Below are positions 1 through 64,000 of a DNA stretch of 64,000 bases, piece after piece. Position 1 is the stretch's first letter. Each line of letters opens with the position of its first letter. Source of the stretch: Deltaproteobacteria bacterium (lineage in GTDB: Bacteria; Desulfobacterota; Desulfuromonadia; Desulfuromonadales; Geopsychrobacteraceae). Location: NCBI GenBank assembly GCA_024280485.1, contig JAJRQB010000014.1, positions 1 through 64,000 on the forward strand, given 5' to 3'. The notes under the pieces are model-generated. The model was not told the DNA's origin, made no database searches, and saw only the letters and a list, made by a program, of their open reading frames with translations. The translations under genes were made by a program, and so were the position numbers.

Positions 1-42
1 GCCATGAAGGCCCGCGACTCTTTATTCTTAGGAGGCAACACT

Positions 43-2883
43 ATGACCCGGTCCTGCATCAAAATCTGCCTACTTGCGGTGATATCACTGTTTGCTGGAG
101 TGATATGGCAAGGCGCTGCCTATGCTGCTATGCCTGATATTTTGCCTTTAGGGTCGATTACGGTTGGCATGCAGAACCCTAGTCGGGTCGCTGTTGATTC
201 AGCGGGTAACCTCTATGTGGCGAATATTGGCAATGACAAGATTGTCAAGTTCGACAAGTATGGCAGCCAGGTTGCGGACATCCATTTTGTTGACACCGAT
301 AGTGCAGTGCTTTCGGGGCAAGGCTTGGCAGTTACTTTGAACGGCAGCGCGATCTACGTGTCGATGGGTAATCGGGTTGCTGTTTTGGGTGCTGACGGTG
401 CGTTTCTGAGTTATCTCGGCAGCGGGCTTGGCGAATTCCAGGATGCCGGAGTTATTGCTGTCAATAAACACGGTGATGTTATTGTCTCTGATAATGATAC
501 TCGTCAGGTTAAGGTCTTCCCTGCGGGTGTGGAAACGACCGCTTTTCTTTTGACCGACGTTAGTTTTACGGGTGTCACTAGTATTGCTGTTGATCCGGTG
601 TCAGATAATATTTATGTCGGCGATTCCTTTTTTGACAATACGCTGACCCGTCAACTTTATGTTTTTAGTCCTTCGGGGTCTCTTCTTCCGCAGTTTCAGA
701 TGGCTGCCGCAACCGATTTTGGGTCAACCCCTCTGAATACATTCGGTGGGATGGCTTTTGATGAGTTGGGCCGACTCTATGTTGGGGATAGCGCAGGCGG
801 CAATATTCATGTTGTGGAGCTTCCTGTCTCTTATCTTGGTGAATACGATAATCAGGGTACGACTCTCCGTCCTCAGTCGATCGCATATGATGCTGGCACC
901 AAGCGTCTCTTTGTTACTTGGCTTAGCAGTCGTGTCGATATCTTTGGTATCGATGGTGGTGTAACTCCGATCGCATCCAATACTCCTCCGACGGTTCCAG
1001 CTACGGTGACTTTTGGTGAGCTCTCAAGCGTTTCTCCTGATCTTGTGTTTAACAATTCAACCGACGACGATGGTGATTCGCTGGACTATAACGTTCAGGT
1101 TGTGGACGCGGTCGGTGCTCTGGTTACTAACTTTACCGTTACTGAGGTCGCAGGTTCTACCGAGACTTCGGTTAATGTCTCGTTGACTGAGAATGCATTC
1201 TATAGCTGGCAGGTTCAGGCTGATGATGGCTCTGCTGTTTCGGCCTGGTCGGCGCTGAAGCCGATTTATATAAACGCTGTTGAAGAATATCCAACTGCTC
1301 CAGAGCTTACTGATTTTCTGAGTGGTGAAGCAGCGGGTAGTGATGCTGTTTTGATTTGGAATGGTTCGACTGATGCGGACCCATCCTCCAGTGTCAGCTA
1401 TCGTGTTGAGATCTTGGAAGGTACGGCGCCGGTGGCAAGTTTCTCCATTGATGTGGGTACCAGCGCTTCGTTTGCCGACTTCTCTTCTGTGCTGTCGCCC
1501 AGCACAACCTATGTCTGGAAGGTTGTCGCAGTTGATAACACCGGGCTGGAAACTAGCTCAGCCGTTAATGGAAGCTTCCTCTTCCAAACCTCGGTTCTCA
1601 CGGTTAGTTCCAACGTTTCTGGTGCCAAGGTCTATCTCGGCGGGCATCATGGTTACGCAGGTCGTTTGCTCGGCACCGCGCCGGTTGAAGTGCGTGACCT
1701 GGTCAACGGTAAATATTCAGTTGTCGTCGAGGCTGCCGGCTTTGAACCTTATTTTGAAACTGTCGAGGTCGCCGCAGATACTCAGGCCGTCGTTGTCGCA
1801 GATCATAAGGCTGCCCGATTGGCCACCAGCTTTGCCGTTCACGATTTGAATCTGGCCGGGCTTGCTGTGTCGGGAGCCGATGTTGCTCCGATCGTCGCCG
1901 ATCTCAATCAGGATAATGTTCTTGATCTTCTGCTGGCCGACAACGGCTACCTTAAGCTTTATGTTGGCTCTTTGACTCAGGGACCTCAAGTTAACGACAG
2001 TATTGAAAATCTAAGTTTAAACCAGGCGGTTGGCTCAGCGCCTGCGCAAAACCGTGTTGTCTTCAGTAGCGCAGCGCAGCAGCTTGCTATTCCACAGATT
2101 AGCGGTGCGGCCCCCTGTCTCGTCGATTGGAACAATGATGATCAGTTCGATCTGCTGGTTGGTGGTGCCGATGGTACGGTTAAACTGTTCCTCGGTCAGG
2201 GCGGTCTGAACTTCTCGGCTGCTGGTGACATCTGGATGAACGCCAGTGCCCAGCAGGTGATTCCTGCTATTGCTGATATTGATAATGATGGTGATAAGGA
2301 TTTGGTTGTCGCTTCCGCCGATAAACTGTTCCTTGTCGTAAATGACGGTAGTGATGCTGCTCCTTTGCTTAACTCTCAGTCGTCTGTAACTATTCCTGCG
2401 AACGCCGTCCCGATGTTTACTGATTGGAACGCTGATGGTACGCGTGACCTGATGCTGCTTAGCCAGGGTGAGCTTTTCCTTACCGTGATCAATAATGGTG
2501 TTGCGGCAATGACCAGTACCGGTCTGACAGTTCTTGGCGCGCAGAGTGTCTTTGCTCTGAACTTCGCTGGTAGCAACTATGCCGATCTGGTCTACGGTGT
2601 CGTCAGTCCGGACGGCACGGAAACCCTCGTTGTCGCTAACGGTCAGCAGGGTGGTTTTGCTCCTGCGTACAAGGAAGCTTTGCTGGCAAAGCTTGCTGAA
2701 GTTGAGCTGGCGGTTAGTACTCAGGATTCCGGGTTGATCGGTAAGGTGGCTAATATTGCCAGTCGGATCGGTCGCGGCAAGTACGCTTCAGCGCAAAAGA
2801 AGGCCGAGCAACTGGTTGGTATGCTCGGTGCGACCACTCCTGCTGGAATCGCGGTCAATGGACTCGCAAATATTTTAAATTAG
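43..2883 (+). CDS. Secreted NHL / FN3 / PEGA / FG-GAP repeat protein
   Basis: Predicted exported beta-rich protein of 946 residues, likely a cell-surface or periplasmic scaffold for the cytochromes encoded downstream. The start at 43 is chosen because AGGAGG lies just upstream (31-35 region) and the next residues form a signal peptide ending near AYA-A. NHL-type beta-propeller repeats occupy about residues 36-302 (repeated VAVDSAGNLYVAN-like units). Two FN3-like segments follow (about 309-409 and 414-516), then a PEGA domain (about 522-576, GAKVYLGG... to YFETVEV). FG-GAP/VCBS-like repeats with DxNxDxxxDL calcium-type motifs cover about 596-866. It is followed 47 bases later by a 4-haem cytochrome on the same strand, so one operon is likely. 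No enzyme motif is seen. The exact role is unknown; structural support or substrate contact is inference. Confidence 0.85.
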   Translation: MTRSCIKICLLAVISLFAGVIWQGAAYAAMPDILPLGSITVGMQNPSRVAVDSAGNLYVANIGNDKIVKFDKYGSQVADIHFVDTDSAVLSGQGLAVTLNGSAIYVSMGNRVAVLGADGAFLSYLGSGLGEFQDAGVIAVNKHGDVIVSDNDTRQVKVFPAGVETTAFLLTDVSFTGVTSIAVDPVSDNIYVGDSFFDNTLTRQLYVFSPSGSLLPQFQMAAATDFGSTPLNTFGGMAFDELGRLYVGDSAGGNIHVVELPVSYLGEYDNQGTTLRPQSIAYDAGTKRLFVTWLSSRVDIFGIDGGVTPIASNTPPTVPATVTFGELSSVSPDLVFNNSTDDDGDSLDYNVQVVDAVGALVTNFTVTEVAGSTETSVNVSLTENAFYSWQVQADDGSAVSAWSALKPIYINAVEEYPTAPELTDFLSGEAAGSDAVLIWNGSTDADPSSSVSYRVEILEGTAPVASFSIDVGTSASFADFSSVLSPSTTYVWKVVAVDNTGLETSSAVNGSFLFQTSVLTVSSNVSGAKVYLGGHHGYAGRLLGTAPVEVRDLVNGKYSVVVEAAGFEPYFETVEVAADTQAVVVADHKAARLATSFAVHDLNLAGLAVSGADVAPIVADLNQDNVLDLLLADNGYLKLYVGSLTQGPQVNDSIENLSLNQAVGSAPAQNRVVFSSAAQQLAIPQISGAAPCLVDWNNDDQFDLLVGGADGTVKLFLGQGGLNFSAAGDIWMNASAQQVIPAIADIDNDGDKDLVVASADKLFLVVNDGSDAAPLLNSQSSVTIPANAVPMFTDWNADGTRDLMLLSQGELFLTVINNGVAAMTSTGLTVLGAQSVFALNFAGSNYADLVYGVVSPDGTETLVVANGQQGGFAPAYKEALLAKLAEVELAVSTQDSGLIGKVANIASRIGRGKYASAQKKAEQLVGMLGATTPAGIAVNGLANILN

Positions 2884-2930
2884 AGAATAGTTAGTATATA
2901 CTTAGTTTTTCAGTGAAAGGGATAAACCAG

Positions 2931-3689
2931 ATGTTTAAGAAAATACAATTACTGGCTTTGGTTGCAGGTTTGATTGTGAGCCTTGCGTGTGCAGGTAACG
3001 TTTTTGCGCGCGGTACAAGTAATATCGCAGCAACGATTCATAATCTTTCAACTTCAGGTCCAGATTCACTTGGTGGGGGGCCATACCAGGAGCTTTTTGA
3101 GGATCGAATCTGCATCTTCTGTCACACCCCGCACGCGGGCCAGTTGAACACTCCCCTTTGGAACAGGGATCTTTCGACTCTGACAGGTAAGAACTATGAC
3201 GTTTATACGAGTGCGACCCTCTCTTCCGAGCTAACAGGTATGGGTGCAAATCGTACTATCAATGCTGAGTCTCTGCTTTGTCTCTCTTGTCACGATGGCA
3301 GTCTCGCTGTTGGTGATATCGTTAATGCTTCAAAGGGCACGCCTTGGCTAGCAAGTAATTTCATATTAGGCATCGGTGGTATCCCAGGCGCACAAATTGG
3401 TGCTAGCCCAGGAGATGTTGGTGCAACAAATACAAATGACTTGACTGACGACCACCCGATTTCTTTTGATTATGATGCAGTTCAGACTGAGAAGCCGCTC
3501 GATTTTATTGCACTTACATTAGTCGATTCTGATTTGCATTTTGCTGGTACTGGTGCTTCGAAGAATCGGTTGGAATGCAGCACATGTCATGACCCTCATG
3601 TTGATTATATTGCCGAACCGGAATTTTACCCGTTTCTCGCCAAAGACAACGCTGCTAGCGCGTTGTGTCTGTCGTGTCACATTAAATAA
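2931..3689 (+). CDS. Tetrahaem c-type cytochrome (doubled CXXCH type)
   Basis: Predicted periplasmic electron carrier of 252 residues with a signal peptide (hydrophobic stretch then FARG). Four CXXCH haem sites are visible: CIFCH (about residue 60), CLSCH (about 117), CSTCH (about 216) and CLSCH at the extreme C-terminus. The CHTPH...LWNR context and the CHDGS motif are typical of the doubled-CXXCH family. I prefer ATG 2931 over the upstream GTG at 2913 because AAAGG lies 10 bases before it and the signal peptide begins there. It lies between the NHL protein and the giant cytochrome with gaps of 47 and 60 bases, so it is probably co-transcribed and passes electrons to or from the giant cytochrome. 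The direction of flow is not shown by sequence. Confidence 0.9.
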   Translation: MFKKIQLLALVAGLIVSLACAGNVFARGTSNIAATIHNLSTSGPDSLGGGPYQELFEDRICIFCHTPHAGQLNTPLWNRDLSTLTGKNYDVYTSATLSSELTGMGANRTINAESLLCLSCHDGSLAVGDIVNASKGTPWLASNFILGIGGIPGAQIGASPGDVGATNTNDLTDDHPISFDYDAVQTEKPLDFIALTLVDSDLHFAGTGASKNRLECSTCHDPHVDYIAEPEFYPFLAKDNAASALCLSCHIK

Positions 3690-3749
3690 ATTTTGAATTT
3701 AGATAGATTGAGTCGAGTTGCTGGGGTTTCTTGCCTCTGGGAGAGTCTG

Positions 3750-6700
3750 ATGAAGATGAAAGTTCTGTTTGCTCTAGTTGTCTGTATCGCGGTTTTCTGT
3801 GTATCAACAGGAAGTGCTTTGGCGGTTGTGCCCCGATATGTGCATGACTTTGCCTGTGAAAACTGCCATTCGAACAGTTCAGACCTAACTTCCCTTGCAG
3901 GAAATATCTGTATAACCTGCCACGGGGATGGTTCTGCTGGCGGTTCGGGTCTGGCTCATCTTCGAGACCCTGCAGCGCCCCCCATGGTGCCAAGTAAGAA
4001 CTTTACCGTCGATATGGCCTCTGACGCTATGAATTCACGAACTGCAGAAGTTGGTTTTATGGCTCCTGCGGCTAAATCAGATAGTTCGCACAACTGGAAC
4101 GCTCCTGATACGAATCCAGCTGCAGGAGCATCGCCTCCTTCCGATCCGCTGTTCTACGGGCGCCAGAATTATTCTGGAGCGACTGTCAGCTGTTCACGCT
4201 GTCATGATCCCCACGGCTGGGCTGTCGATTTTAATGCAGCCGTTGTCGCAAATCCCAAGCTTCTCAAGTTGGGAGTTGATTCAGAAGACGCCATGTGTGT
4301 CGAATGTCACACGGATTGGGATACCACCCCGGCCAATGCTCTGCTGACTCACCCGCTGGTCGCCGATTATCCTCAGTTTTTAGCAGACGCTGATCCTGTT
4401 ACGGCTGCAAAGTTTAAGACGTTTGCTCCCCCCTCTCCCGAAATGGCTCTAGGTGTCGATCCTACATCTTTAACGGCTGAGAGTATTCTCTGTTCTACTT
4501 GTCACGGTACCCACTTTACCGATTCGGATTCCTCCTCTGCAGATACCCCGGCTTCTGTTCTTGCTGGCGACGGCAAGCTACTTAAGGCAACTGGCGCACA
4601 GGGTGCTGATGCTGCGGCACGCTCAGAGCTTTGTAATTCCTGCCACGTCTATACCTCTCATGGTGTGGATACGCCTGCAAATATGATCGGTTGTCTAGAT
4701 TGTCATAGTGGCCACTCCTATAACGATGGAACTGCAAACTACTTTGTTCTGAGAAGTGATGTTGATACGGCAGCTTTCGGTGCTAAGACTGGTCTGCGTT
4801 ACACCTCGGTACCAACCAATAAAACAGAGCGAGCCACGGTTTGGGCCGGCGGTGCTGGCGTTGATGGTTACTGTGAAGGTTGTCACGGTGACCTGACTGA
4901 TGATAGTCCCGGTGGTGCCAGCTTCGTCAGGCTCCACAAAGCCGATGATGATTGTAATCAGTGTCACCTGCACGGAGAGGCTTCATTCACTCAGGTGACA
5001 GGTTGTGACCAGTGTCACGGTTACCCACCAACCCAGGATATCGCTGGTGGTGCGCCAAACGCAGGTTTTGCCGTTGCTGAAGGTGGTATCTACGATTACA
5101 AGAGCACGACGACGACTACAACAAAGTACGATGAAAGTCTCACGAAACACAGTATCCATGCTGCTGGTGGCGCTGGCGAGTACCAATTTTCTTGTGCTGC
5201 CTGTCATGAAAATAACCAACACGAACCACAAGATGTTTTGACCCAGACATTTCAGGATGTTTTTAATGCTCCAGCCAATTCGCTAGCCAGTGCGAATGGT
5301 GCATTGATACCGACATATGATGATGCAGGTGGTTGTGATGTCGTCTATTGTCACAGTAATGGTCGGACCCGTGGGGCTACACCTACGACGAAGACTCCTA
5401 ACCTCTGGTTGAACGGTCTTCCTACCGGTGGTGGTACCGTTTGTGACGATTGCCATGGTAACTCTACTTTCACCATGGTCACTACCGGCACCAACTCAGG
5501 TGCCCATGCCAAGCACCTTGATAAGGGCTACAGCTGTAACCTCTGTCATACCAATACCGCGCTGACCAATGATGCCTTGCAATCCGATGCGCGTAACGGC
5601 GATACCACTGGACCTAATTCCGGTAAGCACGTTAACGGCACGGTTGATATCGATTTTGATGGTTCTAACTTTACCCAGTTCAATGGTAGTGCAGGTGTTA
5701 CTGGCACTGATGGAACTTGCCAGAATATCTATTGCCACTCCAACGGACCAGGTTCTTCCGTTTCACAAATTCCTGACTGGGATGTTCCCAATGCAAATGG
5801 AACAGCCGGCTGTACTTTCTGTCACAACGCCGGCATCGATGATGGTGTATTCGCCAATGCTGCCCCCGCGACAGGTTCACACGATATTCACTTACGCGAC
5901 AGCAATGGCCCGCTGATAACCGACTGCTCGGCTTGCCATACGAATAATGGTGCCGGGGCAGACCATATTAACGAAGCTAAGGACTGGACTAAAGCAAAAT
6001 GTAATGCCTGTCATGGCGCGACTGAGACCGTTACCACTGGTAATGATCGTGAGCCGATTTGGGGCGATTCAGCCAGTGTAGATTGCGAAACCTGTCACTC
6101 AGGTTCTGCCATAGCAACTATCGGCTCTGCTGCTCCACCAGTCGTAGACGCTGCTTACGCTAACGGCCACGGTAAAGTCGCAGTTGCATGTACCACCTGT
6201 CACACCGCTGCAACCGTTGCTGACCACCTTGGTGGCGCCACAGTAACCCGTCTCGCAACCGCTTACGCTGGTGCTGCTGCAGATGCGGCATTCTGTAATG
6301 GTTGTCACGCACCAGAAAATAATCACAGTACTGCAGCGGGCACTTCATGTCAGACCTGTCACGCTCCGCACGGCGAGGATAATGGCAACGATGCCATGAT
6401 CAAGTCGACTGTCGCCGGAAATGCTGTCACCGCCTTTACGACCCAGGGCGTAAGAGCCAGCTATGCGAATGCTGTTAATACCGGTATCTGCCAAACTTGC
6501 CATACCCCATGGGACGGTAGTACCGGAATTAAATATTTCAATACCAGCACGAATGACCAGACCCACAATGCTGGTAACCCATGTAGCCAATGTCACCAGC
6601 ATGATACAACCCCGACCTTCAAGGGCGCGGCTGTCGATTGTGCCGGTTGTCATGCCGACGAAATGGCCTCGACTGGTCACACCGCTCACGTTCAGAAGAG

Positions 6701-9700
6701 TTCTTTAAGTACCCTGATTGAGGATGACCTCAGTGACTGCGTACTTTGTCACGGTGCTGATGTCACTGATGGTACCGACCCCTACACTCTCATAGGTGGT
6801 GGTAACGGTAAGCACCAGGATGGCAATGCAGATTTCGCTGCCGGTATCCTCTACAGCAATAATGCAACACCGGCAAATAAGGCCGATGATACTTGTGCCA
6901 ATGCTTGTCACTCTTCTGCTGCAGCCGATGGTTTCTGGGGAGATACTGCCCTGAATTGTACCGCCTGTCATAACGACAGTGGCAGCAATGATGGCGTCCT
7001 CGCCAATGCTGCTCCTGGCGCTGACCATCAACTCCACTTGGGTGATGGTTTCACCTGTGACAATTGCCACAATGCTGGCACCGCGATTCCTGTGGTAGGG
7101 ACTACGACTCATATTACAGATCTCGTGTTGACCGAAACTGATGCAGCGATCCTGACCGATATGGGTACGCTGTCTGCTGATGAAGCTACGGTTGATGATA
7201 GCTCCTTTAATACAGGGACTATCAGCTACGTTGTTGGAACAAAAACCTGTAGCAACTCTTCCTGTCACAACCCGTCTGGTGACAGTCACTCGGCGGTTTG
7301 GGAATCCTCGACCGTCAGCTGTACTCTTTGCCACAACAACGATGTTGCTTCCGGTAGCCCGATGGCATCCGGTAGTCATGCTCAGCATGTTAACAATGCC
7401 GCAGTGTTCGGTGACAATGCTGTTTGTACTGATTGTCACGCTGCCACAGCCACTACCGCACACCGTAGCGGTACTCTGGATGTTCTGGCGGGGTTGACCT
7501 ATACCGGTGAAGTGGCAATCCCCGACTCTGGTCAGGGAACTTGTACCGGTTCCTGTCACAAGAATCCGATTGATCCGATTCTGTCGCCAGTTTGGGGCGC
7601 AGTTGTTCCTGCTGCCAGTGTCTGCGATCTCTGCCATGAGTCCCCCGATAATTCGGGTGATCACGGTGGTCACTGGGTCAGTAATCGTGCTGATAATGGA
7701 CTTCAGTGTGCCAGCTGTCACTTCGACACCGTAAATGCCAATGCTGACCCACTAAACACTTTGACCACGATTAAGCCGAACGGTAGCCATCTAAACGGCA
7801 ATGCGCAGGATGTTGTTGCTGGCTTCAGCTATAAGTTTGTTGATGTAGACATTACACCGTTTACTCCTGGTGTGCCTTCAACTTGCACTGCCAATTGCCA
7901 CTCAGTTAATCCTAAGCCTTGGGAGGTTCAGACCGGTTGTGCTTCCTGTCACGGTGATCTCTCCTATGTAGATACCAAGCACGGTAATACAATTCACACG
8001 GTCCACATCGACATCACTGGAACTATAGAGACTGATATCGGTGAATGTATTGCCTGTCATGGTGCCGATATAGCCAATTACGATGATACAGGTGGCGATA
8101 CTGGTAGTGGTAATCACCAGAATTCAGCTGTCGAGCTCGCTGCGGGTATCGGTACTGCTGCAAGCGGTTGTGCCTCAGCATGTCACGCTTCAACTGCCGC
8201 AGATGGTAGCTGGGCTGACACTGGCAGCCTGAACTGTACTGCCTGTCACAATAACGGTACCAACGATAACGTACTGGCTAACGCTGCTCCGGCAACCGGC
8301 TCGCATAATGCCCATATCATCGACGGTATGACTTGTGTCGATTGTCATGGCACCTTGCCGGTCGATGCCGATCATTCCGATGGTCTGACCGCAGCAGGAG
8401 CTGCTCCAGCGAATCAGGGTGAAAAGCTCACTAACCGTGCATCTGCAGTTGCAGATAATGCCACGGTTACTGATGCAGCCTTTGATGACGCTGGTAACAC
8501 CTTCAATGACGGTTTGAACAGCTGTTCCAACACCTACTGTCATGATCCTTCCGTAGTTGACATTAAGTCAGCTCAATGGGGTGTTGATACTGCTGATTGT
8601 AATCTCTGTCATGATTATGATCGTAATTCCGCTGTTACCATGGCATCTGGCAGTCATGCTGCTCACTTGACAGCATCTGATAAGTTCGGCACTACCGCTC
8701 CGGAAAGCTGTAATGCTTGCCACCCGAATAACGCTACAAACAGCCACTTCATCAGTTCGACTGGTCCGACGACTGTTAATCAGGCTGTGCAGTTTGGCGG
8801 TTCTGTGATTACCGGCGCTCAGGAATCACCGGTAGTCAATGGCCTCTATTCTGGTGTCGTGGCTCTGCCCACCGACCTTGTTTACGGTAGCTGCGGAACG
8901 ACAGAGTGTCACAACGATGGTCAGGGTGCTGCTCCTGCCTCTGCCGGATACACCTGGGCGAGCTCTATTGCCGATGACTGCAACACCTGTCACGACAAGC
9001 TCCCGACATCCAATTCACATACCTTCCATACCGGTATAACGGTCTACGGTCCGCATCCGGGTGGTTCAAACAACTGCGGCGAGTGTCACAAGGCTAATGG
9101 TAACAACACCACCATGGCGCTGATGACCACCCATATCAATGGTGCTCGCGATTATGCGGATAACAACAGCGTAGCCAACCATGGTGGAATCTTCGGCACT
9201 GCCACCACCGGTATTGTTGGTGACGGCACGGTTACTGTCTGTAATAGCTGTCACGGCGGTCAGGCCGCTGCTGACCTTGCCAAGCTCAACTGGGTTAACC
9301 AGATGGCAGTCGGTTGTGAATCCTGTCATGGCGATTACACTGCGGCCTCGATCGGTGGTGCTACTGCACCGGTTCGTGCCGGTACCGCTTATGACACTGA
9401 TGGTCACGGTAAGACGACCACTCCAGCTTCTGCAATCGGCGGTGCCCGTGCGGTCAATCAGGCCTGTACTGACTGTCATGATAATAATAAATCACATATC
9501 AGCTCCACCGCGCTGACCGATCCTAATCGATTGAATATCATCGGCGGTAAGGATTACGCTATCGATCCGAACGGGTTCTGTAATGCCTGTCACGTCGGCG
9601 TAGCTGACTCTGCTATCCACCTGGCTTCTGCCGGCAACTCTGATGATGCTGTTCTCTGTACAACTTGTCATGATCAGCATGGCCAGAATGCAGGTCAGGA

Positions 9701-12092
9701 TGCCATGATCGCTACCACTATTCAGGGCAACCCGGTCAGTGGCTTTACTAATAGATCTAATCGTTCAAGTTATGCCAATAGCAGCGCTCAAGGTGTTTGT
9801 CAGGTCTGTCATGATTCGACAGATGGCTTTGGCCACTTCTTTAAAGGTCAGAGCGGTGCAAGCGTGACGACTGAACTTGCTACTCACAACGCCGGGGGCA
9901 ATTGTATTAGTTGTCACAGCCATGAAGATACTCCGATCTTCACTGCTGCCGGTGCGGGCTGTAATGCATGCCACGGTGGTAGCACTACCGGCGCAAGCGC
10001 AAGCAACTACTGGCCGGATACGGCTACTGTTGCTGGTGAGAATACTGCAGGCGCTCACGTCAAGCACATGACTGTTTTGGCTGCCAAGGTCTATGGCCAG
10101 AATCTGACCCAGCTGCTTGATGATATCAACTCTGATACACGCCAGAAGGCGCTCTGTGAATACTGTCATGCTGCGAACACCAATGACAGCGATCACGGCA
10201 ACACGCTCAATCTGCCGGCCGAAGTCTTTGTCGACAAGGACGCCGTACGTCACGCCAAGAACCTCTGGAATGGTGCCGATGCCAATGCGACCTATGTCAC
10301 TGGTGGCTGTAACACGGTTGACTGTCATAACAATAAGGCAACCGGCAACGGTGCAAGCACCTTCGGCTGGTATGATGCTGCTACCAACACCTGTACCATG
10401 TGCCACACTACTGGCGGTGCTGGAGCTAACCCGACCACCGGTCTGCATACCAATGCTACTGCTGGCGTCCAGGATCATGATGAAACACTCGGTACTGGTT
10501 GTATCGAATGTCATAACGCCATGCCAGCGATCGATAACACCGCTGGTGCAACTCACGTCAACGGTACTTTCGCAATTGACTCTGGTGTCAATCTGCAAGG
10601 TGATAATGACCGCGGTATTACCGTGGCCGGTAACATCACCGCCTTTACTGAGGCAGCGGTTCTCACTGAAGATAGCTGTGCGGCCTCCTGTCACGCTGAT
10701 GGCGGTAGCTGGGAGCGACTCTGGTCGACCGATGCTGACTCAAGCTCCGAAGTACTCGGTGCTCCGCGTTGTAATGTCTGTCACGGTTATCTCACTAACT
10801 TCCGCGCCGGTATGACGCCTGATCACAGCGCCATTCCCAAGATTAACGACGGCACTCACGGCAATTGCTCCACTTGTCACGTGCGCCCGAATGCACCTTA
10901 CGGTACGGTCAGTTATCACAACACCGTTTCAGCGTTCCCGGATGGGAATGTTGCGGCGACTGAACTGACCGGTCCTGCCAGGGCCGTTGAGGTCAACGCT
11001 TCTGCTGGCTACGACATGGCCAATGGTAATTGCACCAATGTCTGCCATACAAATGATCCGACTCATACCGTCGGGACTTCAGCTCACTTCGATGCCAATG
11101 GTTTGATCGGTCCCACGCCTGGTTGTAACAGTTGTCATAACGACACCGGCGGTAGCCGCGACACGGCCACCATCGCGACGTCGGGCCCGGATTATACCTT
11201 CTCCAACAGTACCGGTGCTCACGGCAAGCATGCCAACTCGGCTGCGACGGCTTACGGCGATGATGTGAACCACTCCACTGATGGTGGTTATGATTATGGT
11301 TGTGGTCTTTGTCATTCGACTACGGGTACTGACCATTTAAATGGAACGCTTGATCTTAAGTTGCCTGGCAACACCGAGATCGTTAATGCAAGTCCGGCTT
11401 TCAACCTTGATAAGACTTGCTCTGGCATCTATTGCCACAGTGATGGTGTTGATGTCGCGGCTGGTACCAGCCCCGTCTGGACCGGTACATTTACCAATCC
11501 GAATGGCGACTACTGTCAGAACTGCCACGGCAACCAACCGACCACCAGCAGTCACGCCAAGCACGTTGTCGGTATCCACTTCGACGACATCTATGATGGT
11601 GCAACCGGTCTGCTGGCAGACGCAAATGCCACTAACGCAGGTCATGGTGATGTAACAACGGCCCTGACTATCAACTGCAACATGTGCCACGCCAGCACCT
11701 TGAACCAGTGGCGCAACAGTAACAACACTGCTTGTGTTGCTTGCCACAGCGCTGAGACTGCGGATGCTATTACAGCTACTGATGTCGATCTTAAGCGTAG
11801 CTTCCATGTCAATGGTATCAAGGATGTTGTCTTTGCTCCGGTCGATCCGGTCCGCTCCAAAGCTCAGATTCGTGAGCTGACACCAGGTGAGCCAGAGCTT
11901 GATAATAACTGGCAGCGTGTAGGTGGTTACAAGGTGGACTCAACGTCACATGATGAGACCAAAAATGCTAATCCTTTGGTCGGCATCTGGGACGGCGCCA
12001 ATTGTACCGTCGCTTGCCACAACGGCAACGTCGCTACCTGGGGTATGACGAATATTAGCTGTAACGCTTGTCACACCCAGCTACCTAAGTAA
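3750..12092 (+). CDS. Giant multihaem c-type cytochrome, about 71 haem motifs
   Basis: A 2780-residue exported cytochrome. The start at ATG 3750 is set by GGGAGAG at 3740-3745 and by the signal peptide that follows (ends near ALA-V). By hand I count 57 CX2CH, 7 CX3CH (for example CANACH, CTGSCH, CTANCH) and 7 CX4CH sites (for example CDVVYCH, CQNIYCH, CSGIYCH). The CX4CH ... CX2CH pairing matches the Geobacter CxxxxCH...CXXCH domain family. The body is built of recurring modules: the phrase (V/L)ANAAP(A)TGSH, followed by a His and a CX2CH, occurs three times, and MASGSHAxH occurs twice. Haem motifs run from residue about 35 to the last residues. There is no membrane anchor after the signal peptide. 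Probably an outer-surface or periplasmic electron conduit; whether the CX3CH sites carry haem is not known from sequence. Third gene of the operon, closed by a terminator at 12120. Confidence 0.92.
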
Positions 12093-12119
12093 TGTAAGGT
12101 TTTAATAGAATGACTTTAA

Positions 12120-12148
12120 GGGCCGGGATTTTTCCCGGCCCTTTTTTT
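12120..12148 (+). terminator. Rho-independent terminator of the cytochrome operon
   Basis: Stem GGGCCGGG at 12120-12127 pairs with CCCGGCCC at 12134-12141 and is followed by seven T residues. It lies 27 bases after the stop of the giant cytochrome. The group II intron begins two bases after the T tract. Confidence 0.93.
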
Positions 12149-12150
12149 AT

Positions 12151-14036
12151 GTGCGCCCGGCAGGGCGCACTTGCTTGAGGGTGAAAGTCCCTTGTACACC
12201 CGGCAGGGGGAAGTACTAGCTGAACGGCAACTGCGTCATCGTGAGGTGGGGTGGGAAGGAAGCTGAAGGCAAAACGCTGGCCTGACGAACAGGAATCGCA
12301 TACGAGGCGGCCGTGTCGGATGAGGAGGCATATATCTCTAAAGTCCAATACTTGCACGGAAGGCATGGTCGTATATGCGGCAGGTATAAGCGTGAAGGCA
12401 GGTGCGCATTACCCGGGGAGATCTCATGTCGTGCCACGAGCTACCGTCGTCGTGAGTCGGCGGGAAGCGGCATGAGAAGTCAGCCGAGGCCATAGTAGTC
12501 CGTTTCGATCACGGGCGAAGGGTCGAACCTTGTGTTGTGGAAGGGAGTTCCCATAGTGCGAACCGGATTTATGACAGAAAGCAGTTACGGCTGCGCCGAG
12601 GGAGAGGGTAGCGGACGGTATCCGCGAGAGTACGCCATCGGTGTCGTGTCCAGTCCATGTGTGGGAATAAACACCGACCCGTCAACACAGCCATTGCTCG
12701 AACAGGTGATCGAGTCGGAGAATATGCAACTGGCCTGGAGACAGGTCAAACGCAACGGCGGTGCGGCTGGACCTGATAGCCGCAACATTGAAGAGACCGC
12801 CGAATTTCTCCGACACAACTGGCCCGAACTACGGCAGAGATTGCTCGATGGCAGCTATCGACCCCGACCGGTTTTGCGGGTAGAAATACCCAAACCCGGA
12901 GGCGGAATGCGCAAGCTTGGCATTCCGACCGTGACGGATCGACTGGTGCAACAGGCAATCTCACAGATTCTGATCCCAGTATTCGACCCAGAGTTTTCCG
13001 AGAGCAGTTATGGTTTTCGTCCCGACCGCAGCGCCCATGGCGCAGTCCTCGCGGCTCGCGAATACCAGCAATCGGGCAAACGTTGGGTGGTGGATATGGA
13101 TCTGAAACAGTTCTTTGACGAGGTTGATCATGACATTCTGATGTCGCGCCTCGGCAAGAAAATCAAGGACAAGCGCCTGAAGCGCCTGCTCAACGCGTTT
13201 CTGAAGGCTGGCGTGCAATGCGGGAACAAGATCGTGCCGACAACCAAAGGCACTCCGCAGGGCGGACCGCTCTCGCCGCTGCTGTCCAACATCCTGCTGG
13301 ATGATCTTGATAAAGAACTGGAACGGCGGGGGCACAGCTACTGCCGTTATGCGGATGACTGCAATATCTACGTCAGCAGTCGCCGTGCCGGAGAACGGGT
13401 TCTGCAGTCCATGACAAAGTTTGTCGAAAGCAAACTGAAACTGAAGGTCAATCAAACCAAAAGTGCGGTTGACCGCCCTTGGAAGCGTAAGTTTCTAGGA
13501 TTCAGTTTCACCAATCAACGCCGCTCGCGCATCCGAATTCCGAAGGAAACCTTGCAAACGTTTCGTCGAAAACTCAAGGTTCTCTTTCGGCAGGGTCGCG
13601 GGAGGAATCTGTTCCGTTTCACGCGAGAAGATCTGAACCCTGTGCTCCGAGGCTGGTTGAATTACTACCGACTGGCCGAGACCAAGGGTTACGCAGAAGA
13701 ACTGGATGGGTGGCTACGCAGACGATTGCGGTGTATTCTATGGCGTCAGTGGAAACGAGGCCGAACACGCTATAAGCAACTGCGTCGGCGAGGGATGGAC
13801 GAAAAGCGCGCCAAAGCAAGTGCCTTCAACGGCAGAGGCGCATGGTGGAACAGTGGGGCTTCCCACATGAACGACGCTTTTCGGAAACGTTACTTCGATA
13901 AACTCGGATTGTTCAGCCTGCTCGATAAATTGCTGAGTTCGCGAATAATAACAACCTAAGGAACCGCCGTGGTACGTGAACCGTATGCCCGGTGGTGTGA
14001 GAGCCGAGGGAGGGCAACCTCCCTCAGCTACTCGAT
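12151..14036 (+). mobile_element. Group II intron inserted directly behind a terminator
   Basis: The element starts with GTGCG at 12151, the consensus 5' end of group II introns, and encodes a reverse transcriptase/maturase. Near the 3' end, a domain V-like hairpin is visible at about 13961-14000 (ACCGCCG pairing with CGGTGGT, with an internal TAC/GTA stem). A domain VI-like helix follows (GAGGGAGG, GCAA loop, CCTCCCTC at about 14006-14025), then CTACTCGAT. I place the 3' end at 14036 from the CGAT ending; this could be off by a few bases. Total length is about 1.89 kb. Insertion immediately after a terminator T tract is the known habit of class C introns, but I could not assign the class from sequence alone. 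Confidence 0.85.
12556..13959 (+). CDS. ltrA: Group II intron reverse transcriptase/maturase
   Basis: Multifunctional intron protein of about 467 residues that splices and retro-mobilises the host intron. Reverse transcriptase motifs are intact: PKPGGGMRKLGIPT, YGFRP, DMDLKQFFDEVDHD, GTPQGGPLSPLLSN and the catalytic YADD at about residue 264. A maturase (domain X) segment follows (FRRKLKVLFRQGRG ... NYYRLAETKGY), and the end carries the GAWWNSGASHMN ... LGLFSLL block. No zinc-ligand HNH endonuclease domain is seen after it, so target cleavage by the protein is not expected. Start choice: GTG 12556 has AAGGGAG eight bases upstream; ATG 12571 is the alternative. The frame is uninterrupted, so the intron may still be mobile. 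Confidence 0.93.
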   Translation: MRTGFMTESSYGCAEGEGSGRYPREYAIGVVSSPCVGINTDPSTQPLLEQVIESENMQLAWRQVKRNGGAAGPDSRNIEETAEFLRHNWPELRQRLLDGSYRPRPVLRVEIPKPGGGMRKLGIPTVTDRLVQQAISQILIPVFDPEFSESSYGFRPDRSAHGAVLAAREYQQSGKRWVVDMDLKQFFDEVDHDILMSRLGKKIKDKRLKRLLNAFLKAGVQCGNKIVPTTKGTPQGGPLSPLLSNILLDDLDKELERRGHSYCRYADDCNIYVSSRRAGERVLQSMTKFVESKLKLKVNQTKSAVDRPWKRKFLGFSFTNQRRSRIRIPKETLQTFRRKLKVLFRQGRGRNLFRFTREDLNPVLRGWLNYYRLAETKGYAEELDGWLRRRLRCILWRQWKRGRTRYKQLRRRGMDEKRAKASAFNGRGAWWNSGASHMNDAFRKRYFDKLGLFSLLDKLLSSRIITT

Positions 14037-14521
14037 TCCCTGCCAATCAAATTCTTATTAGTATTAAAGGATTCTCGTAAGTTTTTAAGGTTGGATGATA
14101 GGAAGACTACACGCGCAACCTTGATTATCTTGATTGATTTGCTAATCTGACACACATCTCTGTTGCAAACATATCTGATTCTATCTTGTAGGTGTTTCTA
14201 CTTATTGGTGTGAGAATCGAATATGTACCCCCCCCATGAGTAAGCCGCTTCCTCCTGTTTTTAATACGATTTCTTCCCCCTGTTTGTTGCATTGGTTTGA
14301 CTTATTTAGATCCGGTGATTTGGAGTAGGATTTGTCAAATAACTTGTCATCCAGAGTTCCATTCGATGAAACCAGGCCTTACTGAAGGTTCTCTCAGCCA
14401 ACAGATAAAAAAGGGTGAAGTTTTTTTTGCACCCATAAATCAAGCAGACACTGTATTTGTTTGCTGTTCTGGCTTAGGGGTGTCAGAAAACGGTCAGGCA
14501 TTTAGAATGGATGTGCAGTAA

Positions 14522-14537
14522 TGGACTGTTTTTTGCA
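14522..14537 (+). promoter_or_regulatory. Possible sigma-54 (RpoN) promoter
   Basis: TGGACTGTTTTTTGCA keeps the invariant GG and GC ten bases apart and the TTGCA half of the -24/-12 consensus, but the -24 half is TGGACT rather than TGGCAC. It lies about 140 bases upstream of the second giant cytochrome. The rest of the ~640-base gap from 14037 to 14676 shows no gene I can support, only AT-rich sequence. Confidence 0.4.
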
Positions 14538-14676
14538 TTTTCTTGATCTGTCGGTAGCCTAAATTGTGCCTTGAGGGTATGGGTTACCAGTAAAACAACA
14601 GAATTAAACGCTTTATAGCGATTTGAATTGAACTGTTTGATTGGAAAATCAACGTTGTGGCCAAGGAGTTTTTGGG

Positions 14677-17600
14677 ATGACTATTTCGCGTCGGTACTTG
14701 GAGAAGATGTCTAAAATGAATTCAGTGATGAATAGGTTGGCTGTGATGGCCGTTCTGGCGATATTGCTTATGGTCGGCGGTGCAGGCAACGCCTTGGCCG
14801 CCAACCCCAACGACGCCACCTACGGCTTCGCAACCGACGGCTGGGCGACTATTCAAATCGATAATTATTCGGCAGGCGGGACTGGCACTAACGGCTGGTT
14901 GCTCAACTCCGATAGTTGGCAAATAGCGGACGGGGGTGCTCTTGAAGATGCGGATACCAACGGCGCCACCACCAACGATGGTGATCTGGAGACCAGCGGT
15001 ACCCCGGGCACCAATAAGCTCGGTATGCGCGACAAGGGAAATGCCGGTAGCCAGTATCTGCACGTCTACACCGATATCGCCACCGGACAGACCCTCTCAG
15101 GGCCGATGACCCTTCGTTTCGTCGGCTCTGATGCCGATCCCAAGAAGAGCGCCTGTAAGGGTGGAGTTGGTCCGATTTCCAGTTATGCCAACGTCTGGGC
15201 CAACGCCTATGACACCGACAGCGACACGGTTCTTGCTACCGGCGCCATCTCCGGTGGCGCATTCGGCACGGTTACCGCTCTTGGACCGACTGCTACTTGG
15301 AGCTGCGACGCCGACTATATCGACGTCGATATCACCTCGGTCTACAACGCTGCCCCCAACGGTATGAATTTCGAATTCCGTTTCTACATTGATGAGGACG
15401 GTGATCCCGATGTCACAGGTGCGGGTGAGCGGATCAACCTGACGGCTGAACTCTATATGCAGTATGCCTTCGGGGCCCCTTGTGTTGCGACCACTCCTGC
15501 CGATCTCGCGGCTGTTGCTGCGTCGCCGACCCAGGTCGACCTGACCTGGACCTACGATGGCACCAATAATGACGGTTACAACATCTACCGCGACACGGTT
15601 CCTTCGACCGGCATGGTCTGGCTCAATGAGTTTACCGGTCTGGTGACTGCTGGCACCTATTCTGATACCACTGCCGCGCAAAATACCCAATACGACTACA
15701 CTGTGCAGGGCTACAACAATACCGATACCTGCGCCAGTGCTGATTCGAATACCGCCAATGTGACCACTCCGACCTGTACCGAATCGACGCCGTCCTCTAT
15801 CGCCTTCAACGGCGTAACGACTGCAGCCGGTGATTTCTCCGGGCTCAGTATGGTGACCCCGGTCGACCTTGCCAGCCTTGAGTATCGGATTACCGAAGGG
15901 GCCGGCGGAGCCTCCTCCGGTGGTGCTACGGCGGCCTGTGGCCTGGCGACCGGGCTGACCAACCCCGATGGCGTCAGCCTGACAACTTCTTACAGTAGTT
16001 CCGGTAACGGTCTGCCTGGTGAGTATACCGAGTTGGATTCAGACAACGGCGGCGTCAACGATGACGATAGTAACGGTGCAGACACCTCCGATTGCGATGT
16101 CGACACCGGTGGTGCCAATCTATCTATGGTCATCCGCGACCAGTCCGGCGGTTCCTACGCTCACATCGATACCGGTGTGACTGTCGGCCAGAGCATGACC
16201 AACTTTATCCTGCGCGTCTACGCTACTGATGATAAGGGTGACGGGACCTGCCGCAACGGGGCTGCTCCTTCGGCCGATCTCAAGGCCTATGCCTATGATA
16301 GTGCTGATTCGGTGGATGCCGCCAGCGAAGCGCTCTTTGCTGCCAGTTGGACCGCTGGCCCCGCAACGGGCGATGGTTGTGATTCCGCCTATATGGACCT
16401 CGACCTGACCGCCATGTACAACGGCGCCGCCGGGACGACCAATTTCGAGGTCCGACTCTGGCCAGATACTGCCGGTGACGGTACCCGGATTCCGCAGCTG
16501 GTCGAGATGTATGTCGACTGGTCTGCAGGCGGCGAGACCGAACTGCTCGCCTGGAATGCCGACCCTCAAGAAGCCTCTGCAGCTCTGTTCAACGGAAACC
16601 TCTACAACCTCTATGCTCGCGGCACCGATCTTTCCGATGGCTGCGGTAATGTCTACTACGTCGGCGGCACTACCGAGCCGGGCACTGCTCAGGCCTTCAC
16701 CTGGAGTTCCTGTAATGACGGCGATCTGGCTGTCCTGACCACGACAAATCCCGGGACCTCTTCTGGCATCATGACAATCTCTACAAACGTAGCGGTTGAA
16801 ACCCTCCCTGCTGGCGTCGCGCTGAAAATCAGTATCCCTGCCGGTGCAGGTGGTACCGCTATTACTAACGCTGCCATGACTTATGTTGCCGGGACACTCT
16901 GGCAGTATTCATGGAATACCCTGACGACCCACCCGGACAGCGTGAATAGCGTTGTTAACGGTGTAACAATCGATGTCAGCGGAACGGACATCGATTGTGG
17001 TACTACTGTCAATGCTGCGCAAGTTGCTGTCACGGTTGATAACCTGTGTAACGTGACTGCTACTCCGACAGTAACCATCGGTACCGTAACCGCCAACTCT
17101 GTGGTCGTTAACTGGACCTCGGCAGCCGGTGCAACCAGTTACAAGGTCAGCGGCGTCAATGTCGGCAACGTGTTGACCACCACGGTCAATACCCTTAATT
17201 CCAACACCGCGTACACGTTCAATGTTAACGGTGTCGGTACTGCCAGCTGCGATGGCCCGATTGGCAGCAACACTGCGACCACCTTACCGGGTGCTCCGGG
17301 TAATCCGACCTACGCTAATGCGACCAGCAGCTCGGTCGATGTCAGCTGGACCGCTGCCAGTGGTGTCCAAGCCGTCACCTACGCACTGACCCGTGTTGGT
17401 GGTGCAGTGGTTAATCCGGCAACCAGCCCTGAGACGGTTGGAAGCCTGAGCCCGAACGTTGCCTATCAGTTCAATGTTGCTGCCACCAATGCTACCGGCA
17501 CTGGCGTCAGCTCTGCTACCACCACTGCTCCTTATACTTTGGCGGTTACGCCGGGGGCAGCGACTGTCAATGGTGCAAACTCAAATACTTTGAATGTAAC

Positions 17601-20600
17601 AATTGGCGCCGACGCTAACTCCACTGCTACCACCTACGCCATCCGTATCAACGGCGGGGTTTTCACCAATCAGCACGTACAGCCGAACGGTTCGGTCAGC
17701 GCCGCCGCTGCCTTGCAGACCAAGGCCGCCTGGGGAACCAAGACCGTTACCGGTCTTGCGCTGGCGACCACCTACACCTTCGATATTAAGGCTGCTAACG
17801 GCGATGCTGTAGAGACAACCTTTGGTACCACCGCCGCGCTGGATACTCTGAATGAGGTTCTTCAAACCACCGGTGGAGCTGTCACTGTAAATTCCGGGGA
17901 CTCCTTTATCAGTGTCTCGGCTCTTTACGGCGGGGATACGACTAACAACAATGATGCGGTGATCGAGTGGGAACTTTGCGGTGACGCAGTGTCGACCTGC
18001 GACGGCACCACATTCACCAATACAACCTCGAATATGGGACATATGGCCAGCCCATACAGTTATCAGATTATCAATCTAACCAATATGGGCAAGTATCAGG
18101 TGCGCGTCACTCTGATCGATGGCGATGGTACGGTTGCCGGTCCTGGCTGGGTCGCCTCCGGTGCGGACATCGTCTATGTTGTGACCGACGTTATTCCGTC
18201 GGTTCAGATGCTGCATAACGCCGCGACAACCGGGTCCTCCAAGTGGAGCGGAAGCTGGGGCTTGGCCGGTGGTAAGTATGGTGCGTTTGACTGCGACACC
18301 TGCCATACCGAAACAACTACCAATATCAAGCGGATCAAGCTGGCGATCACGGCACCAAATGGAACAGATAACTTCCCCGGTACCGACACCGTGACCTTCA
18401 CCACGACGGACGAGCTTAATAACCCAGCCTCTACGGGTTATGGCGATGATTCAGATAGTCATACCGATTCGGTCAAGGTCTGCGAAAACTGTCACAGCCT
18501 GAACAAGTATCACAACTCTGACGTTGCGAATAATACCGGTGCGGACTTAACCCACCAGAATCAAAAAGATTGCATGGAATGTCACAATCACAAGTCGGGC
18601 TTCTTGCCGACAGCTTGTGACTCCTGTCATGGTAATCCACCGACAACCTCTGATGTTGATGGTAGCACCAGCACAGGCCTGACTCATACCGACGTCACCG
18701 GCAGTATTACTCCGGGTGCTCATGATCGCCACGTTAATGATGTCAACCTCGCATACAGCTGCGAGACCTGTCATACCAACTCGGTCATGCCGAACGGCGG
18801 TGATATCAATATCAACTTCAACGCATTTGCTAATACTTCGGGGACCTACTCCGGTCAGATCGGCGTTAACTATAACGGCGGTGCTGGCACCGGCGGCCTG
18901 AACTGTACTGCAACCTACTGTCACGGCGGAACCATCGGTGGCGCTGCTCCAGCCTGGAACGGCGCGGTCAACTGCGGTGATTGCCACGGTGCCACTCAGG
19001 GCGCTCCACCTTCCAGCACCAGCCATGCGACTCACGTCGGAACGCTTAACCGTGATTGCTCCGAATGTCACGGTGCAGGCTATGCCGCAGGAACCACTGC
19101 CCCTGTTGACCATGTTAGTGGCACTGTGACCTGGGATGTTAGTACGCTGCCAAACACTGGAGCCGTTGCGACCTACAATGGCAACACCACCGGCATCATC
19201 AGCAGTCTGGCTCCGGCCAATACCGATGCCACCTGCGCCAACATCAGCTGCCACTTCGGCTCCACGCCGAATTGGGATACTGGTTCCACCGATTGCGGTA
19301 GCTGCCATAATGCCGGTGCGGCCGACAAACCTTGGCCCGCGACTGGAGCTCACGACGCTCACTTCGCGGTGCTGGGAATTACCATCCTCGATCAGACCAA
19401 CGAAGCGACTGTGCGTGCGGCCTGCGATACCTGCCACAACGGCACCAGTGCTCTTCATGCAAACGGCACTGTTAACGTCGCCTTCGGCACCACCTACGAT
19501 GATCAGTCGGCCGGTACCCCTGGCTTTGGCGGCAACCAATGTTCCAACGTCAGCTGCCACGGTGGACAAACTACACCGAGCTGGCCTTCTGCCACCATCA
19601 ACCCGGACACTGACTGTCTGAGCTGCCACAAGATTGAGGCAACTCCGACCGAATACAACAGCCCATCGACTGGCATGCACGCTATCACCACCAGTATCTC
19701 GAGCAAGAACCATGGTGTTGATCTAGCCTGTACTGAATGTCACGCTGGTCAGCCAAGTAATCACTTCACCGGGCTCGACACCCCGGCACTTGACGCGGTT
19801 GATAATTTCATAGCCGGCGTCACCTCCGCGACCTGTGCGGTCAGCTGTCATAGTGACGGTGGGGACTGGGCACGTTTGAACGATAAGACCAAGGCAACTG
19901 CGAGTAACGGCACCGAGTGTGAGACCTGTCACGGTCTCTTTGGTAACTGGCGGACCGGTCTGGCGTTCAACCACGAAACGAACTGGGACGGCGATGCCAA
20001 CCCAGGGGAAGTTCAATCAGATCACTCAGGGTGTAAGACCTGTCACGGTTTCAACAGCTCAGCCGATAAAGACGCTGCCTATAATGCGACATGGCGTGGT
20101 GCTTCGGATTTCGCCCATGGCGGACACGGTGACGAACACATCACTATGAACGGCCCTTCTACCGTTGGTGCTGGCTATCAAGAGGCAACCTGGAACTGTG
20201 CCTTGGCTTGCCATAGCGGTGCAGGGAATACTGGGCACAACCTTGCTGATTCAGCTTGGACTGTGAACTATGGTGACTTCGGTGCCGGGAGCTGTGACGG
20301 CTGTCACAGCTCTGGCGGTAGCGGTCCAACCGTTGTCTGGCCATCAAATAATTCCAGTTTCACGGGTGAGGGTTACGGTTCTCACTTAAAGGCGACCAGT
20401 GGCGATACCTTCAGTGCCGGTACGGACTGGACCGCACAATGCCAGAAGTGTCACGGTTTCCATGCTGGTGATGTATTCATTCCAGAGAACGCGACCGTTG
20501 GCATCAACTACCCGGATCATGGTGGTATCTACCTCGGTGGAACTGTTAACAAGGATGTCGATCTCGTGACTCCGCTGTTTACCACCGAAGCCGAGATCTG

Positions 20601-21837
20601 CTGGAGTTGCCACGCTACCCAGGGTGTTGACGGTGAATTCGGCATAAATGACAAGGCTAATACTGGAAGTATCGGTTACGACTACGGAACCCTGGATGGT
20701 GGCAATGGTAACGTCAACTGGATCGGTGCTGCCTGGAGAAGTGGAACGCTTAAGTTCGGCTACAAAGATGGAGCAATTGCATCAACCCATACTGCCAACC
20801 CGCAGGGTGCTCCATGGAATGGGCCAACAACGACCGGAAATACAACGGCTACCAACCCGGATACTGTCGGTCAGATCCGCTGTTCCTACTGTCACGATGT
20901 ACACAACACCACTTTCATCAAGGAAGCTACTGTGACTGCCCAGAATGGTGCTCCATATCTGCGCGGCACCTGGAAGGGGAATCCTTATCGTGAAGACGGT
21001 GCCCCGCAGGCTGGTGATAGCTGGACGACCAATAGCTTTGGAGACGTACCACGCGGTGGAACGGAGTATGTTGAGTTGGGTGGTTACCAGATCGATCAGA
21101 ATAATAATTATCCGACCAGCACTTGGTCTGCGGATGATTCAGCTGGTCTCTGTGAACTCTGTCACGGTAGTGGTGATGGTGCTTGGACTGCTACCGAGAT
21201 CAACACCCTGAATAAGTTCGGTACCGATAGTACTGACTGGGTCGGTAGTAACGGCCATGCCAATGCGGTGATGGGTGGTGATGGTAGCGGCGCAGCCAAT
21301 ATCTTTACTCATACTGACCGAACCACAGTGACTCCGTCATTTGGTACAGGAAACGGGATAAGCTCTGGTAGCCCGGCAATGGCCTATAATCATATAGGTG
21401 ATAACAACTCTACGCGTGGATATGGTTTCCGTAACAACACTGGCGATAGTGGTGACGGGTTTGATCTTGCACCCCCCACACTAAATCGGTACAGCCGTGC
21501 TGATTATAACTGGGGGGCGATCATCGCTTCATCAAATCCGACTGAAATCGGTTACCATAAGTTCTCCTGCTCCAAGTGTCACAATCCGCATGCCTCGCGT
21601 CTGCCGCGGTTGATGATCACCAACTGTCTCGACACCAAGCATAATGACTGGGATGATCAGGGGGCTCCTGATGTAGATGTGATAGCTGGGACAAGTGGCG
21701 GGTCTGGTGACAGTGCAAGTGTTGATAATGATGGCATGACTTACTCGCAGGCAACCTCCGCGCAGAACTGTCACCGGGTTGGTGATTCGACTCAAGGGGG
21801 TACTGGTTCCGGTTGGAACAACGTAACACCTTGGTAA
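14677..21837 (+). CDS. Giant FN3-fused multihaem c-type cytochrome, about 24 haem motifs
   Basis: A 2386-residue exported protein. ATG 14677 is chosen because AAGGAG ends eight bases before it; a signal peptide lies around residues 25-48 (ends NALA-A). The first ~1200 residues have no haem. They hold a duplicated ~220-residue beta module (about 45-270 and 380-620, both with a G(L/M)xMxIRD / YAHIDTG-like core) interleaved with FN3-like domains. The remaining half carries 19 CX2CH, 3 CX4CH (CTATYCH, CANISCH, CSNVSCH) and 2 CX3CH (CAVSCH, CALACH) by hand count. The last ~60 residues contain an isolated Cys and an isolated CH 47 residues apart. Likely a cell-surface electron conduit with an adhesive or binding front half; the binding target is unknown. 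It may be co-transcribed with the 18-residue peptide gene starting 33 bases downstream. Confidence 0.9.
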   Translation: MTISRRYLEKMSKMNSVMNRLAVMAVLAILLMVGGAGNALAANPNDATYGFATDGWATIQIDNYSAGGTGTNGWLLNSDSWQIADGGALEDADTNGATTNDGDLETSGTPGTNKLGMRDKGNAGSQYLHVYTDIATGQTLSGPMTLRFVGSDADPKKSACKGGVGPISSYANVWANAYDTDSDTVLATGAISGGAFGTVTALGPTATWSCDADYIDVDITSVYNAAPNGMNFEFRFYIDEDGDPDVTGAGERINLTAELYMQYAFGAPCVATTPADLAAVAASPTQVDLTWTYDGTNNDGYNIYRDTVPSTGMVWLNEFTGLVTAGTYSDTTAAQNTQYDYTVQGYNNTDTCASADSNTANVTTPTCTESTPSSIAFNGVTTAAGDFSGLSMVTPVDLASLEYRITEGAGGASSGGATAACGLATGLTNPDGVSLTTSYSSSGNGLPGEYTELDSDNGGVNDDDSNGADTSDCDVDTGGANLSMVIRDQSGGSYAHIDTGVTVGQSMTNFILRVYATDDKGDGTCRNGAAPSADLKAYAYDSADSVDAASEALFAASWTAGPATGDGCDSAYMDLDLTAMYNGAAGTTNFEVRLWPDTAGDGTRIPQLVEMYVDWSAGGETELLAWNADPQEASAALFNGNLYNLYARGTDLSDGCGNVYYVGGTTEPGTAQAFTWSSCNDGDLAVLTTTNPGTSSGIMTISTNVAVETLPAGVALKISIPAGAGGTAITNAAMTYVAGTLWQYSWNTLTTHPDSVNSVVNGVTIDVSGTDIDCGTTVNAAQVAVTVDNLCNVTATPTVTIGTVTANSVVVNWTSAAGATSYKVSGVNVGNVLTTTVNTLNSNTAYTFNVNGVGTASCDGPIGSNTATTLPGAPGNPTYANATSSSVDVSWTAASGVQAVTYALTRVGGAVVNPATSPETVGSLSPNVAYQFNVAATNATGTGVSSATTTAPYTLAVTPGAATVNGANSNTLNVTIGADANSTATTYAIRINGGVFTNQHVQPNGSVSAAAALQTKAAWGTKTVTGLALATTYTFDIKAANGDAVETTFGTTAALDTLNEVLQTTGGAVTVNSGDSFISVSALYGGDTTNNNDAVIEWELCGDAVSTCDGTTFTNTTSNMGHMASPYSYQIINLTNMGKYQVRVTLIDGDGTVAGPGWVASGADIVYVVTDVIPSVQMLHNAATTGSSKWSGSWGLAGGKYGAFDCDTCHTETTTNIKRIKLAITAPNGTDNFPGTDTVTFTTTDELNNPASTGYGDDSDSHTDSVKVCENCHSLNKYHNSDVANNTGADLTHQNQKDCMECHNHKSGFLPTACDSCHGNPPTTSDVDGSTSTGLTHTDVTGSITPGAHDRHVNDVNLAYSCETCHTNSVMPNGGDININFNAFANTSGTYSGQIGVNYNGGAGTGGLNCTATYCHGGTIGGAAPAWNGAVNCGDCHGATQGAPPSSTSHATHVGTLNRDCSECHGAGYAAGTTAPVDHVSGTVTWDVSTLPNTGAVATYNGNTTGIISSLAPANTDATCANISCHFGSTPNWDTGSTDCGSCHNAGAADKPWPATGAHDAHFAVLGITILDQTNEATVRAACDTCHNGTSALHANGTVNVAFGTTYDDQSAGTPGFGGNQCSNVSCHGGQTTPSWPSATINPDTDCLSCHKIEATPTEYNSPSTGMHAITTSISSKNHGVDLACTECHAGQPSNHFTGLDTPALDAVDNFIAGVTSATCAVSCHSDGGDWARLNDKTKATASNGTECETCHGLFGNWRTGLAFNHETNWDGDANPGEVQSDHSGCKTCHGFNSSADKDAAYNATWRGASDFAHGGHGDEHITMNGPSTVGAGYQEATWNCALACHSGAGNTGHNLADSAWTVNYGDFGAGSCDGCHSSGGSGPTVVWPSNNSSFTGEGYGSHLKATSGDTFSAGTDWTAQCQKCHGFHAGDVFIPENATVGINYPDHGGIYLGGTVNKDVDLVTPLFTTEAEICWSCHATQGVDGEFGINDKANTGSIGYDYGTLDGGNGNVNWIGAAWRSGTLKFGYKDGAIASTHTANPQGAPWNGPTTTGNTTATNPDTVGQIRCSYCHDVHNTTFIKEATVTAQNGAPYLRGTWKGNPYREDGAPQAGDSWTTNSFGDVPRGGTEYVELGGYQIDQNNNYPTSTWSADDSAGLCELCHGSGDGAWTATEINTLNKFGTDSTDWVGSNGHANAVMGGDGSGAANIFTHTDRTTVTPSFGTGNGISSGSPAMAYNHIGDNNSTRGYGFRNNTGDSGDGFDLAPPTLNRYSRADYNWGAIIASSNPTEIGYHKFSCSKCHNPHASRLPRLMITNCLDTKHNDWDDQGAPDVDVIAGTSGGSGDSASVDNDGMTYSQATSAQNCHRVGDSTQGGTGSGWNNVTPW

Positions 21838-21870
21838 TAACTTACTCTAAATCGTGAAGGAGATATGAAT

Positions 21871-21927
21871 ATGAAACGCTACAGCAAACCCAGAGTGATC
21901 GGCAGCAGCAACGTTCATCCCTGCTGA
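21871..21927 (+). CDS. 18-residue peptide ending GSSNVHPC, copy 1
   Basis: Encodes MKRYSKPRVIGSSNVHPC. ATG 21871 is preferred over ATG 21865 because AAGGAG at 21857-21862 leaves 8 bases to 21871 but only 2 to 21865. This gives exactly the length of the second copy at 29077. The two peptides share 13 of 18 residues, including the whole GSSNVHPC tail, and both end on Cys. It follows the second giant cytochrome by 33 bases and is followed at once by a strong terminator, so it could be the last gene of that operon. The short basic head with an invariant Cys tail looks like a precursor of a modified peptide; this is inference. I vaguely recall radical SAM-linked short peptides described in Geobacter but cannot confirm this is that family. 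Confidence 0.72.
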   Translation: MKRYSKPRVIGSSNVHPC

Positions 21928-21951
21928 TCAGAACAGTGAATAAATAATAAA

Positions 21952-21988
21952 AAGGCAGAGGTCGGGATTTCCCGGCCTCTGCCTTTTT
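21952..21988 (+). terminator. Rho-independent terminator after peptide copy 1
   Basis: A 13-base-pair stem (GGCAGAGGTCGGG against CCCGGCCTCTGCC) with an ATTT loop and a following T6. It shares the AGGTCGGG / CCCGGCCT core with the terminator of the second peptide gene. Confidence 0.92.
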
Positions 21989-22049
21989 TGTCTTTTAGTT
22001 TTGGATATGTGAACAGGAAGCTGATTATTAAATACAGGCGGACGAGACT

Positions 22050-22187
22050 TCCCCCTCATCCGGCCTTTTACCACCTTCTCCCTTATGGAGAAGGAGAAGC
22101 CTGGTGCAAATATCATAATATTGATTTGTTTTTACCCTCTCCATGAGGACCCACGGGGCCTAAAGGAGAGGGTCAGGGTGAGGGGGA
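22050..22187. repeat. Intergenic CCCTCATCC / GGGTGAGGGG palindrome
   Basis: Two imperfect palindromes carry the phrases CCCCTCATCCGGCC, CCTTCTCCCT...GGAGAAGG and GAGAGGGTCAGGGTGAGGGG. A related single unit is at 42686-42734 behind cvfB. The pattern resembles a widespread proteobacterial intergenic repeat. It separates the peptide gene from the convergent TPR-like gene. No gene is seen from 21989 to 22252. Confidence 0.7.
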
Positions 22188-22252
22188 TAGACTGTCAGGA
22201 TAATGTGAATAACGACCGGGAACTCTGCCTCATACGGGTCTTAGATGATCAT

Positions 22253-23581
22253 TCAATCAGTGCCATCAGCAGATGGAGTGTTAGTTGTTGGCATCTCTTC
22301 TGAAATTTTAGTAGAGCTTTGAATTGATTTTTCAATTTTCTTAAACTGGTCGTGGACATCTGGATAGTAGATCTTCGACCAGGTCATCTCCTGAAGTTTT
22401 TCAATATAAGGCAGGGCCATTTTCTGATGCTTTGATGAGGCGAGGAAGTTGGCGGTCTACCATTTTATAAACGGGTTGTCTGGGAAGGCGGTCTCCGCAT
22501 GGTTGAGCATGGCAAGAGCGGCTGTTGGCTGCCCCTTTTCACGTGCACGATCATGAAGTATGAAATATTCCAGTGCATAGACTGGGTCTGAAGCAACCGC
22601 TTCAGACAAAGATTTGAGCGCCATACCGCCATTTTTTGTGCGGCTGTAAGACTTGTAGAGCAGGTAATTCAAGTGCGGGTTGTCTGGATAGTTCTTTTTC
22701 AGGCTGAGGAAGATGTCGTGAGCTCCTGCTGAAAGGAACATACTTTCGGTGTAGAGGGCGCTGTCAATTCCACTCCCTAATTGTTCAGTCTCCTCATTCA
22801 GGGATTGTGGATTATCGATCAGCTGCATCAGGCTGTCAGTCAGAAATCGCACGTCAAGCGAAATTGACCCCTGGACATTGCCTGAAGAGAGGGTCGCCAT
22901 TTTAATCGGCCATTTTTGATCCCGGATACTGGCGGCTTGCTCAAGCAGGGTTTGGAAAATTGGTGTTTTAATCGGGTTTATGTGCAAACCCTGGAAGTAG
23001 CTCAATTCAGCATGGAAAATTGCGGGCTGAGTGACTTCAATCGGATCGGCTAGTGAGCAGATGCGAATCGGGATGTTCTTGATCTTTGAGGAGATGCATT
23101 GCTTCTCCAGTGTCAGGTTCTCCAGATCGAGCAGTTCCTCAAGAGGGGAGTTCTCAACCGATTGAATGAATTGCGCTAAGGTCGGGAAGCTGGTTTCCGG
23201 TTTGATGGGTACAATCCAGAGGACTTCGGAAAACCAGTCAAGGTCAAGGGCCATTGTCAGTGATGACCCAGGAAAGAGCAGTGGGTCGCTGACCGGGTCG
23301 ACCGCTCTTTCGCGAATTTTATCGAGACTGGCATTCTCTATGAGTTTTCGTGCCTTCTGCTTGGCGGGGTCAGGGACGGGTTGCAGCAGAGGACTACTCG
23401 ATAGCAATATCAAAGACGGCCTTGAATCAGCTAGCTCGCGCCAGTAAAAGAGGGCTTCGGTATCGGCTTCTACCTTGTGACTGATTACTGGATCAGTGAA
23501 TAACAGCTGGAAAGGTTTTTCTGCAACGGCTGTAAGGGGAGTGAAGATAAGGATGCAAAAAAGAAGTAAGCGGTTAATCAT
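22253..23581 (-). pseudogene. Exported TPR-like protein interrupted by an in-frame TAG
   Basis: The reading frame starts at 23581 (AGGGA seven bases upstream; signal peptide ending AVA-E) and codes for 374 residues to a TAG at 22457-22459. The same frame then stays open for another 67 codons to a TGA at 22253. The extension reads as normal protein (TANFLASSKHQKMALPYIEK then LQEMTWSKIYYPDVHDQFKK) and continues the helical TPR-like pattern of the residues just before the stop (DNPHLNYLLYKSYSRTKN ... AMLNHAETAFPDNPFIKW). The N-terminal two thirds is not a family I recognise. It could be a point-mutated gene, a functional shorter protein, or a readthrough product. The function is unknown. Confidence 0.7.
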
Positions 23582-23632
23582 TGATTTCCCTGTCTGCTGT
23601 GACGGATAGATTGATGAAGCGTCAGAACTCAT

Positions 23633-24186
23633 TTAAGACTGACAGTATGTGGTGCAGCTGGAATCATATCTTATGTAATGATTCAGTGAAATAGAAACTA
23701 GAGAATTTACAGACGAGATCTCCAGGAGACTGTCGGACTAATCGAGCTGAAGTGAAAATTTGGAAATTTGAGAACAGGTTTTGGCTCGGTTGCAGGCTCA
23801 TGGATGTAGCTATGATGCAAAATAGAGCCCTCCTAAACTTTGGTTGATAGCTTCAGTCATCGTCAATCCTCATTTCGCGAAATTTCTCTGCAATTTGAGT
23901 GGCTAACAATGGATTCAGGATCAAAAGCCTTCAGCCACGGGGAAGGCGTAAAGCAAAAATGGATGGTCTGTCAGGATTGCTTTTGGCTTATCCCCGTGAA
24001 AAGTTTATGTTTTCCTCCGTGTTCCCCGTGGCTAACTAAGATTTGAAGGTCAAAAGTTTTCAGCCACGGGACACACGGGGTGCCACGGAGAAGGCGGTAA
24101 GCAAGAATGGATGGTCTGTCTGGAGATCGGGGACACATTAGTAATGTGACCCGATCTTTATCTCAACTTCAGTTATGTTGACAACT
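23633..24186. other. Gene-free stretch with local repeats
   Basis: No gene can be supported here. Two related copies of a block with CAGCCACGGG, AAGGCG and GCAA.AATGGATGGTCTGTC lie at 23921-23976 and 24051-24120. Near 23715 is a degenerate match to the end of the MITE-like element at 24922 (AGGAGACTGTC). The stretch looks like insertion debris bordering the toxin-antitoxin island. Confidence 0.6.
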
Positions 24187-24441
24187 CTAGCGATAGGCCT
24201 TTTTACGATGAGCAATACGAAGGACAAGCACCAAAATTTCTCCTTCGTTGATTTCATAGATAACGCGAAAAGAGCCAACGCGAATTCGTCGTAACCCGGA
24301 AAGGTCGCCTTTGAGTAGTTTGCCGACATGTGGATTGCCCGCAAGGTTGTCTATGGCCTCAATCAGGCGTTTGCGATTTGTTTTGTCGAGCTTTTGAATT
24401 TCTTTGAGAGCGCTTCGTTTAATCTTGAGCGAGTAGGGCAC
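24187..24441 (-). CDS. RelE/ParE-family toxin
   Basis: An 84-residue basic protein with the RelE/ParE fold signature: N-terminal SLKIKRSALKEIQKLDKTNRKR, central GxLRRIRVGSFRVIYEI, C-terminal VLRIAHRKKAYR. The late R...HRKKAY residues are those that act as ribonuclease residues in RelE relatives. Its start overlaps the end of the antitoxin gene by 23 bases, the normal antitoxin-first layout for this pair. A ribosome-dependent mRNA interferase is the likely activity; gyrase poisoning (ParE) is the alternative. Confidence 0.88.
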   Translation of the reverse strand: MPYSLKIKRSALKEIQKLDKTNRKRLIEAIDNLAGNPHVGKLLKGDLSGLRRIRVGSFRVIYEINEGEILVLVLRIAHRKKAYR

Positions 24442-24640
24442 GGCGTGCCTCCTGCCAGTCGATGCTTTCGTCTAACGGGTCGCGTAGTCGCTCTATCGCT
24501 ACATAGATATCATCAAAATCTTCGATGTAGGCTTCGATGGCTTGGCGAATAATGTCGGCTCTGGAGCGGTGCAAGGTTTGTGCAGCACGATCAAGTGCCA
24601 GCACTACTTCATCGGGGAGCCGTGCCGTGACTTGAGACAT
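24419..24640 (-). CDS. Ribbon-helix-helix antitoxin
   Basis: A 73-residue protein from ATG 24640, chosen because GGAGG lies 5-6 bases upstream; a longer start at 24676 would add unneeded residues. The N-terminus QVTARLPDEVVLALDRAAQ with SRADIIRQAIEAYIED is a typical ribbon-helix-helix DNA-binding domain. The acidic C-terminus (DPLDESIDWQEARRALLAQD) would wrap the toxin. It should neutralise the overlapping RelE-like toxin and repress their shared promoter. Confidence 0.85.
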   Translation of the reverse strand: MSQVTARLPDEVVLALDRAAQTLHRSRADIIRQAIEAYIEDFDDIYVAIERLRDPLDESIDWQEARRALLAQD

Positions 24641-24699
24641 AAAGACCTCCGTTTCTGTGTTTAATGTCAATGACATTATGTGCGGTTACTGCACTTCCG

Positions 24700-24882
24700 T
24701 CAAGTTTTGAGATCTCCTTCGCCGAGGAAATAGCAACCTCGAAAAAAATACGTAACGAAAAAATGGTCGAGGCGGTCGAGCGTTACGGTTATTCACAAAA
24801 GGCTGTGGCTGATCATCTTGGGCTGCATTATTCGACGGTCAGTCGTCTGATTACTTGTGAAACAGCAAAAATGAAGACTTGA
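24700..24882 (+). pseudogene. C-terminal remnant of a REP-associated (Y1-type) transposase
   Basis: The translated segment FAEEIATSKKIRNEKMVEAV ... YGYSQKAVADHLGLHYSTVSRLI matches the helix-turn-helix tail that ends REP-associated/IS200-like Y1 transposases. The catalytic Y1 domain that should precede it is absent, because the antitoxin gene region abuts it. It is therefore a fragment left by an old insertion or deletion, next to the MITE-like element. Confidence 0.55.
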
Positions 24883-24921
24883 ACATCCCGGAGAGAATGC
24901 TGTGGTGGGTCCTCAAGGTTA

Positions 24922-25088
24922 CTAGGAGACTGTCCGAGAATAGGGGCCGTAGCGAGAAATCGACTGATTGAGGACAGATTTTCGCAAGTTTGAGAGCAAA
25001 TAGCACCGCTATTTGTCGAAAAGATGCGGGGATATGGGCGAGCAGGCGTTTTCGGAGCAGGTTCTTCTATTCTCGGACAGCCTCCTAG
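24922..25088. mobile_element. MITE-like element with 22-bp terminal inverted repeats
   Basis: A 167-bp stretch bounded by CTAGGAGACTGTCCGAGAAT(AG) at 24922-24943 and its inverse at 25067-25088, with one mismatch in 22 bases. It has no coding capacity. The right end supplies the TAG stop codon of the ParE-like toxin gene that ends at 25085. No clear target-site duplication is visible. A degenerate relative of one end lies near 23715. Confidence 0.7.
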
Positions 25089-25360
25089 CGTTCTTGTCGG
25101 GTATGCCAGAGTCTCAATACATAGATAGTTGATTGCTGAATTTCGTAACGAATTTCATAGTGACCGACAAGGATGCGCCGTACGTGACGAGGATGGAATG
25201 TCTCCAGCTTTTCACCGAGGTTTGGATGCTTCAGAAGGCGGGTTGGTGCCGCGGCCAGGGCTTGCACGGTTTGTGCTGCCGCCTGCTCGTTGACCGGTGC
25301 CAGGAATTCATAGAGGCGTGCCAGGTCTGACAGGCCCTTGCTGGTCCATTTCAGCTGCAT
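25085..25360 (-). CDS. ParE/RelE-family toxin
   Basis: A 91-residue toxin of the ParE/RelE superfamily (LKWTSKGLSDLARLYEFLAP ... LETFHPRHVRRILVGHYEIR ... IYVLRLWHTRQER). Its ATG overlaps the antitoxin stop as TAATG, so the two are translationally coupled. The final TAG lies inside the inverted repeat of the element at 24922-25088, so the natural C-terminus may have been trimmed or altered. The RLWHTRQ ending is nonetheless the usual end of the family. Confidence 0.88.
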   Translation of the reverse strand: MQLKWTSKGLSDLARLYEFLAPVNEQAAAQTVQALAAAPTRLLKHPNLGEKLETFHPRHVRRILVGHYEIRYEIQQSTIYVLRLWHTRQER

Positions 25361-25620
25361 TAGCGAGGAAGGTTGAGTGGTTGGTCGCTACCGAGACTGT
25401 TCGCCCATTCTTGCACGGCCTGCTGATCAATGACACGACCGGTATCGACATCTGCCAGTGCTTCCAAGGTCAGGCGGTTGCGTTCTTCTTCGAGATCCAC
25501 CCAGTCGGTCAGTGCTTGTTTTATGATCCAGCCCCGTGAGCGATCCAGGTGGGCTGCCATCTGGTCAACTTTTTGGGCAAGGGGCAATGGAACATGTGCG
25601 GTGATCACTTTGGTATTCAT
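25360..25620 (-). CDS. Ribbon-helix-helix antitoxin (CopG type)
   Basis: An 86-residue protein. The N-terminal TKVITAHVPLPLAQKVDQMA with DRSRGWIIKQALTDWVDLEE is a ribbon-helix-helix DNA-binding domain, and the acidic C-terminal half is the likely toxin-binding arm. GGAG lies upstream of ATG 25620. It precedes and overlaps the ParE-like toxin by one base. Probably represses its own promoter in the AT-rich sequence upstream (25621-25680). Confidence 0.87.
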   Translation of the reverse strand: MNTKVITAHVPLPLAQKVDQMAAHLDRSRGWIIKQALTDWVDLEEERNRLTLEALADVDTGRVIDQQAVQEWANSLGSDQPLNLPR

Positions 25621-26052
25621 AATCTAATCTCCTTTAATCATTTATAATCATAACGATTGGTTTTGGTGGTGTCAATGTCCGCGCGCCTTTTGAGCTGAGT
25701 CAGAAACATTCAGCCAGCGTCATATGGGGAAGGCTTGTTTATGGGAGGCGTCCGGACTATCCATAAACTGACTGCAATCTCGGATGTATGGCCCAGATTT
25801 CTGCTTTTTTTCGGCACATTGCTATGATACTGAGTTCTCATGTGTCCCAACCTCTGGTCTCAAACTTCCAAATATTCGTTATGGTCCGAATACCGACAGC
25901 TTGCAAGGTTTGGACTTCCCCCGTGTTCCCCTTGGCAAAATCAGGCTGTTCGATGTTTTTTTAAACACCCGCAGGACAGGGTCGAAATTTGAGAAGCTGT
26001 TGGCGGGGATTGCGGTGGACTAAATGTGGTGCCTGCTGTGAGGAGTGGTTGT
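25621..26052. other. Gene-free stretch
   Basis: I see no supportable gene. It contains another short CCCGTGTTCCCC-type phrase (about 25920-25936), similar to the debris at 23633-24186, which suggests a common origin of the sequence around these toxin-antitoxin loci. Confidence 0.5.
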
Positions 26053-26394
26053 CTAACTTTTTTCTTGGCGTAAAATGTGTTCGATCTGCTGGTGCAAGGC
26101 GGGAATCTTGTTCGTGATGATATCCCAGACTAGTTCAAAATCGACGCTGAAGTAGCCGTGAATCAATCTATTCCTGGTCGCGGCCATCTTTCTCCATTCG
26201 ACGTCTGGGTAGTTCTCTTGCAGATCTATCGGGATGTTTTTAACCGCTTCACCGATGATTTCAAGGCTGCGGATAAATGCCCGCTGTAAAACAGGGTCAC
26301 GCTGAAGTTGGTCAAAGTTGATACCTGCCGAGTTTTCAATAAGAAAATACGTCTCGTCCAGGATGTGATGAAGATAATTAGTGGATGGTTTCAT
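26053..26394 (-). CDS. hepT: HEPN-domain toxin HepT
   Basis: A 113-residue HEPN/DUF86 protein. The catalytic RX4HXY motif is intact as RNRLIHGYF near the C-terminal third. HepT is an RNase toxin that its partner MntA silences by AMPylation near this motif (known family behaviour). ATG 26394 overlaps the mntA-like gene by 17 bases; GTG 26406 is an alternative start. Neither has a strong Shine-Dalgarno, which fits coupled translation. Confidence 0.88.
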   Translation of the reverse strand: MKPSTNYLHHILDETYFLIENSAGINFDQLQRDPVLQRAFIRSLEIIGEAVKNIPIDLQENYPDVEWRKMAATRNRLIHGYFSVDFELVWDIITNKIPALHQQIEHILRQEKS

Positions 26395-26677
26395 ACTGGA
26401 CTTCACGCAGGATTTGCTCTTTGAGATGAGGGCTGAGGGATTCAGGGGTTAATAGATCAACTTTTTTATGGAACAAATCTTCGAGAAAAAAACAAAGGTC
26501 AATATAGTTGTCATAATTTTTTTGTCCATGGACAAACTCGACGAGAAAATCGAGGTCACTTTCTGCTGTTGCATCACCGCGAGATTGAGAACCGAAGAGG
26601 CCTATTTGTTGAACGCCGAATTGGCTCAGTTTTACTTTGTTTTGGCGGATAATTTTGAATATTTCATTTGCGCTCAT
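26378..26677 (-). CDS. mntA: MntA-type nucleotidyltransferase antitoxin
   Basis: A 99-residue minimal nucleotidyltransferase. The GSX10DXD signature is intact (GS at the GLFGSQSRGD segment, then DLD ten residues on), with a further acidic residue in KKVDLL. ATG 26677 is chosen because GGAGGAGG lies just upstream. It should AMPylate and silence HepT, encoded directly downstream and overlapping. Confidence 0.9.
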   Translation of the reverse strand: MSANEIFKIIRQNKVKLSQFGVQQIGLFGSQSRGDATAESDLDFLVEFVHGQKNYDNYIDLCFFLEDLFHKKVDLLTPESLSPHLKEQILREVQYETIH

Positions 26678-26770
26678 GTCAGCCTCCTCCGTGGATTCTA
26701 GCAGAAGACTTGGGGTCGTGCCAGAAAGAAGCATTTAAGCTCTAAAAGCATTCAACCGCGAGGCAAAAAA

Positions 26771-27099
26771 TCAGCTTTTAAGGTCAATCAACGCAGCTTC
26801 GAGCGGCAGCAATTCAGTTTCTATGACCTGCTAGACAAGTTCGATATCGATGCCACCGAGATATTCATGGACAAGGATGTTGCGAAAACCGGCGATACCT
26901 CACCAGTTGATCTCTGGGTGTAATGATTTAGCTTTTTCTGAAAGATGCTTACTTGATTAAGCCATAGTCTGCATTACCCGAAGTACTGCATCCTGGACCA
27001 ACGAGTCTTTTCATGCTGCATCTCCGAATAAGCTCTTATCCGCTCGATACACTCCAGCATATGAAGTATGTAGGTCTGGTCACGATCAGTCGAGGTCAC
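26771..27099 (-). pseudogene. Decayed HepT toxin
   Basis: The GTG at 27099 overlaps the upstream mntA stop (GTGA) and starts TSTDRDQTYILHMLECIERI, a clear HepT N-terminus. A frameshift near 27010 then moves the homology to another frame. That frame contains VQDAVLRVMQTMA, SSKHLSEKAKSLHPEINW, the catalytic-type RNILVHEY and TELLPLEAALIDLKS, separated by three in-frame stops (TAA, TGA, TAG). The toxin is therefore dead, while its antitoxin partner is intact. Confidence 0.82.
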
Positions 27100-27380
27100 A
27101 GTTCTTTTGCCTCATTGAGGATTTTGTCGCGGATGGCACTATGCAGGGAGCCGGGGGTGACAAGATCTACCCGTCTGCCGAGTAGGTCCTGAAGGTCCAT
27201 AAGAAGACTTCCAAGGGCGAAGGCTGACTGTCCTTTTTCCATTTCAACCAGAAAATCGACATCGCTTGTTGGGCTGGCATCATCTCTCACCATCGATCCG
27301 AACAGTTTGATATTTTTTGCCCCACTGGCACTGGCAAGGTCGCGTATCTGCTGACGGTGGTTTTCAATCAGTTGGTTCAT
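27096..27380 (-). CDS. MntA-type nucleotidyltransferase, orphaned
   Basis: A 94-residue nucleotidyltransferase with an intact GSX10DXD motif (KLFGSMVRDD then DVD) and VDLVTP. ATG 27380 is supported by GGAG seven bases upstream. It overlaps the broken hepT by the GTGA junction. With the toxin inactivated it may have no job, or may cross-act on the intact HepT 0.7 kb away; the latter is speculation. Confidence 0.85.
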   Translation of the reverse strand: MNQLIENHRQQIRDLASASGAKNIKLFGSMVRDDASPTSDVDFLVEMEKGQSAFALGSLLMDLQDLLGRRVDLVTPGSLHSAIRDKILNEAKEL

Positions 27381-27506
27381 GCGGCGCTCCATTGGTAATG
27401 GCCAAGCAGCTAAAAGTCTACCATAGCATTTCATGAAGGTTCCAGTACTTAAGAATGAAGTGTTTAGTTGTTGAAAGTTTAGGGTGTAGGTTGGATTCAG
27501 TTCAAT

Positions 27507-28871
27507 TCAATCAACCTCGATTCCCATTCTACGAAATCTTTCAGCCAGCTCCCGTTGTGCATTCCCCTCACCATGAACAAGACGGATATGTGCGGGCCTT
27601 ATTCTCATCCGTTTGATGAAATTATAGAGGTTCTGCTGGTCAGCATGAGCAGAATAACCACTGAGATTATGAACCTGTGCGTGGATATCGATCTTTTGCC
27701 CATCGAGATAGACATAGCCACCTTGTGGGCCGTACTGTTGAATATCTCGCCCTGGTGTTCCCGAGGCCTGATATCCGCTGAACAGGACATCGGTTCTTGA
27801 ATCGCCAAGCAGGGCTTTGAGGTAGTTGACAATCCGTCCCCCGCTGCACATCCCGGAAGCTGCGATCACCACGCATGGATGACCCCGTCGTTGCAGGTAG
27901 TCGACGGTTTGAAGATGATCCCGATGGCTGTCGATGGTGGTCAACTGCTCGAAGTTCAAAGGATGGCGGCCGGAGCGAAGTCTCTTTTGTGCCTCGGCAT
28001 CCCAGAAGGGACGCAGCTTACGGTAGAGTTTGTTGAAGCGACTGGCCAACGGTGAATCGACAATGATCTCTAGCTCTTGCCAGGGAAGATTGCGCCGTGC
28101 AAGTTGATCTTGGTTGCGGTGAATGATCTCTTCGAGCTCGTAGAGTAGTTCCTGGGTGCGGCCGATCGAAAAGGCGGGTATCAGAATCGCACCCCGGTAG
28201 GCCAGCGCCCGTTCGGTAATCTGTTGCAGTCGCTCTCGGCGTTCCTTGCGGCCCTGATGTTGGCGATTTCCGTAGGTGCTTTCAAGAACAACCAGATCGG
28301 CACGGTAGGCTGGTTTGGGTGCGGGGAGTAGTGGCGCATAGGGTGCGCCGAGATCCCCGGAGAAGATAATCCTTTTCAGCCCTGCAGTGGTCACAGCATC
28401 GCACTCGACAAAAGCCGATCCGAGGATGTGCCCGGCTGGTTGCAGGCGTATTTTGAGTGCAGATTTTCCAGCTATATGATGCCATTGGCCGTAGGCTAGC
28501 GGCACGAGTTGTTTTTTGATCTTGCGCAGTAACTGGTCGATCAGCGGCTGCTTACGGGTGATAGCGATGCGGATCGCGTCTTCTAGGACTTCGGGCAGCA
28601 GAATCGCGGAGGGCTGACTGCAGTAGATCGGCCCTTTGAAACCAGCGGCCAACAGATAGGGCAATCTTCCACAGTGATCAATATGCACGTGGGTAAGGAC
28701 CAGTGCACGTAGATGCTCGACAGCGAAGTCGATCTCGGGAGGACTCTGATCTGTTCCCTGACTAAGACCACAGTCGATCAGGAGTCCAGAATTGTCTTCA
28801 AGCCGAAGTTCGTGGCAGCTGCCGGTGACCTGGAAACGGCCGCCATGATGGATGAATGGATCCTTCTTCAT
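27507..28871 (-). CDS. Beta-CASP metallo-beta-lactamase RNase (YSH1/CPSF type)
   Basis: A 454-residue zinc-dependent nuclease-like protein. The metallo-beta-lactamase motifs are visible: HVHIDHCGRLP (metal site), HILGSAFVE, SGDLG. The beta-CASP motifs are too: ESTYG, SGMCSGGR and SAHAD with the terminal LVHGE. Length fits the family. Members cleave or trim RNA as endo/5'-exonucleases. A run of G (GGGGGG) serves as the ribosome binding site. It stands alone on its strand and is divergent from the peptide gene at 29077. Confidence 0.92.
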   Translation of the reverse strand: MKKDPFIHHGGRFQVTGSCHELRLEDNSGLLIDCGLSQGTDQSPPEIDFAVEHLRALVLTHVHIDHCGRLPYLLAAGFKGPIYCSQPSAILLPEVLEDAIRIAITRKQPLIDQLLRKIKKQLVPLAYGQWHHIAGKSALKIRLQPAGHILGSAFVECDAVTTAGLKRIIFSGDLGAPYAPLLPAPKPAYRADLVVLESTYGNRQHQGRKERRERLQQITERALAYRGAILIPAFSIGRTQELLYELEEIIHRNQDQLARRNLPWQELEIIVDSPLASRFNKLYRKLRPFWDAEAQKRLRSGRHPLNFEQLTTIDSHRDHLQTVDYLQRRGHPCVVIAASGMCSGGRIVNYLKALLGDSRTDVLFSGYQASGTPGRDIQQYGPQGGYVYLDGQKIDIHAQVHNLSGYSAHADQQNLYNFIKRMRIRPAHIRLVHGEGNAQRELAERFRRMGIEVD

Positions 28872-28915
28872 GTCCCCCCCTCTTTTATATAAATAGAAGT
28901 GTAAGTTCTGATTTA

Positions 28916-28944
28916 TTGATTGACTGGTTTATATTTTGCATAAT
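28916..28944 (+). promoter_or_regulatory. Predicted sigma-70 promoter of peptide copy 2
   Basis: TTGATT at 28916-28921 and CATAAT at 28939-28944 are separated by 17 bases. This would give a leader of about 125 bases before the peptide start at 29077. Prediction only. Confidence 0.4.
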
Positions 28945-29076
28945 CAACGACTGTCGGTATAATTTCAACAGAATAGTGGAAATCTGCCGTGAAAAGAAGT
29001 AGACTTTCAATCTGGATTCCGTTTTATAACCGAATGACAACGGTAGAACTAATAACCGCATAACAGGGAGGCAAAG

Positions 29077-29133
29077 ATGAAAAAGTACATGAAGCCTAAG
29101 GTCGTGGGTAGCAGCAACGTTCACCCCTGCTAA
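29077..29133 (+). CDS. 18-residue peptide ending GSSNVHPC, copy 2
   Basis: Encodes MKKYMKPKVVGSSNVHPC, with GGGAGG five bases upstream and a terminator 26 bases downstream. It is the same length as copy 1 at 21871 and shares 13 of 18 positions, with conservative changes (K/R, V/I) at most others. At DNA level the differences include synonymous changes (for example CAT/CAC His codons), which is what selection on the peptide predicts. It appears to be its own transcription unit, unlike copy 1. Confidence 0.75.
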   Translation: MKKYMKPKVVGSSNVHPC

Positions 29134-29159
29134 GGCAGAAAAACAGCTTGAAATGACTT

Positions 29160-29183
29160 AAGGTCGGGTTTTCCCGGCCTTTT
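29160..29183 (+). terminator. Terminator after peptide copy 2
   Basis: GGTCGGG and CCCGGCC pair around a TTTT loop and are followed by TTTT. The core matches the terminator of peptide copy 1. Confidence 0.85.
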
Positions 29184-29240
29184 GTCGTTTGTGCTAAAAT
29201 GCCAGCTCAAATACGTGTTTTTGGGGAGGATTAAGATTCT

Positions 29241-30272
29241 ATGCGTCGATCATTTTTGTTGTTGAGCATATTACTATTGTTTGTTTCGGTTTCCTATGCT
29301 GGACAGAGCCCTGTTTCAGGTAAGGTCGCTGTCAATAGTGACGGAAAATCCGGGATTAAAATAAGCGCCTGGCCTATGACGTCAATCAGCTTTACTGGCA
29401 TTGCTCCCTATCTATCAGCGCCTTCTGCAGCCGATGGATCCTTTTCTCTCAAGGTTGATCCTGGCGAGTATTACTTCATCGCTGAAGGTGAATCCTATTT
29501 CGGTTATTACGGTCGTAACCCCGTGACTGTGGCCAAGAGTGGATTTTCTGATCTTAAGCTGAATCTATCTCTAAAGAAGCCAAAGCTCCCCGCAGACGAA
29601 CCCTTTGTTGAGACTGGGGCGTTCGGTCTGTCCAGTCTGAATGGAAAACCTCTCTCCGGAGTCGTCTTGGCTGTTTATACCGACCTGAATACTCAGTTGA
29701 AAGGGATGGGCTTCGGGATGAGTGTTCCCTCTGACGAGAGAGGTTACTTTGAGGTTCCACTGGGGGCCGGTACCTATTATCTGGTCGCCCGAAAACGTAA
29801 TAGCGGTCAGTATTCCGGGCCCTTAAAGGCTGGAGATTTTTTTGGTTATTACGCGGGGAATCCTTTGGTTCTCAAGGATGGAGAAATCGCGCGCATCGGC
29901 ATTGACATGGTTGAAGTGCCGCAAAAAATTGAACGTTTGGCGGCGACTATGTTTGGTCAAACCAGTGTGCAAGGACGTATTTTGAACGCGGTGGGCTCAC
30001 CGGTCGCAGGCGTACGGGTTCTGCTCTACAGCGATGATATGATGCTGAATCGACCACTCTATGTCTCGCAACCGTCGAACGCCAAGGGGGAGTATGTGCT
30101 GAGCTTCCCTAAAGGGGGGACATATTTCCTGGCGGCGCGCAACAAACTGGGTGGTGCCCCTGGGCCGGGGGAACTTTATGGCCGATATACAGGGAGCCAG
30201 GACAGTTCGATCAGAATCAGGACCGGAAAGTCGTTGTCAGGCATCGATATGTTGGTTGAAGAGATGTGGTAA
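29241..30272 (+). CDS. Secreted protein with three carboxypeptidase-regulatory-like domains
   Basis: A 343-residue exported beta-sandwich protein. The signal peptide ends SYA-G. Three repeats are visible (about 24-110, 125-235, 245-343), each closing with a G(Y/R)Y(A/T/G)G motif: FGYYGRNPV, FGYYAGNPL, YGRYTGSQ. In between are the YYFIAEG / YYLVARK / YFLAARN strands typical of CarboxypepD_reg-like domains. GGGGAGG precedes the ATG. No catalytic motif; a surface or periplasmic structural or ligand-binding role is inferred. Confidence 0.85.
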   Translation: MRRSFLLLSILLLFVSVSYAGQSPVSGKVAVNSDGKSGIKISAWPMTSISFTGIAPYLSAPSAADGSFSLKVDPGEYYFIAEGESYFGYYGRNPVTVAKSGFSDLKLNLSLKKPKLPADEPFVETGAFGLSSLNGKPLSGVVLAVYTDLNTQLKGMGFGMSVPSDERGYFEVPLGAGTYYLVARKRNSGQYSGPLKAGDFFGYYAGNPLVLKDGEIARIGIDMVEVPQKIERLAATMFGQTSVQGRILNAVGSPVAGVRVLLYSDDMMLNRPLYVSQPSNAKGEYVLSFPKGGTYFLAARNKLGGAPGPGELYGRYTGSQDSSIRIRTGKSLSGIDMLVEEMW

Positions 30273-30335
30273 GCGCACTTCGCTTGCTGTGTACAGGGCT
30301 TTAAGATTTAAGCGCGATCAGGCAAAGGCATGACC

Positions 30336-30537
30336 GTCGGGTTGCGCCCCGACAAGCTCCCAATCTTTTGTCCGCGCAAAAGGTTGGATCAAAACGCGCC
30401 CCGACCTCCTTGCCGCCTGTGGCGGTTCCCTTCATTGCACACCGATTTTGAGCTCACTCGAAAACTCGCCTGCGGCTCAGACATCCTCGCTCGAATTCCT
30501 CAAATTCTCTGTTCCATTCCGGCGGCGTCACACGGGA
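30336..30537 (+). repeat. Dispersed ~205-bp repeat, copy 1
   Basis: Begins GTCGGGTTGCGCCCCGAC and ends GTCACACGGG. The middle holds GATTTTGAGCTC, CTCGCCTGCGGCTCAGACAT and CGAATTCCTCAAA. Three further copies in this window share the order. Both flanking genes point at it (29241-30272 and 30606-31349). Confidence 0.9.
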
Positions 30538-30605
30538 GAGGATAGATTGTTCTTACCTCTAACTTCTCGCCTCAGTTTGTTCGACCTTACCCCAGCGCCT
30601 GATGC

Positions 30606-31349
30606 CTAACGTTCAGCGCCGATCTCTTTAATTTCAATATCATCAATAACGACCGGGTTGCGATCCTGTGCGCCGTCGCGGAAGAAGACCAGGTGAATCA
30701 TTCTTGTTTGAGGACCAGTGGTAAAAGTAAAGCTTTGCACCTGTTTCTCGATTTTGCCGCTTAGCTTGATCCCTTGTTGGGTACCAACCTGATGCTCTTT
30801 GGCCAGAGTTTCTGAAAATTGTTCCCCTCTCCAGAGAAATTCTTTGAATTCAAGAACACCGATACCGGCGCTTGCCTCTTCAATGAGGTCGCAGCTCATG
30901 AGTGCCTTGACTTCATAGCTGGTAGCGGGGCTGACGGCTATTGGTGAGAAGACGCCGATCGAATCGAGCCCTTTAATTGCACGATAGCCGAAGGAGGTGT
31001 TGGGTTCCGTTTCGGTCCCTGTTTGGACCGGGCCCGAGGTCCGTGTCAGATGATCTATATATGTCAGCCAGAACTGAAACCCTTTTCCATCGTCAGCTTC
31101 AGGCTGGAAGGACCCTGCGCGTGGAAAGAGAGAGATTTGTGGGGTTGCCTGAAAGTCTTCGTACAGGGGAGGTGTCGGGGGCGTCTGCTCTTCCGCTACG
31201 CTGCTTTCAGGGATGTTTTGGGGTTCTTTTACTGCATCTTCAACTTGCTCGGGTGCTTCAACTTTTGGAGTCTGCTCCTGTTCCTCAGTGGTTTGAGATT
31301 GGCAGCCTGTGAGACTGAGAATAATGAGTAGGATTGTCAGAAATTTCAT
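30606..31349 (-). CDS. Predicted lipoprotein of unknown function
   Basis: A 247-residue protein with a signal peptide and lipobox LTGC (lipidated Cys at about residue 16). A long acidic, Pro/Glu/Gln-rich linker follows (about 17-65). The C-terminal ~170 residues form a beta-rich domain ending VVIDDIEIKEI, a phrase typical of carbohydrate-binding-like jelly-roll domains. No catalytic motif. Location is a membrane leaflet facing the periplasm or surface. Likely single gene; the 335 bases upstream hold nothing I recognise. Confidence 0.8.
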   Translation of the reverse strand: MKFLTILLIILSLTGCQSQTTEEQEQTPKVEAPEQVEDAVKEPQNIPESSVAEEQTPPTPPLYEDFQATPQISLFPRAGSFQPEADDGKGFQFWLTYIDHLTRTSGPVQTGTETEPNTSFGYRAIKGLDSIGVFSPIAVSPATSYEVKALMSCDLIEEASAGIGVLEFKEFLWRGEQFSETLAKEHQVGTQQGIKLSGKIEKQVQSFTFTTGPQTRMIHLVFFRDGAQDRNPVVIDDIEIKEIGAER

Positions 31350-31683
31350 TTGTTTCTCCTGTGGAGTTTTCCTGCCAGCATCGATGACATTAAAAATATT
31401 TTCGCATTTTATTGGTTGGGGAGACCATTGTCGAGGATTGATTGTAGTTCCGGGATTTGTCTATCGCAGCGGGGATAAATATAATGACGTAAACTGGCCC
31501 TTCTGTTAGGATCTGCTCGAATATTAAGGTTTAAATATGGTCGGCACTGAAGGAGAAAAGGTATCGATCCCTTGACGCTCGTGCCGCCCTGTCTCAGCTG
31601 ACGATTTTATTGAAAAGAAGAGCTGGACAGGCGATTTACCTCTTTAAACTCTCTCAGTTTTATAATCTATAAGGTCCTAAATT

Positions 31684-32907
31684 TTGTTTCTTTGGCGTTT
31701 TTTCAGTTCTGTTAAACTGACCATCTCCTTGTTGCTGGGAATGGCGGTGGTCGCGATCCCTGCTACGGTGATCAAACCCGATATGGGCCGCTATGAGGTT
31801 TTTTACCAGACCCCATGGTTCCGGGCGCTGTTGTTTCTGTTGGCGGTGAACCTGCTGGTTTGTACCATCCGTACTATTGGCCGAAATCTGCATGATCGAC
31901 GTCGCTTTGATGAGCAGCTAGCGCGGTTACCAGATTCGGCGCTTCCGCTGCAGAACTCTTCTCTTGATAGTTTACAATCAGCGCTTAAAAAACTTGGTTA
32001 TCGTGGAGATCTAACCGGGAACCGGTTATGGGCCAGGCGGGGTCGTACCGGACGTTGGGGCTCGACTCTGGTTCACTGTAGTTTGCTGGTGATCATGCTT
32101 GGCGCCATTCTCGGAGAGACCGGCTTTGTCGGTACAATTAACACCTATTTAAATGACGAGAACCGCAGTTACTTTGACTGGGACAGCGAGAGTGACAAGC
32201 AGCTCGGCTTTACCATGCGTGTCGATCGTTTCGAGCTTCAGTATTATCCGATCACCCTCCGCTTCGATCTGGTTGACCCGGCGGAAGGGGTAAAGATTAC
32301 AACCTTTACCGGGCTTGAGGGCGAATCGCTAGATCTGGCCGGTGGCCGCTGGAAGTTGCTGGTAAAGCGCTTCAATCCAGACGAAAAGGTGCTGACTCTT
32401 GGGATCTTTCGGCAAGGTAAATATATTGATGATTATCTGGTGCTTGCAGATGATGAACGCTTCGGTCTGTTGAATAATCCCGGATTTCAGGTCAAGAATG
32501 TACAATTTCGTGACCCAATACTGAAACAGATGGAGAGCGACGTTGTGATTCTTGAACATGGTCAAGTCGTTAAGAAGGGGACGATTCGTGTCAATGAACC
32601 CCTGACCTGGCGCGGGGTGTCGATTTATCAGACGGCTTATTCACGTGACAAGTTCGGGATGTGGTCTACCGGTTTTCAACTCTCGAAAGATCCGGGGGAA
32701 GTGCTTGTCTGGATCGCGTCGGTTTTGTTGATTCTCGGGTTGACCGCGGCCTTTGCCATCCCCTATCGCGCGGTAGGGATCCGGCGTTATGAAGATTCAT
32801 TCTATCTTTTACCGCTGCATGGTTTTCGCGGAGAACTGGGCGTGGAGCAAATAGCGAAAATCGCCCTCAAACTTGATTCTTCCGCCAACAAAACCACCCC
32901 CGTGTGA
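31684..32907 (+). CDS. resB: ResB-family cytochrome c biogenesis protein
   Basis: A 407-residue membrane protein of System II cytochrome c maturation, which with ResC/CcsA moves haem out and attaches it to CXXCH apoproteins. The N-terminus LWRFFSSVKLTISLLLGMAV is the ResB hallmark. Membrane segments lie near residues 10-30, 45-65, 125-145 and 340-360, with a large periplasmic domain (about 150-335) between the last two. The start is TTG 31684, with AAGGT about 10 bases upstream and an in-frame stop before it. No ResC/CcsA partner is adjacent. The stop codon falls inside the repeat beginning at 32898. It presumably serves the large cytochromes of this window. Confidence 0.9.
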   Translation: MFLWRFFSSVKLTISLLLGMAVVAIPATVIKPDMGRYEVFYQTPWFRALLFLLAVNLLVCTIRTIGRNLHDRRRFDEQLARLPDSALPLQNSSLDSLQSALKKLGYRGDLTGNRLWARRGRTGRWGSTLVHCSLLVIMLGAILGETGFVGTINTYLNDENRSYFDWDSESDKQLGFTMRVDRFELQYYPITLRFDLVDPAEGVKITTFTGLEGESLDLAGGRWKLLVKRFNPDEKVLTLGIFRQGKYIDDYLVLADDERFGLLNNPGFQVKNVQFRDPILKQMESDVVILEHGQVVKKGTIRVNEPLTWRGVSIYQTAYSRDKFGMWSTGFQLSKDPGEVLVWIASVLLILGLTAAFAIPYRAVGIRRYEDSFYLLPLHGFRGELGVEQIAKIALKLDSSANKTTPV

Positions 32908-33101
32908 CGCCGCCGTAACGGCATAGAGATTTTGAGGAATTCGAGCGAAGATGTCTGAGCCGCAGGCGAGTTTCTGAGTGAGCTCAAAATCGGCATGACG
33001 TGAAGGGAACCGCCACAGGCGGCAAGGAGTTCGGGGCGCGTTTTGATCCAAACTTTTGCGCGGACAAAAGCTTGGGCGTCTGGCGGGGCGCAACCCGCCG
33101 A
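32898..33101 (-). repeat. Dispersed ~205-bp repeat, copy 2
   Basis: Inverted relative to copy 1, starting CCCGTGTGACGCC. It overlaps the last bases of resB and supplies its TGA stop at 32905. It lies between convergent genes. Confidence 0.9.
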
Positions 33102-33196
33102 TCCTGCTTGAATTCCGCATAAGTCTATTGCGTTACGGCTGCGTCACCCGGGGGTGGTGGGGCGGTTATCTCGGGCGCACTCCTGGTAGCGGTTTG

Positions 33197-34324
33197 TCAC
33201 CAATCTTTCCCTTTCGGTTCCAATCTCTTCAATTCATATTGACGTGTTCCCAACCCGATCTTCTCTCCATGCTCGAGGGTGATCTCCCAGTCGATCTGGG
33301 GGTGAACACCGCGGAACTTGTCGCCACCTGGTTCGTGACCACTACTTAACGCCGTGCCGGGAAGACCCTGGGCCTGGTTCACCAGGTCGGCACAGGCCTG
33401 GTCGAGAGCGACGGGATCGCTGGATGCCAGAATGCCGATGTCGGGAACAATCGCGGCATCTGAGTGGCCATAACAGTCGCAGGACGGACTGACCTGGGTG
33501 ATGAAGTTGATGAAGAGTTTTTTCCCTTGCTTGCCATCGAGTGCTGCCAATGCGTATTCGGCCATTTTGCGCATGACCTTGCCCGATTCCTCATTCCATT
33601 GAATCTGCATTGCCTTGGTCGGACAAAGGCTGATGCAGCGTCCGCAACCGGTGCAGAGTTGTGGATCGACGATGGCGGCATCGGAGCCAATTTCGATAGC
33701 TCCATGAGCGCAACCGGGGAGGCAGGCACCACAGCGGGTACAGATCTTTTCGGCGACAACCGGAGCGACGGATGAGTGTTGTTCGAGTTTTCCTTCACGG
33801 CTTGAGCAGCCCATGGCCAGATTTTTGATTGTGCCGCCAAGGCCGGTCAGCTCATGACATTTGAAATGACTGACGGCAATCAGGTTGTCTGCTTCGAGAA
33901 TTTCGATACCGATATCTGCACTCTGTAACAGTTCCCCGGCGATTGGTATGCGACGCGATGAGTGACCGCGCAATCCGTCGCACATGATGAGTGGTGCGCC
34001 GACAACCGCGTAGGCAAAACCATTCTCAATGCCACAGTTGAGTGCCGAAACAGCTTCTTTGCGATGTCCTGGATAGAGGGTGCAACTGTCAGTCAGAAAC
34101 GGTTTGCCACCGAGGTCACGAATGGCATCGACAACAGTGCGGATGAATACAGGGCGGATGTAAGCGTGACCGCCTTTTTCGCCGAAGTGAATTTTGATAG
34201 CGCTGAGATCTTCAGTGCTGATGACCTGAGAGAGACCTGCCTGCTCGAGTAGCCGTTCAAATTTATTGAACATGTTCTCGCGATTCCCTGCACGAAAATC
34301 TGCCATCCAGACTGATGCTGACAT
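33197..34324 (-). CDS. DUF362 protein with two 4Fe-4S clusters
   Basis: A 375-residue iron-sulfur protein. A DUF362 domain fills both ends (KIHFGEKGGHAYIRPVFIR; VSHFKCHELTGLGGTIKNLA). Between them is a bacterial ferredoxin insert with CTRCGACLPGC and CTGCGRCISLCP, i.e. two 4Fe-4S sites at about residues 195-235. Such proteins are common in anaerobes; the physiological substrate is unknown. It is probably cytoplasmic. Stands alone on the minus strand, with the four-copy repeat at its 3' side. Confidence 0.88.
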   Translation of the reverse strand: MSASVWMADFRAGNRENMFNKFERLLEQAGLSQVISTEDLSAIKIHFGEKGGHAYIRPVFIRTVVDAIRDLGGKPFLTDSCTLYPGHRKEAVSALNCGIENGFAYAVVGAPLIMCDGLRGHSSRRIPIAGELLQSADIGIEILEADNLIAVSHFKCHELTGLGGTIKNLAMGCSSREGKLEQHSSVAPVVAEKICTRCGACLPGCAHGAIEIGSDAAIVDPQLCTGCGRCISLCPTKAMQIQWNEESGKVMRKMAEYALAALDGKQGKKLFINFITQVSPSCDCYGHSDAAIVPDIGILASSDPVALDQACADLVNQAQGLPGTALSSGHEPGGDKFRGVHPQIDWEITLEHGEKIGLGTRQYELKRLEPKGKDW

Positions 34325-34448
34325 CTTGTATCCTTATTTGAAGTGTTATCTGTTGCTGTTTGAATAAATAGAATAGGCAGGATCTTTTGGCAAGTCGACA
34401 TTTTTTTATAAGCAAATTTGCCACTCGCTTGCAGAGGTCTCTTTTTGG

Positions 34449-35600
34449 TTATGGCTGTGGAATCGACTCTGGCAGCAGGCTCTTGAAAAAATCATTCTGC
34501 GGGGTGTCGAACTGGATGCCGAGTTTGAATGCGCCCGCGGATGGAGTCCCGCCGATATGACGAACGGTCCCGGTTGTCTCAAGGGTTTTGGGCCAGAAGG
34601 GATATCGAAACCGCAAAAAAACCTTGGTGCCTATCTGTGGAGTAGTATCGCTTTTGAGGGATAGTCCGGTATGGCTGATGTCTGAGGAGAGGGCTGAGGT
34701 GAAGGCCTGCCCGTCTTCTAGTCTGATTTCTACAATATTACGAAATTGATGACGGTTTGCACACCGCGTGTCATCAAGGCGCGGAAGAATCGCGTTGCGG
34801 GTTGTTTTGGCCTCGTATAGGCGACGATCAGCAGCTTCAATCAGCTCGCCAGCCGTTTGACCGTGTTGTGGGTAGCAGGCTATTCCACCGCTAATGGTCA
34901 GATTGTTATTATCGAGGCGTTCCTGTCCGGTAAAGATTTCAGTGTCAATTGCTCCGCGAATTCTTTCGGCCAGTGGAATGGCTTCTTCCAGATTGCAGTC
35001 TGGCAACAAAATGGCAAATTCTTCGCCGCCATAACGTGCAGGGAGATCGAGTTCGCCCGTGCTGTTGTGTAAAATGTCGCCGATCTGGCGAAGGGCCAGA
35101 TCTCCCTGAAGATGGCCACAGCGATCATTGAACTGCTTGAAGTGATCCAGGTCAAAAATGATGATGCTGAAGGTTTGGCCTGCTTCACTGTTGGCGAGTT
35201 TAATGGCTTGCTGGAGCTGTTGCTTGAAATAACTTTGGTTGTAAAGTCGGGTGAGTCCGTCAGTGATCGCAGAGAGTCGAATTTCCTCGAGATCATGAGA
35301 TTCGATAATACGCGGATTTATTAGCTCGGTGGTTTTCTGGCGCAGATAATCCAGGAGTACAGCCCGGAAAGATTGATTGTGGCCATTTGACTTAGAGATT
35401 GAGGCCGTGGCTTCGCGCCAATAGCGACTCGCTTGAGAAAGACTGAAATCTTTAGCAAAAAGATAGTTCAGTGCTTCGTGGTAAACGCGCTCGCCCTGTT
35501 TTTCAGCGAGGGCTTCGATGGCGGTGTAAATTTTTTCATCGTCTTCATCGCATTGGTAGAATAATTTTCGAATCCCCTCTTGCATTGCGATGTTGTCCAT
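34449..35600 (-). CDS. Diguanylate cyclase with C-terminal PilZ domain
   Basis: A 383-residue cytoplasmic signalling protein. About 100 N-terminal helical residues are followed by a GGDEF domain (about 110-280) with the active-site motif GGEEF. The RxxD inhibitory site is absent (GELD at that place). A PilZ domain (about 285-380) begins NRHQFRNIVEIRLEDG and has DISHTGLSLKS, matching the RxxxR-type and (D/N)xSxxG c-di-GMP-binding motifs, though the first Arg spacing is imperfect. Synthesis and sensing of c-di-GMP in one chain could give self-limiting output; that is inference. Confidence 0.88.
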   Translation of the reverse strand: MDNIAMQEGIRKLFYQCDEDDEKIYTAIEALAEKQGERVYHEALNYLFAKDFSLSQASRYWREATASISKSNGHNQSFRAVLLDYLRQKTTELINPRIIESHDLEEIRLSAITDGLTRLYNQSYFKQQLQQAIKLANSEAGQTFSIIIFDLDHFKQFNDRCGHLQGDLALRQIGDILHNSTGELDLPARYGGEEFAILLPDCNLEEAIPLAERIRGAIDTEIFTGQERLDNNNLTISGGIACYPQHGQTAGELIEAADRRLYEAKTTRNAILPRLDDTRCANRHQFRNIVEIRLEDGQAFTSALSSDISHTGLSLKSDTTPQIGTKVFLRFRYPFWPKTLETTGTVRHIGGTPSAGAFKLGIQFDTPQNDFFKSLLPESIPQP

Positions 35601-35805
35601 TTATTGGCACTCCTGGATCAAGATTAAAAATAACTCTAATAATAATGTATGGCGAAATGGCGGGGAAAGAACGCGTTCTTACCGGCTATTTTGCAAGAAT
35701 GCCCTGCAACCTGTCCCTTTAAGGGAAGTTTGCGAATATCTTGCCTAACTCTTTAAAAACAGATACTTACAGGTTCTTAAGTAAAGCGGACCTATGTGGA
35801 AAGCT

Positions 35806-36927
35806 TCATGAACCGGGCAGGTCGTGAGTCGCATCTTTTTGTTGGTTGTTTAAGTAGATGGTGCGGCTTGGGAAGGCGATCTCCAGTCCCATCTCTTCAA
35901 GAATGTCCATAATTTTCAGACAGACGTCCTGACGAGCCTCAAGGTATTCACCCCATGCTGTGGTGCGGGTGAAGCAGTAAACCAGTATGTCGAGGCTGGA
36001 TGCACCAAAATCGGTAAAATTGACCAGAAAGAACTCTTGATCGATAGCGGGGTGGGCACGCAGCATACTGCGGATTCTCTCCACTGCATCACGCATCTCG
36101 GCGGTGGTCGTGGCGTAGCTGATACCGACAGACATCTTGATCCGCCTTTTCGGCATTTCACTGAAATTATTAATCGCCAGGTTAGTGAGGGTGTTATTGG
36201 GGATGGTGATCAGGGTTTTGGCAAAAGTACGGATGCGGGTTGAGCGGAAGCCGATCTCTTCCACTGTCCCTTCAACATCTCCCGCCTTGACCCAATCCCC
36301 TATCCGAAAAGGGCGATCGAGGATAATCATCAATGACCCGAAGACGTTCGACAAGCTGTCCTTGGCTGCCAGGGCGACAGCGAGGCCACCAATCCCCAGA
36401 GAGGCCAGCAGTCCCGAGATCGGGTAGCCGAGTGTTTGGGCGAACATCAGCGCAATCATCACCACGACAAAGGCCCGCAACCCTTTACGGATAAAGGGGA
36501 GCAGATGGTCATCGAGAGTTGATTCGGTCTTCTGGGCCCAATGGCCGAGCCACGCATCTAACAGCCCAATCAGGTTGAACAGGAACCAGCCGATATTGAT
36601 GATAAAGAGCAGTCGAATTGCATCCTCAGCACCCGCTGCTAGATTGATCGGTTCAGTGGGGAGCGCCAGTACCGATACCGCAAGCCAGAGACCTGCAATC
36701 AGAACAAGGAAGCTCGTAGGGCGTTTTAGCTTATCAAGCAGGAGGTCGTCCATCTCGCCAGCAGTGCGTCGTGCTGCTGCAAACAGGGTGCGAGCAAGCA
36801 GTTGTGCCAGGAGATTACGCAACAGCAGGGTCAAGAAAAGCACGCTGCCAGCCAGGAGCATGCGGCTAAAACTGATACCAGCAAAGCTTTGATCGAATAG
36901 CTGGGTGAATTGAGTCAGAGATTCCAT
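35806..36927 (-). CDS. MscS-family mechanosensitive channel
   Basis: A 373-residue membrane protein with about five membrane spans. The pore-lining helix and beta domain are classic MscS: GLLASLGIGGLAVALAAKDS, then NVFGSLMIILDRPFRIGDWV and EGTVEEIGFRSTRIRTFAKT, then TIPNN. It likely releases solutes on osmotic downshock. Single gene; the region 35601-35805 upstream of the GGDEF gene holds no other gene. Confidence 0.93.
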   Translation of the reverse strand: MESLTQFTQLFDQSFAGISFSRMLLAGSVLFLTLLLRNLLAQLLARTLFAAARRTAGEMDDLLLDKLKRPTSFLVLIAGLWLAVSVLALPTEPINLAAGAEDAIRLLFIINIGWFLFNLIGLLDAWLGHWAQKTESTLDDHLLPFIRKGLRAFVVVMIALMFAQTLGYPISGLLASLGIGGLAVALAAKDSLSNVFGSLMIILDRPFRIGDWVKAGDVEGTVEEIGFRSTRIRTFAKTLITIPNNTLTNLAINNFSEMPKRRIKMSVGISYATTTAEMRDAVERIRSMLRAHPAIDQEFFLVNFTDFGASSLDILVYCFTRTTAWGEYLEARQDVCLKIMDILEEMGLEIAFPSRTIYLNNQQKDATHDLPGS

Positions 36928-37012
36928 AATACGTACCTCTTATTTTATGAATTTATGTGATAGGAAGAGAAGCGTTGATTTTGGGCTGATGCTCAAAATT
37001 GTCGGCTAACAT

Positions 37013-37501
37013 CTATTTATGCCACAACCCCTGTTGTCGGTCACGGGCAGATTTCTCTGCCAACAAAAAATCATGCTTGCGCTGAAAATCGAAACGTCGA
37101 TAAACGGCAGCGAAACCTTTTTCGAGAAGAAGTTGATTCAGTGTGCGTCCGTTGGGGAGGATGACATAAGCAAGAGTACGTCCGTAGCTATCGGTCTTTT
37201 CGTGATCGAACTCAAGCATGACTCTACGGTTCTTGACCGCTTGAATATTGAAATTGAAAGCTTGTCGAGCAATTTTACGAAGGGTGGCGGGGTCGATCTG
37301 GTAATGGCGTTGATAATAATCATCGCGTGAAGAAGCTTCTTTTTCAGGAGCATCGATGCCGATCAGCCGAACCTTACCGATACCATCTACCTTGATTGTG
37401 TCTCCATCGTAGATCCAGCTGACATTGCCGCTTCGCGATTCTGCAAAAACACTGCTGCTGAAGAGTAGAAAAAGCAGCAAAGGGAAGAGTCTGACAACCA
37501 T
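37013..37501 (-). CDS. Secreted thermonuclease-like (SNase) nuclease
   Basis: A 162-residue exported nuclease. The signal peptide ends VFA-E. SNase-fold residues: YDGDTIKV, VRLIGIDAPE, and the later DSYGRTLAYV. The catalytic Arg/Glu set of staphylococcal nuclease is matched by R in VRLIG, E in FDHEKTDSYGR and the following R. ATG 37501 overlaps the upstream gene stop (TGATG), so the two are translationally coupled. Probably periplasmic or extracellular DNA/RNA degradation. Confidence 0.9.
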   Translation of the reverse strand: MVVRLFPLLLFLLFSSSVFAESRSGNVSWIYDGDTIKVDGIGKVRLIGIDAPEKEASSRDDYYQRHYQIDPATLRKIARQAFNFNIQAVKNRRVMLEFDHEKTDSYGRTLAYVILPNGRTLNQLLLEKGFAAVYRRFDFQRKHDFLLAEKSARDRQQGLWHK

Positions 37502-37923
37502 CAGCGTCCCCATAAGAGTCTGGTGAATATTCCGGTAAACAGGCCCCAAACCAGATTGGTGACAAGGACCACAACCGGGGTCAGCAGCCCGAGAGCGAGC
37601 CCCGCCTGCTCCTTATCCAGGTGATAAGGGAACACAACAAAGAGCATATAGAGGGTTGGTAGCAGGCTGGCGTAGAGGCCTTTGCGGACCCAACGGCGTC
37701 GAGCGCGGGGAACGCTAACGCTAAGAAAATATGGAATGGCCCAGATTCCACCCCATATCAGCCGTGGATAGAGCCAGGCTGAAGTCAACTCGGGAGCGAT
37801 CTGTACGTTGAGCAGCGCGGTAATTCCCCAGTTGCCCAGCATCCAGATAAAGACACTGCAGGCGAGTCCGCCAAATATCCCGCCGACAAAGCAGACGGCC
37901 AGTAAGACACTGTTCTTCGGCAT
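37501..37923 (-). CDS. Small membrane protein, four predicted spans
   Basis: A 140-residue hydrophobic protein with spans near 8-28, 55-72, 82-102 and 110-132. The motif WLYPRLIWGGIWAIPYF lies before span two, with RARRRWVRKG on the cytoplasmic side. I do not recognise a named family. It is co-transcribed and overlapping with the SNase-like gene; a functional link is not evident. Confidence 0.75.
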   Translation of the reverse strand: MPKNSVLLAVCFVGGIFGGLACSVFIWMLGNWGITALLNVQIAPELTSAWLYPRLIWGGIWAIPYFLSVSVPRARRRWVRKGLYASLLPTLYMLFVVFPYHLDKEQAGLALGLLTPVVVLVTNLVWGLFTGIFTRLLWGR

Positions 37924-38029
37924 GACACCTCCCGAGGGTTTGGAATATGATGAGTAATCGTAAGTTGTGACACTTCGGCGAAGAGTTGGCTACTCTTGCG
38001 CTTTACCCTTCACCGCTGACTCCCTTCCC

Positions 38030-38848
38030 TCACTCGCTTTTGGGGAGGGTGGCATTCATACTGCCGGTACGGTAACCCTGGAGGTCAAGAGTCACAAAGA
38101 TGAAGCCCGCTTGTTTGAAGGCTGCGACCAATCTGTCGCGCAACTGGTTATCGAAGAGTCTTTTAATCTCATCGGGAGCAACCTCAATGCGCGCAATGTC
38201 ATCGTGGTAACGCACACGATAGTTTTTGAAGTCATTTTCACGCAGAAATGTCTCACAGCTGTCTATTTGACGCAAGCGCTCGACGGTGATTTTGGTTCCG
38301 TAGGGGAAGCGTGAGGAGAGACAGGCAAAGGCTTGTTTGTCCCAGGTCCTGAGTCCGAGCTCTCGGCTCAATGCGCGGATATCCTCTTTGCCAAGTCCTG
38401 CTTCGAGCAGAGGGGAGCGGACCTGTAATTCTTTCACCGCATCGAGGCCGGGGCGATAATCACCCAGATCGTCCAGGTTTGACCCATCAAGAACCGTCGA
38501 AAACCCGCGCGTTTTAGCCTGTTCAAGACAGAGACTGAATAACTCGTATTTGCAATGGTAACAACGGCGGGGTGGGTTGTCGGCAAAACCGGGAATTTCA
38601 AGCTCGTTACTTTCGATTACGATCTGTTCTACGCCGATCTCCTGAGCGAGCTCACAGGCTTGTTGAAATTCGAAGTCGGGGTAGGTCGGTGAGGTCGCGG
38701 TCAGAGCGATAACATTTTTTGCTCCGAGGCAGTCACAGGCTACCTTGAGCAGGAAGGTTGAATCGACCCCGCCGGAAAAGGCAACCACAGCCTGTTCTAT
38801 TTCTGACAACAACGACTGGAGTTTGACCATTTTAGCGTTCAGAGACAT
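38030..38848 (-). CDS. larE: ATP-dependent sulfur transferase LarE
   Basis: A 272-residue PP-loop enzyme that adds sulfur to the nickel-pincer nucleotide cofactor precursor. The ATP-binding SGGVDST is near residue 25. PPRRCYHCKYELF and ACLSSRFPYGT give three Cys (CxxC plus one). This is the arrangement of LarE proteins that carry an iron-sulfur cluster as sulfur donor rather than sacrificing one protein Cys. larB and larC are not adjacent, so the cofactor genes must lie elsewhere. Preceded by a long palindrome at 38910-39021. Confidence 0.9.
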   Translation of the reverse strand: MSLNAKMVKLQSLLSEIEQAVVAFSGGVDSTFLLKVACDCLGAKNVIALTATSPTYPDFEFQQACELAQEIGVEQIVIESNELEIPGFADNPPRRCYHCKYELFSLCLEQAKTRGFSTVLDGSNLDDLGDYRPGLDAVKELQVRSPLLEAGLGKEDIRALSRELGLRTWDKQAFACLSSRFPYGTKITVERLRQIDSCETFLRENDFKNYRVRYHDDIARIEVAPDEIKRLFDNQLRDRLVAAFKQAGFIFVTLDLQGYRTGSMNATLPKSE

Positions 38849-38909
38849 TTGGTTCTTTCACATCAGATGATTTTTTCGGACTTTTAATCATCAACCGATA
38901 GCTAAGCAA

Positions 38910-39021
38910 AAATTCGATATACAAGGCGGAGTGGATTTTCTGGGGCGCAGGCATACTGAGGTATGTCAAGATCCAGAAAAACACGACAACGCTGTAGATC
39001 GGATCTTTTGCGACGCCATCA
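38910..39021. repeat. Long imperfect intergenic palindrome
   Basis: Arms GTGGATTTTCTGG (38931-38943) and CCAGAAAAACAC (38973-38984) pair around an inner CATAC/GTATG hairpin (38952-38965). The outer flanks contain ACAAGGCGG and CTTTTGCGACGCCATCA. The last TCA gives the stop codon of the Rrf2-type gene. It resembles a dispersed deltaproteobacterial intergenic repeat; only this copy is in the window. Confidence 0.65.
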
Positions 39022-39507
39022 GATGAAGTACATGAATCGGTGATCTAACTCTTTTTCGAGCCCCAGTTCCTTGGCTTGATCACAAAGTGTTTTCAATGAC
39101 AGGCTCGAAAAATAGTCACCGAGAATTTTGCTGGCATCACTCCAGATATGCTGGGTGACGCAACGATTGTCAAACTGACAGGCTTCGCCCGCATCTTCTG
39201 TGGTGTCTTTTGTTTTACGCAGACCCTTAACGCAATTCACCAACTCCAGTTCGCCCTCAGCAGCCAGGACAATGTCCTTAACCGTGATTTCGTCGGCTGG
39301 TCGTGAGAGGCTGTAGCCACCCTGAGGACCTCGCCGACTGTTGAGAAGCCCGGCTTTTTTTAGATCTTGAAAAATTTGTTCTAGGTAGCGGGGCGAGATT
39401 TGTTGTCGCCGGGAGATGTCTTTGATTTGAGCAGGTAGGGTGCCTGCGTGGTAGGCCATATCGAACATGGCACGAACGCCGTAGCGGCTTTTGGTTGAGA
39501 GTTTCAT
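39019..39507 (-). CDS. Rrf2-family transcription regulator
   Basis: A 162-residue winged-helix regulator (MKLSTKSRYGVRAMFDMAYH; ISPRYLEQIFQDLKKAGLL; RRGPQGGYSLSRP). Three Cys at NCVKG and ACQFDNRC (spacing of the IscR/CymR-like sensor region) suggest an iron-sulfur cluster, so it probably senses iron-sulfur status or redox state. A good promoter lies just upstream. No isc or cysteine genes are adjacent, so targets are unknown. Its stop is supplied by the palindromic repeat. Confidence 0.9.
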   Translation of the reverse strand: MKLSTKSRYGVRAMFDMAYHAGTLPAQIKDISRRQQISPRYLEQIFQDLKKAGLLNSRRGPQGGYSLSRPADEITVKDIVLAAEGELELVNCVKGLRKTKDTTEDAGEACQFDNRCVTQHIWSDASKILGDYFSSLSLKTLCDQAKELGLEKELDHRFMYFI

Positions 39508-39539
39508 CGATTATACCTCCATGATTTTCTTGTCACAAA

Positions 39540-39569
39540 ACTATAGGTAAAGTTGATTAGTTGTGTCAA
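39540..39569 (-). promoter_or_regulatory. Predicted sigma-70 promoter of the Rrf2 gene
   Basis: Read on the minus strand: TTGACA (39564-39569), an 18-base spacer, TATAGT (39540-39545). It is about 33 bases upstream of the start codon, so autorepression by the regulator is plausible. Confidence 0.6.
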
Positions 39570-39673
39570 GAATATTCCACATAAATATACGCGGCAAATG
39601 ATTTCAGGATTCCTGAAAAAGACTCTTGGTGTGCCGTGGTATATCTGCCGTTATATTTTCTTATTTGATTGCT

Positions 39674-40399
39674 TTATTCGGTGTCCGGCATAACCTGCTG
39701 CTTTTGTAGACGTTTGTAGTAGAAATTTTGTCCATAAAGAACCGCTATCGGGTTATGCCCAGTGACGCGGTCTTTGACGATAATCGTTGAAACCGGTGCC
39801 TTGGAGTGTTTTGAAAACAGCATGTCATGTCCAACACACAAGCCCACGATCAGGTTCATGTCGGTTTGTTGTTGGTTCAATACCTCTGCTTGAGCAATCG
39901 GATTACAGGCCGGTTCGAATGTGCCGGGCCGGACCTTCTCTGCTTCTTTGAGGCCTAAAGCGAGTTTATCGATGCTGCCGGCTTTGCAACAGACCGAAAC
40001 AGGGTCCAGACCCTGAGCGCCAAGAATGTCCGCAAGTCGTGAACTTTCATCCAGCAGTCCAATACAGGTTGCAATCCCTATCTTCTGGTATCCCATGAGT
40101 TTGGCGAGTGCAATGGTGTCTTCGACGCGTGTCCAGCGCGCATTGACTGCATCGCTTCCCGGAACCGGCTGGTAACACAAACCTTCAACCTGGGCAGCAA
40201 CCCGCGCAAGCTTTGCGTCTTCATCTTCGCCTTCATATCGGGCGAAGGTTTCTTTGATGATGTCAGGGCTGATGGCCGCGGGGCAATGTGCCGGCTGATC
40301 TGGTCCCTGACCTGGTTCACTCCAGCAATTCGTAGTCCCCTGCTTTTGCCACAGGGGGCTACATTTGGTACAGGACGGTACACTGCTTTTGTCTGCCAT
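39674..40399 (-). CDS. DUF1847 Cys-rich protein
   Basis: A 241-residue cytoplasmic protein of the DUF1847 family. The N-terminus has CTKCSPLWQ ... CPA, followed by many conserved Cys (GIATCIGLLDE, VSVCCKAGS, EPACNP, VGLCVGHD), which suggests metal or cluster binding. The family is frequent in anaerobes and has no assigned activity. Transcribed alone on the minus strand; the ~270 bases upstream to the peroxiredoxin terminator hold no gene. Confidence 0.85.
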   Translation of the reverse strand: MADKSSVPSCTKCSPLWQKQGTTNCWSEPGQGPDQPAHCPAAISPDIIKETFARYEGEDEDAKLARVAAQVEGLCYQPVPGSDAVNARWTRVEDTIALAKLMGYQKIGIATCIGLLDESSRLADILGAQGLDPVSVCCKAGSIDKLALGLKEAEKVRPGTFEPACNPIAQAEVLNQQQTDMNLIVGLCVGHDMLFSKHSKAPVSTIIVKDRVTGHNPIAVLYGQNFYYKRLQKQQVMPDTE

Positions 40400-40608
40400 C
40401 GTTGACCTCCATTCTGGTTTTTGAGCAGGGTATCAGTCCGATAAATAGCTGTCCAGCACCATCATTGATATGTGTAACAATATATATCTATTAGTAGCTG
40501 GCTTGGGGATTCATCCGGTTTTGGTTGAAGTCTGCTGATATGTTTCGTCCTTTGTCAGGAGAGGTTCATGTCGGTTGTTTGAAGTTATGAGCTCGCAAAT
40601 ATAAAGAC

Positions 40609-40649
40609 AAAAGGCAACATCTTGATTTCATTCAAGAGGTGCCTTTTGT
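40609..40649 (-). terminator. Terminator after the peroxiredoxin-like gene
   Basis: On the minus strand, AAAAGGCA... and ...TGCCTTTT arms with the inner TCTTGA / TCAAGA pair form a hairpin followed by a T-rich stretch. It lies just past the stop at 40671. Confidence 0.75.
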
Positions 40650-40670
40650 TATTTGATGAGGCGCTTTTAT

Positions 40671-41321
40671 TCAGGTGGTAAGCTTTTTAAGTATCTCCAG
40701 AGTCTCCTCCGGTTCGGGCCTTTTAGTATGATCCGGGTGGAGTGAGGCATCGATTACGGTCCCATCGCGATCAATCACAAAACGTCCCGGTAGCGGCAAC
40801 TCCCAACTATCATTTCCATTGAAACGCTCCAGATCTATGCCTAATCCCTGGTAGACCTCTTTGAGTGAATCGGGTAGCTTGTAGACCATGCGGAACTGCT
40901 TGGCGAGAAGATTGTCCGGATCAAGGAGCAGTGGAAAACTCAGCCCGAGGTTTCGCATCAGATTGCCTGTATACTTCTGTTGCATCGGCGAGATCGCGAC
41001 CATGGTGGTGCCGGTTTTTTCAATTTCAGGTAGAACTTTTTGCAGAGCTTCCAGCTCCGCGTTGCAGTAAGGTCACCAGATTCCTCGATACCAGCTCAGC
41101 AGCAGAGGACCTTTTTTCAATGCGTCACGACTCGAAAATTCGATATTCGAAGAATCATGAAGCACAAAATCGTTCATCTTCTCGCCAGAACCAAGAGCCT
41201 CTTTATGAAGGCCTGAAGCTACAAGGTCCTGGCGGGAATTCTTCATGACCGTCAGAATGTCGGGATCTGCGTTGGCGGCAAAATCTTGACTCATGGCCGA
41301 GAGCAGGGCATTTAAGCTCAT
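40671..41321 (-). CDS. Peroxiredoxin-like protein with UGA at the catalytic Cys (probable selenoprotein)
   Basis: AhpC/TSA-superfamily protein, 216 residues if UGA is read as selenocysteine. The frame from ATG 41321 (GAGGAG upstream) runs 82 codons to SWYRGIW, meets UGA at 41073-41075, then continues as PYCNAELEALQKVLPEIEKT ... PGRFVIDRDGT to a TGA/TAA at 40671. Relatives have Trp-Cys-Pro-Tyr-Cys-Asn here, so the UGA sits exactly at the peroxidatic Cys. A hairpin starts 12 bases after the UGA (41042-41060). Other readings are a nonsense mutation in a Cys-to-Opal change, or two split genes; neither explains the exact UxxC position as well. It would reduce peroxides using thiol donors in the cytoplasm. 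Confidence 0.85.
41042..41060 (-). promoter_or_regulatory. Candidate bacterial SECIS hairpin
   Basis: On the mRNA, GCGGAGCU pairs with AGCUCUGC (one G-U) around a GGA loop. The apical loop is about 20 bases after the UGA, within the range known for bacterial SECIS elements, and has G at its first positions. No experimental support. Confidence 0.55.
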
Positions 41322-41375
41322 AGCTTGTCTCCTCTATAGTCTGGGGTTCGAAGGACTCACCAGAGTATATCGACT

Positions 41376-41741
41376 TCAAAGGTAATTGCGAACGGTCTGG
41401 ACGAGTCCAAAGGATGTGAAGGGTTTGGTGATAATACCATCAGCGCCGGCAGCGTCGGCCAGTTGTCGAAGTTCGTCGGGCATTTTAGAGGACATAAGCA
41501 ACACTGGGATATTTCGGCTGCGATCTTTGCTTTTCAGGGTTTTAATCTTGTGATCTCCGTTCATCAGCGGCATCATAAGGTCGATGATGATCAGATCGGG
41601 TGGGCTGCTGCTATAAATGATATGATTGGAAAAGAGGCCGCTGTCTGAGGTTGAGACCTGAAATCCCGCCGCCTGTAGAAAATCCTTGGCCATTGTGAGA
41701 ATGAGGTTGTCATCATCTATCACAACGATATGTTTTTTCAT
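41376..41741 (-). CDS. Single-domain response regulator
   Basis: A 121-residue CheY-like receiver. Acidic pocket VIDDDN, phospho-acceptor Asp in IIIDLMMP, Thr/Ser switch in VLLMSSK, and Lys in ITKPF are all present. No output domain. The start ATG 41741 has GGGGG five bases upstream; the GTG at 41753 is less likely. The partner kinase is not nearby. Confidence 0.9.
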   Translation of the reverse strand: MKKHIVVIDDDNLILTMAKDFLQAAGFQVSTSDSGLFSNHIIYSSSPPDLIIIDLMMPLMNGDHKIKTLKSKDRSRNIPVLLMSSKMPDELRQLADAAGADGIITKPFTSFGLVQTVRNYL

Positions 41742-41842
41742 CTTTACCCCCACCTGTAAGATTTTATTTTTTAAACGTACGTGTAGCGGGTAGGGAATAC
41801 AAGTAGAATTTTCGCTATTACAAGAAGAAGGATAGGACCAAT

Positions 41843-42673
41843 ATGAAACAGCAGACGCTGGATATCGGAAGAATTAATGAGTTCCCTGTCGTCGATCTAG
41901 ATCGTCAGGGAGCTTGGCTTGACGCAGGCAGTGAGCGTCTATTACTCCCCAAACAGGAGTTGACGCCGGGGGTATCAGTTGGTGATTTGCTGCGGGTCTT
42001 TATTTATCGAGACCAGGATGGTGATCTCCAGGCGACCATGAAGCTGCCGCTGGCTTCAGCAGGCGAATTTGCAGCATTACGGGTTAAAAAGATAGAACCC
42101 GAAGGGGTTCTGTTCGAGTTGGGACGAGGGTTCGAACTGCCGGTAGCGATTGAGGAGATCCCTTTTCGCCCCAAGCAGGGGGAGCGAACCCTGGTGCGGA
42201 TCGAACTTGATGAGGATGACAATCTCTGTGGCTCTTGCCGTATCACCGACTTTTTGGAGGCATCGCCGGACTTGAAGTTTGGTCAACAGGTCGATCTCAT
42301 GGTTTGGCGGACCACTGATTTAGGTGTCAAAATGATTATCAATAACCGCTACGAAGGGTTGCTCTATGCCGATGAACCGATCGACGCGCAGATTGGGCAG
42401 ACACTGGTAGGTTTTGTCTCACGTCTGCGTGATGACGGTAAGGTCGATCTCAGTCTTAACCCTGGGGGGAAAGCCGGTGCCGATATCGGTCGGGATAAAA
42501 TTTTACAGGCACTTGCCGGGAGTGGCTTTTTAGCGCTGAATGACAGCAGCTCGCCTGAAGAGATCAGGCGGTTATTGGGATTGAGTAAGAAACAGTTTAA
42601 ACGGTCGTTGGGTAGCCTGTATAAACAGGGCAAGGTTGAGTTGCTACAGACCGGGATCAAGCTTAAAAGCTGA
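41843..42673 (+). CDS. cvfB: CvfB-like S1 RNA-binding protein
   Basis: A 276-residue cytoplasmic protein with S1-like beta-barrels in tandem (about 1-65, 70-140, 145-210) and a C-terminal winged helix (about 220-276: EIRRLLGLSKKQFKRSLGSL). This is the CvfB/YitL layout, a virulence-factor-regulating RNA-binding family. Motifs: QGAWLDAGSERLLLPKQEL, NNRYEGLLYADE, GKVDLSLNP. The target RNA is unknown. The repeat at 42686 and the four-copy repeat at 42775 follow its 3' end. Confidence 0.88.
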   Translation: MKQQTLDIGRINEFPVVDLDRQGAWLDAGSERLLLPKQELTPGVSVGDLLRVFIYRDQDGDLQATMKLPLASAGEFAALRVKKIEPEGVLFELGRGFELPVAIEEIPFRPKQGERTLVRIELDEDDNLCGSCRITDFLEASPDLKFGQQVDLMVWRTTDLGVKMIINNRYEGLLYADEPIDAQIGQTLVGFVSRLRDDGKVDLSLNPGGKAGADIGRDKILQALAGSGFLALNDSSSPEEIRRLLGLSKKQFKRSLGSLYKQGKVELLQTGIKLKS

Positions 42674-42685
42674 TTTTTTTGTTGG

Positions 42686-42734
42686 GTCTTCTCCCTGAGG
42701 GAGAAGGTGGCCGCAGGTCGGATGAGGGGCAGGG
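42686..42734. repeat. Intergenic CCCTCATCC-type unit
   Basis: CTTCTCCCTGAGGGAGAAGG palindrome followed by GTCGGATGAGGGGCAGGG. Related to the larger block at 22050-22187. Confidence 0.65.
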
Positions 42735-42774
42735 TGCTGTTGTTACCCGGCCTCGTTTTTTGAAGAATAGAATC

Positions 42775-42978
42775 GTCGGGGTGCGCCCCGACAGGCGCCC
42801 AAACTTTTGTTCGCCCAAAAGGTTGGATCAAAATGCGCCCCGACCTCCTTGCCCGCTTTCGCGGGTTCCCTTCACTGCATGCCGATTTTGAGCTCGGTCA
42901 GAAACTCGCCTGCGGCTCAGACATCTTTCCTCGAATTCCTCAAAATCTCTATTGCGTTTCGGCTGTGTCACACGGGGG
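42775..42978 (+). repeat. Dispersed ~205-bp repeat, copy 3
   Basis: Same orientation as copy 1 (GTCGGGGTGCGCCCCGAC ... TCACACGGGG). It lies between convergent cvfB and pgi. Confidence 0.9.
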
Positions 42979-43077
42979 TGAAACCGTGGTTTAAAGTCTT
43001 GATGTTCATAATTATGCATAGTTCATTTTTATGAATATTCAATTTTATGGGAACGTAAAGCAGCCTTTACTTTGACT

Positions 43078-44721
43078 TTAGCTCTGGAATTTGCGGATTC
43101 TTTCGATAAGGCCGCAGGTTGAGCTGTCATGTTCGCCAATCGCAGCACCCGGAGCCAGTTCTGGAAGAATCTTCTTTGCTAACTGTTTGCCGAGTTCAAC
43201 ACCCCACTGATCGAAGGGGTTAATTCCCCAGAGGCTTGCCTGCACGAAAATCTTGTGTTCATAGAGCGCGATCAGCATGCCGAGGGTTTTTGGATCGAGC
43301 TTGCGGTACAAAAAGGAGTTGCTTGGTCGGTTGCCAGGAAAGACCTTATGCGCGACCAGCCTTTCAATCTCCTCTGGAGACAGCTCTGCGTCGCACATCT
43401 CTTGGCGGGCTTCGTCTGCGGTTCTTCCCATCATCAAGGCTTCGCTCTGGGCGAGAAAGTTGGAGAGTAGAATCTCCTGATGTTCGCCGAGGGGATTATG
43501 ACTCTTGACTGCGGCCAGAAAGTCGCAGGGGATCAGGCGTGTCCCCTGATGGATCAACTGGTAGAAGGCGTGCTGGCCGTTGGTGCCCGGTTCTCCCCAG
43601 ATAATTGGGCCGGTGCTGCAGTTAACCGCTTCGCCATCCATAGTGACCCGTTTGCCGTTACTCTCCATATCGGCCTGCTGCAGGTAGGCGGGGAAGCGGT
43701 GCAGGTATTGATCGTAAGGGAGGATCGCCTGACTTTCTGCGCCGAGAAAATTACTGTTCCACAGGCCGAGCAGGCCCATCATCACCGGGATGTTCTCTGC
43801 CCAGGGGGTGCTACGGAAATGTTCATCGACCAGATGCGCGCCTTCCAGCAACTCTTCGAACTTTTCGATTCCGATTGCCAACACAATCGACAGTCCAATC
43901 GCGCTCCAGAGCGAATAGCGGCCACCAACCCATTCCCAGAATTCGAACATGTTGGCCGGGTCGATGCCGAAATCGGTGACCAGTTCACGGTTGGTTGAAA
44001 TCGCGACAAAGTGACGTGCGATATGCTGTTCGTCTTTGGCGTGAGACAGAAACCAGCTGCGCGCCGAATGAGCGTTGGTCAGGGTTTCCTGAGTGGTGAA
44101 GGTTTTTGAGGCGATCAGAAACAGACTGGTTTCAGGGTCAAGTCGTTTGAGTACTTCGCAGAGTTGGCTGGCATCAACGTTTGAGATAAAGTGACTGCGC
44201 AGTTTGCTACAGGCGTAAGGTTTGAGTGCTTCGGTGACCATCAAGGGGCCGAGATCTGAGCCACCAATTCCGATATTGATGACATCTGTAATCTGCTGAC
44301 CATTGTAACCACGCCATTTGCCGCTACGCACCTGTTGCGAAAAATCTCCCATCTGTTGCAATACCCGCTTCACCTGTGGCATTACGTCTTGCCCATTTAA
44401 TGCTACAGGTTCGTTACCGCGATTGCGCAAGGCGGTGTGCAGGGCCGCGCGCCCTTCAGTGTTGTTGATCTTTTCTCCAGCAAAAAGGGCGTTGATGCGC
44501 TTACGCAAACCGACCTGATCGGCTAATTCACCTAGCAGGTTGATGGTTTTTTCGGTTATTAAATTCTTGGAGAAATCGAAGAGCAGATCATCAAGTTGCA
44601 GGGAGAAACCTTTAAAGCGTTGTGGATCTGTACTGAATAGTTCGCGCATTGTCGTTGTTTTTAAATGACGATGGTTCTCAATAAGGGCCTGCCAAGCTGG
44701 AAGTCTGGTGGTGTCTGACAT
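43078..44721 (-). CDS. pgi: Glucose-6-phosphate isomerase
   Basis: A 547-residue sugar isomerase converting glucose 6-phosphate and fructose 6-phosphate in glycolysis and gluconeogenesis. Family signatures are intact: [61 protein letters not shown] (catalytic Glu and His), and the late [17 protein letters not shown] with catalytic Lys. GGAGGGA precedes the ATG. Full length; single gene. Confidence 0.97.
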
Positions 44722-44928
44722 CTGTTCCCTCCATTATTTTGTTTAACAGAAGCTCATTATCTAGATTCGTTATTCTTTAGATTAGCTGTCGAGGGTGGAT
44801 GATGCTACAAAAAAGAGAATGTGACCTGGTGTCATACAAGATTATCGATGCGCAGACAGATCTTTACTCTGATCAGGGTTGATCGGTTATACTGTTCCAT
44901 CTTTTGAAACCTTTGAAAGGGCTTTCGT

Positions 44929-45582
44929 GTGAAAATTTCTTTTATCAGGCGTCTTTGGGCGATGTTTGCTGCCTACGGTATCGGATTCTATGCTTCGTGT
45001 TTGAACCATTTTTCGACCCGAGGGATGGAGCATATCCCGAAAAAAGGTGGGGTGCTGATTGCTTCGAATCATATCTCGGGCAATGAAACGGTTTTCCTCC
45101 CCTGGGTGGTGTTGCGCAAGTTTCCACTGCAGATGCTCTGGGCCCCGGCGAAGGAAGAGCTCTTTCGTAATCCGCTACTTCGGGCAATTTTTATTAGCTG
45201 GGGGGCTTTTCCGATCAGGCGCGGTCGCGACCTGAAGGCCGGAAAACAGCTTGGAGAGTTGCTGGAAACTCAAAAAGTGATGCTCTTCCCTGAAGGGACC
45301 AGGCATAAGGATGGTCTTCTCGGCAAGGGGAATCGCGGTGTTGGTAAGTTGATTTACGATCATCGTCCGGTTGTAATTCCGACAGCGCTCACCGGATTGA
45401 ATCACTGGAAATTCCCCGGTTTCGGGCAGCGCGGCGAAGCCTGTTTCGGCGCGCCCTTGAACTTCGATGATCTCTTTGCCCTGGAAAATTGTAAAGAGAC
45501 CCATATTGCGATTGTCGAGCGGGTGATGGCGGCCATCGCCGCTCAATTGCCAGCAGAACAAACTGAAGAAATTGCCCCGTGA
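44929..45582 (+). CDS. plsC: 1-acyl-glycerol-3-phosphate acyltransferase (PlsC family)
   Basis: A 217-residue membrane-associated enzyme making phosphatidic acid for phospholipids. The FPEGTR block is intact (MLFPEGTRHKDGL). The usual NHX4D catalytic motif is NHISGNE here, with Glu in place of Asp; the change is conservative but worth noting. GTG start with AAAGGG seven bases before it. The next gene starts inside its last codons (GTGA overlap), so it heads an operon with the MFS, nitroreductase and LysE-type genes. Confidence 0.88.
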   Translation: MKISFIRRLWAMFAAYGIGFYASCLNHFSTRGMEHIPKKGGVLIASNHISGNETVFLPWVVLRKFPLQMLWAPAKEELFRNPLLRAIFISWGAFPIRRGRDLKAGKQLGELLETQKVMLFPEGTRHKDGLLGKGNRGVGKLIYDHRPVVIPTALTGLNHWKFPGFGQRGEACFGAPLNFDDLFALENCKETHIAIVERVMAAIAAQLPAEQTEEIAP

Positions 45583-46789
45583 ATATCGTCCGTAAATTTC
45601 CCATTCATTACGGCTGGATGATTGTTCTCTCCGGCGGGTTGACTCTGTTTGCCTGTTTGGGCCTGGCGCGCTTCGCTTTTGGCCTGCTGTTACCGGCGAT
45701 GCGACAAGGCTTATCCCTGGGGTATGATCAAATGGGGCTGATCAGCACCGGGAATTTTATCGGTTACTTACTGGCGGTCACAGTCTCTCCCTGGTTGATT
45801 CGGCGTTATCGTCCGCGTGCCGTTATCTTTTGCGGTTTGTTACTTGTTTGTCTTAGCATGCTCTTTATCAGCCGCGCCGGGAACCTGTCGATGCTGGTGA
45901 TTTTTTACGGTTTGGCTGGCGTGGGAAGCGGTTTTGCCAATATCCCGACTATGGTGCTGGTTTCTCACTGGTTCCGGCGCAATAAACGTGGCCAGGCCGC
46001 TGGCATGATCATCGCTGGCAATGGTCTTGCAATTATCCTTGCCGGGCAGATTGTTCCGATCCTGAACTCCATATACGGATGGCGGAGCAGTTGGATCGTG
46101 CTGGCAATTGTGAGCCTTTGGCGGCAGTGATTGCCTTGTTGGTGGTTCGGAACGACCCGGCTGAGCTTGGTCTTGAGCCCTATGGGCAGGTTGAGGCTGT
46201 TACTCAAAAAGAGATGATCGGCAAGGCTGGTACCGGGATCTTGATCCAGCTTGGAATCATTTATCTGATCTTCGGCTTGACCTATATGGTCTATGGCACC
46301 TTCATTGTAACCACGATGGTTGAAGATTATGGCTTCACCGAGGTCCGCGCCGGTCAGCTCTGGTCCTGGGTCGGTTTCTTCGCACTCTTTTCAGGTGTAG
46401 TGTTCGGAAGTATTTCGGATCGGATCGGGCGGCGTAACGGCATGCTCCTGGTCTATACGGTATTCACAGGCGCCTATCTGTTGGCCGGGTTCGGTGGTTC
46501 TCTCGGCTCCTGGGCGTTATGGTTGTCAGTCATTTTTTATGGATCGGTACTCTTTGCCGTGCCGACGATCATGGCGGCTACGGTTGCCGAGTATCTGGGC
46601 CTTGAGCGAGCCGCCAGCGGGTTTAGCACCCTGACTCTCTTCTTTGCCGCCGGACAAATTATCGGGCCGGGGTGTGCGGGTTTGCTTGCAGAATTCAGTC
46701 ATACCTTTGTGCCGAGCTATCTGGTCAGTGCTGGATTGACGGCAGTCGCGATTTTATTGACGTATAGATTGAAGGTTCCCCGGACTTAA
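45579..46789 (+). pseudogene. MFS transporter broken by a frameshift
   Basis: The gene codes in one frame for an MFS N-half (MNIVRKFPIHYGWMIVLSGG ... YGWRSSWIVLAIVSL) and then in another frame for the C-half (LAAVIALLVVRNDPAELGLE ... YLVSAGLTAVAILLTYRLKV). The switch lies near 46113-46124 (AGCCTTTGGCGG) and equals loss of one base. Together they make a normal 12-span permease of about 400 residues. It overlaps plsC at its start (GTGA). Sequencing error or a true mutation cannot be told apart here. The substrate is unknown. Confidence 0.85.
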
Positions 46790-46822
46790 AACAGATAATT
46801 GGCCTGAAGGAAGGGTTGAATC

Positions 46823-47665
46823 ATGCTGGACTTCATAATAGACCAAGATAAATGTATCAGCTGTGGAGGTTGCGCCGCAGACTGTCCCGTGCAGATTATC
46901 GATATGCAGGGCGGTTATCCGCTGATTCATAAGAGCAAAGAGAAACAATGCATCCGCTGTCAACATTGTCTGGCAATCTGTCCGACCGGAGCCCTGTCGA
47001 TTTTTGGCAAGGATCCGCAGGCGAGCCGGTCGCTGGCAGGGAATCTTCCGCAGCCGGATCAGCTTGCGACCTTGATGCGTGGCCGTCGTTCAGTGCGCCG
47101 TTATCTAAACGAAAATGTTGATCCACAATTGATCCATGATTTGTTACAGACCGCTTGGCATGCGCCGAGCGGACATAATGCACGTCAGGTCAGTTTTTTT
47201 GTCATCGAAGACAGCGAGGCGATGGCGCAATTGCGTGAGGCTGCTTACTGCGGCATCAAAGAGGCTGTCGAAAGGGGATCACTTCCCGCCCGGCTCGCCT
47301 TCTTTCGCGATTTTGTTCCGGCCTGGGAGAAGGCTGGTATCGATACCCTGTTTCGTGACGCCCCGCACCTGTTGGTCGCGACTGCACCCAAGAGAGGACA
47401 AGCTTCTGAATCGGATTGTTTGATTGCTTTGACCGGTTTTGAATTGCTGGCACAGTGTCAGGGGCTTGGAACCTTGTGGAACGCTTTGGCGAAATGGACA
47501 ATTGAAAAGATCGTACCTCAACTGCGGATCCAACTTGGTATCCCTGCGGATCATAGCATCGGGCACTGCATGTTGTTTGGTCGTCCGGCGATGGAATATT
47601 CTCGCACTGTTCAACACGATGCGGTGCCGATCCATCGGATTAAGAATTTAAAGGGGATGAAATGA
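46823..47665 (+). CDS. Ferredoxin-fused nitroreductase
   Basis: A 280-residue FMN enzyme. Two 4Fe-4S motifs are at the N-terminus (CISCGGCAADCP and CIRCQHCLAICP, residues about 11-55). The nitroreductase domain follows from about residue 80 (RGRRSVRRYLNENVD; HAPSGHNARQVSFFV). Electrons from a ferredoxin-type pool would reach a flavin to reduce nitro compounds or other acceptors. It ends four bases into the next gene (ATGA overlap), so is co-transcribed. Confidence 0.9.
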   Translation: MLDFIIDQDKCISCGGCAADCPVQIIDMQGGYPLIHKSKEKQCIRCQHCLAICPTGALSIFGKDPQASRSLAGNLPQPDQLATLMRGRRSVRRYLNENVDPQLIHDLLQTAWHAPSGHNARQVSFFVIEDSEAMAQLREAAYCGIKEAVERGSLPARLAFFRDFVPAWEKAGIDTLFRDAPHLLVATAPKRGQASESDCLIALTGFELLAQCQGLGTLWNALAKWTIEKIVPQLRIQLGIPADHSIGHCMLFGRPAMEYSRTVQHDAVPIHRIKNLKGMK

Positions 47666-48294
47666 TCGATTCATCGATCCTGACCTTTATTGCTTTCGCA
47701 GGGATTTTGACTCTGACCCCGGGGGCTGACACCCTGCTTGTGATCCGCAATGTCCTGGGTGGTGATGTGCGTACCGGAATTGTTACCACCGCCGGAATTT
47801 GTAGTGGACTATTTTTTCACGCCATTCTTTCGGCTCTGGGAGTCTCACTTATTCTGATGGCCTCTGCGACTCTGTATTCCCTTCTTAAAATTGCCGGAGC
47901 TCTTTATCTTGGTTGGCTCGGTTTTCAGTCTCTGCGCAGTGCCGTAAAATCAGACACCGAACAAAAGATTTCGGCAAGTCTAGCTCGACCTCGTTCCTTG
48001 CGGCGCAGTTTTGTCGAAGGGGTGATGAGTAATGTTCTAAACCCTAAAACGGCTGTTTTCTACCTTGCCTTTCTGCCGCAGTTTATTCATCCCACCGATC
48101 CGGTGCTTATTAAATCTCTTTTTCTGGCCGGTATCCACTTCACTATGGCATTTTTATGGCTCTGTCTGGTCGCCCTGTTGCTCGATCGTTATCGTGAAAT
48201 GCTGCTCTCATCGGTGCTGCACCGTTGGCTAGAGGGGTTGTGCGGGACATTGTTGCTTGGTTTAGGTGTGAGGTTGATGTTGGAGAAACGTTAG
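47662..48294 (+). CDS. LysE/RhtB-family amino-acid exporter
   Basis: A 210-residue inner-membrane exporter with about six spans. Family motif: LTPGADTLLVIRNVLGGDVR at the N-terminus; EGVMSNVLNPKTAVFYLAFL at the centre. The substrate is probably an amino acid such as threonine or homoserine; specificity cannot be read from sequence. ATG overlaps the nitroreductase stop. The four-copy repeat starts 34 bases after its stop. Confidence 0.9.
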   Translation: MIDSSILTFIAFAGILTLTPGADTLLVIRNVLGGDVRTGIVTTAGICSGLFFHAILSALGVSLILMASATLYSLLKIAGALYLGWLGFQSLRSAVKSDTEQKISASLARPRSLRRSFVEGVMSNVLNPKTAVFYLAFLPQFIHPTDPVLIKSLFLAGIHFTMAFLWLCLVALLLDRYREMLLSSVLHRWLEGLCGTLLLGLGVRLMLEKR

Positions 48295-48327
48295 CGGTAA
48301 GAAGGAAGTTCGCAGTAATGGATATAT

Positions 48328-48532
48328 CCCCGTGTGACGCCGCCGAAACGAAATAGAGATTTTGAGGAATTCGAACGAAGATGTCTGAGCCGCAGGCGAG
48401 TTTCTGAGCGAGCTCAAAATCGGCATGCAGTGGAGGGAACCACCGTAGGCGGCAAGGAGGTCGGGGCGCATTTTGATCCTAACTTTTGGGCGTTCAAAAG
48501 TTAGGGCGGCGTTCGGGGCCGCAACCCCGAGG
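48328..48532 (-). repeat. Dispersed ~205-bp repeat, copy 4
   Basis: Same orientation as copy 2 (CCCGTGTGACGCCGCC ... GGGGCCGCAACCCCGAGGTC). It lies between convergent LysE-family and argP genes. Confidence 0.9.
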
Positions 48533-48545
48533 TCTTGGTCGGTTT

Positions 48546-49442
48546 TTAAATATCTTCCTGAAACAAAACCTCTCTAGCAACCTTCTTAAAACACTTCTCC
48601 AGATCATCTAGTAATTCCGAAGAAATATTCCAGCAGTGCCAGTAGAGTCGTACATATTCGTGTTGCGGTATCACCTCGACCAGTTCACCTTTTTGCAACC
48701 ATACTTCACTCTGTTGATCGGGGATGGCACCATAGGCGTGGCCACGATAAACGGCTTCGGCGAAGGCTTCGGGGGAGGGGACATAGTGTGCCGGGACAAT
48801 GGGAGGCTTTGCGCCCAGGGCTTGTCGTAGCAGGCGGAACTGCAGGGCATCATGACGGCCGAAGATGGCTGCTGGCGCCTGTTGGACGGCTTTTGTGTTC
48901 AGCCCCTCAGGGAACCAGCGGGCAATAAACTCGGGTCGTGCCAGCAGTCGGTAAATCATAGTGCCAAGGTAGACGCAACGACAGCCTTGCAGTGGCGTCG
49001 CAGCAGCGCTGACGCAACCGACGACTTCACCTTTCTTTAACATTTGTTGGGTGACATCCTGATCGTCAACCCGTAGATCGAAAAGGAGATTCCGCCGTTC
49101 AAGGAGCTCTCCCCCTGCCTGCCAGAACCAGGTGGCCAGACTATCGGCATTGATTCCCAGAGCTAAGGTTAGCGGTCCCCCGGTCGTTTCTCCCAGCAAC
49201 GAAGCGGGGAGGGCATTTTCGAGCAAGAGCACCTGCTGATAATGCTTGAGGAGTTGGCGACCGGCAGGTGTTGGTTCGGGTGGCTGTGAGCGGATCAGAA
49301 GCACCTGTCCCAAGCGTTCTTCGAGTTGACGAACCCGTTGGGAGACTGCGGACTGGGTCAGGTGCAGAATCTGGGCGGCTCGTTCGAAACCACCTTCCTT
49401 GGTTACTGCGGCCAGCGCCGCCAGAAGCCTATAGTCAATCAT
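48546..49442 (-). CDS. argP: LysR regulator ArgP
   Basis: A 298-residue LysR-type regulator; ArgP activates the arginine/lysine exporter gene argO in response to basic amino acids. The winged-helix region is AALAAVTKEGGFERAAQILH then LTQSAVSQRVRQLEERLGQ, with the effector domain following (LALGINADSLATWFWQA is typical of ArgP). Divergent from argO with a 99-base gap that holds a perfect palindrome. Confidence 0.92.
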   Translation of the reverse strand: MIDYRLLAALAAVTKEGGFERAAQILHLTQSAVSQRVRQLEERLGQVLLIRSQPPEPTPAGRQLLKHYQQVLLLENALPASLLGETTGGPLTLALGINADSLATWFWQAGGELLERRNLLFDLRVDDQDVTQQMLKKGEVVGCVSAAATPLQGCRCVYLGTMIYRLLARPEFIARWFPEGLNTKAVQQAPAAIFGRHDALQFRLLRQALGAKPPIVPAHYVPSPEAFAEAVYRGHAYGAIPDQQSEVWLQKGELVEVIPQHEYVRLYWHCWNISSELLDDLEKCFKKVAREVLFQEDI

Positions 49443-49451
49443 GTTGCATAT

Positions 49452-49466
49452 ATTAGCATTGCTAAT
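49452..49466. promoter_or_regulatory. LysR-type operator between argP and argO
   Basis: ATTAGCATTGCTAAT is a perfect palindrome (7-1-7) beginning 9 bases upstream of the argP start, with a T-N11-A core. Likely the site through which ArgP controls argO and itself. Confidence 0.7.
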
Positions 49467-49541
49467 GGCTGCGCAAAAGAATTAATTTTACAGATGATCG
49501 TTCGGCGGTTAGTCTTGCCTCCACAAGGGAGGAATCATCCG

Positions 49542-50159
49542 ATGTTAAGTATATATCTACAGGGTTTCGTGTTGACTGCCGGACTGATCATCGCGATCGG
49601 TGCTCAGAATGCATTTATACTGTCGAACGCTGTGCGCGGAAACCGACCACTGATGATCGCGGCTCTTTGTGCAGGGGGAGATCTGTTGCTGATCGGAATC
49701 GGGTTGGCCGGGGTCGGTACGCTTGTCTCGTCACATCCTGAGTTGATGCGTTATGCGGCTCTGGGGGGCGCACTCTTTCTTGCGGTCTATGGCGCTTTTT
49801 CCCTGCGCTCGGCGCTGCGAGGCAGTTCCGGGTTGCAAACGGAGAAGACAGTTCCTTTGACTCGAGGCGCGCTTATTCTCTCAACGCTAGCGGTGACTTT
49901 TTTGAATCCGCACGCTTACCTCGACACAGTGGTGCTGATCGGCAGTATCGGCGGCCAATTTCCGATTGATCAACGCTTGATCTTTGGTGCTGGTGCCGTG
50001 ACCGCTTCAATCCTGTGGTTTTTTACGCTGGGTTTCGGTGGTCCGATGTTGGCACCACTTTTCAAACGTCGCAATGCCTGGCGGATGCTTGACGGCCTGG
50101 TTTGTTTGATGATGTGGGGGATCGCGCTGACCCTGGTGAAACCCTATCTATTGGGTTGA
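49542..50159 (+). CDS. argO: Arginine/lysine exporter ArgO (LysE family)
   Basis: A 205-residue, six-span exporter. Motifs: GLIIAIGAQNAFILSNAVRG and TFLNPHAYLDTVVLIGSIGG, the LysE/ArgO signatures. ATG 49542 is chosen because GGGAGG lies nine bases upstream and the first span begins there; the longer upstream frame has no ribosome binding site. Divergently paired with its likely activator ArgP. Confidence 0.93.
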   Translation: MLSIYLQGFVLTAGLIIAIGAQNAFILSNAVRGNRPLMIAALCAGGDLLLIGIGLAGVGTLVSSHPELMRYAALGGALFLAVYGAFSLRSALRGSSGLQTEKTVPLTRGALILSTLAVTFLNPHAYLDTVVLIGSIGGQFPIDQRLIFGAGAVTASILWFFTLGFGGPMLAPLFKRRNAWRMLDGLVCLMMWGIALTLVKPYLLG

Positions 50160-50307
50160 GATTTAACTTCAGAATCTTTTTGCTTCAAGATTACTTCGAG
50201 ATTAAAAGTCGGATTTTGAAGTCTTTTAAATCGGTTTAATCATGAAGTCATCTTGAGGCAAGATTTAAGGTTTTGTGAGATGAAAAATACCCTCACTGCA
50301 AAACTGT

Positions 50308-50346
50308 AAAGGCCGCAAGCGTTAATCGCCTGCGGCCTTTTTTATT
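50308..50346. terminator. Bidirectional terminator between argO and the quinone oxidoreductase gene
   Basis: AAAGGCCGCA and TGCGGCCTTTTTT arms flank a 13-base loop, with T run on one side and A run on the other, serving both convergent genes. Confidence 0.88.
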
Positions 50347-50364
50347 TTAATGATGCAAGAGAAA

Positions 50365-51351
50365 TCAGCTGACCTTCAACACGATCTTGCCGAAGTGCTT
50401 GTCCTCTTCCATCATCCGGTGTGCATCCTGAATTTGCTCAATGGGGAAGACCTGTTCGATGATCGGCACAATCGAGCGGTCAGCAAATTTAGGCAGGGCG
50501 CGGCGGGTGAATTCGGCGACGATCTCACCTTTCTCGGGGACCGGGCGGCTACGCAGTACCGAACCGATAATTTGCTGACGCTTGACCATCATCAGGGCTA
50601 AATTGAGTTCGGCCTTGATGCCGCTGATGATACCGATGATCACCAGTTTGCCGGTGTACCCCAGGCTAGCCATGTTCGGCTTCAGATACTTGGCACCGAC
50701 ATGATCGAGAATCACGTGGGCTCCCTTCTTGCCGGTGAACTCCTTGACTGCATCGCTGAAGTCAGGGGTCTCGGTAAAGTCGATTACCAGATCGGCACCT
50801 AACTTTTTAACACGCTCCATCTTGGTCGGATGAGCGGTGACGATCAGTTTGGCGTTGGGGGTCAGGGCCTTAGCCAACTGAATCGCCGCAGTATTGACGC
50901 CGCCGCCACCACCGTGGAGGATCGCGGTTTGACCATCCTGCAGATCGCCGATCATGAAGACATTCAGGAACGCGGTGATATAGCTTTCGTTAACGCAAGC
51001 GGCTTCTTCAAAATTCATGCTCTCGGGAATCGGCATCAGATGGCAGGCGTATGCGACGGCGTATTCAGCATAACCGCCGCCACCGACCAGTGACATGACA
51101 GGGTCACCGACTTTCCAGCCGCTGACATCGCTGCCGATTTCTTCAATTGTTCCTGCCACTTCGAGACCGAGAATTTCTGAATCACCTGGAGGTGGTGGGT
51201 ACTTCCCTTCGCGCTGCACCAGATCGGGACGGTTGATACTGGTCGCTACGACTTTAATTAGGACTTCATCTCCTTTGGGAGAAGGGCGATCAGCATCACC
51301 AACCTTCAGGACGTCGACGCTACCGAATTCATCAATAAGAACAGCTTTCAT
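50365..51351 (-). CDS. NAD(P)H quinone oxidoreductase (PIG3-type)
   Basis: A 328-residue zinc-free medium-chain dehydrogenase. INRPDLVQREGKYPPPPG and the Rossmann phrase HGGGGGVNTAAIQLAK (GxGxxG type) are visible; no catalytic zinc Cys set. Members reduce quinones with NADPH. Full length. Single gene, convergent with argO. Confidence 0.92.
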   Translation of the reverse strand: MKAVLIDEFGSVDVLKVGDADRPSPKGDEVLIKVVATSINRPDLVQREGKYPPPPGDSEILGLEVAGTIEEIGSDVSGWKVGDPVMSLVGGGGYAEYAVAYACHLMPIPESMNFEEAACVNESYITAFLNVFMIGDLQDGQTAILHGGGGGVNTAAIQLAKALTPNAKLIVTAHPTKMERVKKLGADLVIDFTETPDFSDAVKEFTGKKGAHVILDHVGAKYLKPNMASLGYTGKLVIIGIISGIKAELNLALMMVKRQQIIGSVLRSRPVPEKGEIVAEFTRRALPKFADRSIVPIIEQVFPIEQIQDAHRMMEEDKHFGKIVLKVS

Positions 51352-51482
51352 ATCTCTCTCCTTGCAGGACTATGTAGGAACTGGCAAACTTATGCGGATT
51401 AAAATGTAAATCGATATAAATAGAGTCACGATTATAGGGATTCCCTCAAGGGAGTCAAATTCAATCGCAACAGGAGGAGGTT

Positions 51483-52091
51483 ATGCAAAAACGTTGGCGT
51501 TGTAAGGTTTGCGGCTATGTTCACCGAGGTGAAACTGCGCCTGACGTTTGTCCGGTCTGTGGGGTTGGGCCAGAGAAGTTTGAATTGATGAAAGAAGAGG
51601 GCGATGACCAACCCGCTCCCGCAGGAATTAAAGGGTTGTTGCAGGAGATGACTGATTCTTTTATACCGCATGCCGTGATGGCGCACTTTCCCAATGCTCT
51701 GTTGCCGACACTTGCTCTTTTTCTGGCGCTCTATCTGCTTTTTGGACTGAAGACTCTCGACCACGGTATCTATCTGCTTCTTGTGTTGGTCCCTTTGAGC
51801 GTTTTAGCCACACTGGCGACTGGTATTTTCAGTTGGAAACGTCACTATGACGCTGCCAGGAGTCAGATCTTCCACCGGAAACTTATCCTGGGTGTTTGTC
51901 TGGTGATGATCTGCGGTGAGATGCTTCTGCTTCGATATGATAACCCTGAACTTCTTTCTTCAATGGGATTTTCTACCTGGTTTTTTCTCGCGTTGGCCGG
52001 CGCAGCACTTTTCTGTGTGACCATGCTCGGTCACTACGGAGGGATACTGGTCTTTGGGCGCATTGAAAATAATCGCGGTAATTTTGGTTGA
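51483..52091 (+). CDS. Rubredoxin-type domain fused to a four-span membrane domain
   Basis: A 202-residue membrane protein. A rubredoxin-like iron site occupies the first 40 residues (CKVCGYVHRGE then CPVCGVGPEKFE, paired CXXC motifs). Four membrane spans follow, in the DUF2231 style. It is followed by the sulfite reductase gene after six bases, so the pair is co-transcribed; the rubredoxin domain could feed electrons from the quinone pool to the reductase. That link is inference. Confidence 0.85.
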   Translation: MQKRWRCKVCGYVHRGETAPDVCPVCGVGPEKFELMKEEGDDQPAPAGIKGLLQEMTDSFIPHAVMAHFPNALLPTLALFLALYLLFGLKTLDHGIYLLLVLVPLSVLATLATGIFSWKRHYDAARSQIFHRKLILGVCLVMICGEMLLLRYDNPELLSSMGFSTWFFLALAGAALFCVTMLGHYGGILVFGRIENNRGNFG

Positions 52092-52097
52092 TAACTG

Positions 52098-52763
52098 ATG
52101 AAACTGGATATTGTTGAAAAAGGGGCTATCGTCCAACGTGATCGTCAAACCTATGCGATTACTCCTCATATTCCGGCTGGACTAGCAACACCCGAGCAGC
52201 TGGAACAGATCGCCGCTGTGGCGCGTCGTTACAATGCGCGACTCAAGTTGAGCAGCGCTCAAAGGGTGATGATCATCGGTCTGGCTGAAGAGGATATCGA
52301 TGCCGTCTGGGTTGATCTTGATGGGATGCGTCGTGGTCGCCCCTTCGGCCCCTGTGTCCGCTCGGTCAAGATCTGTCCCGGCACCGATTTCTGCAAGCGT
52401 GGACAGCAGGATTCGGTCTCTCTAGGCCTGCAGCTCGACGAACGCTTTCAGGCGAAAGAACTTCCCTGGAAGCTAAAGATGTCAGTCTCCGGTTGTCTGA
52501 ACGATTGCGCCGAGGCCTGCATCAAGGATATTGCTCTGCTCGGGACCCCAAGGGGTTGGCGTCTTCAGGTTGGCGGTAATGGCGGGTCAGCTCCCAGATT
52601 CAGTCAGCGCTTGCTTGAAGATATCTCCACAGAGGAAGAGGCGCTCGCAGCTGTCGAAAGATTGATCGATTGGTTTGTCGCACAAAAACGCAAGTGTCGG
52701 ATCGGTAAATTAATAGAAGAAGTCGGTCTTGATCAGATGCGTAAGGTTGCGCTGGGGGGATAG
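52098..52763 (+). CDS. Small siroheme sulfite/nitrite reductase-type protein
   Basis: A 221-residue single-module reductase of the assimilatory-type low-spin sulfite reductase class. The siroheme and 4Fe-4S ligands are present: CPGTDFC and SGCLNDC, i.e. four Cys. Its length matches the ~218-residue enzyme known from Desulfovibrio; a similar low-spin enzyme was purified from Desulfuromonas. It would reduce sulfite (or nitrite) with electrons perhaps from the adjoining rubredoxin-membrane protein. Confidence 0.88.
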   Translation: MKLDIVEKGAIVQRDRQTYAITPHIPAGLATPEQLEQIAAVARRYNARLKLSSAQRVMIIGLAEEDIDAVWVDLDGMRRGRPFGPCVRSVKICPGTDFCKRGQQDSVSLGLQLDERFQAKELPWKLKMSVSGCLNDCAEACIKDIALLGTPRGWRLQVGGNGGSAPRFSQRLLEDISTEEEALAAVERLIDWFVAQKRKCRIGKLIEEVGLDQMRKVALGG

Positions 52764-52916
52764 TAGTCTTATGAGCCTCTGTTGTAAGTCGCGACCGGAG
52801 TTGAAAGGCTTTGTCTGATAACTTATATGAAGCTTTTTGCCCGGGCATTTTTCTGGGGTGGGCTTTGTTGCTGGCAGATTGTTAACTCTTACATAGTGAA
52901 TAGAGCGAGGCAAACC

Positions 52917-53704
52917 ATGAAAAAATTAGTTCTTGGAGCGGTTCTGGTTTTGTTGATTACCATTGGGGGTGGGGTTTATTTCCTGCTGTCAAATCTCGAT
53001 GATCTGGTTAAATCGGCAATTGAAACTTATGGGTCGCAGGCAACACAGACGACTGTTCAAGTTGAAAGTGTGAAGATCGGTTTGCAGAATGGATCAGGTG
53101 AGATTCGGGGATTGACGGTTGGTAATCCGCAAGGATTTATCGGACAGCTGGCTTTTTCTCTCGGTGAAATTTCAACCCAGATCGAGCTGACGTCACTCTC
53201 TGAAGAGATGGTTGCAATTGAATATGTCAGGGTGTTGGGACCGGAGATCTTTTTTGAATTGAATGCGGAGGGCAAAACCAATCTGAACGTGCTCAAGAAG
53301 GAACTGGCAGCGGGTTCGTCAGAGTCCTCTGCTTCGTCGTCACAAGAGAGCAGCGAAACCCCGAAGCTTCTCGTTCGTAAGCTGCTTTTTACTGGAGGTA
53401 AGATTCATGCCAGGGTGATTCCGCTGAATAAGAACTATGAACTGAAACTCCCAACGATCGAATTGGAGAATATTGGCGGTAAAAGCGGCGCGTCACCAGC
53501 GCAAATTGCTGATCAGGTGCTCAAGATTTTGACTGATCGAGCCCTGGCCGAAATCAAAAAGCAGGGGATTGACCAATATAAAAAGCAACTTGAAACCGAG
53601 ATCAATAAACGAATCGATGTTGAAAAAAAGATGATAGAAAAAAAGTTATCGATAAGGTTGGTCAGCAGGTGGGGGATAAGTTGAAGGGGATACTCAACTA
53701 CTGA
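52917..53704 (+). CDS. AsmA-like exported protein with a putative -1 frameshift end
   Basis: Membrane-anchored protein (N-terminal span about 4-24) with an AsmA/DUF748-like body (VGNPQGFIGQLAFSLGEIST; VLGPEIFFELNAEGKTNLNV). ATG 52917 has GCGAGG upstream. The zero frame gives 255 residues ending KLSIRLVSRWGIS at 53684. The natural-looking ending VIDKVGQQVGDKLKGILNY is in the -1 frame, reached at the A AAA AAG heptamer at 53639-53645, for a total of 262 residues. Either an indel in the A7 run or programmed slippage. The role (outer-envelope lipid handling) is inferred from the family. Confidence 0.75.
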
Positions 53705-53716
53705 TAAAGTGGATAT

Positions 53717-53746
53717 GCGGGGCCGAAGGGTAAGCTCTGGCCCCGC
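53717..53746 (+). terminator. Probable terminator hairpin
   Basis: GCGGGGCC (53717-53724) pairs with GGCCCCGC (53739-53746), followed by TATATATT rather than a T run, so weaker than the others. Confidence 0.55.
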
Positions 53747-53796
53747 TATATATTCATTTCACTGCTTTACTAGAAGGTCGTAATGAAGCGAGCTCG

Positions 53797-54183
53797 ATGA
53801 AATTACTCTGCTGTTTCTTTTTTCTGCTTCTGTTCTCTCTTGCAGACTTTTCCCACGCTGACGAACTCTCTCCTTTTACAAGCGACGGTTGCAGCCGTTT
53901 TCCTGATGGCCCGCCAAGTAACTCTGACAAATGGCGCAATTGCTGCCTGATACACGACAAGGCTTACTGGCGTGGAGGGACATACGTTGAGAGAAAGCAG
54001 GCTGACAAAAGGTTACAGGTTTGCATCACTGAGGTCGAAAACAAAGTTCTGGCCGATCTCATGTGGGCCGGGGTACGCGCTGGCGGTTCACCCTACTGGC
54101 CGACCAGCTTTCGCTGGGCCTATGGCTGGCCATATCCGCGTGGTTACCGAGCACTGAGTGCTGTCCGAGCGACAACAGGCTGA
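53797..54183 (+). CDS. Secreted phospholipase A2-like Cys-rich protein
   Basis: A 128-residue exported protein. The signal peptide ends SHA-D. The segment NCCLIHDKAYWRGG has the CCxxHDxxY pattern of the phospholipase A2 active site. Preceding Cys at DGCSRFPDG and later VCITEVE would make disulfides. The remainder (PTSFRWAYGWPYPRGYR) is aromatic and basic. Esterase activity is suggested, not shown; it could be a non-enzymatic relative. Confidence 0.72.
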   Translation: MKLLCCFFFLLLFSLADFSHADELSPFTSDGCSRFPDGPPSNSDKWRNCCLIHDKAYWRGGTYVERKQADKRLQVCITEVENKVLADLMWAGVRAGGSPYWPTSFRWAYGWPYPRGYRALSAVRATTG

Positions 54184-54386
54184 AATCATGATCTTGGAAG
54201 CGCCTCAAAATCAGTAACGCGCAATCTCCCCGCATTTATTCATAAATGCAGCAGAATTCTCATCAGACCACCGTGGGTAATTGTCGGAATCCTTATGTAA
54301 AATTTTAAATACGCTATAATTCGAAGGTGTGTTTAAGTCATGGGTACTGTTCTTTGTTGCATAACTCCGCTTCATACGAGGATTCT

Positions 54387-55070
54387 ATGCAGAGTTTTGA
54401 CGAGATTTACGCGCGAGCGGTTGATCGCAAGGGGAGTGAATCCGCTCTGCAGGAGCTGCTACCGACCGGAATCAAATCTCCTGAAGAACTGGCGGTGATC
54501 TCAGACGACCGTTGTTTGTCTGCAATGACCAAAGCCATTTTTAAGGCTGGTTTCGTCTGGAAGGTGATCGACAACAAATGGGCCGGTTTTGAAGACGCGT
54601 TCTGGGGGTTCGATATCGGTCGCTGCAGTTTCATGTCACCGGATGATGAGGATGTTCTGTGCCGCGACACTCGGATCGTGCGCAATCGACAGAAGATCCT
54701 GACTGTGTCGCACAATGCGGTGATGATCACTGAACTGGCTGGAGAACATGGCAGCTTCAGTCGTTTCATCGCCGACTGGCCTAGTGAGGACTTTTCTGGT
54801 CTGCTCGATATTCTTGCAAGACAGGGTTCCAGGCTCGGGGGAATGACCACGCAGTATCTTTTACGCTCCATGGGGAAGGACAGTTTTATTTTGTCACATG
54901 ATGGTGTTTATGCATTGATCGAGGCTGGTGTTATCGTCAGGGCGAGCATTGGAAAGACAGCGATGAAGAAGATACAGCACTGTTACAATCGTTGGCAGCA
55001 GGAATCCGGGTTTAATTTGGCAGAAATCAGTCGAATTTTAGCATTGTCAGTCGATGCTCCGCGGGATTGA
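54387..55070 (+). CDS. tag: DNA-3-methyladenine glycosylase I family
   Basis: A 227-residue base-excision enzyme of the HhH/Tag superfamily. ATG 54387 is preceded by GAGG and starts the conserved body (SFDEIYARA); the longer reading from 54327 lacks such a site. Motifs: AIFKAGFVWKVIDNKWAGFE, HNAVMITELAGE (active-site region), GGMTTQYLLRSMGKDSFILS (helix-hairpin-helix-like). Removes alkylated adenine from DNA. Confidence 0.85.
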   Translation: MQSFDEIYARAVDRKGSESALQELLPTGIKSPEELAVISDDRCLSAMTKAIFKAGFVWKVIDNKWAGFEDAFWGFDIGRCSFMSPDDEDVLCRDTRIVRNRQKILTVSHNAVMITELAGEHGSFSRFIADWPSEDFSGLLDILARQGSRLGGMTTQYLLRSMGKDSFILSHDGVYALIEAGVIVRASIGKTAMKKIQHCYNRWQQESGFNLAEISRILALSVDAPRD

Positions 55071-55149
55071 TTCTATTCAATTTTTGTAAAATTTCAGAGA
55101 TCTTGCTAATTTGTTACGATAAGCTGTTCATCTATAAAAGGCATTTGCT

Positions 55150-56781
55150 TTGAAGATTAGATACAAACTAAATTTAATATTAATTTTAGTTTTATGTCTT
55201 GGGATTGCCATGTCCTTTTTCGGTGGCTGGACTTTTTATGATTCCGAAGAAAAGAACGTTATCGGTGAACTAACACACGATGTTGATGAACGTACGGAAA
55301 GTTTTTTTAGAGAATTAAAAATCAATTTTGAAACTTTAAGATCGTTGGCGATATTATTTCGTAACACGGTCCCGCCAGATATGGACCGGTTTAATCTTGA
55401 AGCAGGGCGAATTTTGGATCGTTATCCTGCAATCCAAGCGTTGGTGTGGGTACCGCGCGTCACTCATGCAGAACGTGATGCATATAGAGCTGCAAGGCGC
55501 CAGAACACTCCGGGATTTGTTATCACCGAGCATGCAGACCAAGGGCTTTTGGTGAAGGCTGGGGAGCGGGCTGAATATTATCCGGCTCTTTTTATTGAGC
55601 CACTGAAGGGAAATGAAGCGTTCCTTGGTTTTGACTATGCTTCCAACGAAATTGGACTTGAAGTCCTTGCTACTGTCAGAGATATGGATAGTCCTCAGGC
55701 AATTATCGATGTTACTTCTGTTCAAAGAGGTGAAGATCAGAAGACAGTCTTGGTTTTTCTGCCGATCTATAAAGAATTCTCGACGACCGTGGCCATGCGT
55801 CGGCAGAACCTGTTAGGCTTCGTGCTCGGCGTCTTTAGCATCAGTACTATTTTTAATAATTCGGCCTTGATTGGCGAACCGTCCGATATTGAAATGAAAG
55901 TTGTAGATCAGTCCTTGCCGTCAGGTTCTGAGATCATCCATCGGCATAGATCTCGAACCGGTCTTGACGCTATTGCGGAGATTGCTTACCAGAAGGAATT
56001 GCCTGAAATATTTGGAAAAAAGTGGGCAGTAATTGCGTCTCCTACTGCCCAATACATCGCCGTTAGAAGAAATCTACTGCCAATGTCGATCTTTGCATTA
56101 GGCATCATTTTCACGCTATTTATGGTTCTGTATATCTATATAATTTCAAAACGTGCTGATGTTATTCAGCAAACAGTTATAAAGAAAACAACTGAACTCA
56201 ATAAAGCAAATAGAATGCTGGAGATGATTTCACGGACTGATTCTCTGACCGGGATTTCGAACAGAAGGTTTATGGACGAGTTCATTGCTATTGAGTGGCT
56301 GCGGGCGATTCGTAACAGATCATCCATCTCTTTTATGCTCATCGATGTTGATTTCTTTAAATCATACAATGATAACTATGGTCACCCTCTGGGTGATGAA
56401 GTGCTGAAGAAGGTTGCCGAGATGTTGAATAGCCTTGGCCATCGCCCAGGTGATCTGGTTGTTCGTTATGGAGGCGATGAATTTGCCCTCATTCTAACCG
56501 ACACTGAAGATGCAGAGTTTGTTGCCATGAAATGTTGCAGTTCAGTAAGGGAATTACAAATTCCGCATGAATTTTCAAAAAATTCAAAGATTGTAACTTT
56601 GAGTGTCGGCCTCGGTACCGTTTTCCCTGAGGCTGGAACCGACCCGAGTTTGATCATAAATGCTGCAGATAAGGCTCTTTATCTGGCTAAGGAGGCTGGG
56701 CGAAACAGAGTCGAACAAGTCAAGAGCCAATCATGGTCCGCAAGGCCTGATCCCTCGGAGATACCTTCTGTCAAAACCTGA
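55150..56781 (+). CDS. CHASE-domain diguanylate cyclase
   Basis: A 543-residue membrane sensor that makes c-di-GMP. Span near 7-27, a periplasmic CHASE ligand-sensing domain (about 80-265; DRYPAIQALVWVPRVTHAER and YPALFIEPLKGNEAFLGFD are its marks), a second span near 310-335, a coiled linker, then GGDEF (about 370-525). The active-site motif GGDEF is intact, and the inhibitory RxxD is present as RPGD five residues before it, so product feedback is likely. TTG start with AAAGG eight bases upstream. The CHASE ligand is unknown. Confidence 0.9.
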   Translation: MKIRYKLNLILILVLCLGIAMSFFGGWTFYDSEEKNVIGELTHDVDERTESFFRELKINFETLRSLAILFRNTVPPDMDRFNLEAGRILDRYPAIQALVWVPRVTHAERDAYRAARRQNTPGFVITEHADQGLLVKAGERAEYYPALFIEPLKGNEAFLGFDYASNEIGLEVLATVRDMDSPQAIIDVTSVQRGEDQKTVLVFLPIYKEFSTTVAMRRQNLLGFVLGVFSISTIFNNSALIGEPSDIEMKVVDQSLPSGSEIIHRHRSRTGLDAIAEIAYQKELPEIFGKKWAVIASPTAQYIAVRRNLLPMSIFALGIIFTLFMVLYIYIISKRADVIQQTVIKKTTELNKANRMLEMISRTDSLTGISNRRFMDEFIAIEWLRAIRNRSSISFMLIDVDFFKSYNDNYGHPLGDEVLKKVAEMLNSLGHRPGDLVVRYGGDEFALILTDTEDAEFVAMKCCSSVRELQIPHEFSKNSKIVTLSVGLGTVFPEAGTDPSLIINAADKALYLAKEAGRNRVEQVKSQSWSARPDPSEIPSVKT

Positions 56782-56803
56782 AAGTGGTGTCAAATAATGG
56801 AGG

Positions 56804-57505
56804 TCAGGTGTCGCTATGTACAAAGCGATAGCCACGGCCGCGGACTGTTTGAAAATGGACTGGTTTTGCCGGGTCAGATTCAAAGTATTTGCGTAGCCGG
56901 ACGATAAAGTTGTCGATGGTTCGGGTTTCGGTGTCGGGCGCCATCCCCCAGACCGTCTGTAACAGATCGCCGCGACTGATCACCTTCCCTTCGCGACTGA
57001 AAAACAGTTGCAATACTTTCACTTCGATTTCTGTCAGTTCAAGTTCCCCCATAGCTGTTATTGCTCGACGTTCAGTCAGGTCAACACTGTTTGCTCCGAA
57101 GCTGTAGGTCGGCGTCGTGATCCTTGTCCTTCGGCTGCGACGCAGTAGAGCCTTGACGCGCAGCAGAAATTCTTTAAGGCTGAATGGTTTGGTCAGGTAG
57201 TCGTCTGCTCCCTCACTGAGACCAGTGATTCGGTCATCTTCATCACCGCGGGCGGTCAGCATTAGTACTGGAAGGTCCGAGCCGGTTTCTCGCAGTCGTC
57301 GACAAAGTTCGAACCCATCTATTCCCGGCAGCATGATGTCAAGAACTAAAAGGGCAAACTCATGCGCGGTCAGCTCAGTTTGGGCAGCCTCTGCGCTGAT
57401 GCAGTGGCTAACCAGATAGCCTTCGGCTTCCAGGTTGAAGATAATACCGTCAGCGATATTTGGTTCATCCTCAACGAGTAAAATTTTAATCTGATCAGCA
57501 TTCAT
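56804..57505 (-). CDS. OmpR-family response regulator
   Basis: A 233-residue two-component regulator. Receiver: LLVEDE, phospho-acceptor Asp in LLVLDIMLPG, Lys in LTKPF. The C-terminal winged helix ends VRGRGYRF, as in PhoB/OmpR. ATG overlaps the upstream kinase stop (ATGA), so the two are an operon on the minus strand. Targets unknown. Confidence 0.93.
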   Translation of the reverse strand: MNADQIKILLVEDEPNIADGIIFNLEAEGYLVSHCISAEAAQTELTAHEFALLVLDIMLPGIDGFELCRRLRETGSDLPVLMLTARGDEDDRITGLSEGADDYLTKPFSLKEFLLRVKALLRRSRRTRITTPTYSFGANSVDLTERRAITAMGELELTEIEVKVLQLFFSREGKVISRGDLLQTVWGMAPDTETRTIDNFIVRLRKYFESDPAKPVHFQTVRGRGYRFVHSDT

Positions 57506-58479
57506 GATTTACGTTCCATAACAGGAGTCGTCAGAAGTGGCAGACGAAGATAGAAAGTGGTTCCGTGACCCAATCCGCCACTCTTGAGCCAGACCTTGCC
57601 TTTGTGACGGCGCAGGATTGAATGGACGATAAACAGGCCAAGCCCACTGCCGCGGATTGTTTTGCCTGTTATTCGTACTCGGTAAAACATCCGGAAAACT
57701 TTATTGCGCAGGCGTGGGTCGATTCCGTGACCCTGATCAGTGATGCTTAACAGGGCAAATCCTCCATCGCGTTTCAGTTCGATTTGGACTCGGGGCGGTC
57801 CATCGGCATAGAGAATCGCGTTTTCTACCAGATTCCGTAGCACCGTCTTCATCGCTTCGCTGTCAAAAGAGACATGAAGACCTTCTTCCAGTTGCCAGTC
57901 GAGGCTCCCTTCCATAGGGAAGGTGGCATAGAATTGTTCCAGCCAGCCTTCCAGGGTTGCAGAAAAATCGCTATCTTCCAGATGAAAGCTGGTGTCACGA
58001 TGTTCCAATTTACTGGCCGTTAACAAGTTGGAAATCAGGTTGTTGAGTCGCTCGGTATCGCCCTGCATTAGCTCGACAAAGCGCCGCAGTTGTTGCGGGT
58101 CGGGTTGGCGCATCTCAATCGTATCGAGATGCAGTTGCAGCGAGGCGAGGGGGGATTTCAGCTCATGGCTGACCTGAGCGATAAAATTGTGCTGAGCACG
58201 ATAGAGCGAAGCCTGGCGGCGCCAGTAGATGAAGATGACGTAGATTCCGATCAGGATTGCAACCAGCAGCAGTATCCCCTCGGTCAGAATCAGCCAGTCG
58301 GTCTTTAAGGGGAGCAGTTCGGTTTGATATTTTGCGGCCAGCTCTTTGAGCTGCTGGTGACGGCCGAGGAACCAATAAATCCAGCCGAGCAGCAGCAGCA
58401 GCCATACGAGCTGGATGCCGATGAAGGTGATCAGGGGATGGAAGATGCGGCGAAAGAGTTTCATGGCCTGTTTTAGCAT
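57502..58479 (-). CDS. Sensor histidine kinase
   Basis: A 325-residue inner-membrane kinase. Two spans near 15-37 and 66-87 bracket a short periplasmic loop of about 30 residues. The phospho-His box QVSHELKSPL is near residue 105; N, G1 and G2 boxes NLVENAILYADG, DQGHGI and GSGLGLFIV follow. Cognate partner of the downstream OmpR-type regulator by overlap. Confidence 0.92.
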   Translation of the reverse strand: MLKQAMKLFRRIFHPLITFIGIQLVWLLLLLGWIYWFLGRHQQLKELAAKYQTELLPLKTDWLILTEGILLLVAILIGIYVIFIYWRRQASLYRAQHNFIAQVSHELKSPLASLQLHLDTIEMRQPDPQQLRRFVELMQGDTERLNNLISNLLTASKLEHRDTSFHLEDSDFSATLEGWLEQFYATFPMEGSLDWQLEEGLHVSFDSEAMKTVLRNLVENAILYADGPPRVQIELKRDGGFALLSITDQGHGIDPRLRNKVFRMFYRVRITGKTIRGSGLGLFIVHSILRRHKGKVWLKSGGLGHGTTFYLRLPLLTTPVMERKS

Positions 58480-58582
58480 CGCTGAACTCTTTGAACAAGG
58501 GTGGTTTTACACAACTATTACAGTTCCTGTCTCTTTGCTCTGTTAGAATGTGCGCTGCTGAAATGGACTAAAAGGAGCGAGT

Positions 58583-59662
58583 ATGACTAAGGGCTTAACG
58601 ATTGGACGACATAGCGCAAGGTTTCCTGTGATTCAGGGCGGCATGGGGGTGCGGATTTCCGCGCACCGGCTGGCTGGCCATGTGGCAAAAACTGGTGGAA
58701 TCGGCCTGGTTGCGGCGGCGGGTCTGGCGCTGAATAGTGGCCTCTATAATGGTAAAAACTTTTACGCGGCTGATCGCGAGGCGTTGAAGATTGAGCTGAC
58801 CAAGGCGCGCGAGATCGCACCCGACGGTGTGATTGGTGTCAACTGCATGGTCGCCGTCAGCAATTATAATGAGGTGATCCTGGCGTCCTGTGAGGCGGGT
58901 GCACAGTTGATTGTCAGTGGCGCCGGTCTGCCCCTGAATCTTCCCGGTCTGACGGTTGACTATCCCGATGTCGCCCTGGTGCCGATTGTCTCTTCTGTCA
59001 AAGCGGCCCAGTTGATCGCTCGTAAATGGCATAGGGGTTTCGATCGCCTGCCCGATGCGATTGTGGTCGAAGATCCCGAGACTGCCGGTGGCCATCTGGG
59101 GGAGAAACCGGAAAACATCGGCGTCGGCAAGTATGATCAATACGCCACGGTTCGCGGGGTTAAGCAATATTTTCAAGAGCAGTGGGACCTCGATATTCCG
59201 GTGATCGCCGCTGGCGGTATCTGGGATCGTGCCGATCTGCAGCATGCTCTGGAACAGGGTTCAGATGGCGTACAGATGGCCAGTCGCTTTGTCTGTACCG
59301 AAGAGTGCGATGCCGGGGATGTCTTCAAACAGGCCTACCTCAAGTGTCAGCAAGAGGATATCGGCTTGATGATGAGCCCTGCCGGTTTGCCGGCGCGTGC
59401 ACTGATCGCTAATATTCCTGCCGTGCGTCAGCATGATCTCGATATGAACCTGCGTTGTCCGCTGAATTGTCTGAAGAAATGTACTTATAAGGAGAATCAG
59501 GAACGTTTTTGTGTAATCACCGCCCTCGACCGTGCCCAGCAAGACGACGTCGAGACCGGTCTGGTTTTCTGCGGCACCAACGCCTGGAAAGCAGAGAGGA
59601 TTGAGACTGTCGGCGAGATCTTTGAAGAACTTTTTCCGTCGGCAGAACGCGACGCGGACTGA
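58583..59662 (+). CDS. Nitronate monooxygenase-like flavin enzyme
   Basis: A 359-residue 2-nitropropane dioxygenase/FabK-superfamily TIM-barrel flavoprotein. FMN-site phrases: FPVIQGGMGVRISAHRLAGH, VNCMVAVSNYN, PVIAAGGIWDR, GSDGVQMASRFV. The C-terminal Cys cluster (LRCPLNCLKKC then RFCVITAL) is found in the anaerobe subgroup and could bind a metal. It is followed by a strong hairpin at 59695-59730. The physiological substrate is uncertain. Confidence 0.88.
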   Translation: MTKGLTIGRHSARFPVIQGGMGVRISAHRLAGHVAKTGGIGLVAAAGLALNSGLYNGKNFYAADREALKIELTKAREIAPDGVIGVNCMVAVSNYNEVILASCEAGAQLIVSGAGLPLNLPGLTVDYPDVALVPIVSSVKAAQLIARKWHRGFDRLPDAIVVEDPETAGGHLGEKPENIGVGKYDQYATVRGVKQYFQEQWDLDIPVIAAGGIWDRADLQHALEQGSDGVQMASRFVCTEECDAGDVFKQAYLKCQQEDIGLMMSPAGLPARALIANIPAVRQHDLDMNLRCPLNCLKKCTYKENQERFCVITALDRAQQDDVETGLVFCGTNAWKAERIETVGEIFEELFPSAERDAD

Positions 59663-59694
59663 ACCCTGCTGTTTTAGTTGAATAGTTAATCCAT

Positions 59695-59730
59695 AATAGA
59701 GGCCACCGGTTATACTGGTGGCCTCTATTG
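59695..59730. terminator. Intergenic hairpin (probable terminator)
   Basis: AATAGAGGCCACC and GGTGGCCTCTATT arms form a 13-bp perfect stem around GGTTATACT. The 3' side has only a weak T run (GTATT), so factor-independent termination is plausible but not certain. Confidence 0.6.
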
Positions 59731-59794
59731 TATTACGCACAACCTCCGCAGAATTCACTCGCAAAATACTGTACTATCACTAACAAAAATATTC

Positions 59795-59838
59795 TTGACA
59801 GGATTGCTCTGGATCTCTATGTTGATAACCGTTATCAA
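59795..59838 (+). promoter_or_regulatory. Fur-controlled promoter of fbpABC
   Basis: TTGACA (59795-59800), a 17-base spacer and TATGTT (59818-59823) form a good promoter. The perfect inverted repeat TTGATAACCGTTATCAA (59822-59838) overlaps its -10 end. It matches the Fur-box pattern GATAA/TTATC, so iron-replete repression by Fur is expected. Confidence 0.8.
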
Positions 59839-59866
59839 TATCAACTTCAAGAAGGAGCGTCTGTTC

Positions 59867-60874
59867 ATGTCCAAATTGCTAGATAAATTTATGTTAGCTC
59901 TACTCGTGTTTTCAATGTTACTGCCTGCTGTGGCTTTCGCCGATGAGCTGGTTATTTATTCGGCGCGCAAGGAACACCTGATTCAACCATTGATCGATGC
60001 CTATAGCGCTGAAACCGGGACTGAGATCAGTTTTATTACCGACAAGGCAGGGCCCTTGCTGCAACGGCTAAAGGCCGAAGGCAAGAATACCCATGCCGAC
60101 CTGTTGATCACCGTCGATGCCGGCAATCTCTGGCATGCCGCCAGTGAGGGGATGCTGCAGCCGGTTTCGTCTGCGATCCTCGAAAGGAATATTCCGATAC
60201 ATTTGCGTGACCCTGCTGGGCATTGGTTCGGGTTGTCCGAGCGCGCTCGCACCATCGTCTACAGCACCGAACGGGTTAAGCCGGCAGAGCTAAGCAGCTA
60301 TGAGGCCCTCGGTGACAAGTCGTGGCGGCACCGTCTGCTGTTGAGAACTTCGAAGAAGGTCTATAATCAGTCGTTGATCGCGATGTTGATTGCCGAGCAC
60401 GGACAGGCGCAAACTGAACAGGTCGTTCGTTCCTGGGTTGGCAACCTGGCCACTTCACCTTTTTCCAATGATACCAAGCTGATGGAAGCGATTCTGGCCG
60501 GGCAGGGAGATGTCGGAATCGTCAATACCTACTACTTTGGCCGCCTGCAGAAGAAGAACCCTGAGCTGAAGCTGGCGCTTTTTTGGCCCAACCAACAGAC
60601 CGGTGGCGTGCATATCAACGTCTCCGGTGCCGGGGTAACCCGTCATGCTAAAAATCGGTCGGGGGCGATCAGGTTCCTCGAGTGGCTCTCTTCGGAAAAA
60701 GCCCAGAACCTGTTTGCCGATGCCAACATGGAATACCCGGTTAATCCTCAGGTCAAGGCGCATCCTGCCGTAGCCGCCTGGGGCAGCTTTAAGCCGAGCA
60801 CCCAGAATCTTGCCGACGCGGGGCGCCTGCAGTCTGACGCCATCATGTTGATGGATCGCGCCGGATATCGTTGA
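59867..60874 (+). CDS. fbpA: Ferric iron ABC transporter, substrate-binding protein
   Basis: A 335-residue periplasmic iron-binding protein (FbpA/FutA1 type). ATG 59867 is chosen over the upstream frame because AAGGAG lies nine bases before it and the signal peptide (ends AFA-D) begins there. The start of the mature part, ELVIYSARKEHLIQPLIDAY, and the YY ligand pair in VNTYYFGRLQ are family hallmarks. First gene of fbpABC, under the Fur box. The following permease starts five bases later. Confidence 0.92.
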   Translation: MSKLLDKFMLALLVFSMLLPAVAFADELVIYSARKEHLIQPLIDAYSAETGTEISFITDKAGPLLQRLKAEGKNTHADLLITVDAGNLWHAASEGMLQPVSSAILERNIPIHLRDPAGHWFGLSERARTIVYSTERVKPAELSSYEALGDKSWRHRLLLRTSKKVYNQSLIAMLIAEHGQAQTEQVVRSWVGNLATSPFSNDTKLMEAILAGQGDVGIVNTYYFGRLQKKNPELKLALFWPNQQTGGVHINVSGAGVTRHAKNRSGAIRFLEWLSSEKAQNLFADANMEYPVNPQVKAHPAVAAWGSFKPSTQNLADAGRLQSDAIMLMDRAGYR

Positions 60875-60878
60875 GGCG

Positions 60879-62540
60879 ATGCCGATCCCCCGCAGTCATA
60901 ACGCCGGGGCCCTGATGCGGGGCTCCGGTCGTCGCTTCCGTTGGCCGAGTGGCTGGCAATGGCTGGTGATGCTGGTGGCATTGCTGGTGCTGATGCCGTT
61001 GTCGGTTCTGTTTATTGCCTGGCTGGAGCCGGCCTGGGATATCTGGCGGCATCTGCAGCAGACCGTTCTTAGTCGTCTGTTGTTCAATACCTTCAAGCTG
61101 GTTGTCGGTGTTTCGCTTGGTGCGTTGCTGCTTGGAGTTGGGTTGGCCTGGTTGACGGGGGCCTGTGATTTTCCAGGTCGTCGCCATTTTTCGTGGACCT
61201 TACTGTTACCGCTGGCGATGCCGACTTATGTCTTGGCCTTCGTCTTTCTCGGACTGTTCGATTTTTCCGGTCCGGTCCAGACTCAGTTACGCATCTGGTT
61301 CGGTCCTGGCATCCGGTTGCCTGAAATGCGTAGCGCCGGTGGCGTGATTCTGGTGATGTCGCTGGCGCTCTATCCCTATATCTATCTGCTGGCGCGCAAC
61401 GCCTTTCGGACCCAGGGCAAGCGCGCACTGGAGGCCGCTCAGAGTCTCGGTTGTTCACCGGTGGTCGGTTTCTTTCGCGTTGTGCTACCGATGGCACGTC
61501 CCTGGATTGCGGGTGGTACGGCTCTGGTGCTGATGGAGGCGCTGGCCGATTTCGGCGCCGTTTCAATCTTCAACTACGACACCTTCACCACGGCAATCTA
61601 CAAGGCCTGGTTCGGCTTCTTCTCTTTGCCTGCCGCCGCCCAGCTCTCCTCGCTCTTGGTGGTCCTGGTTTTCGGCCTGATTCTGATCGAGCAGCAGCTA
61701 CGCAAACGGATGCGTTTTGCCCAGAGCCGATTGGCTCCACAAGCTGAACGCATTCAGCTGTATGGCTGGCATAAGTGGGCAGCAACTGCCGCCTGTTCGC
61801 TGGTGCTTGGTGTCGCTTTCCTGCTGCCGACCCTGCAACTGCTGCGCTGGACACTTGGGATCTTTCATCAGGAGTTCACCCGCCGCTATCTTGATCTGCT
61901 TGGACATTCATTGCTATTGGGGCTGAGTGCCGCACTGTTGATAGTCACGCTTGCACTGCTGGTCGCCTATTGTGGTCGACGCCACCAGGATCGTCTGACT
62001 GGTTCGTTGATTCGAATTTCGACCCTCGGCTACGCCCTGCCGGGGACGGTTCTGGCGGTGGGGATTTTTATCCCCCTGGCCGGGCTGGACAATCTGTTGA
62101 TCGATCTGGCCCGCTCTCTCTTCGGCATCGAAATGAAACCCCTGTTGCAGGGCACCCTGTTCGTGATGCTGCTCGCATATCTGATCCGCTTCATGGCCGC
62201 CGGATTCAAGTCGATCGATAGCGCAATGCACCGGGTGACAACTAATATCGATGAGGCTTCACGCCTGATGGGCTTGCGCGGTCTTCGTTTGCTGTGGCGG
62301 ATTCATCTGCCGATGCTGCGTGGCGGTATTTTTACCGCTCTGACCCTGGTCTTTGTCGATGTGATGAAAGAGATGCCGATCACTCTGATGACGCGTCCTT
62401 TTGGCTGGGATACTCTGGCGGTTAAAATCTACGAGTTGACCTCCGAGGGGGAATGGGAGAGGGCGGCGATGCCGTCACTGACCCTGTTGCTGAGTGGATT
62501 GCTACCGATTGTGTTGTTGATGCGTGGAACGGACGACTGA
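60879..62540 (+). CDS. fbpB: Ferric iron ABC transporter, permease
   Basis: A 553-residue inner-membrane protein with two fused permease halves, about twelve spans. Each half has the EAA loop: EAAQSLGCSPVVGFFRVVLP and DEASRLMGLRGLRLLWRIHL. The fused form is normal for FbpB. It carries Fe(III) across the inner membrane using FbpC. Immediately follows fbpA and precedes fbpC. Confidence 0.93.
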   Translation: MPIPRSHNAGALMRGSGRRFRWPSGWQWLVMLVALLVLMPLSVLFIAWLEPAWDIWRHLQQTVLSRLLFNTFKLVVGVSLGALLLGVGLAWLTGACDFPGRRHFSWTLLLPLAMPTYVLAFVFLGLFDFSGPVQTQLRIWFGPGIRLPEMRSAGGVILVMSLALYPYIYLLARNAFRTQGKRALEAAQSLGCSPVVGFFRVVLPMARPWIAGGTALVLMEALADFGAVSIFNYDTFTTAIYKAWFGFFSLPAAAQLSSLLVVLVFGLILIEQQLRKRMRFAQSRLAPQAERIQLYGWHKWAATAACSLVLGVAFLLPTLQLLRWTLGIFHQEFTRRYLDLLGHSLLLGLSAALLIVTLALLVAYCGRRHQDRLTGSLIRISTLGYALPGTVLAVGIFIPLAGLDNLLIDLARSLFGIEMKPLLQGTLFVMLLAYLIRFMAAGFKSIDSAMHRVTTNIDEASRLMGLRGLRLLWRIHLPMLRGGIFTALTLVFVDVMKEMPITLMTRPFGWDTLAVKIYELTSEGEWERAAMPSLTLLLSGLLPIVLLMRGTDD

Positions 62541-62552
62541 GGAAGGTTGATA

Positions 62553-63614
62553 ATGCCTGATAAGAAAATACCGATTCTGGAGTTGAATGCGATCTCGCAG
62601 GCTTATGACAGCCAGCTGGTGGTCAAGGATCTCTCTTTGATCCTCGAGGCAGGTGAGATTGGTTGTCTACTCGGTGCTAGTGGCTGCGGTAAAACCACAG
62701 TGCTGCGGACTATCGCCGGATTCGAACCCTTGTTAGAGGGCGAGATAAGAATCGCCGGCGAGGTGGTCAGTTGTTACAACGAACTGTTGCCGCCAGCGAA
62801 AAGAAGGATCGGCATGGTCTTTCAGGATTATGCACTTTTTCCACATTTGACCATCTTCGATAATGTGGCTTTCGGTTTGCGTGGCACTGGGCGAGTTGAG
62901 CTGTTGCGCCGTACCAACGAGGCTCTTGAGTTGGTCGGTCTCTATGCCGAGCATAAAAAATACCCTCATGAAATTTCGGGTGGTCAGCAGCAGCGGGTGG
63001 CACTGGCGCGTGCAATTGCGCCCCGGCCGGCTCTATTGCTGATGGATGAGCCATTCTCCAATCTGGACGTCAGCTTGCGCGAACGGCTGTCGATGGAGGT
63101 GCGTGACATCTTGAAGGAGAACGGCACGACCGCCCTGTTTGTTACCCATAATCAGCACGAGGCCTTTGCCGTCGCCGACCGGATCGGTGTGATGGCTGGC
63201 GGTGAAATTCTGCAGTGGGACAGCGCGCACGACCTTTATCACCGGCCGGTCAGCACTAAGGTCGCCAGATTTGTCGGCGAGGGGGAGATGATTGCAGGAT
63301 TGATCAGCTCCGCCGGAGAAATCACCACCGGCCTGGGTTGTCTGCGTGGCCATCTCAATGATTCGCGGCCCATCGGTTCCGCGGTCCAATTGCTGGTACG
63401 ACCCGAAGATATTGTGCATGATGACGAGAGTCCGCTCAAGGCTGAGGTGTTGCGGCGCAGCTTTCGTGGTGCAAATATCCTTTATCACCTGCTCTTGCAG
63501 AACGGTGAACGGGTGCAGGCCCTGGTTCCAAGCCACTGCGATCACCAGCCCGGCGAGCAGATCGGCATTCAGCCCGATGTGCGCCACCTGGTGACCTTCC
63601 CGGTTCCCGGTTAA
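62553..63614 (+). CDS. fbpC: Ferric iron ABC transporter, ATP-binding protein
   Basis: A 353-residue ATPase. Walker A GASGCGKTT, Q-loop FQDYALFPHL, signature SGGQQQRVALARA, Walker B LLMDEP and H-loop THNQHEA are all present. A C-terminal TOBE-like domain (about 240-353) is present. ATG 62553 has GGAAGG six bases before it; TTG 62547 is less likely. Completes the Fur-regulated iron import operon. Confidence 0.95.
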   Translation: MPDKKIPILELNAISQAYDSQLVVKDLSLILEAGEIGCLLGASGCGKTTVLRTIAGFEPLLEGEIRIAGEVVSCYNELLPPAKRRIGMVFQDYALFPHLTIFDNVAFGLRGTGRVELLRRTNEALELVGLYAEHKKYPHEISGGQQQRVALARAIAPRPALLLMDEPFSNLDVSLRERLSMEVRDILKENGTTALFVTHNQHEAFAVADRIGVMAGGEILQWDSAHDLYHRPVSTKVARFVGEGEMIAGLISSAGEITTGLGCLRGHLNDSRPIGSAVQLLVRPEDIVHDDESPLKAEVLRRSFRGANILYHLLLQNGERVQALVPSHCDHQPGEQIGIQPDVRHLVTFPVPG

Positions 63615-63770
63615 GCGAAACTGCCATTTAAGTCGTAAGCAAAACCGGCGATCAAGCCCTGATCCTGCTTGAATTTCTCTCCCCGATTGGTGTATATTTG
63701 GAGAGTTGTTTAAAATGTCCTGCCGCTGGAAAAGGGCGGCCTTGGAGGGGTAACCCGCATTGGAGATAGC

Positions 63771-64000
63771 ATGAGTTCAGAAGAGAAGTTCATTCCCAAG
63801 TGGATCGCCTGGGAGTCTACCCAACGCTGCAACCTAAACTGCGTGCATTGTCGTTGTTCTTCGGATATGAGCGCGGCGGCCGGCGATTTCAATACGCAGG
63901 AAGCATTCAAGTTGATTGATGATATCTGTGAGGTGAGCAAGCCGGTCATGGTTCTGTCTGGCGGCGAGCCGTTGATGCGCGAAGATATCTTTGAGATCGC
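63771..64000 (+). CDS. Radical SAM protein, cut by the window edge
   Basis: The first 76 residues are inside the window. CNLNCVHCRC holds the CX3CX2C site for the S-adenosylmethionine 4Fe-4S cluster, preceded by PKWIAWESTQR and followed by VLSGGEPLM. The IAWExTxRCNLxCxHCR pattern resembles NirJ/AhbC/AhbD haem-synthesis enzymes, and also SPASM-type peptide maturases. The rest of the gene is needed to decide. ATG 63771 has GGAG upstream. The 156 bases before it hold no gene. Confidence 0.82.
   Translation, partial: MSSEEKFIPKWIAWESTQRCNLNCVHCRCSSDMSAAAGDFNTQEAFKLIDDICEVSKPVMVLSGGEPLMREDIFEI

Follow-up and report, generated by a model that had tools for sequence, protein, structure and literature searches.

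A cytochrome with 71 haem motifs and a length-variable motif slot in its repeated module

The c71 locus

The window (the whole 64,000-nucleotide stretch of DNA analysed) opens with a cluster of genes on the forward strand. The first cluster gene (positions 4–2883) encodes a β-propeller-like protein of 959 amino acids (NHL, PEGA, FG-GAP), and a four-haem cytochrome (2913–3689) lies directly upstream of the gene studied here; homologues of both are present in 13 of the 13 loci examined. That gene, c71, occupies positions 3750–12092 as a single open frame of 2780 amino acids, with a GGGAGAG stretch upstream of its ATG at 3750 and a leader (signal peptide) recognized by eye. Beyond it, c24 (14641–21837, forward strand) encodes another cytochrome, which shares its module family with c71 and has an fn3 domain, 19 CX2CH, 2 CX3CH and 3 CX4CH motifs. 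A scan of genome contigs with c71 revealed two distant loci.

The c71 protein contains 71 haem motifs, comprising 57 CX2CH, 7 CX3CH and 7 CX4CH, with none at spacings of 1 or 5–15 residues. This tally, given in a sequence-only reading of the 2780-residue chain, was exact on recount, and the examples cited there, CANACH (residue 1049), CASACH (residue 1474) and CAASCH (residue 2310), are all present. Counting CXXCH alone would return 57 motifs instead of 71. The motifs account for 142 of the 144 cysteines; the remaining two belong to the leader, and all 142 cysteines of the mature chain are thus used. The haem number is not a record, since 85 sites in one protein are described in print (PMC5566968); a relative, L154, has 86 motifs in a frame that is open at one end.

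By profile comparison, c71 is a member of the GSu_C4xC__C2xCH domain family, with matches to TIGR01904 (138 bits against a curated cut-off of 27, in nine stretches) and PF09698 (45 bits against 21.7, in four stretches). A chance origin of the CX3CH and CX4CH motifs is ruled out by shuffling: when the residues of the mature chain were shuffled 500 times, each motif arose about 0.4 times on average (maximum 3), and 500 shuffles with the CX2CH motifs fixed gave 0.008 CX3CH and 0.010 CX4CH (maximum 1).

A three-haem module with a length-variable slot

Much of c71 consists of a repeated three-haem module, which has the order CXnCH, approximately 20 residues with a tryptophan, CX2CH, two histidines, CX2CH and histidine, and is the known GSu_C4xC__C2xCH domain. 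In the module alignment, CX3CH and CX4CH occupy the same column, that of the first haem. Seven modules of c71 have CX4CH followed by CX2CH, and seven others have CX3CH in that place. The sequence-only reading had proposed aligning the modules and had remarked that CX3CH often stands where a sister module has CX4CH; the alignment bears this out as one shared slot, in which homologous positions exchange three for four residues. Counted in haems, the intervals between the 14 successive wide sites are 3, 12, 3, 3, 3, 3, 3, 3, 12, 3, 3, 3 and 4, and just 1 in 200,000 random placements matched the number of intervals of exactly three. Self-BLAST of c71 at E 1e-3 gave no off-diagonal match; the evidence for the repeat is therefore the order of the motifs together with the module alignment.

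Across 55 related frames, the first slot ranges from CX3CH to CX10CH. In these frames, which are related and hence not independent, CX2CH lies on both sides of 482 of 487 wide motifs versus 1015 of 1958 CX2CH motifs, and a tryptophan is present in the next gap for 458 of 487 versus 645 of 1958. Outside the order, only two of nine CX5CH motifs have CX2CH on both sides, which counts against the explanation preferred below. CX3CH had been called rare; within the family the spacing is not very rare, making up 161 of 492 wide motifs in one set and 28 of 285 in another. BLAST alignments among 24 family proteins paired wide with wide motifs 2352 times and CX2CH with CX3CH or CX4CH 649 times; either the slot may at times turn into CX2CH among paralogues, or such pairs may reflect misalignment.

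The predicted structure of one module (from a set of 26 from the window and L024) was poor (pLDDT 50). Against PDB sequences, phmmer with c71 found no match at E 0.01. The module profile matched 121 distinct sequences at E 1, the best being MtrF (6e-9), and none of OmcS, OmcE and OmcZ occurs by name among the best 60 of the 121. By homology in these searches, c71 does not group with those cytochrome nanowire subunits.

Conservation of the wide sites

Conservation was scored over eight full-length c71 orthologues, in which the 71 motif columns align; G071 alone lacks two, one wide and one CX2CH. Three CX3CH sites are CX3CH in all eight orthologues: site 27 (residue 1049, positions 6894–6911), site 39 (residue 1474, 8169–8186) and site 70 (residue 2752, 12003–12020), all, like the sites below, on the forward strand. 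Site 60 (residue 2310, 10677–10694) is CX3CH in seven and CX8CH in G071, whereas site 36 (residue 1379, 7884–7901) and site 63 (residue 2428, 11031–11048) are each CX3CH in five and CX4CH in three. Site 33 (residue 1265, 7542–7559) is CX3CH solely in c71, being CX4CH in six orthologues and CX5CH in G135. The first of the seven CX4CH motifs is site 12 (residue 529, 5334–5354); the others start at residues 657, 1167, 1592, 1715, 2187 and 2557.

None of the 14 wide sites is CX2CH in any of the eight orthologues, and the spacing of the 57 CX2CH sites is constant in all of them. Five of the wide sites differ in length among orthologues (3/4, 3/4/5 or 3/8), versus none of the 57 CX2CH sites (p = 1.5e-4). 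The two kinds of site are nevertheless equally well retained, with one cell of each lost, both in G071. Because spacing drifts and yet the sites are almost always kept, the wide sites of c71 are very probably working haem sites. Outside the motifs, 71 histidine columns are conserved in at least seven of eight orthologues and 68 in all eight; the figure of 71 depends on the seven-of-eight cut, and the number would suffice for bis-histidine ligation of every haem. The sequence-only reading favoured function over decay and named lack of conservation of CX3CH among homologues as one finding that would speak against it. The conservation of CX3CH, its length exchange with CX4CH, the single module slot and the agreement between conserved extra histidines and motif number all point the way that reading proposed.

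Proposed working of c71 and alternative readings

The explanation that we prefer, at a probability of roughly 0.8, is that c71 is a secreted multihaem cytochrome with 71 haem c groups, which would move or store electrons, probably as part of extracellular electron transfer. The inter-cysteine loop in the module's first slot would tolerate changes in length (n of 3 or 4 in c71, 3–10 in relatives) around residues that stay fixed: both cysteines, the proximal histidine and the extra histidine. CX3CH would thus be the CX4CH site with its loop shortened and its haem binding retained. The motif counts, conservation, slot, length exchange and number of conserved histidines are read from sequence; haem occupancy, attachment by two thioethers, bis-histidine ligation, secretion and electron transfer are inferred.

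Were CX3CH instead a decayed CX4CH devoid of haem, fewer than 71 haems would be loaded. Losses do happen, as the two motifs missing from G071 attest, and the restriction of CX3CH at site 33 to c71 would suit decay, but the seven-of-eight or complete conservation at four of the seven sites, the retention of both cysteines and the histidine as well as at CX2CH sites, and the 71 extra histidine columns make this reading very improbable. We give similarly little credence to attachment of haem at CX3CH through one thioether only, with the first cysteine free or in a disulfide. The motif is one residue shorter than CX4CH, which could strain two thioethers; against this, both cysteines are present at the CX3CH sites in all eight orthologues, the mature chain has no free cysteine elsewhere as a disulfide partner, and the archaeal cytochrome MmcA provides a precedent for haem on such a motif (PMC11024163). 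It is also unlikely, though less so, that the wide sites hold haem on loops specialized for a particular role, for instance in docking soluble acceptors or in contacts between subunits, instead of being neutral length variants. In OmcZ, a loop of 14 residues is located at the interface between subunits (PMC9473688), and deleting this loop reportedly suppresses the reduction of soluble acceptors (PMC11208441); the exchange of lengths 3, 4, 5 and 8 at the same site among c71 orthologues fits a tolerant loop better.

Relation to known cytochromes

The GSu_C4xC__C2xCH cytochromes (TIGR01904 and PF09698) share with c71 the domain and its module of wide motif, tryptophan and CX2CH. The family was defined on CX4CH, whereas half of the wide sites in c71 are CX3CH and the slot in relatives extends to CX10CH. 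Haem on CX3CH is already shown in MmcA (PMC11024163), and CX3–15CH motifs have been published, in a 2014 survey that describes haem binding by motifs wider than CX4CH as open (PMC4245776). MmcA of Methanosarcina acetivorans, like c71, mixes CXXCH, CXXXCH and CXXXXCH, and mass shifts are reported to place haem c on each, including a CXXXCH peptide (PMC11024163); unlike c71 it has seven haems and is archaeal, and the likeness considered here is one of motifs. The outer-membrane Pcc cytochromes of Geobacter (CX3–15CH; PMC4245776) and ImcH (CX3CH; PMC6295460) likewise have atypical spacings in electron transfer of metal reducers, but have far fewer haems, and the passages describing them mention no repeated slot or length exchange. 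OmcZ resembles c71 in its long inter-cysteine loop, at haem 1, and differs in that this is described as a single site in a filament subunit, with no tandem slot (PMC9473688). A search of open-licence literature aimed at CX5CH to CX10CH gave no paper on cytochrome haem sites, as judged by title and the start of the abstract.

The locus itself resembles the SEEP-SRB1 cytochrome operon (a β propeller, 16- and 26-haem cytochromes and an isomerase), in which a β-propeller protein adjoins large multihaem cytochromes, also in Desulfuromonadales; as described (PMC5539420), that operon differs in haem numbers and gene set. A narrow search of open-licence literature gave no match for β-propeller conduits.

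The family offers a natural series in which the cysteines of a single slot are separated by 3 to 10 residues and the modules otherwise match, so that how far haem attachment tolerates a change of loop length becomes directly testable.

A candidate haem-attachment protein

Approximately 10 kb from c24, the window encodes ResB-d (31684–32907, forward strand), a divergent, CcsB-like ResB protein (PF05140, 131 bits against a cut-off of 24.6). Its H131 aligns with a histidine of the genome's own CcsB, which on our reading of PMC10663686 is TM-His2, in the third membrane segment. No CcsA partner lies beside it: the genome has four PF01578 matches, all of them elsewhere, and the neighbours have no such domain. 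Dedicated CcsBA-type proteins for CXXCK and CX15CH in Wolinella, as described (PMC10663686, PMC3601427), set a precedent in that unusual motifs may need an attachment protein of their own; ResB-d differs in being CcsB-like with no adjoining CcsA, and its role is inferred.

ResB-d is present in 32 of 34 genomes with a giant cytochrome versus 17 of 102 without (no correction for the species tree), and tracks giant wide-motif cytochromes rather than canonical multihaem cytochromes. With less certainty than the haem sites themselves, it is a candidate dedicated attachment factor for wide motifs; if so, a maturation protein would be named for these sites. We lean slightly towards ResB-d being unrelated to wide motifs and following lineage or an electron-transfer life style. 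The uncorrected statistics, its presence in the 17 genomes lacking a giant-cytochrome match, its distance from c24, and its absence from G066 (rated 100% complete, with six TIGR01904 matches) and from G020 (whose giant-cytochrome match, 3.9e-60, falls just short of the cut) all favour this. Against it, the association persists at genus level (16/17 versus 6/36, p = 7e-8, from a 2 × 2 table counted by hand) and within the set of 59 genomes in which canonical Paired_CXXCH_1 matches number 20 or more (18 of 21 that have at least three TIGR01904 matches versus 6 of the 38 below three, p = 2e-7), outside the order the counts are 17/27 versus 0/17, and in 8 of 32 genomes having both, from two families, the two genes lie less than 20 kb apart. 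The broader proposal is tentative, and we rate it at rather less than even odds: a haem-site class that always sits at one point of the tandem three-haem module and has a freely variable cysteine loop, from CX3CH to CX10CH and perhaps well beyond, with haem attached there by a dedicated ResB-type protein apart from the normal CcsBA. Divergently paired with ResB-d is a putative lipoprotein (30606–31349, reverse strand; lipobox assigned by eye), which has 47% identity over 210 amino acids to a protein beside ResB-d in the genome G049.

Haem motifs, length drift and possible distal histidines

The giant cytochrome c71 (3750–12092, forward strand) carries 57 CX2CH, 7 CX3CH and 7 CX4CH motifs in one chain, which agrees on recount with the sequence-only reading, and no CXnCH at any other spacing from 1 to 15. 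The motifs are genuine; residue shuffles outside the CX2CH sites yield approximately 0.01 CX3CH or CX4CH per chain, and all 142 post-leader cysteines lie inside the 71 motifs, so that no spare cysteine is left for another task. A single protein with 85 sites is in print (PMC5566968). Single frames of three relatives hold 86 (L154, G258:C1), 78 (L035, G050:C85) and 77 (L038, G048) motifs, the first two frames being open at one end.

A search of 60 relatives, and then of 136 genomes of the order Desulfuromonadales, gave seven full-length orthologues (genomes G003, G004, G040, G108, G109, G135 and G071), with 44–58% identity to c71 and, for the G108 and G109 proteins, a mutual identity of 98.7%. 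The alignment of the eight proteins has 71 CH columns. The CX2CH spacing is kept by every protein at 56 of the 57 CX2CH columns and by seven proteins at the remaining one, and none of the 14 wide columns (CXnCH with n > 2) is CX2CH in any protein. Nine wide columns keep a single length; sites 15, 36 and 63, numbered by haem order along c71, have n = 3 or 4, site 33 has n = 3, 4 or 5, and site 60 has n = 3 except in G071, where n = 8. Length drift is thus seen in 5 of 14 wide columns versus 0 of 57 CX2CH columns (p = 1.5e-4). CX3CH is present at sites 27, 39 and 70 in all eight proteins, at site 60 in seven, at sites 36 and 63 in five and at site 33 in one. Conservation in homologues was the main test of the earlier view that CX3CH reflects function rather than decay, and that view passes it. 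The G071 protein has lost the second cysteine of two motifs, one wide and one CX2CH.

The G135 orthologue, whose two parts sum to 71 motifs, is divided by an in-frame TAG (codon 1725 of frame L045) where the others have serine, and in-frame TAG also occurs within a cytochrome frame of genome G000 (C95, 4208–4318). These codons may be point nonsense mutations, assembly errors or recoding.

Apart from the proximal histidines, 71 columns are histidine in seven or more proteins (68 in all eight), with a further four at six of eight and six at five of eight. Their order along the chain is mostly n-2-H-H-2-H per module (GSu_C4xC__C2xCH domain; TIGR01904/PF09698), with no difference between CX3CH and CX4CH modules. 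This number, which depends on the seven-of-eight cut, and this order would fit bis-His ligation of all 71 haems; part of the 71 histidines may serve other tasks.

A length-tolerant slot

In a 26-module alignment, CX3CH and CX4CH occupy identical columns; after them come a Trp that hardly varies, two CX2CH and one His. This bears out the earlier remark that CX3CH often stands where a sister module has CX4CH. CX3CH represents one of the lengths taken by a tolerant slot, the first haem site of a three-haem module, within a known domain family. The regions retrieved for the order, together with L023 and L024, yield 70 frames of 12 or more motifs, or 55 once duplicates are removed. These 55 contain 492 wide motifs, with n = 3 (161), 4 (272), 5 (6), 6 (8), 7 (17), 8 (8), 9 (2), 10 (17) and 12 (1). 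Among wide motifs with n = 3–10 that have neighbouring motifs on both sides, both neighbours are CX2CH for 482 of 487, versus 1,015 of 1,958 for CX2CH motifs themselves, and a Trp lies ahead of the next motif for 458 versus 645; the frames include orthologues and other close pairs, so p-values for the slot should not be read as if the cases were independent. Beyond the order, the identical tandem occurs in 39 frames from 17 genomes, with CX3CH making up 28 of 285 wide motifs versus 161 of 492 within the 55-frame set.

Some observations run counter to the slot rule. Only 2 of 9 CX5CH motifs outside the order have CX2CH on both sides, and a CH without a partner cysteine within 20 residues occurs 31 times in the 55-frame set and 21 times outside the order. 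BLAST alignments of 24 family proteins pair CX2CH with CX3CH or CX4CH 649 times, versus 2,352 pairs of wide with wide.

Unusual spacings have precedents. MmcA carries haem on CXXXCH (PMC11024163), and CX3CH is present in ImcH of Geobacter (PMC6295460). The Pcc cytochromes of Geobacter contain CX3–15CH, with haem binding above CX4CH deemed open in 2014 (PMC4245776). Haem 1 of OmcZ has a 14-residue loop (PMC9473688), removal of which reportedly suppressed reduction of soluble acceptors (PMC11208441). In the parts of the open-licence literature searched, we found no report of a length-tolerant slot or of a ResB tied to one, which does not prove absence.

A candidate attachment factor

In Wolinella, CXXCK and CX15CH each have attachment proteins of their own (PMC10663686, PMC3601427). 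A candidate attachment factor is what would lift the significance of a slot variant in a known family. The candidate is a divergent, CcsB-like ResB protein, ResB-d (31684–32907, forward strand; 407 residues), with 30% identity to the genome's own CcsB across residues 3–193, alignment of the histidine of the third membrane segment, and no adjoining CcsA. A system II pair lies directly beyond the window (CcsA, C160:67463–68092; ResB, C160:68368–69636); contigs C17, C155 and C110 bear more CcsA-type matches, and C155 also a further ResB match.

With cuts of our own choice (E below 1e-20 for ResB-d, 1e-60 or better for the giant cytochrome), ResB-d has matches in 49 of the 136 Desulfuromonadales genomes, comprising 32 of 34 with a giant-cytochrome match versus 17 of 102 without (p = 2e-16; kinship ignored here and in the comparisons that follow). 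Its presence rises with the TIGR01904 matches listed per genome (among the best 39 candidates at most), from 8 of 76 genomes with none to 9 of 25 with 1–2, 6 of 8 with 3–7 and 26 of 27 with at least 8. The canonical control domain Paired_CXXCH_1 (PF09699; best 49 candidates at most) occurs in at least 122 of the 136 genomes, and in a joint logistic fit that ignores kinship ResB-d tracks TIGR01904 (standardised coefficient 2.0), not PF09699 (0.13). Outside the order, matches were found in 17 of 27 TIGR01904-positive genomes versus 0 of 17 negative ones searched (of 362); at 27–37% identity, several spanning residues 118–358 alone, these are no more than candidate orthologues.

The clearest counter-example is G066, rated 100% complete, which lacks ResB-d and has six TIGR01904 matches among those listed. 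The two giant-cytochrome genomes without ResB-d, G027 and G050, have completeness ratings of 86% and 73%; G020, also without it, has a giant-cytochrome match narrowly outside the cut (3.9e-60). Among the 32 genomes that carry both, ResB-d lies less than 20 kb from the giant cytochrome in 8 (G000, G003, G004, G049, G094, G095, G096 and G097), distant on one contig in 2 (G048, G055) and on a separate contig in 22; on C99 of G135 it adjoins another TIGR01904 frame. Both G049 and G096 have it approximately 0.8 kb past the cytochrome frame on the same strand, with an opposite-strand frame between; the G049 copy of this frame is a homologue of the putative lipoprotein (30606–31349, reverse strand) beside ResB-d in the window. 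On these distributions we tentatively propose ResB-d as a dedicated haem-attachment factor for wide motifs, at somewhat short of even odds.

Gene neighbourhood

Two genes precede c71, one for a four-haem cytochrome and, ahead of it, one for a beta-propeller-like protein with NHL, PEGA and FG-GAP matches, and homologues of these two and c71 occur together in all 13 loci examined (of 40 regions); by analogy, c71 is likely to act in extracellular electron transfer. Downstream lies c24 (14641–21837, forward strand), a cytochrome of the same module family; here a group II intron (RNA, 12235–12523, two Rfam domain matches; reverse transcriptase (maturase), 12532–13959) stands between it and c71. The c71- and c24-type frames adjoin in G004, and regions L028 and L031 each have a single long frame matching both.

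A CHR near the C terminus is present in 17 of the 55 family frames, including c24; all 17 have CSKCH..(I/V)TNCLD followed after 27–69 residues by CHR and, usually, GWN.VTPW. The two conserved cysteines could be joined in a disulfide, or could belong to a haem site with a very long loop, of 47 residues in the window. Farther along, 27507–28871 (reverse strand) encodes a beta-CASP metallo-beta-lactamase whose best NCBIfam match, the type VII CRISPR Cas14 model, scores 309 bits, far below the cut-off of 800, so that an ordinary beta-CASP nuclease is more likely.
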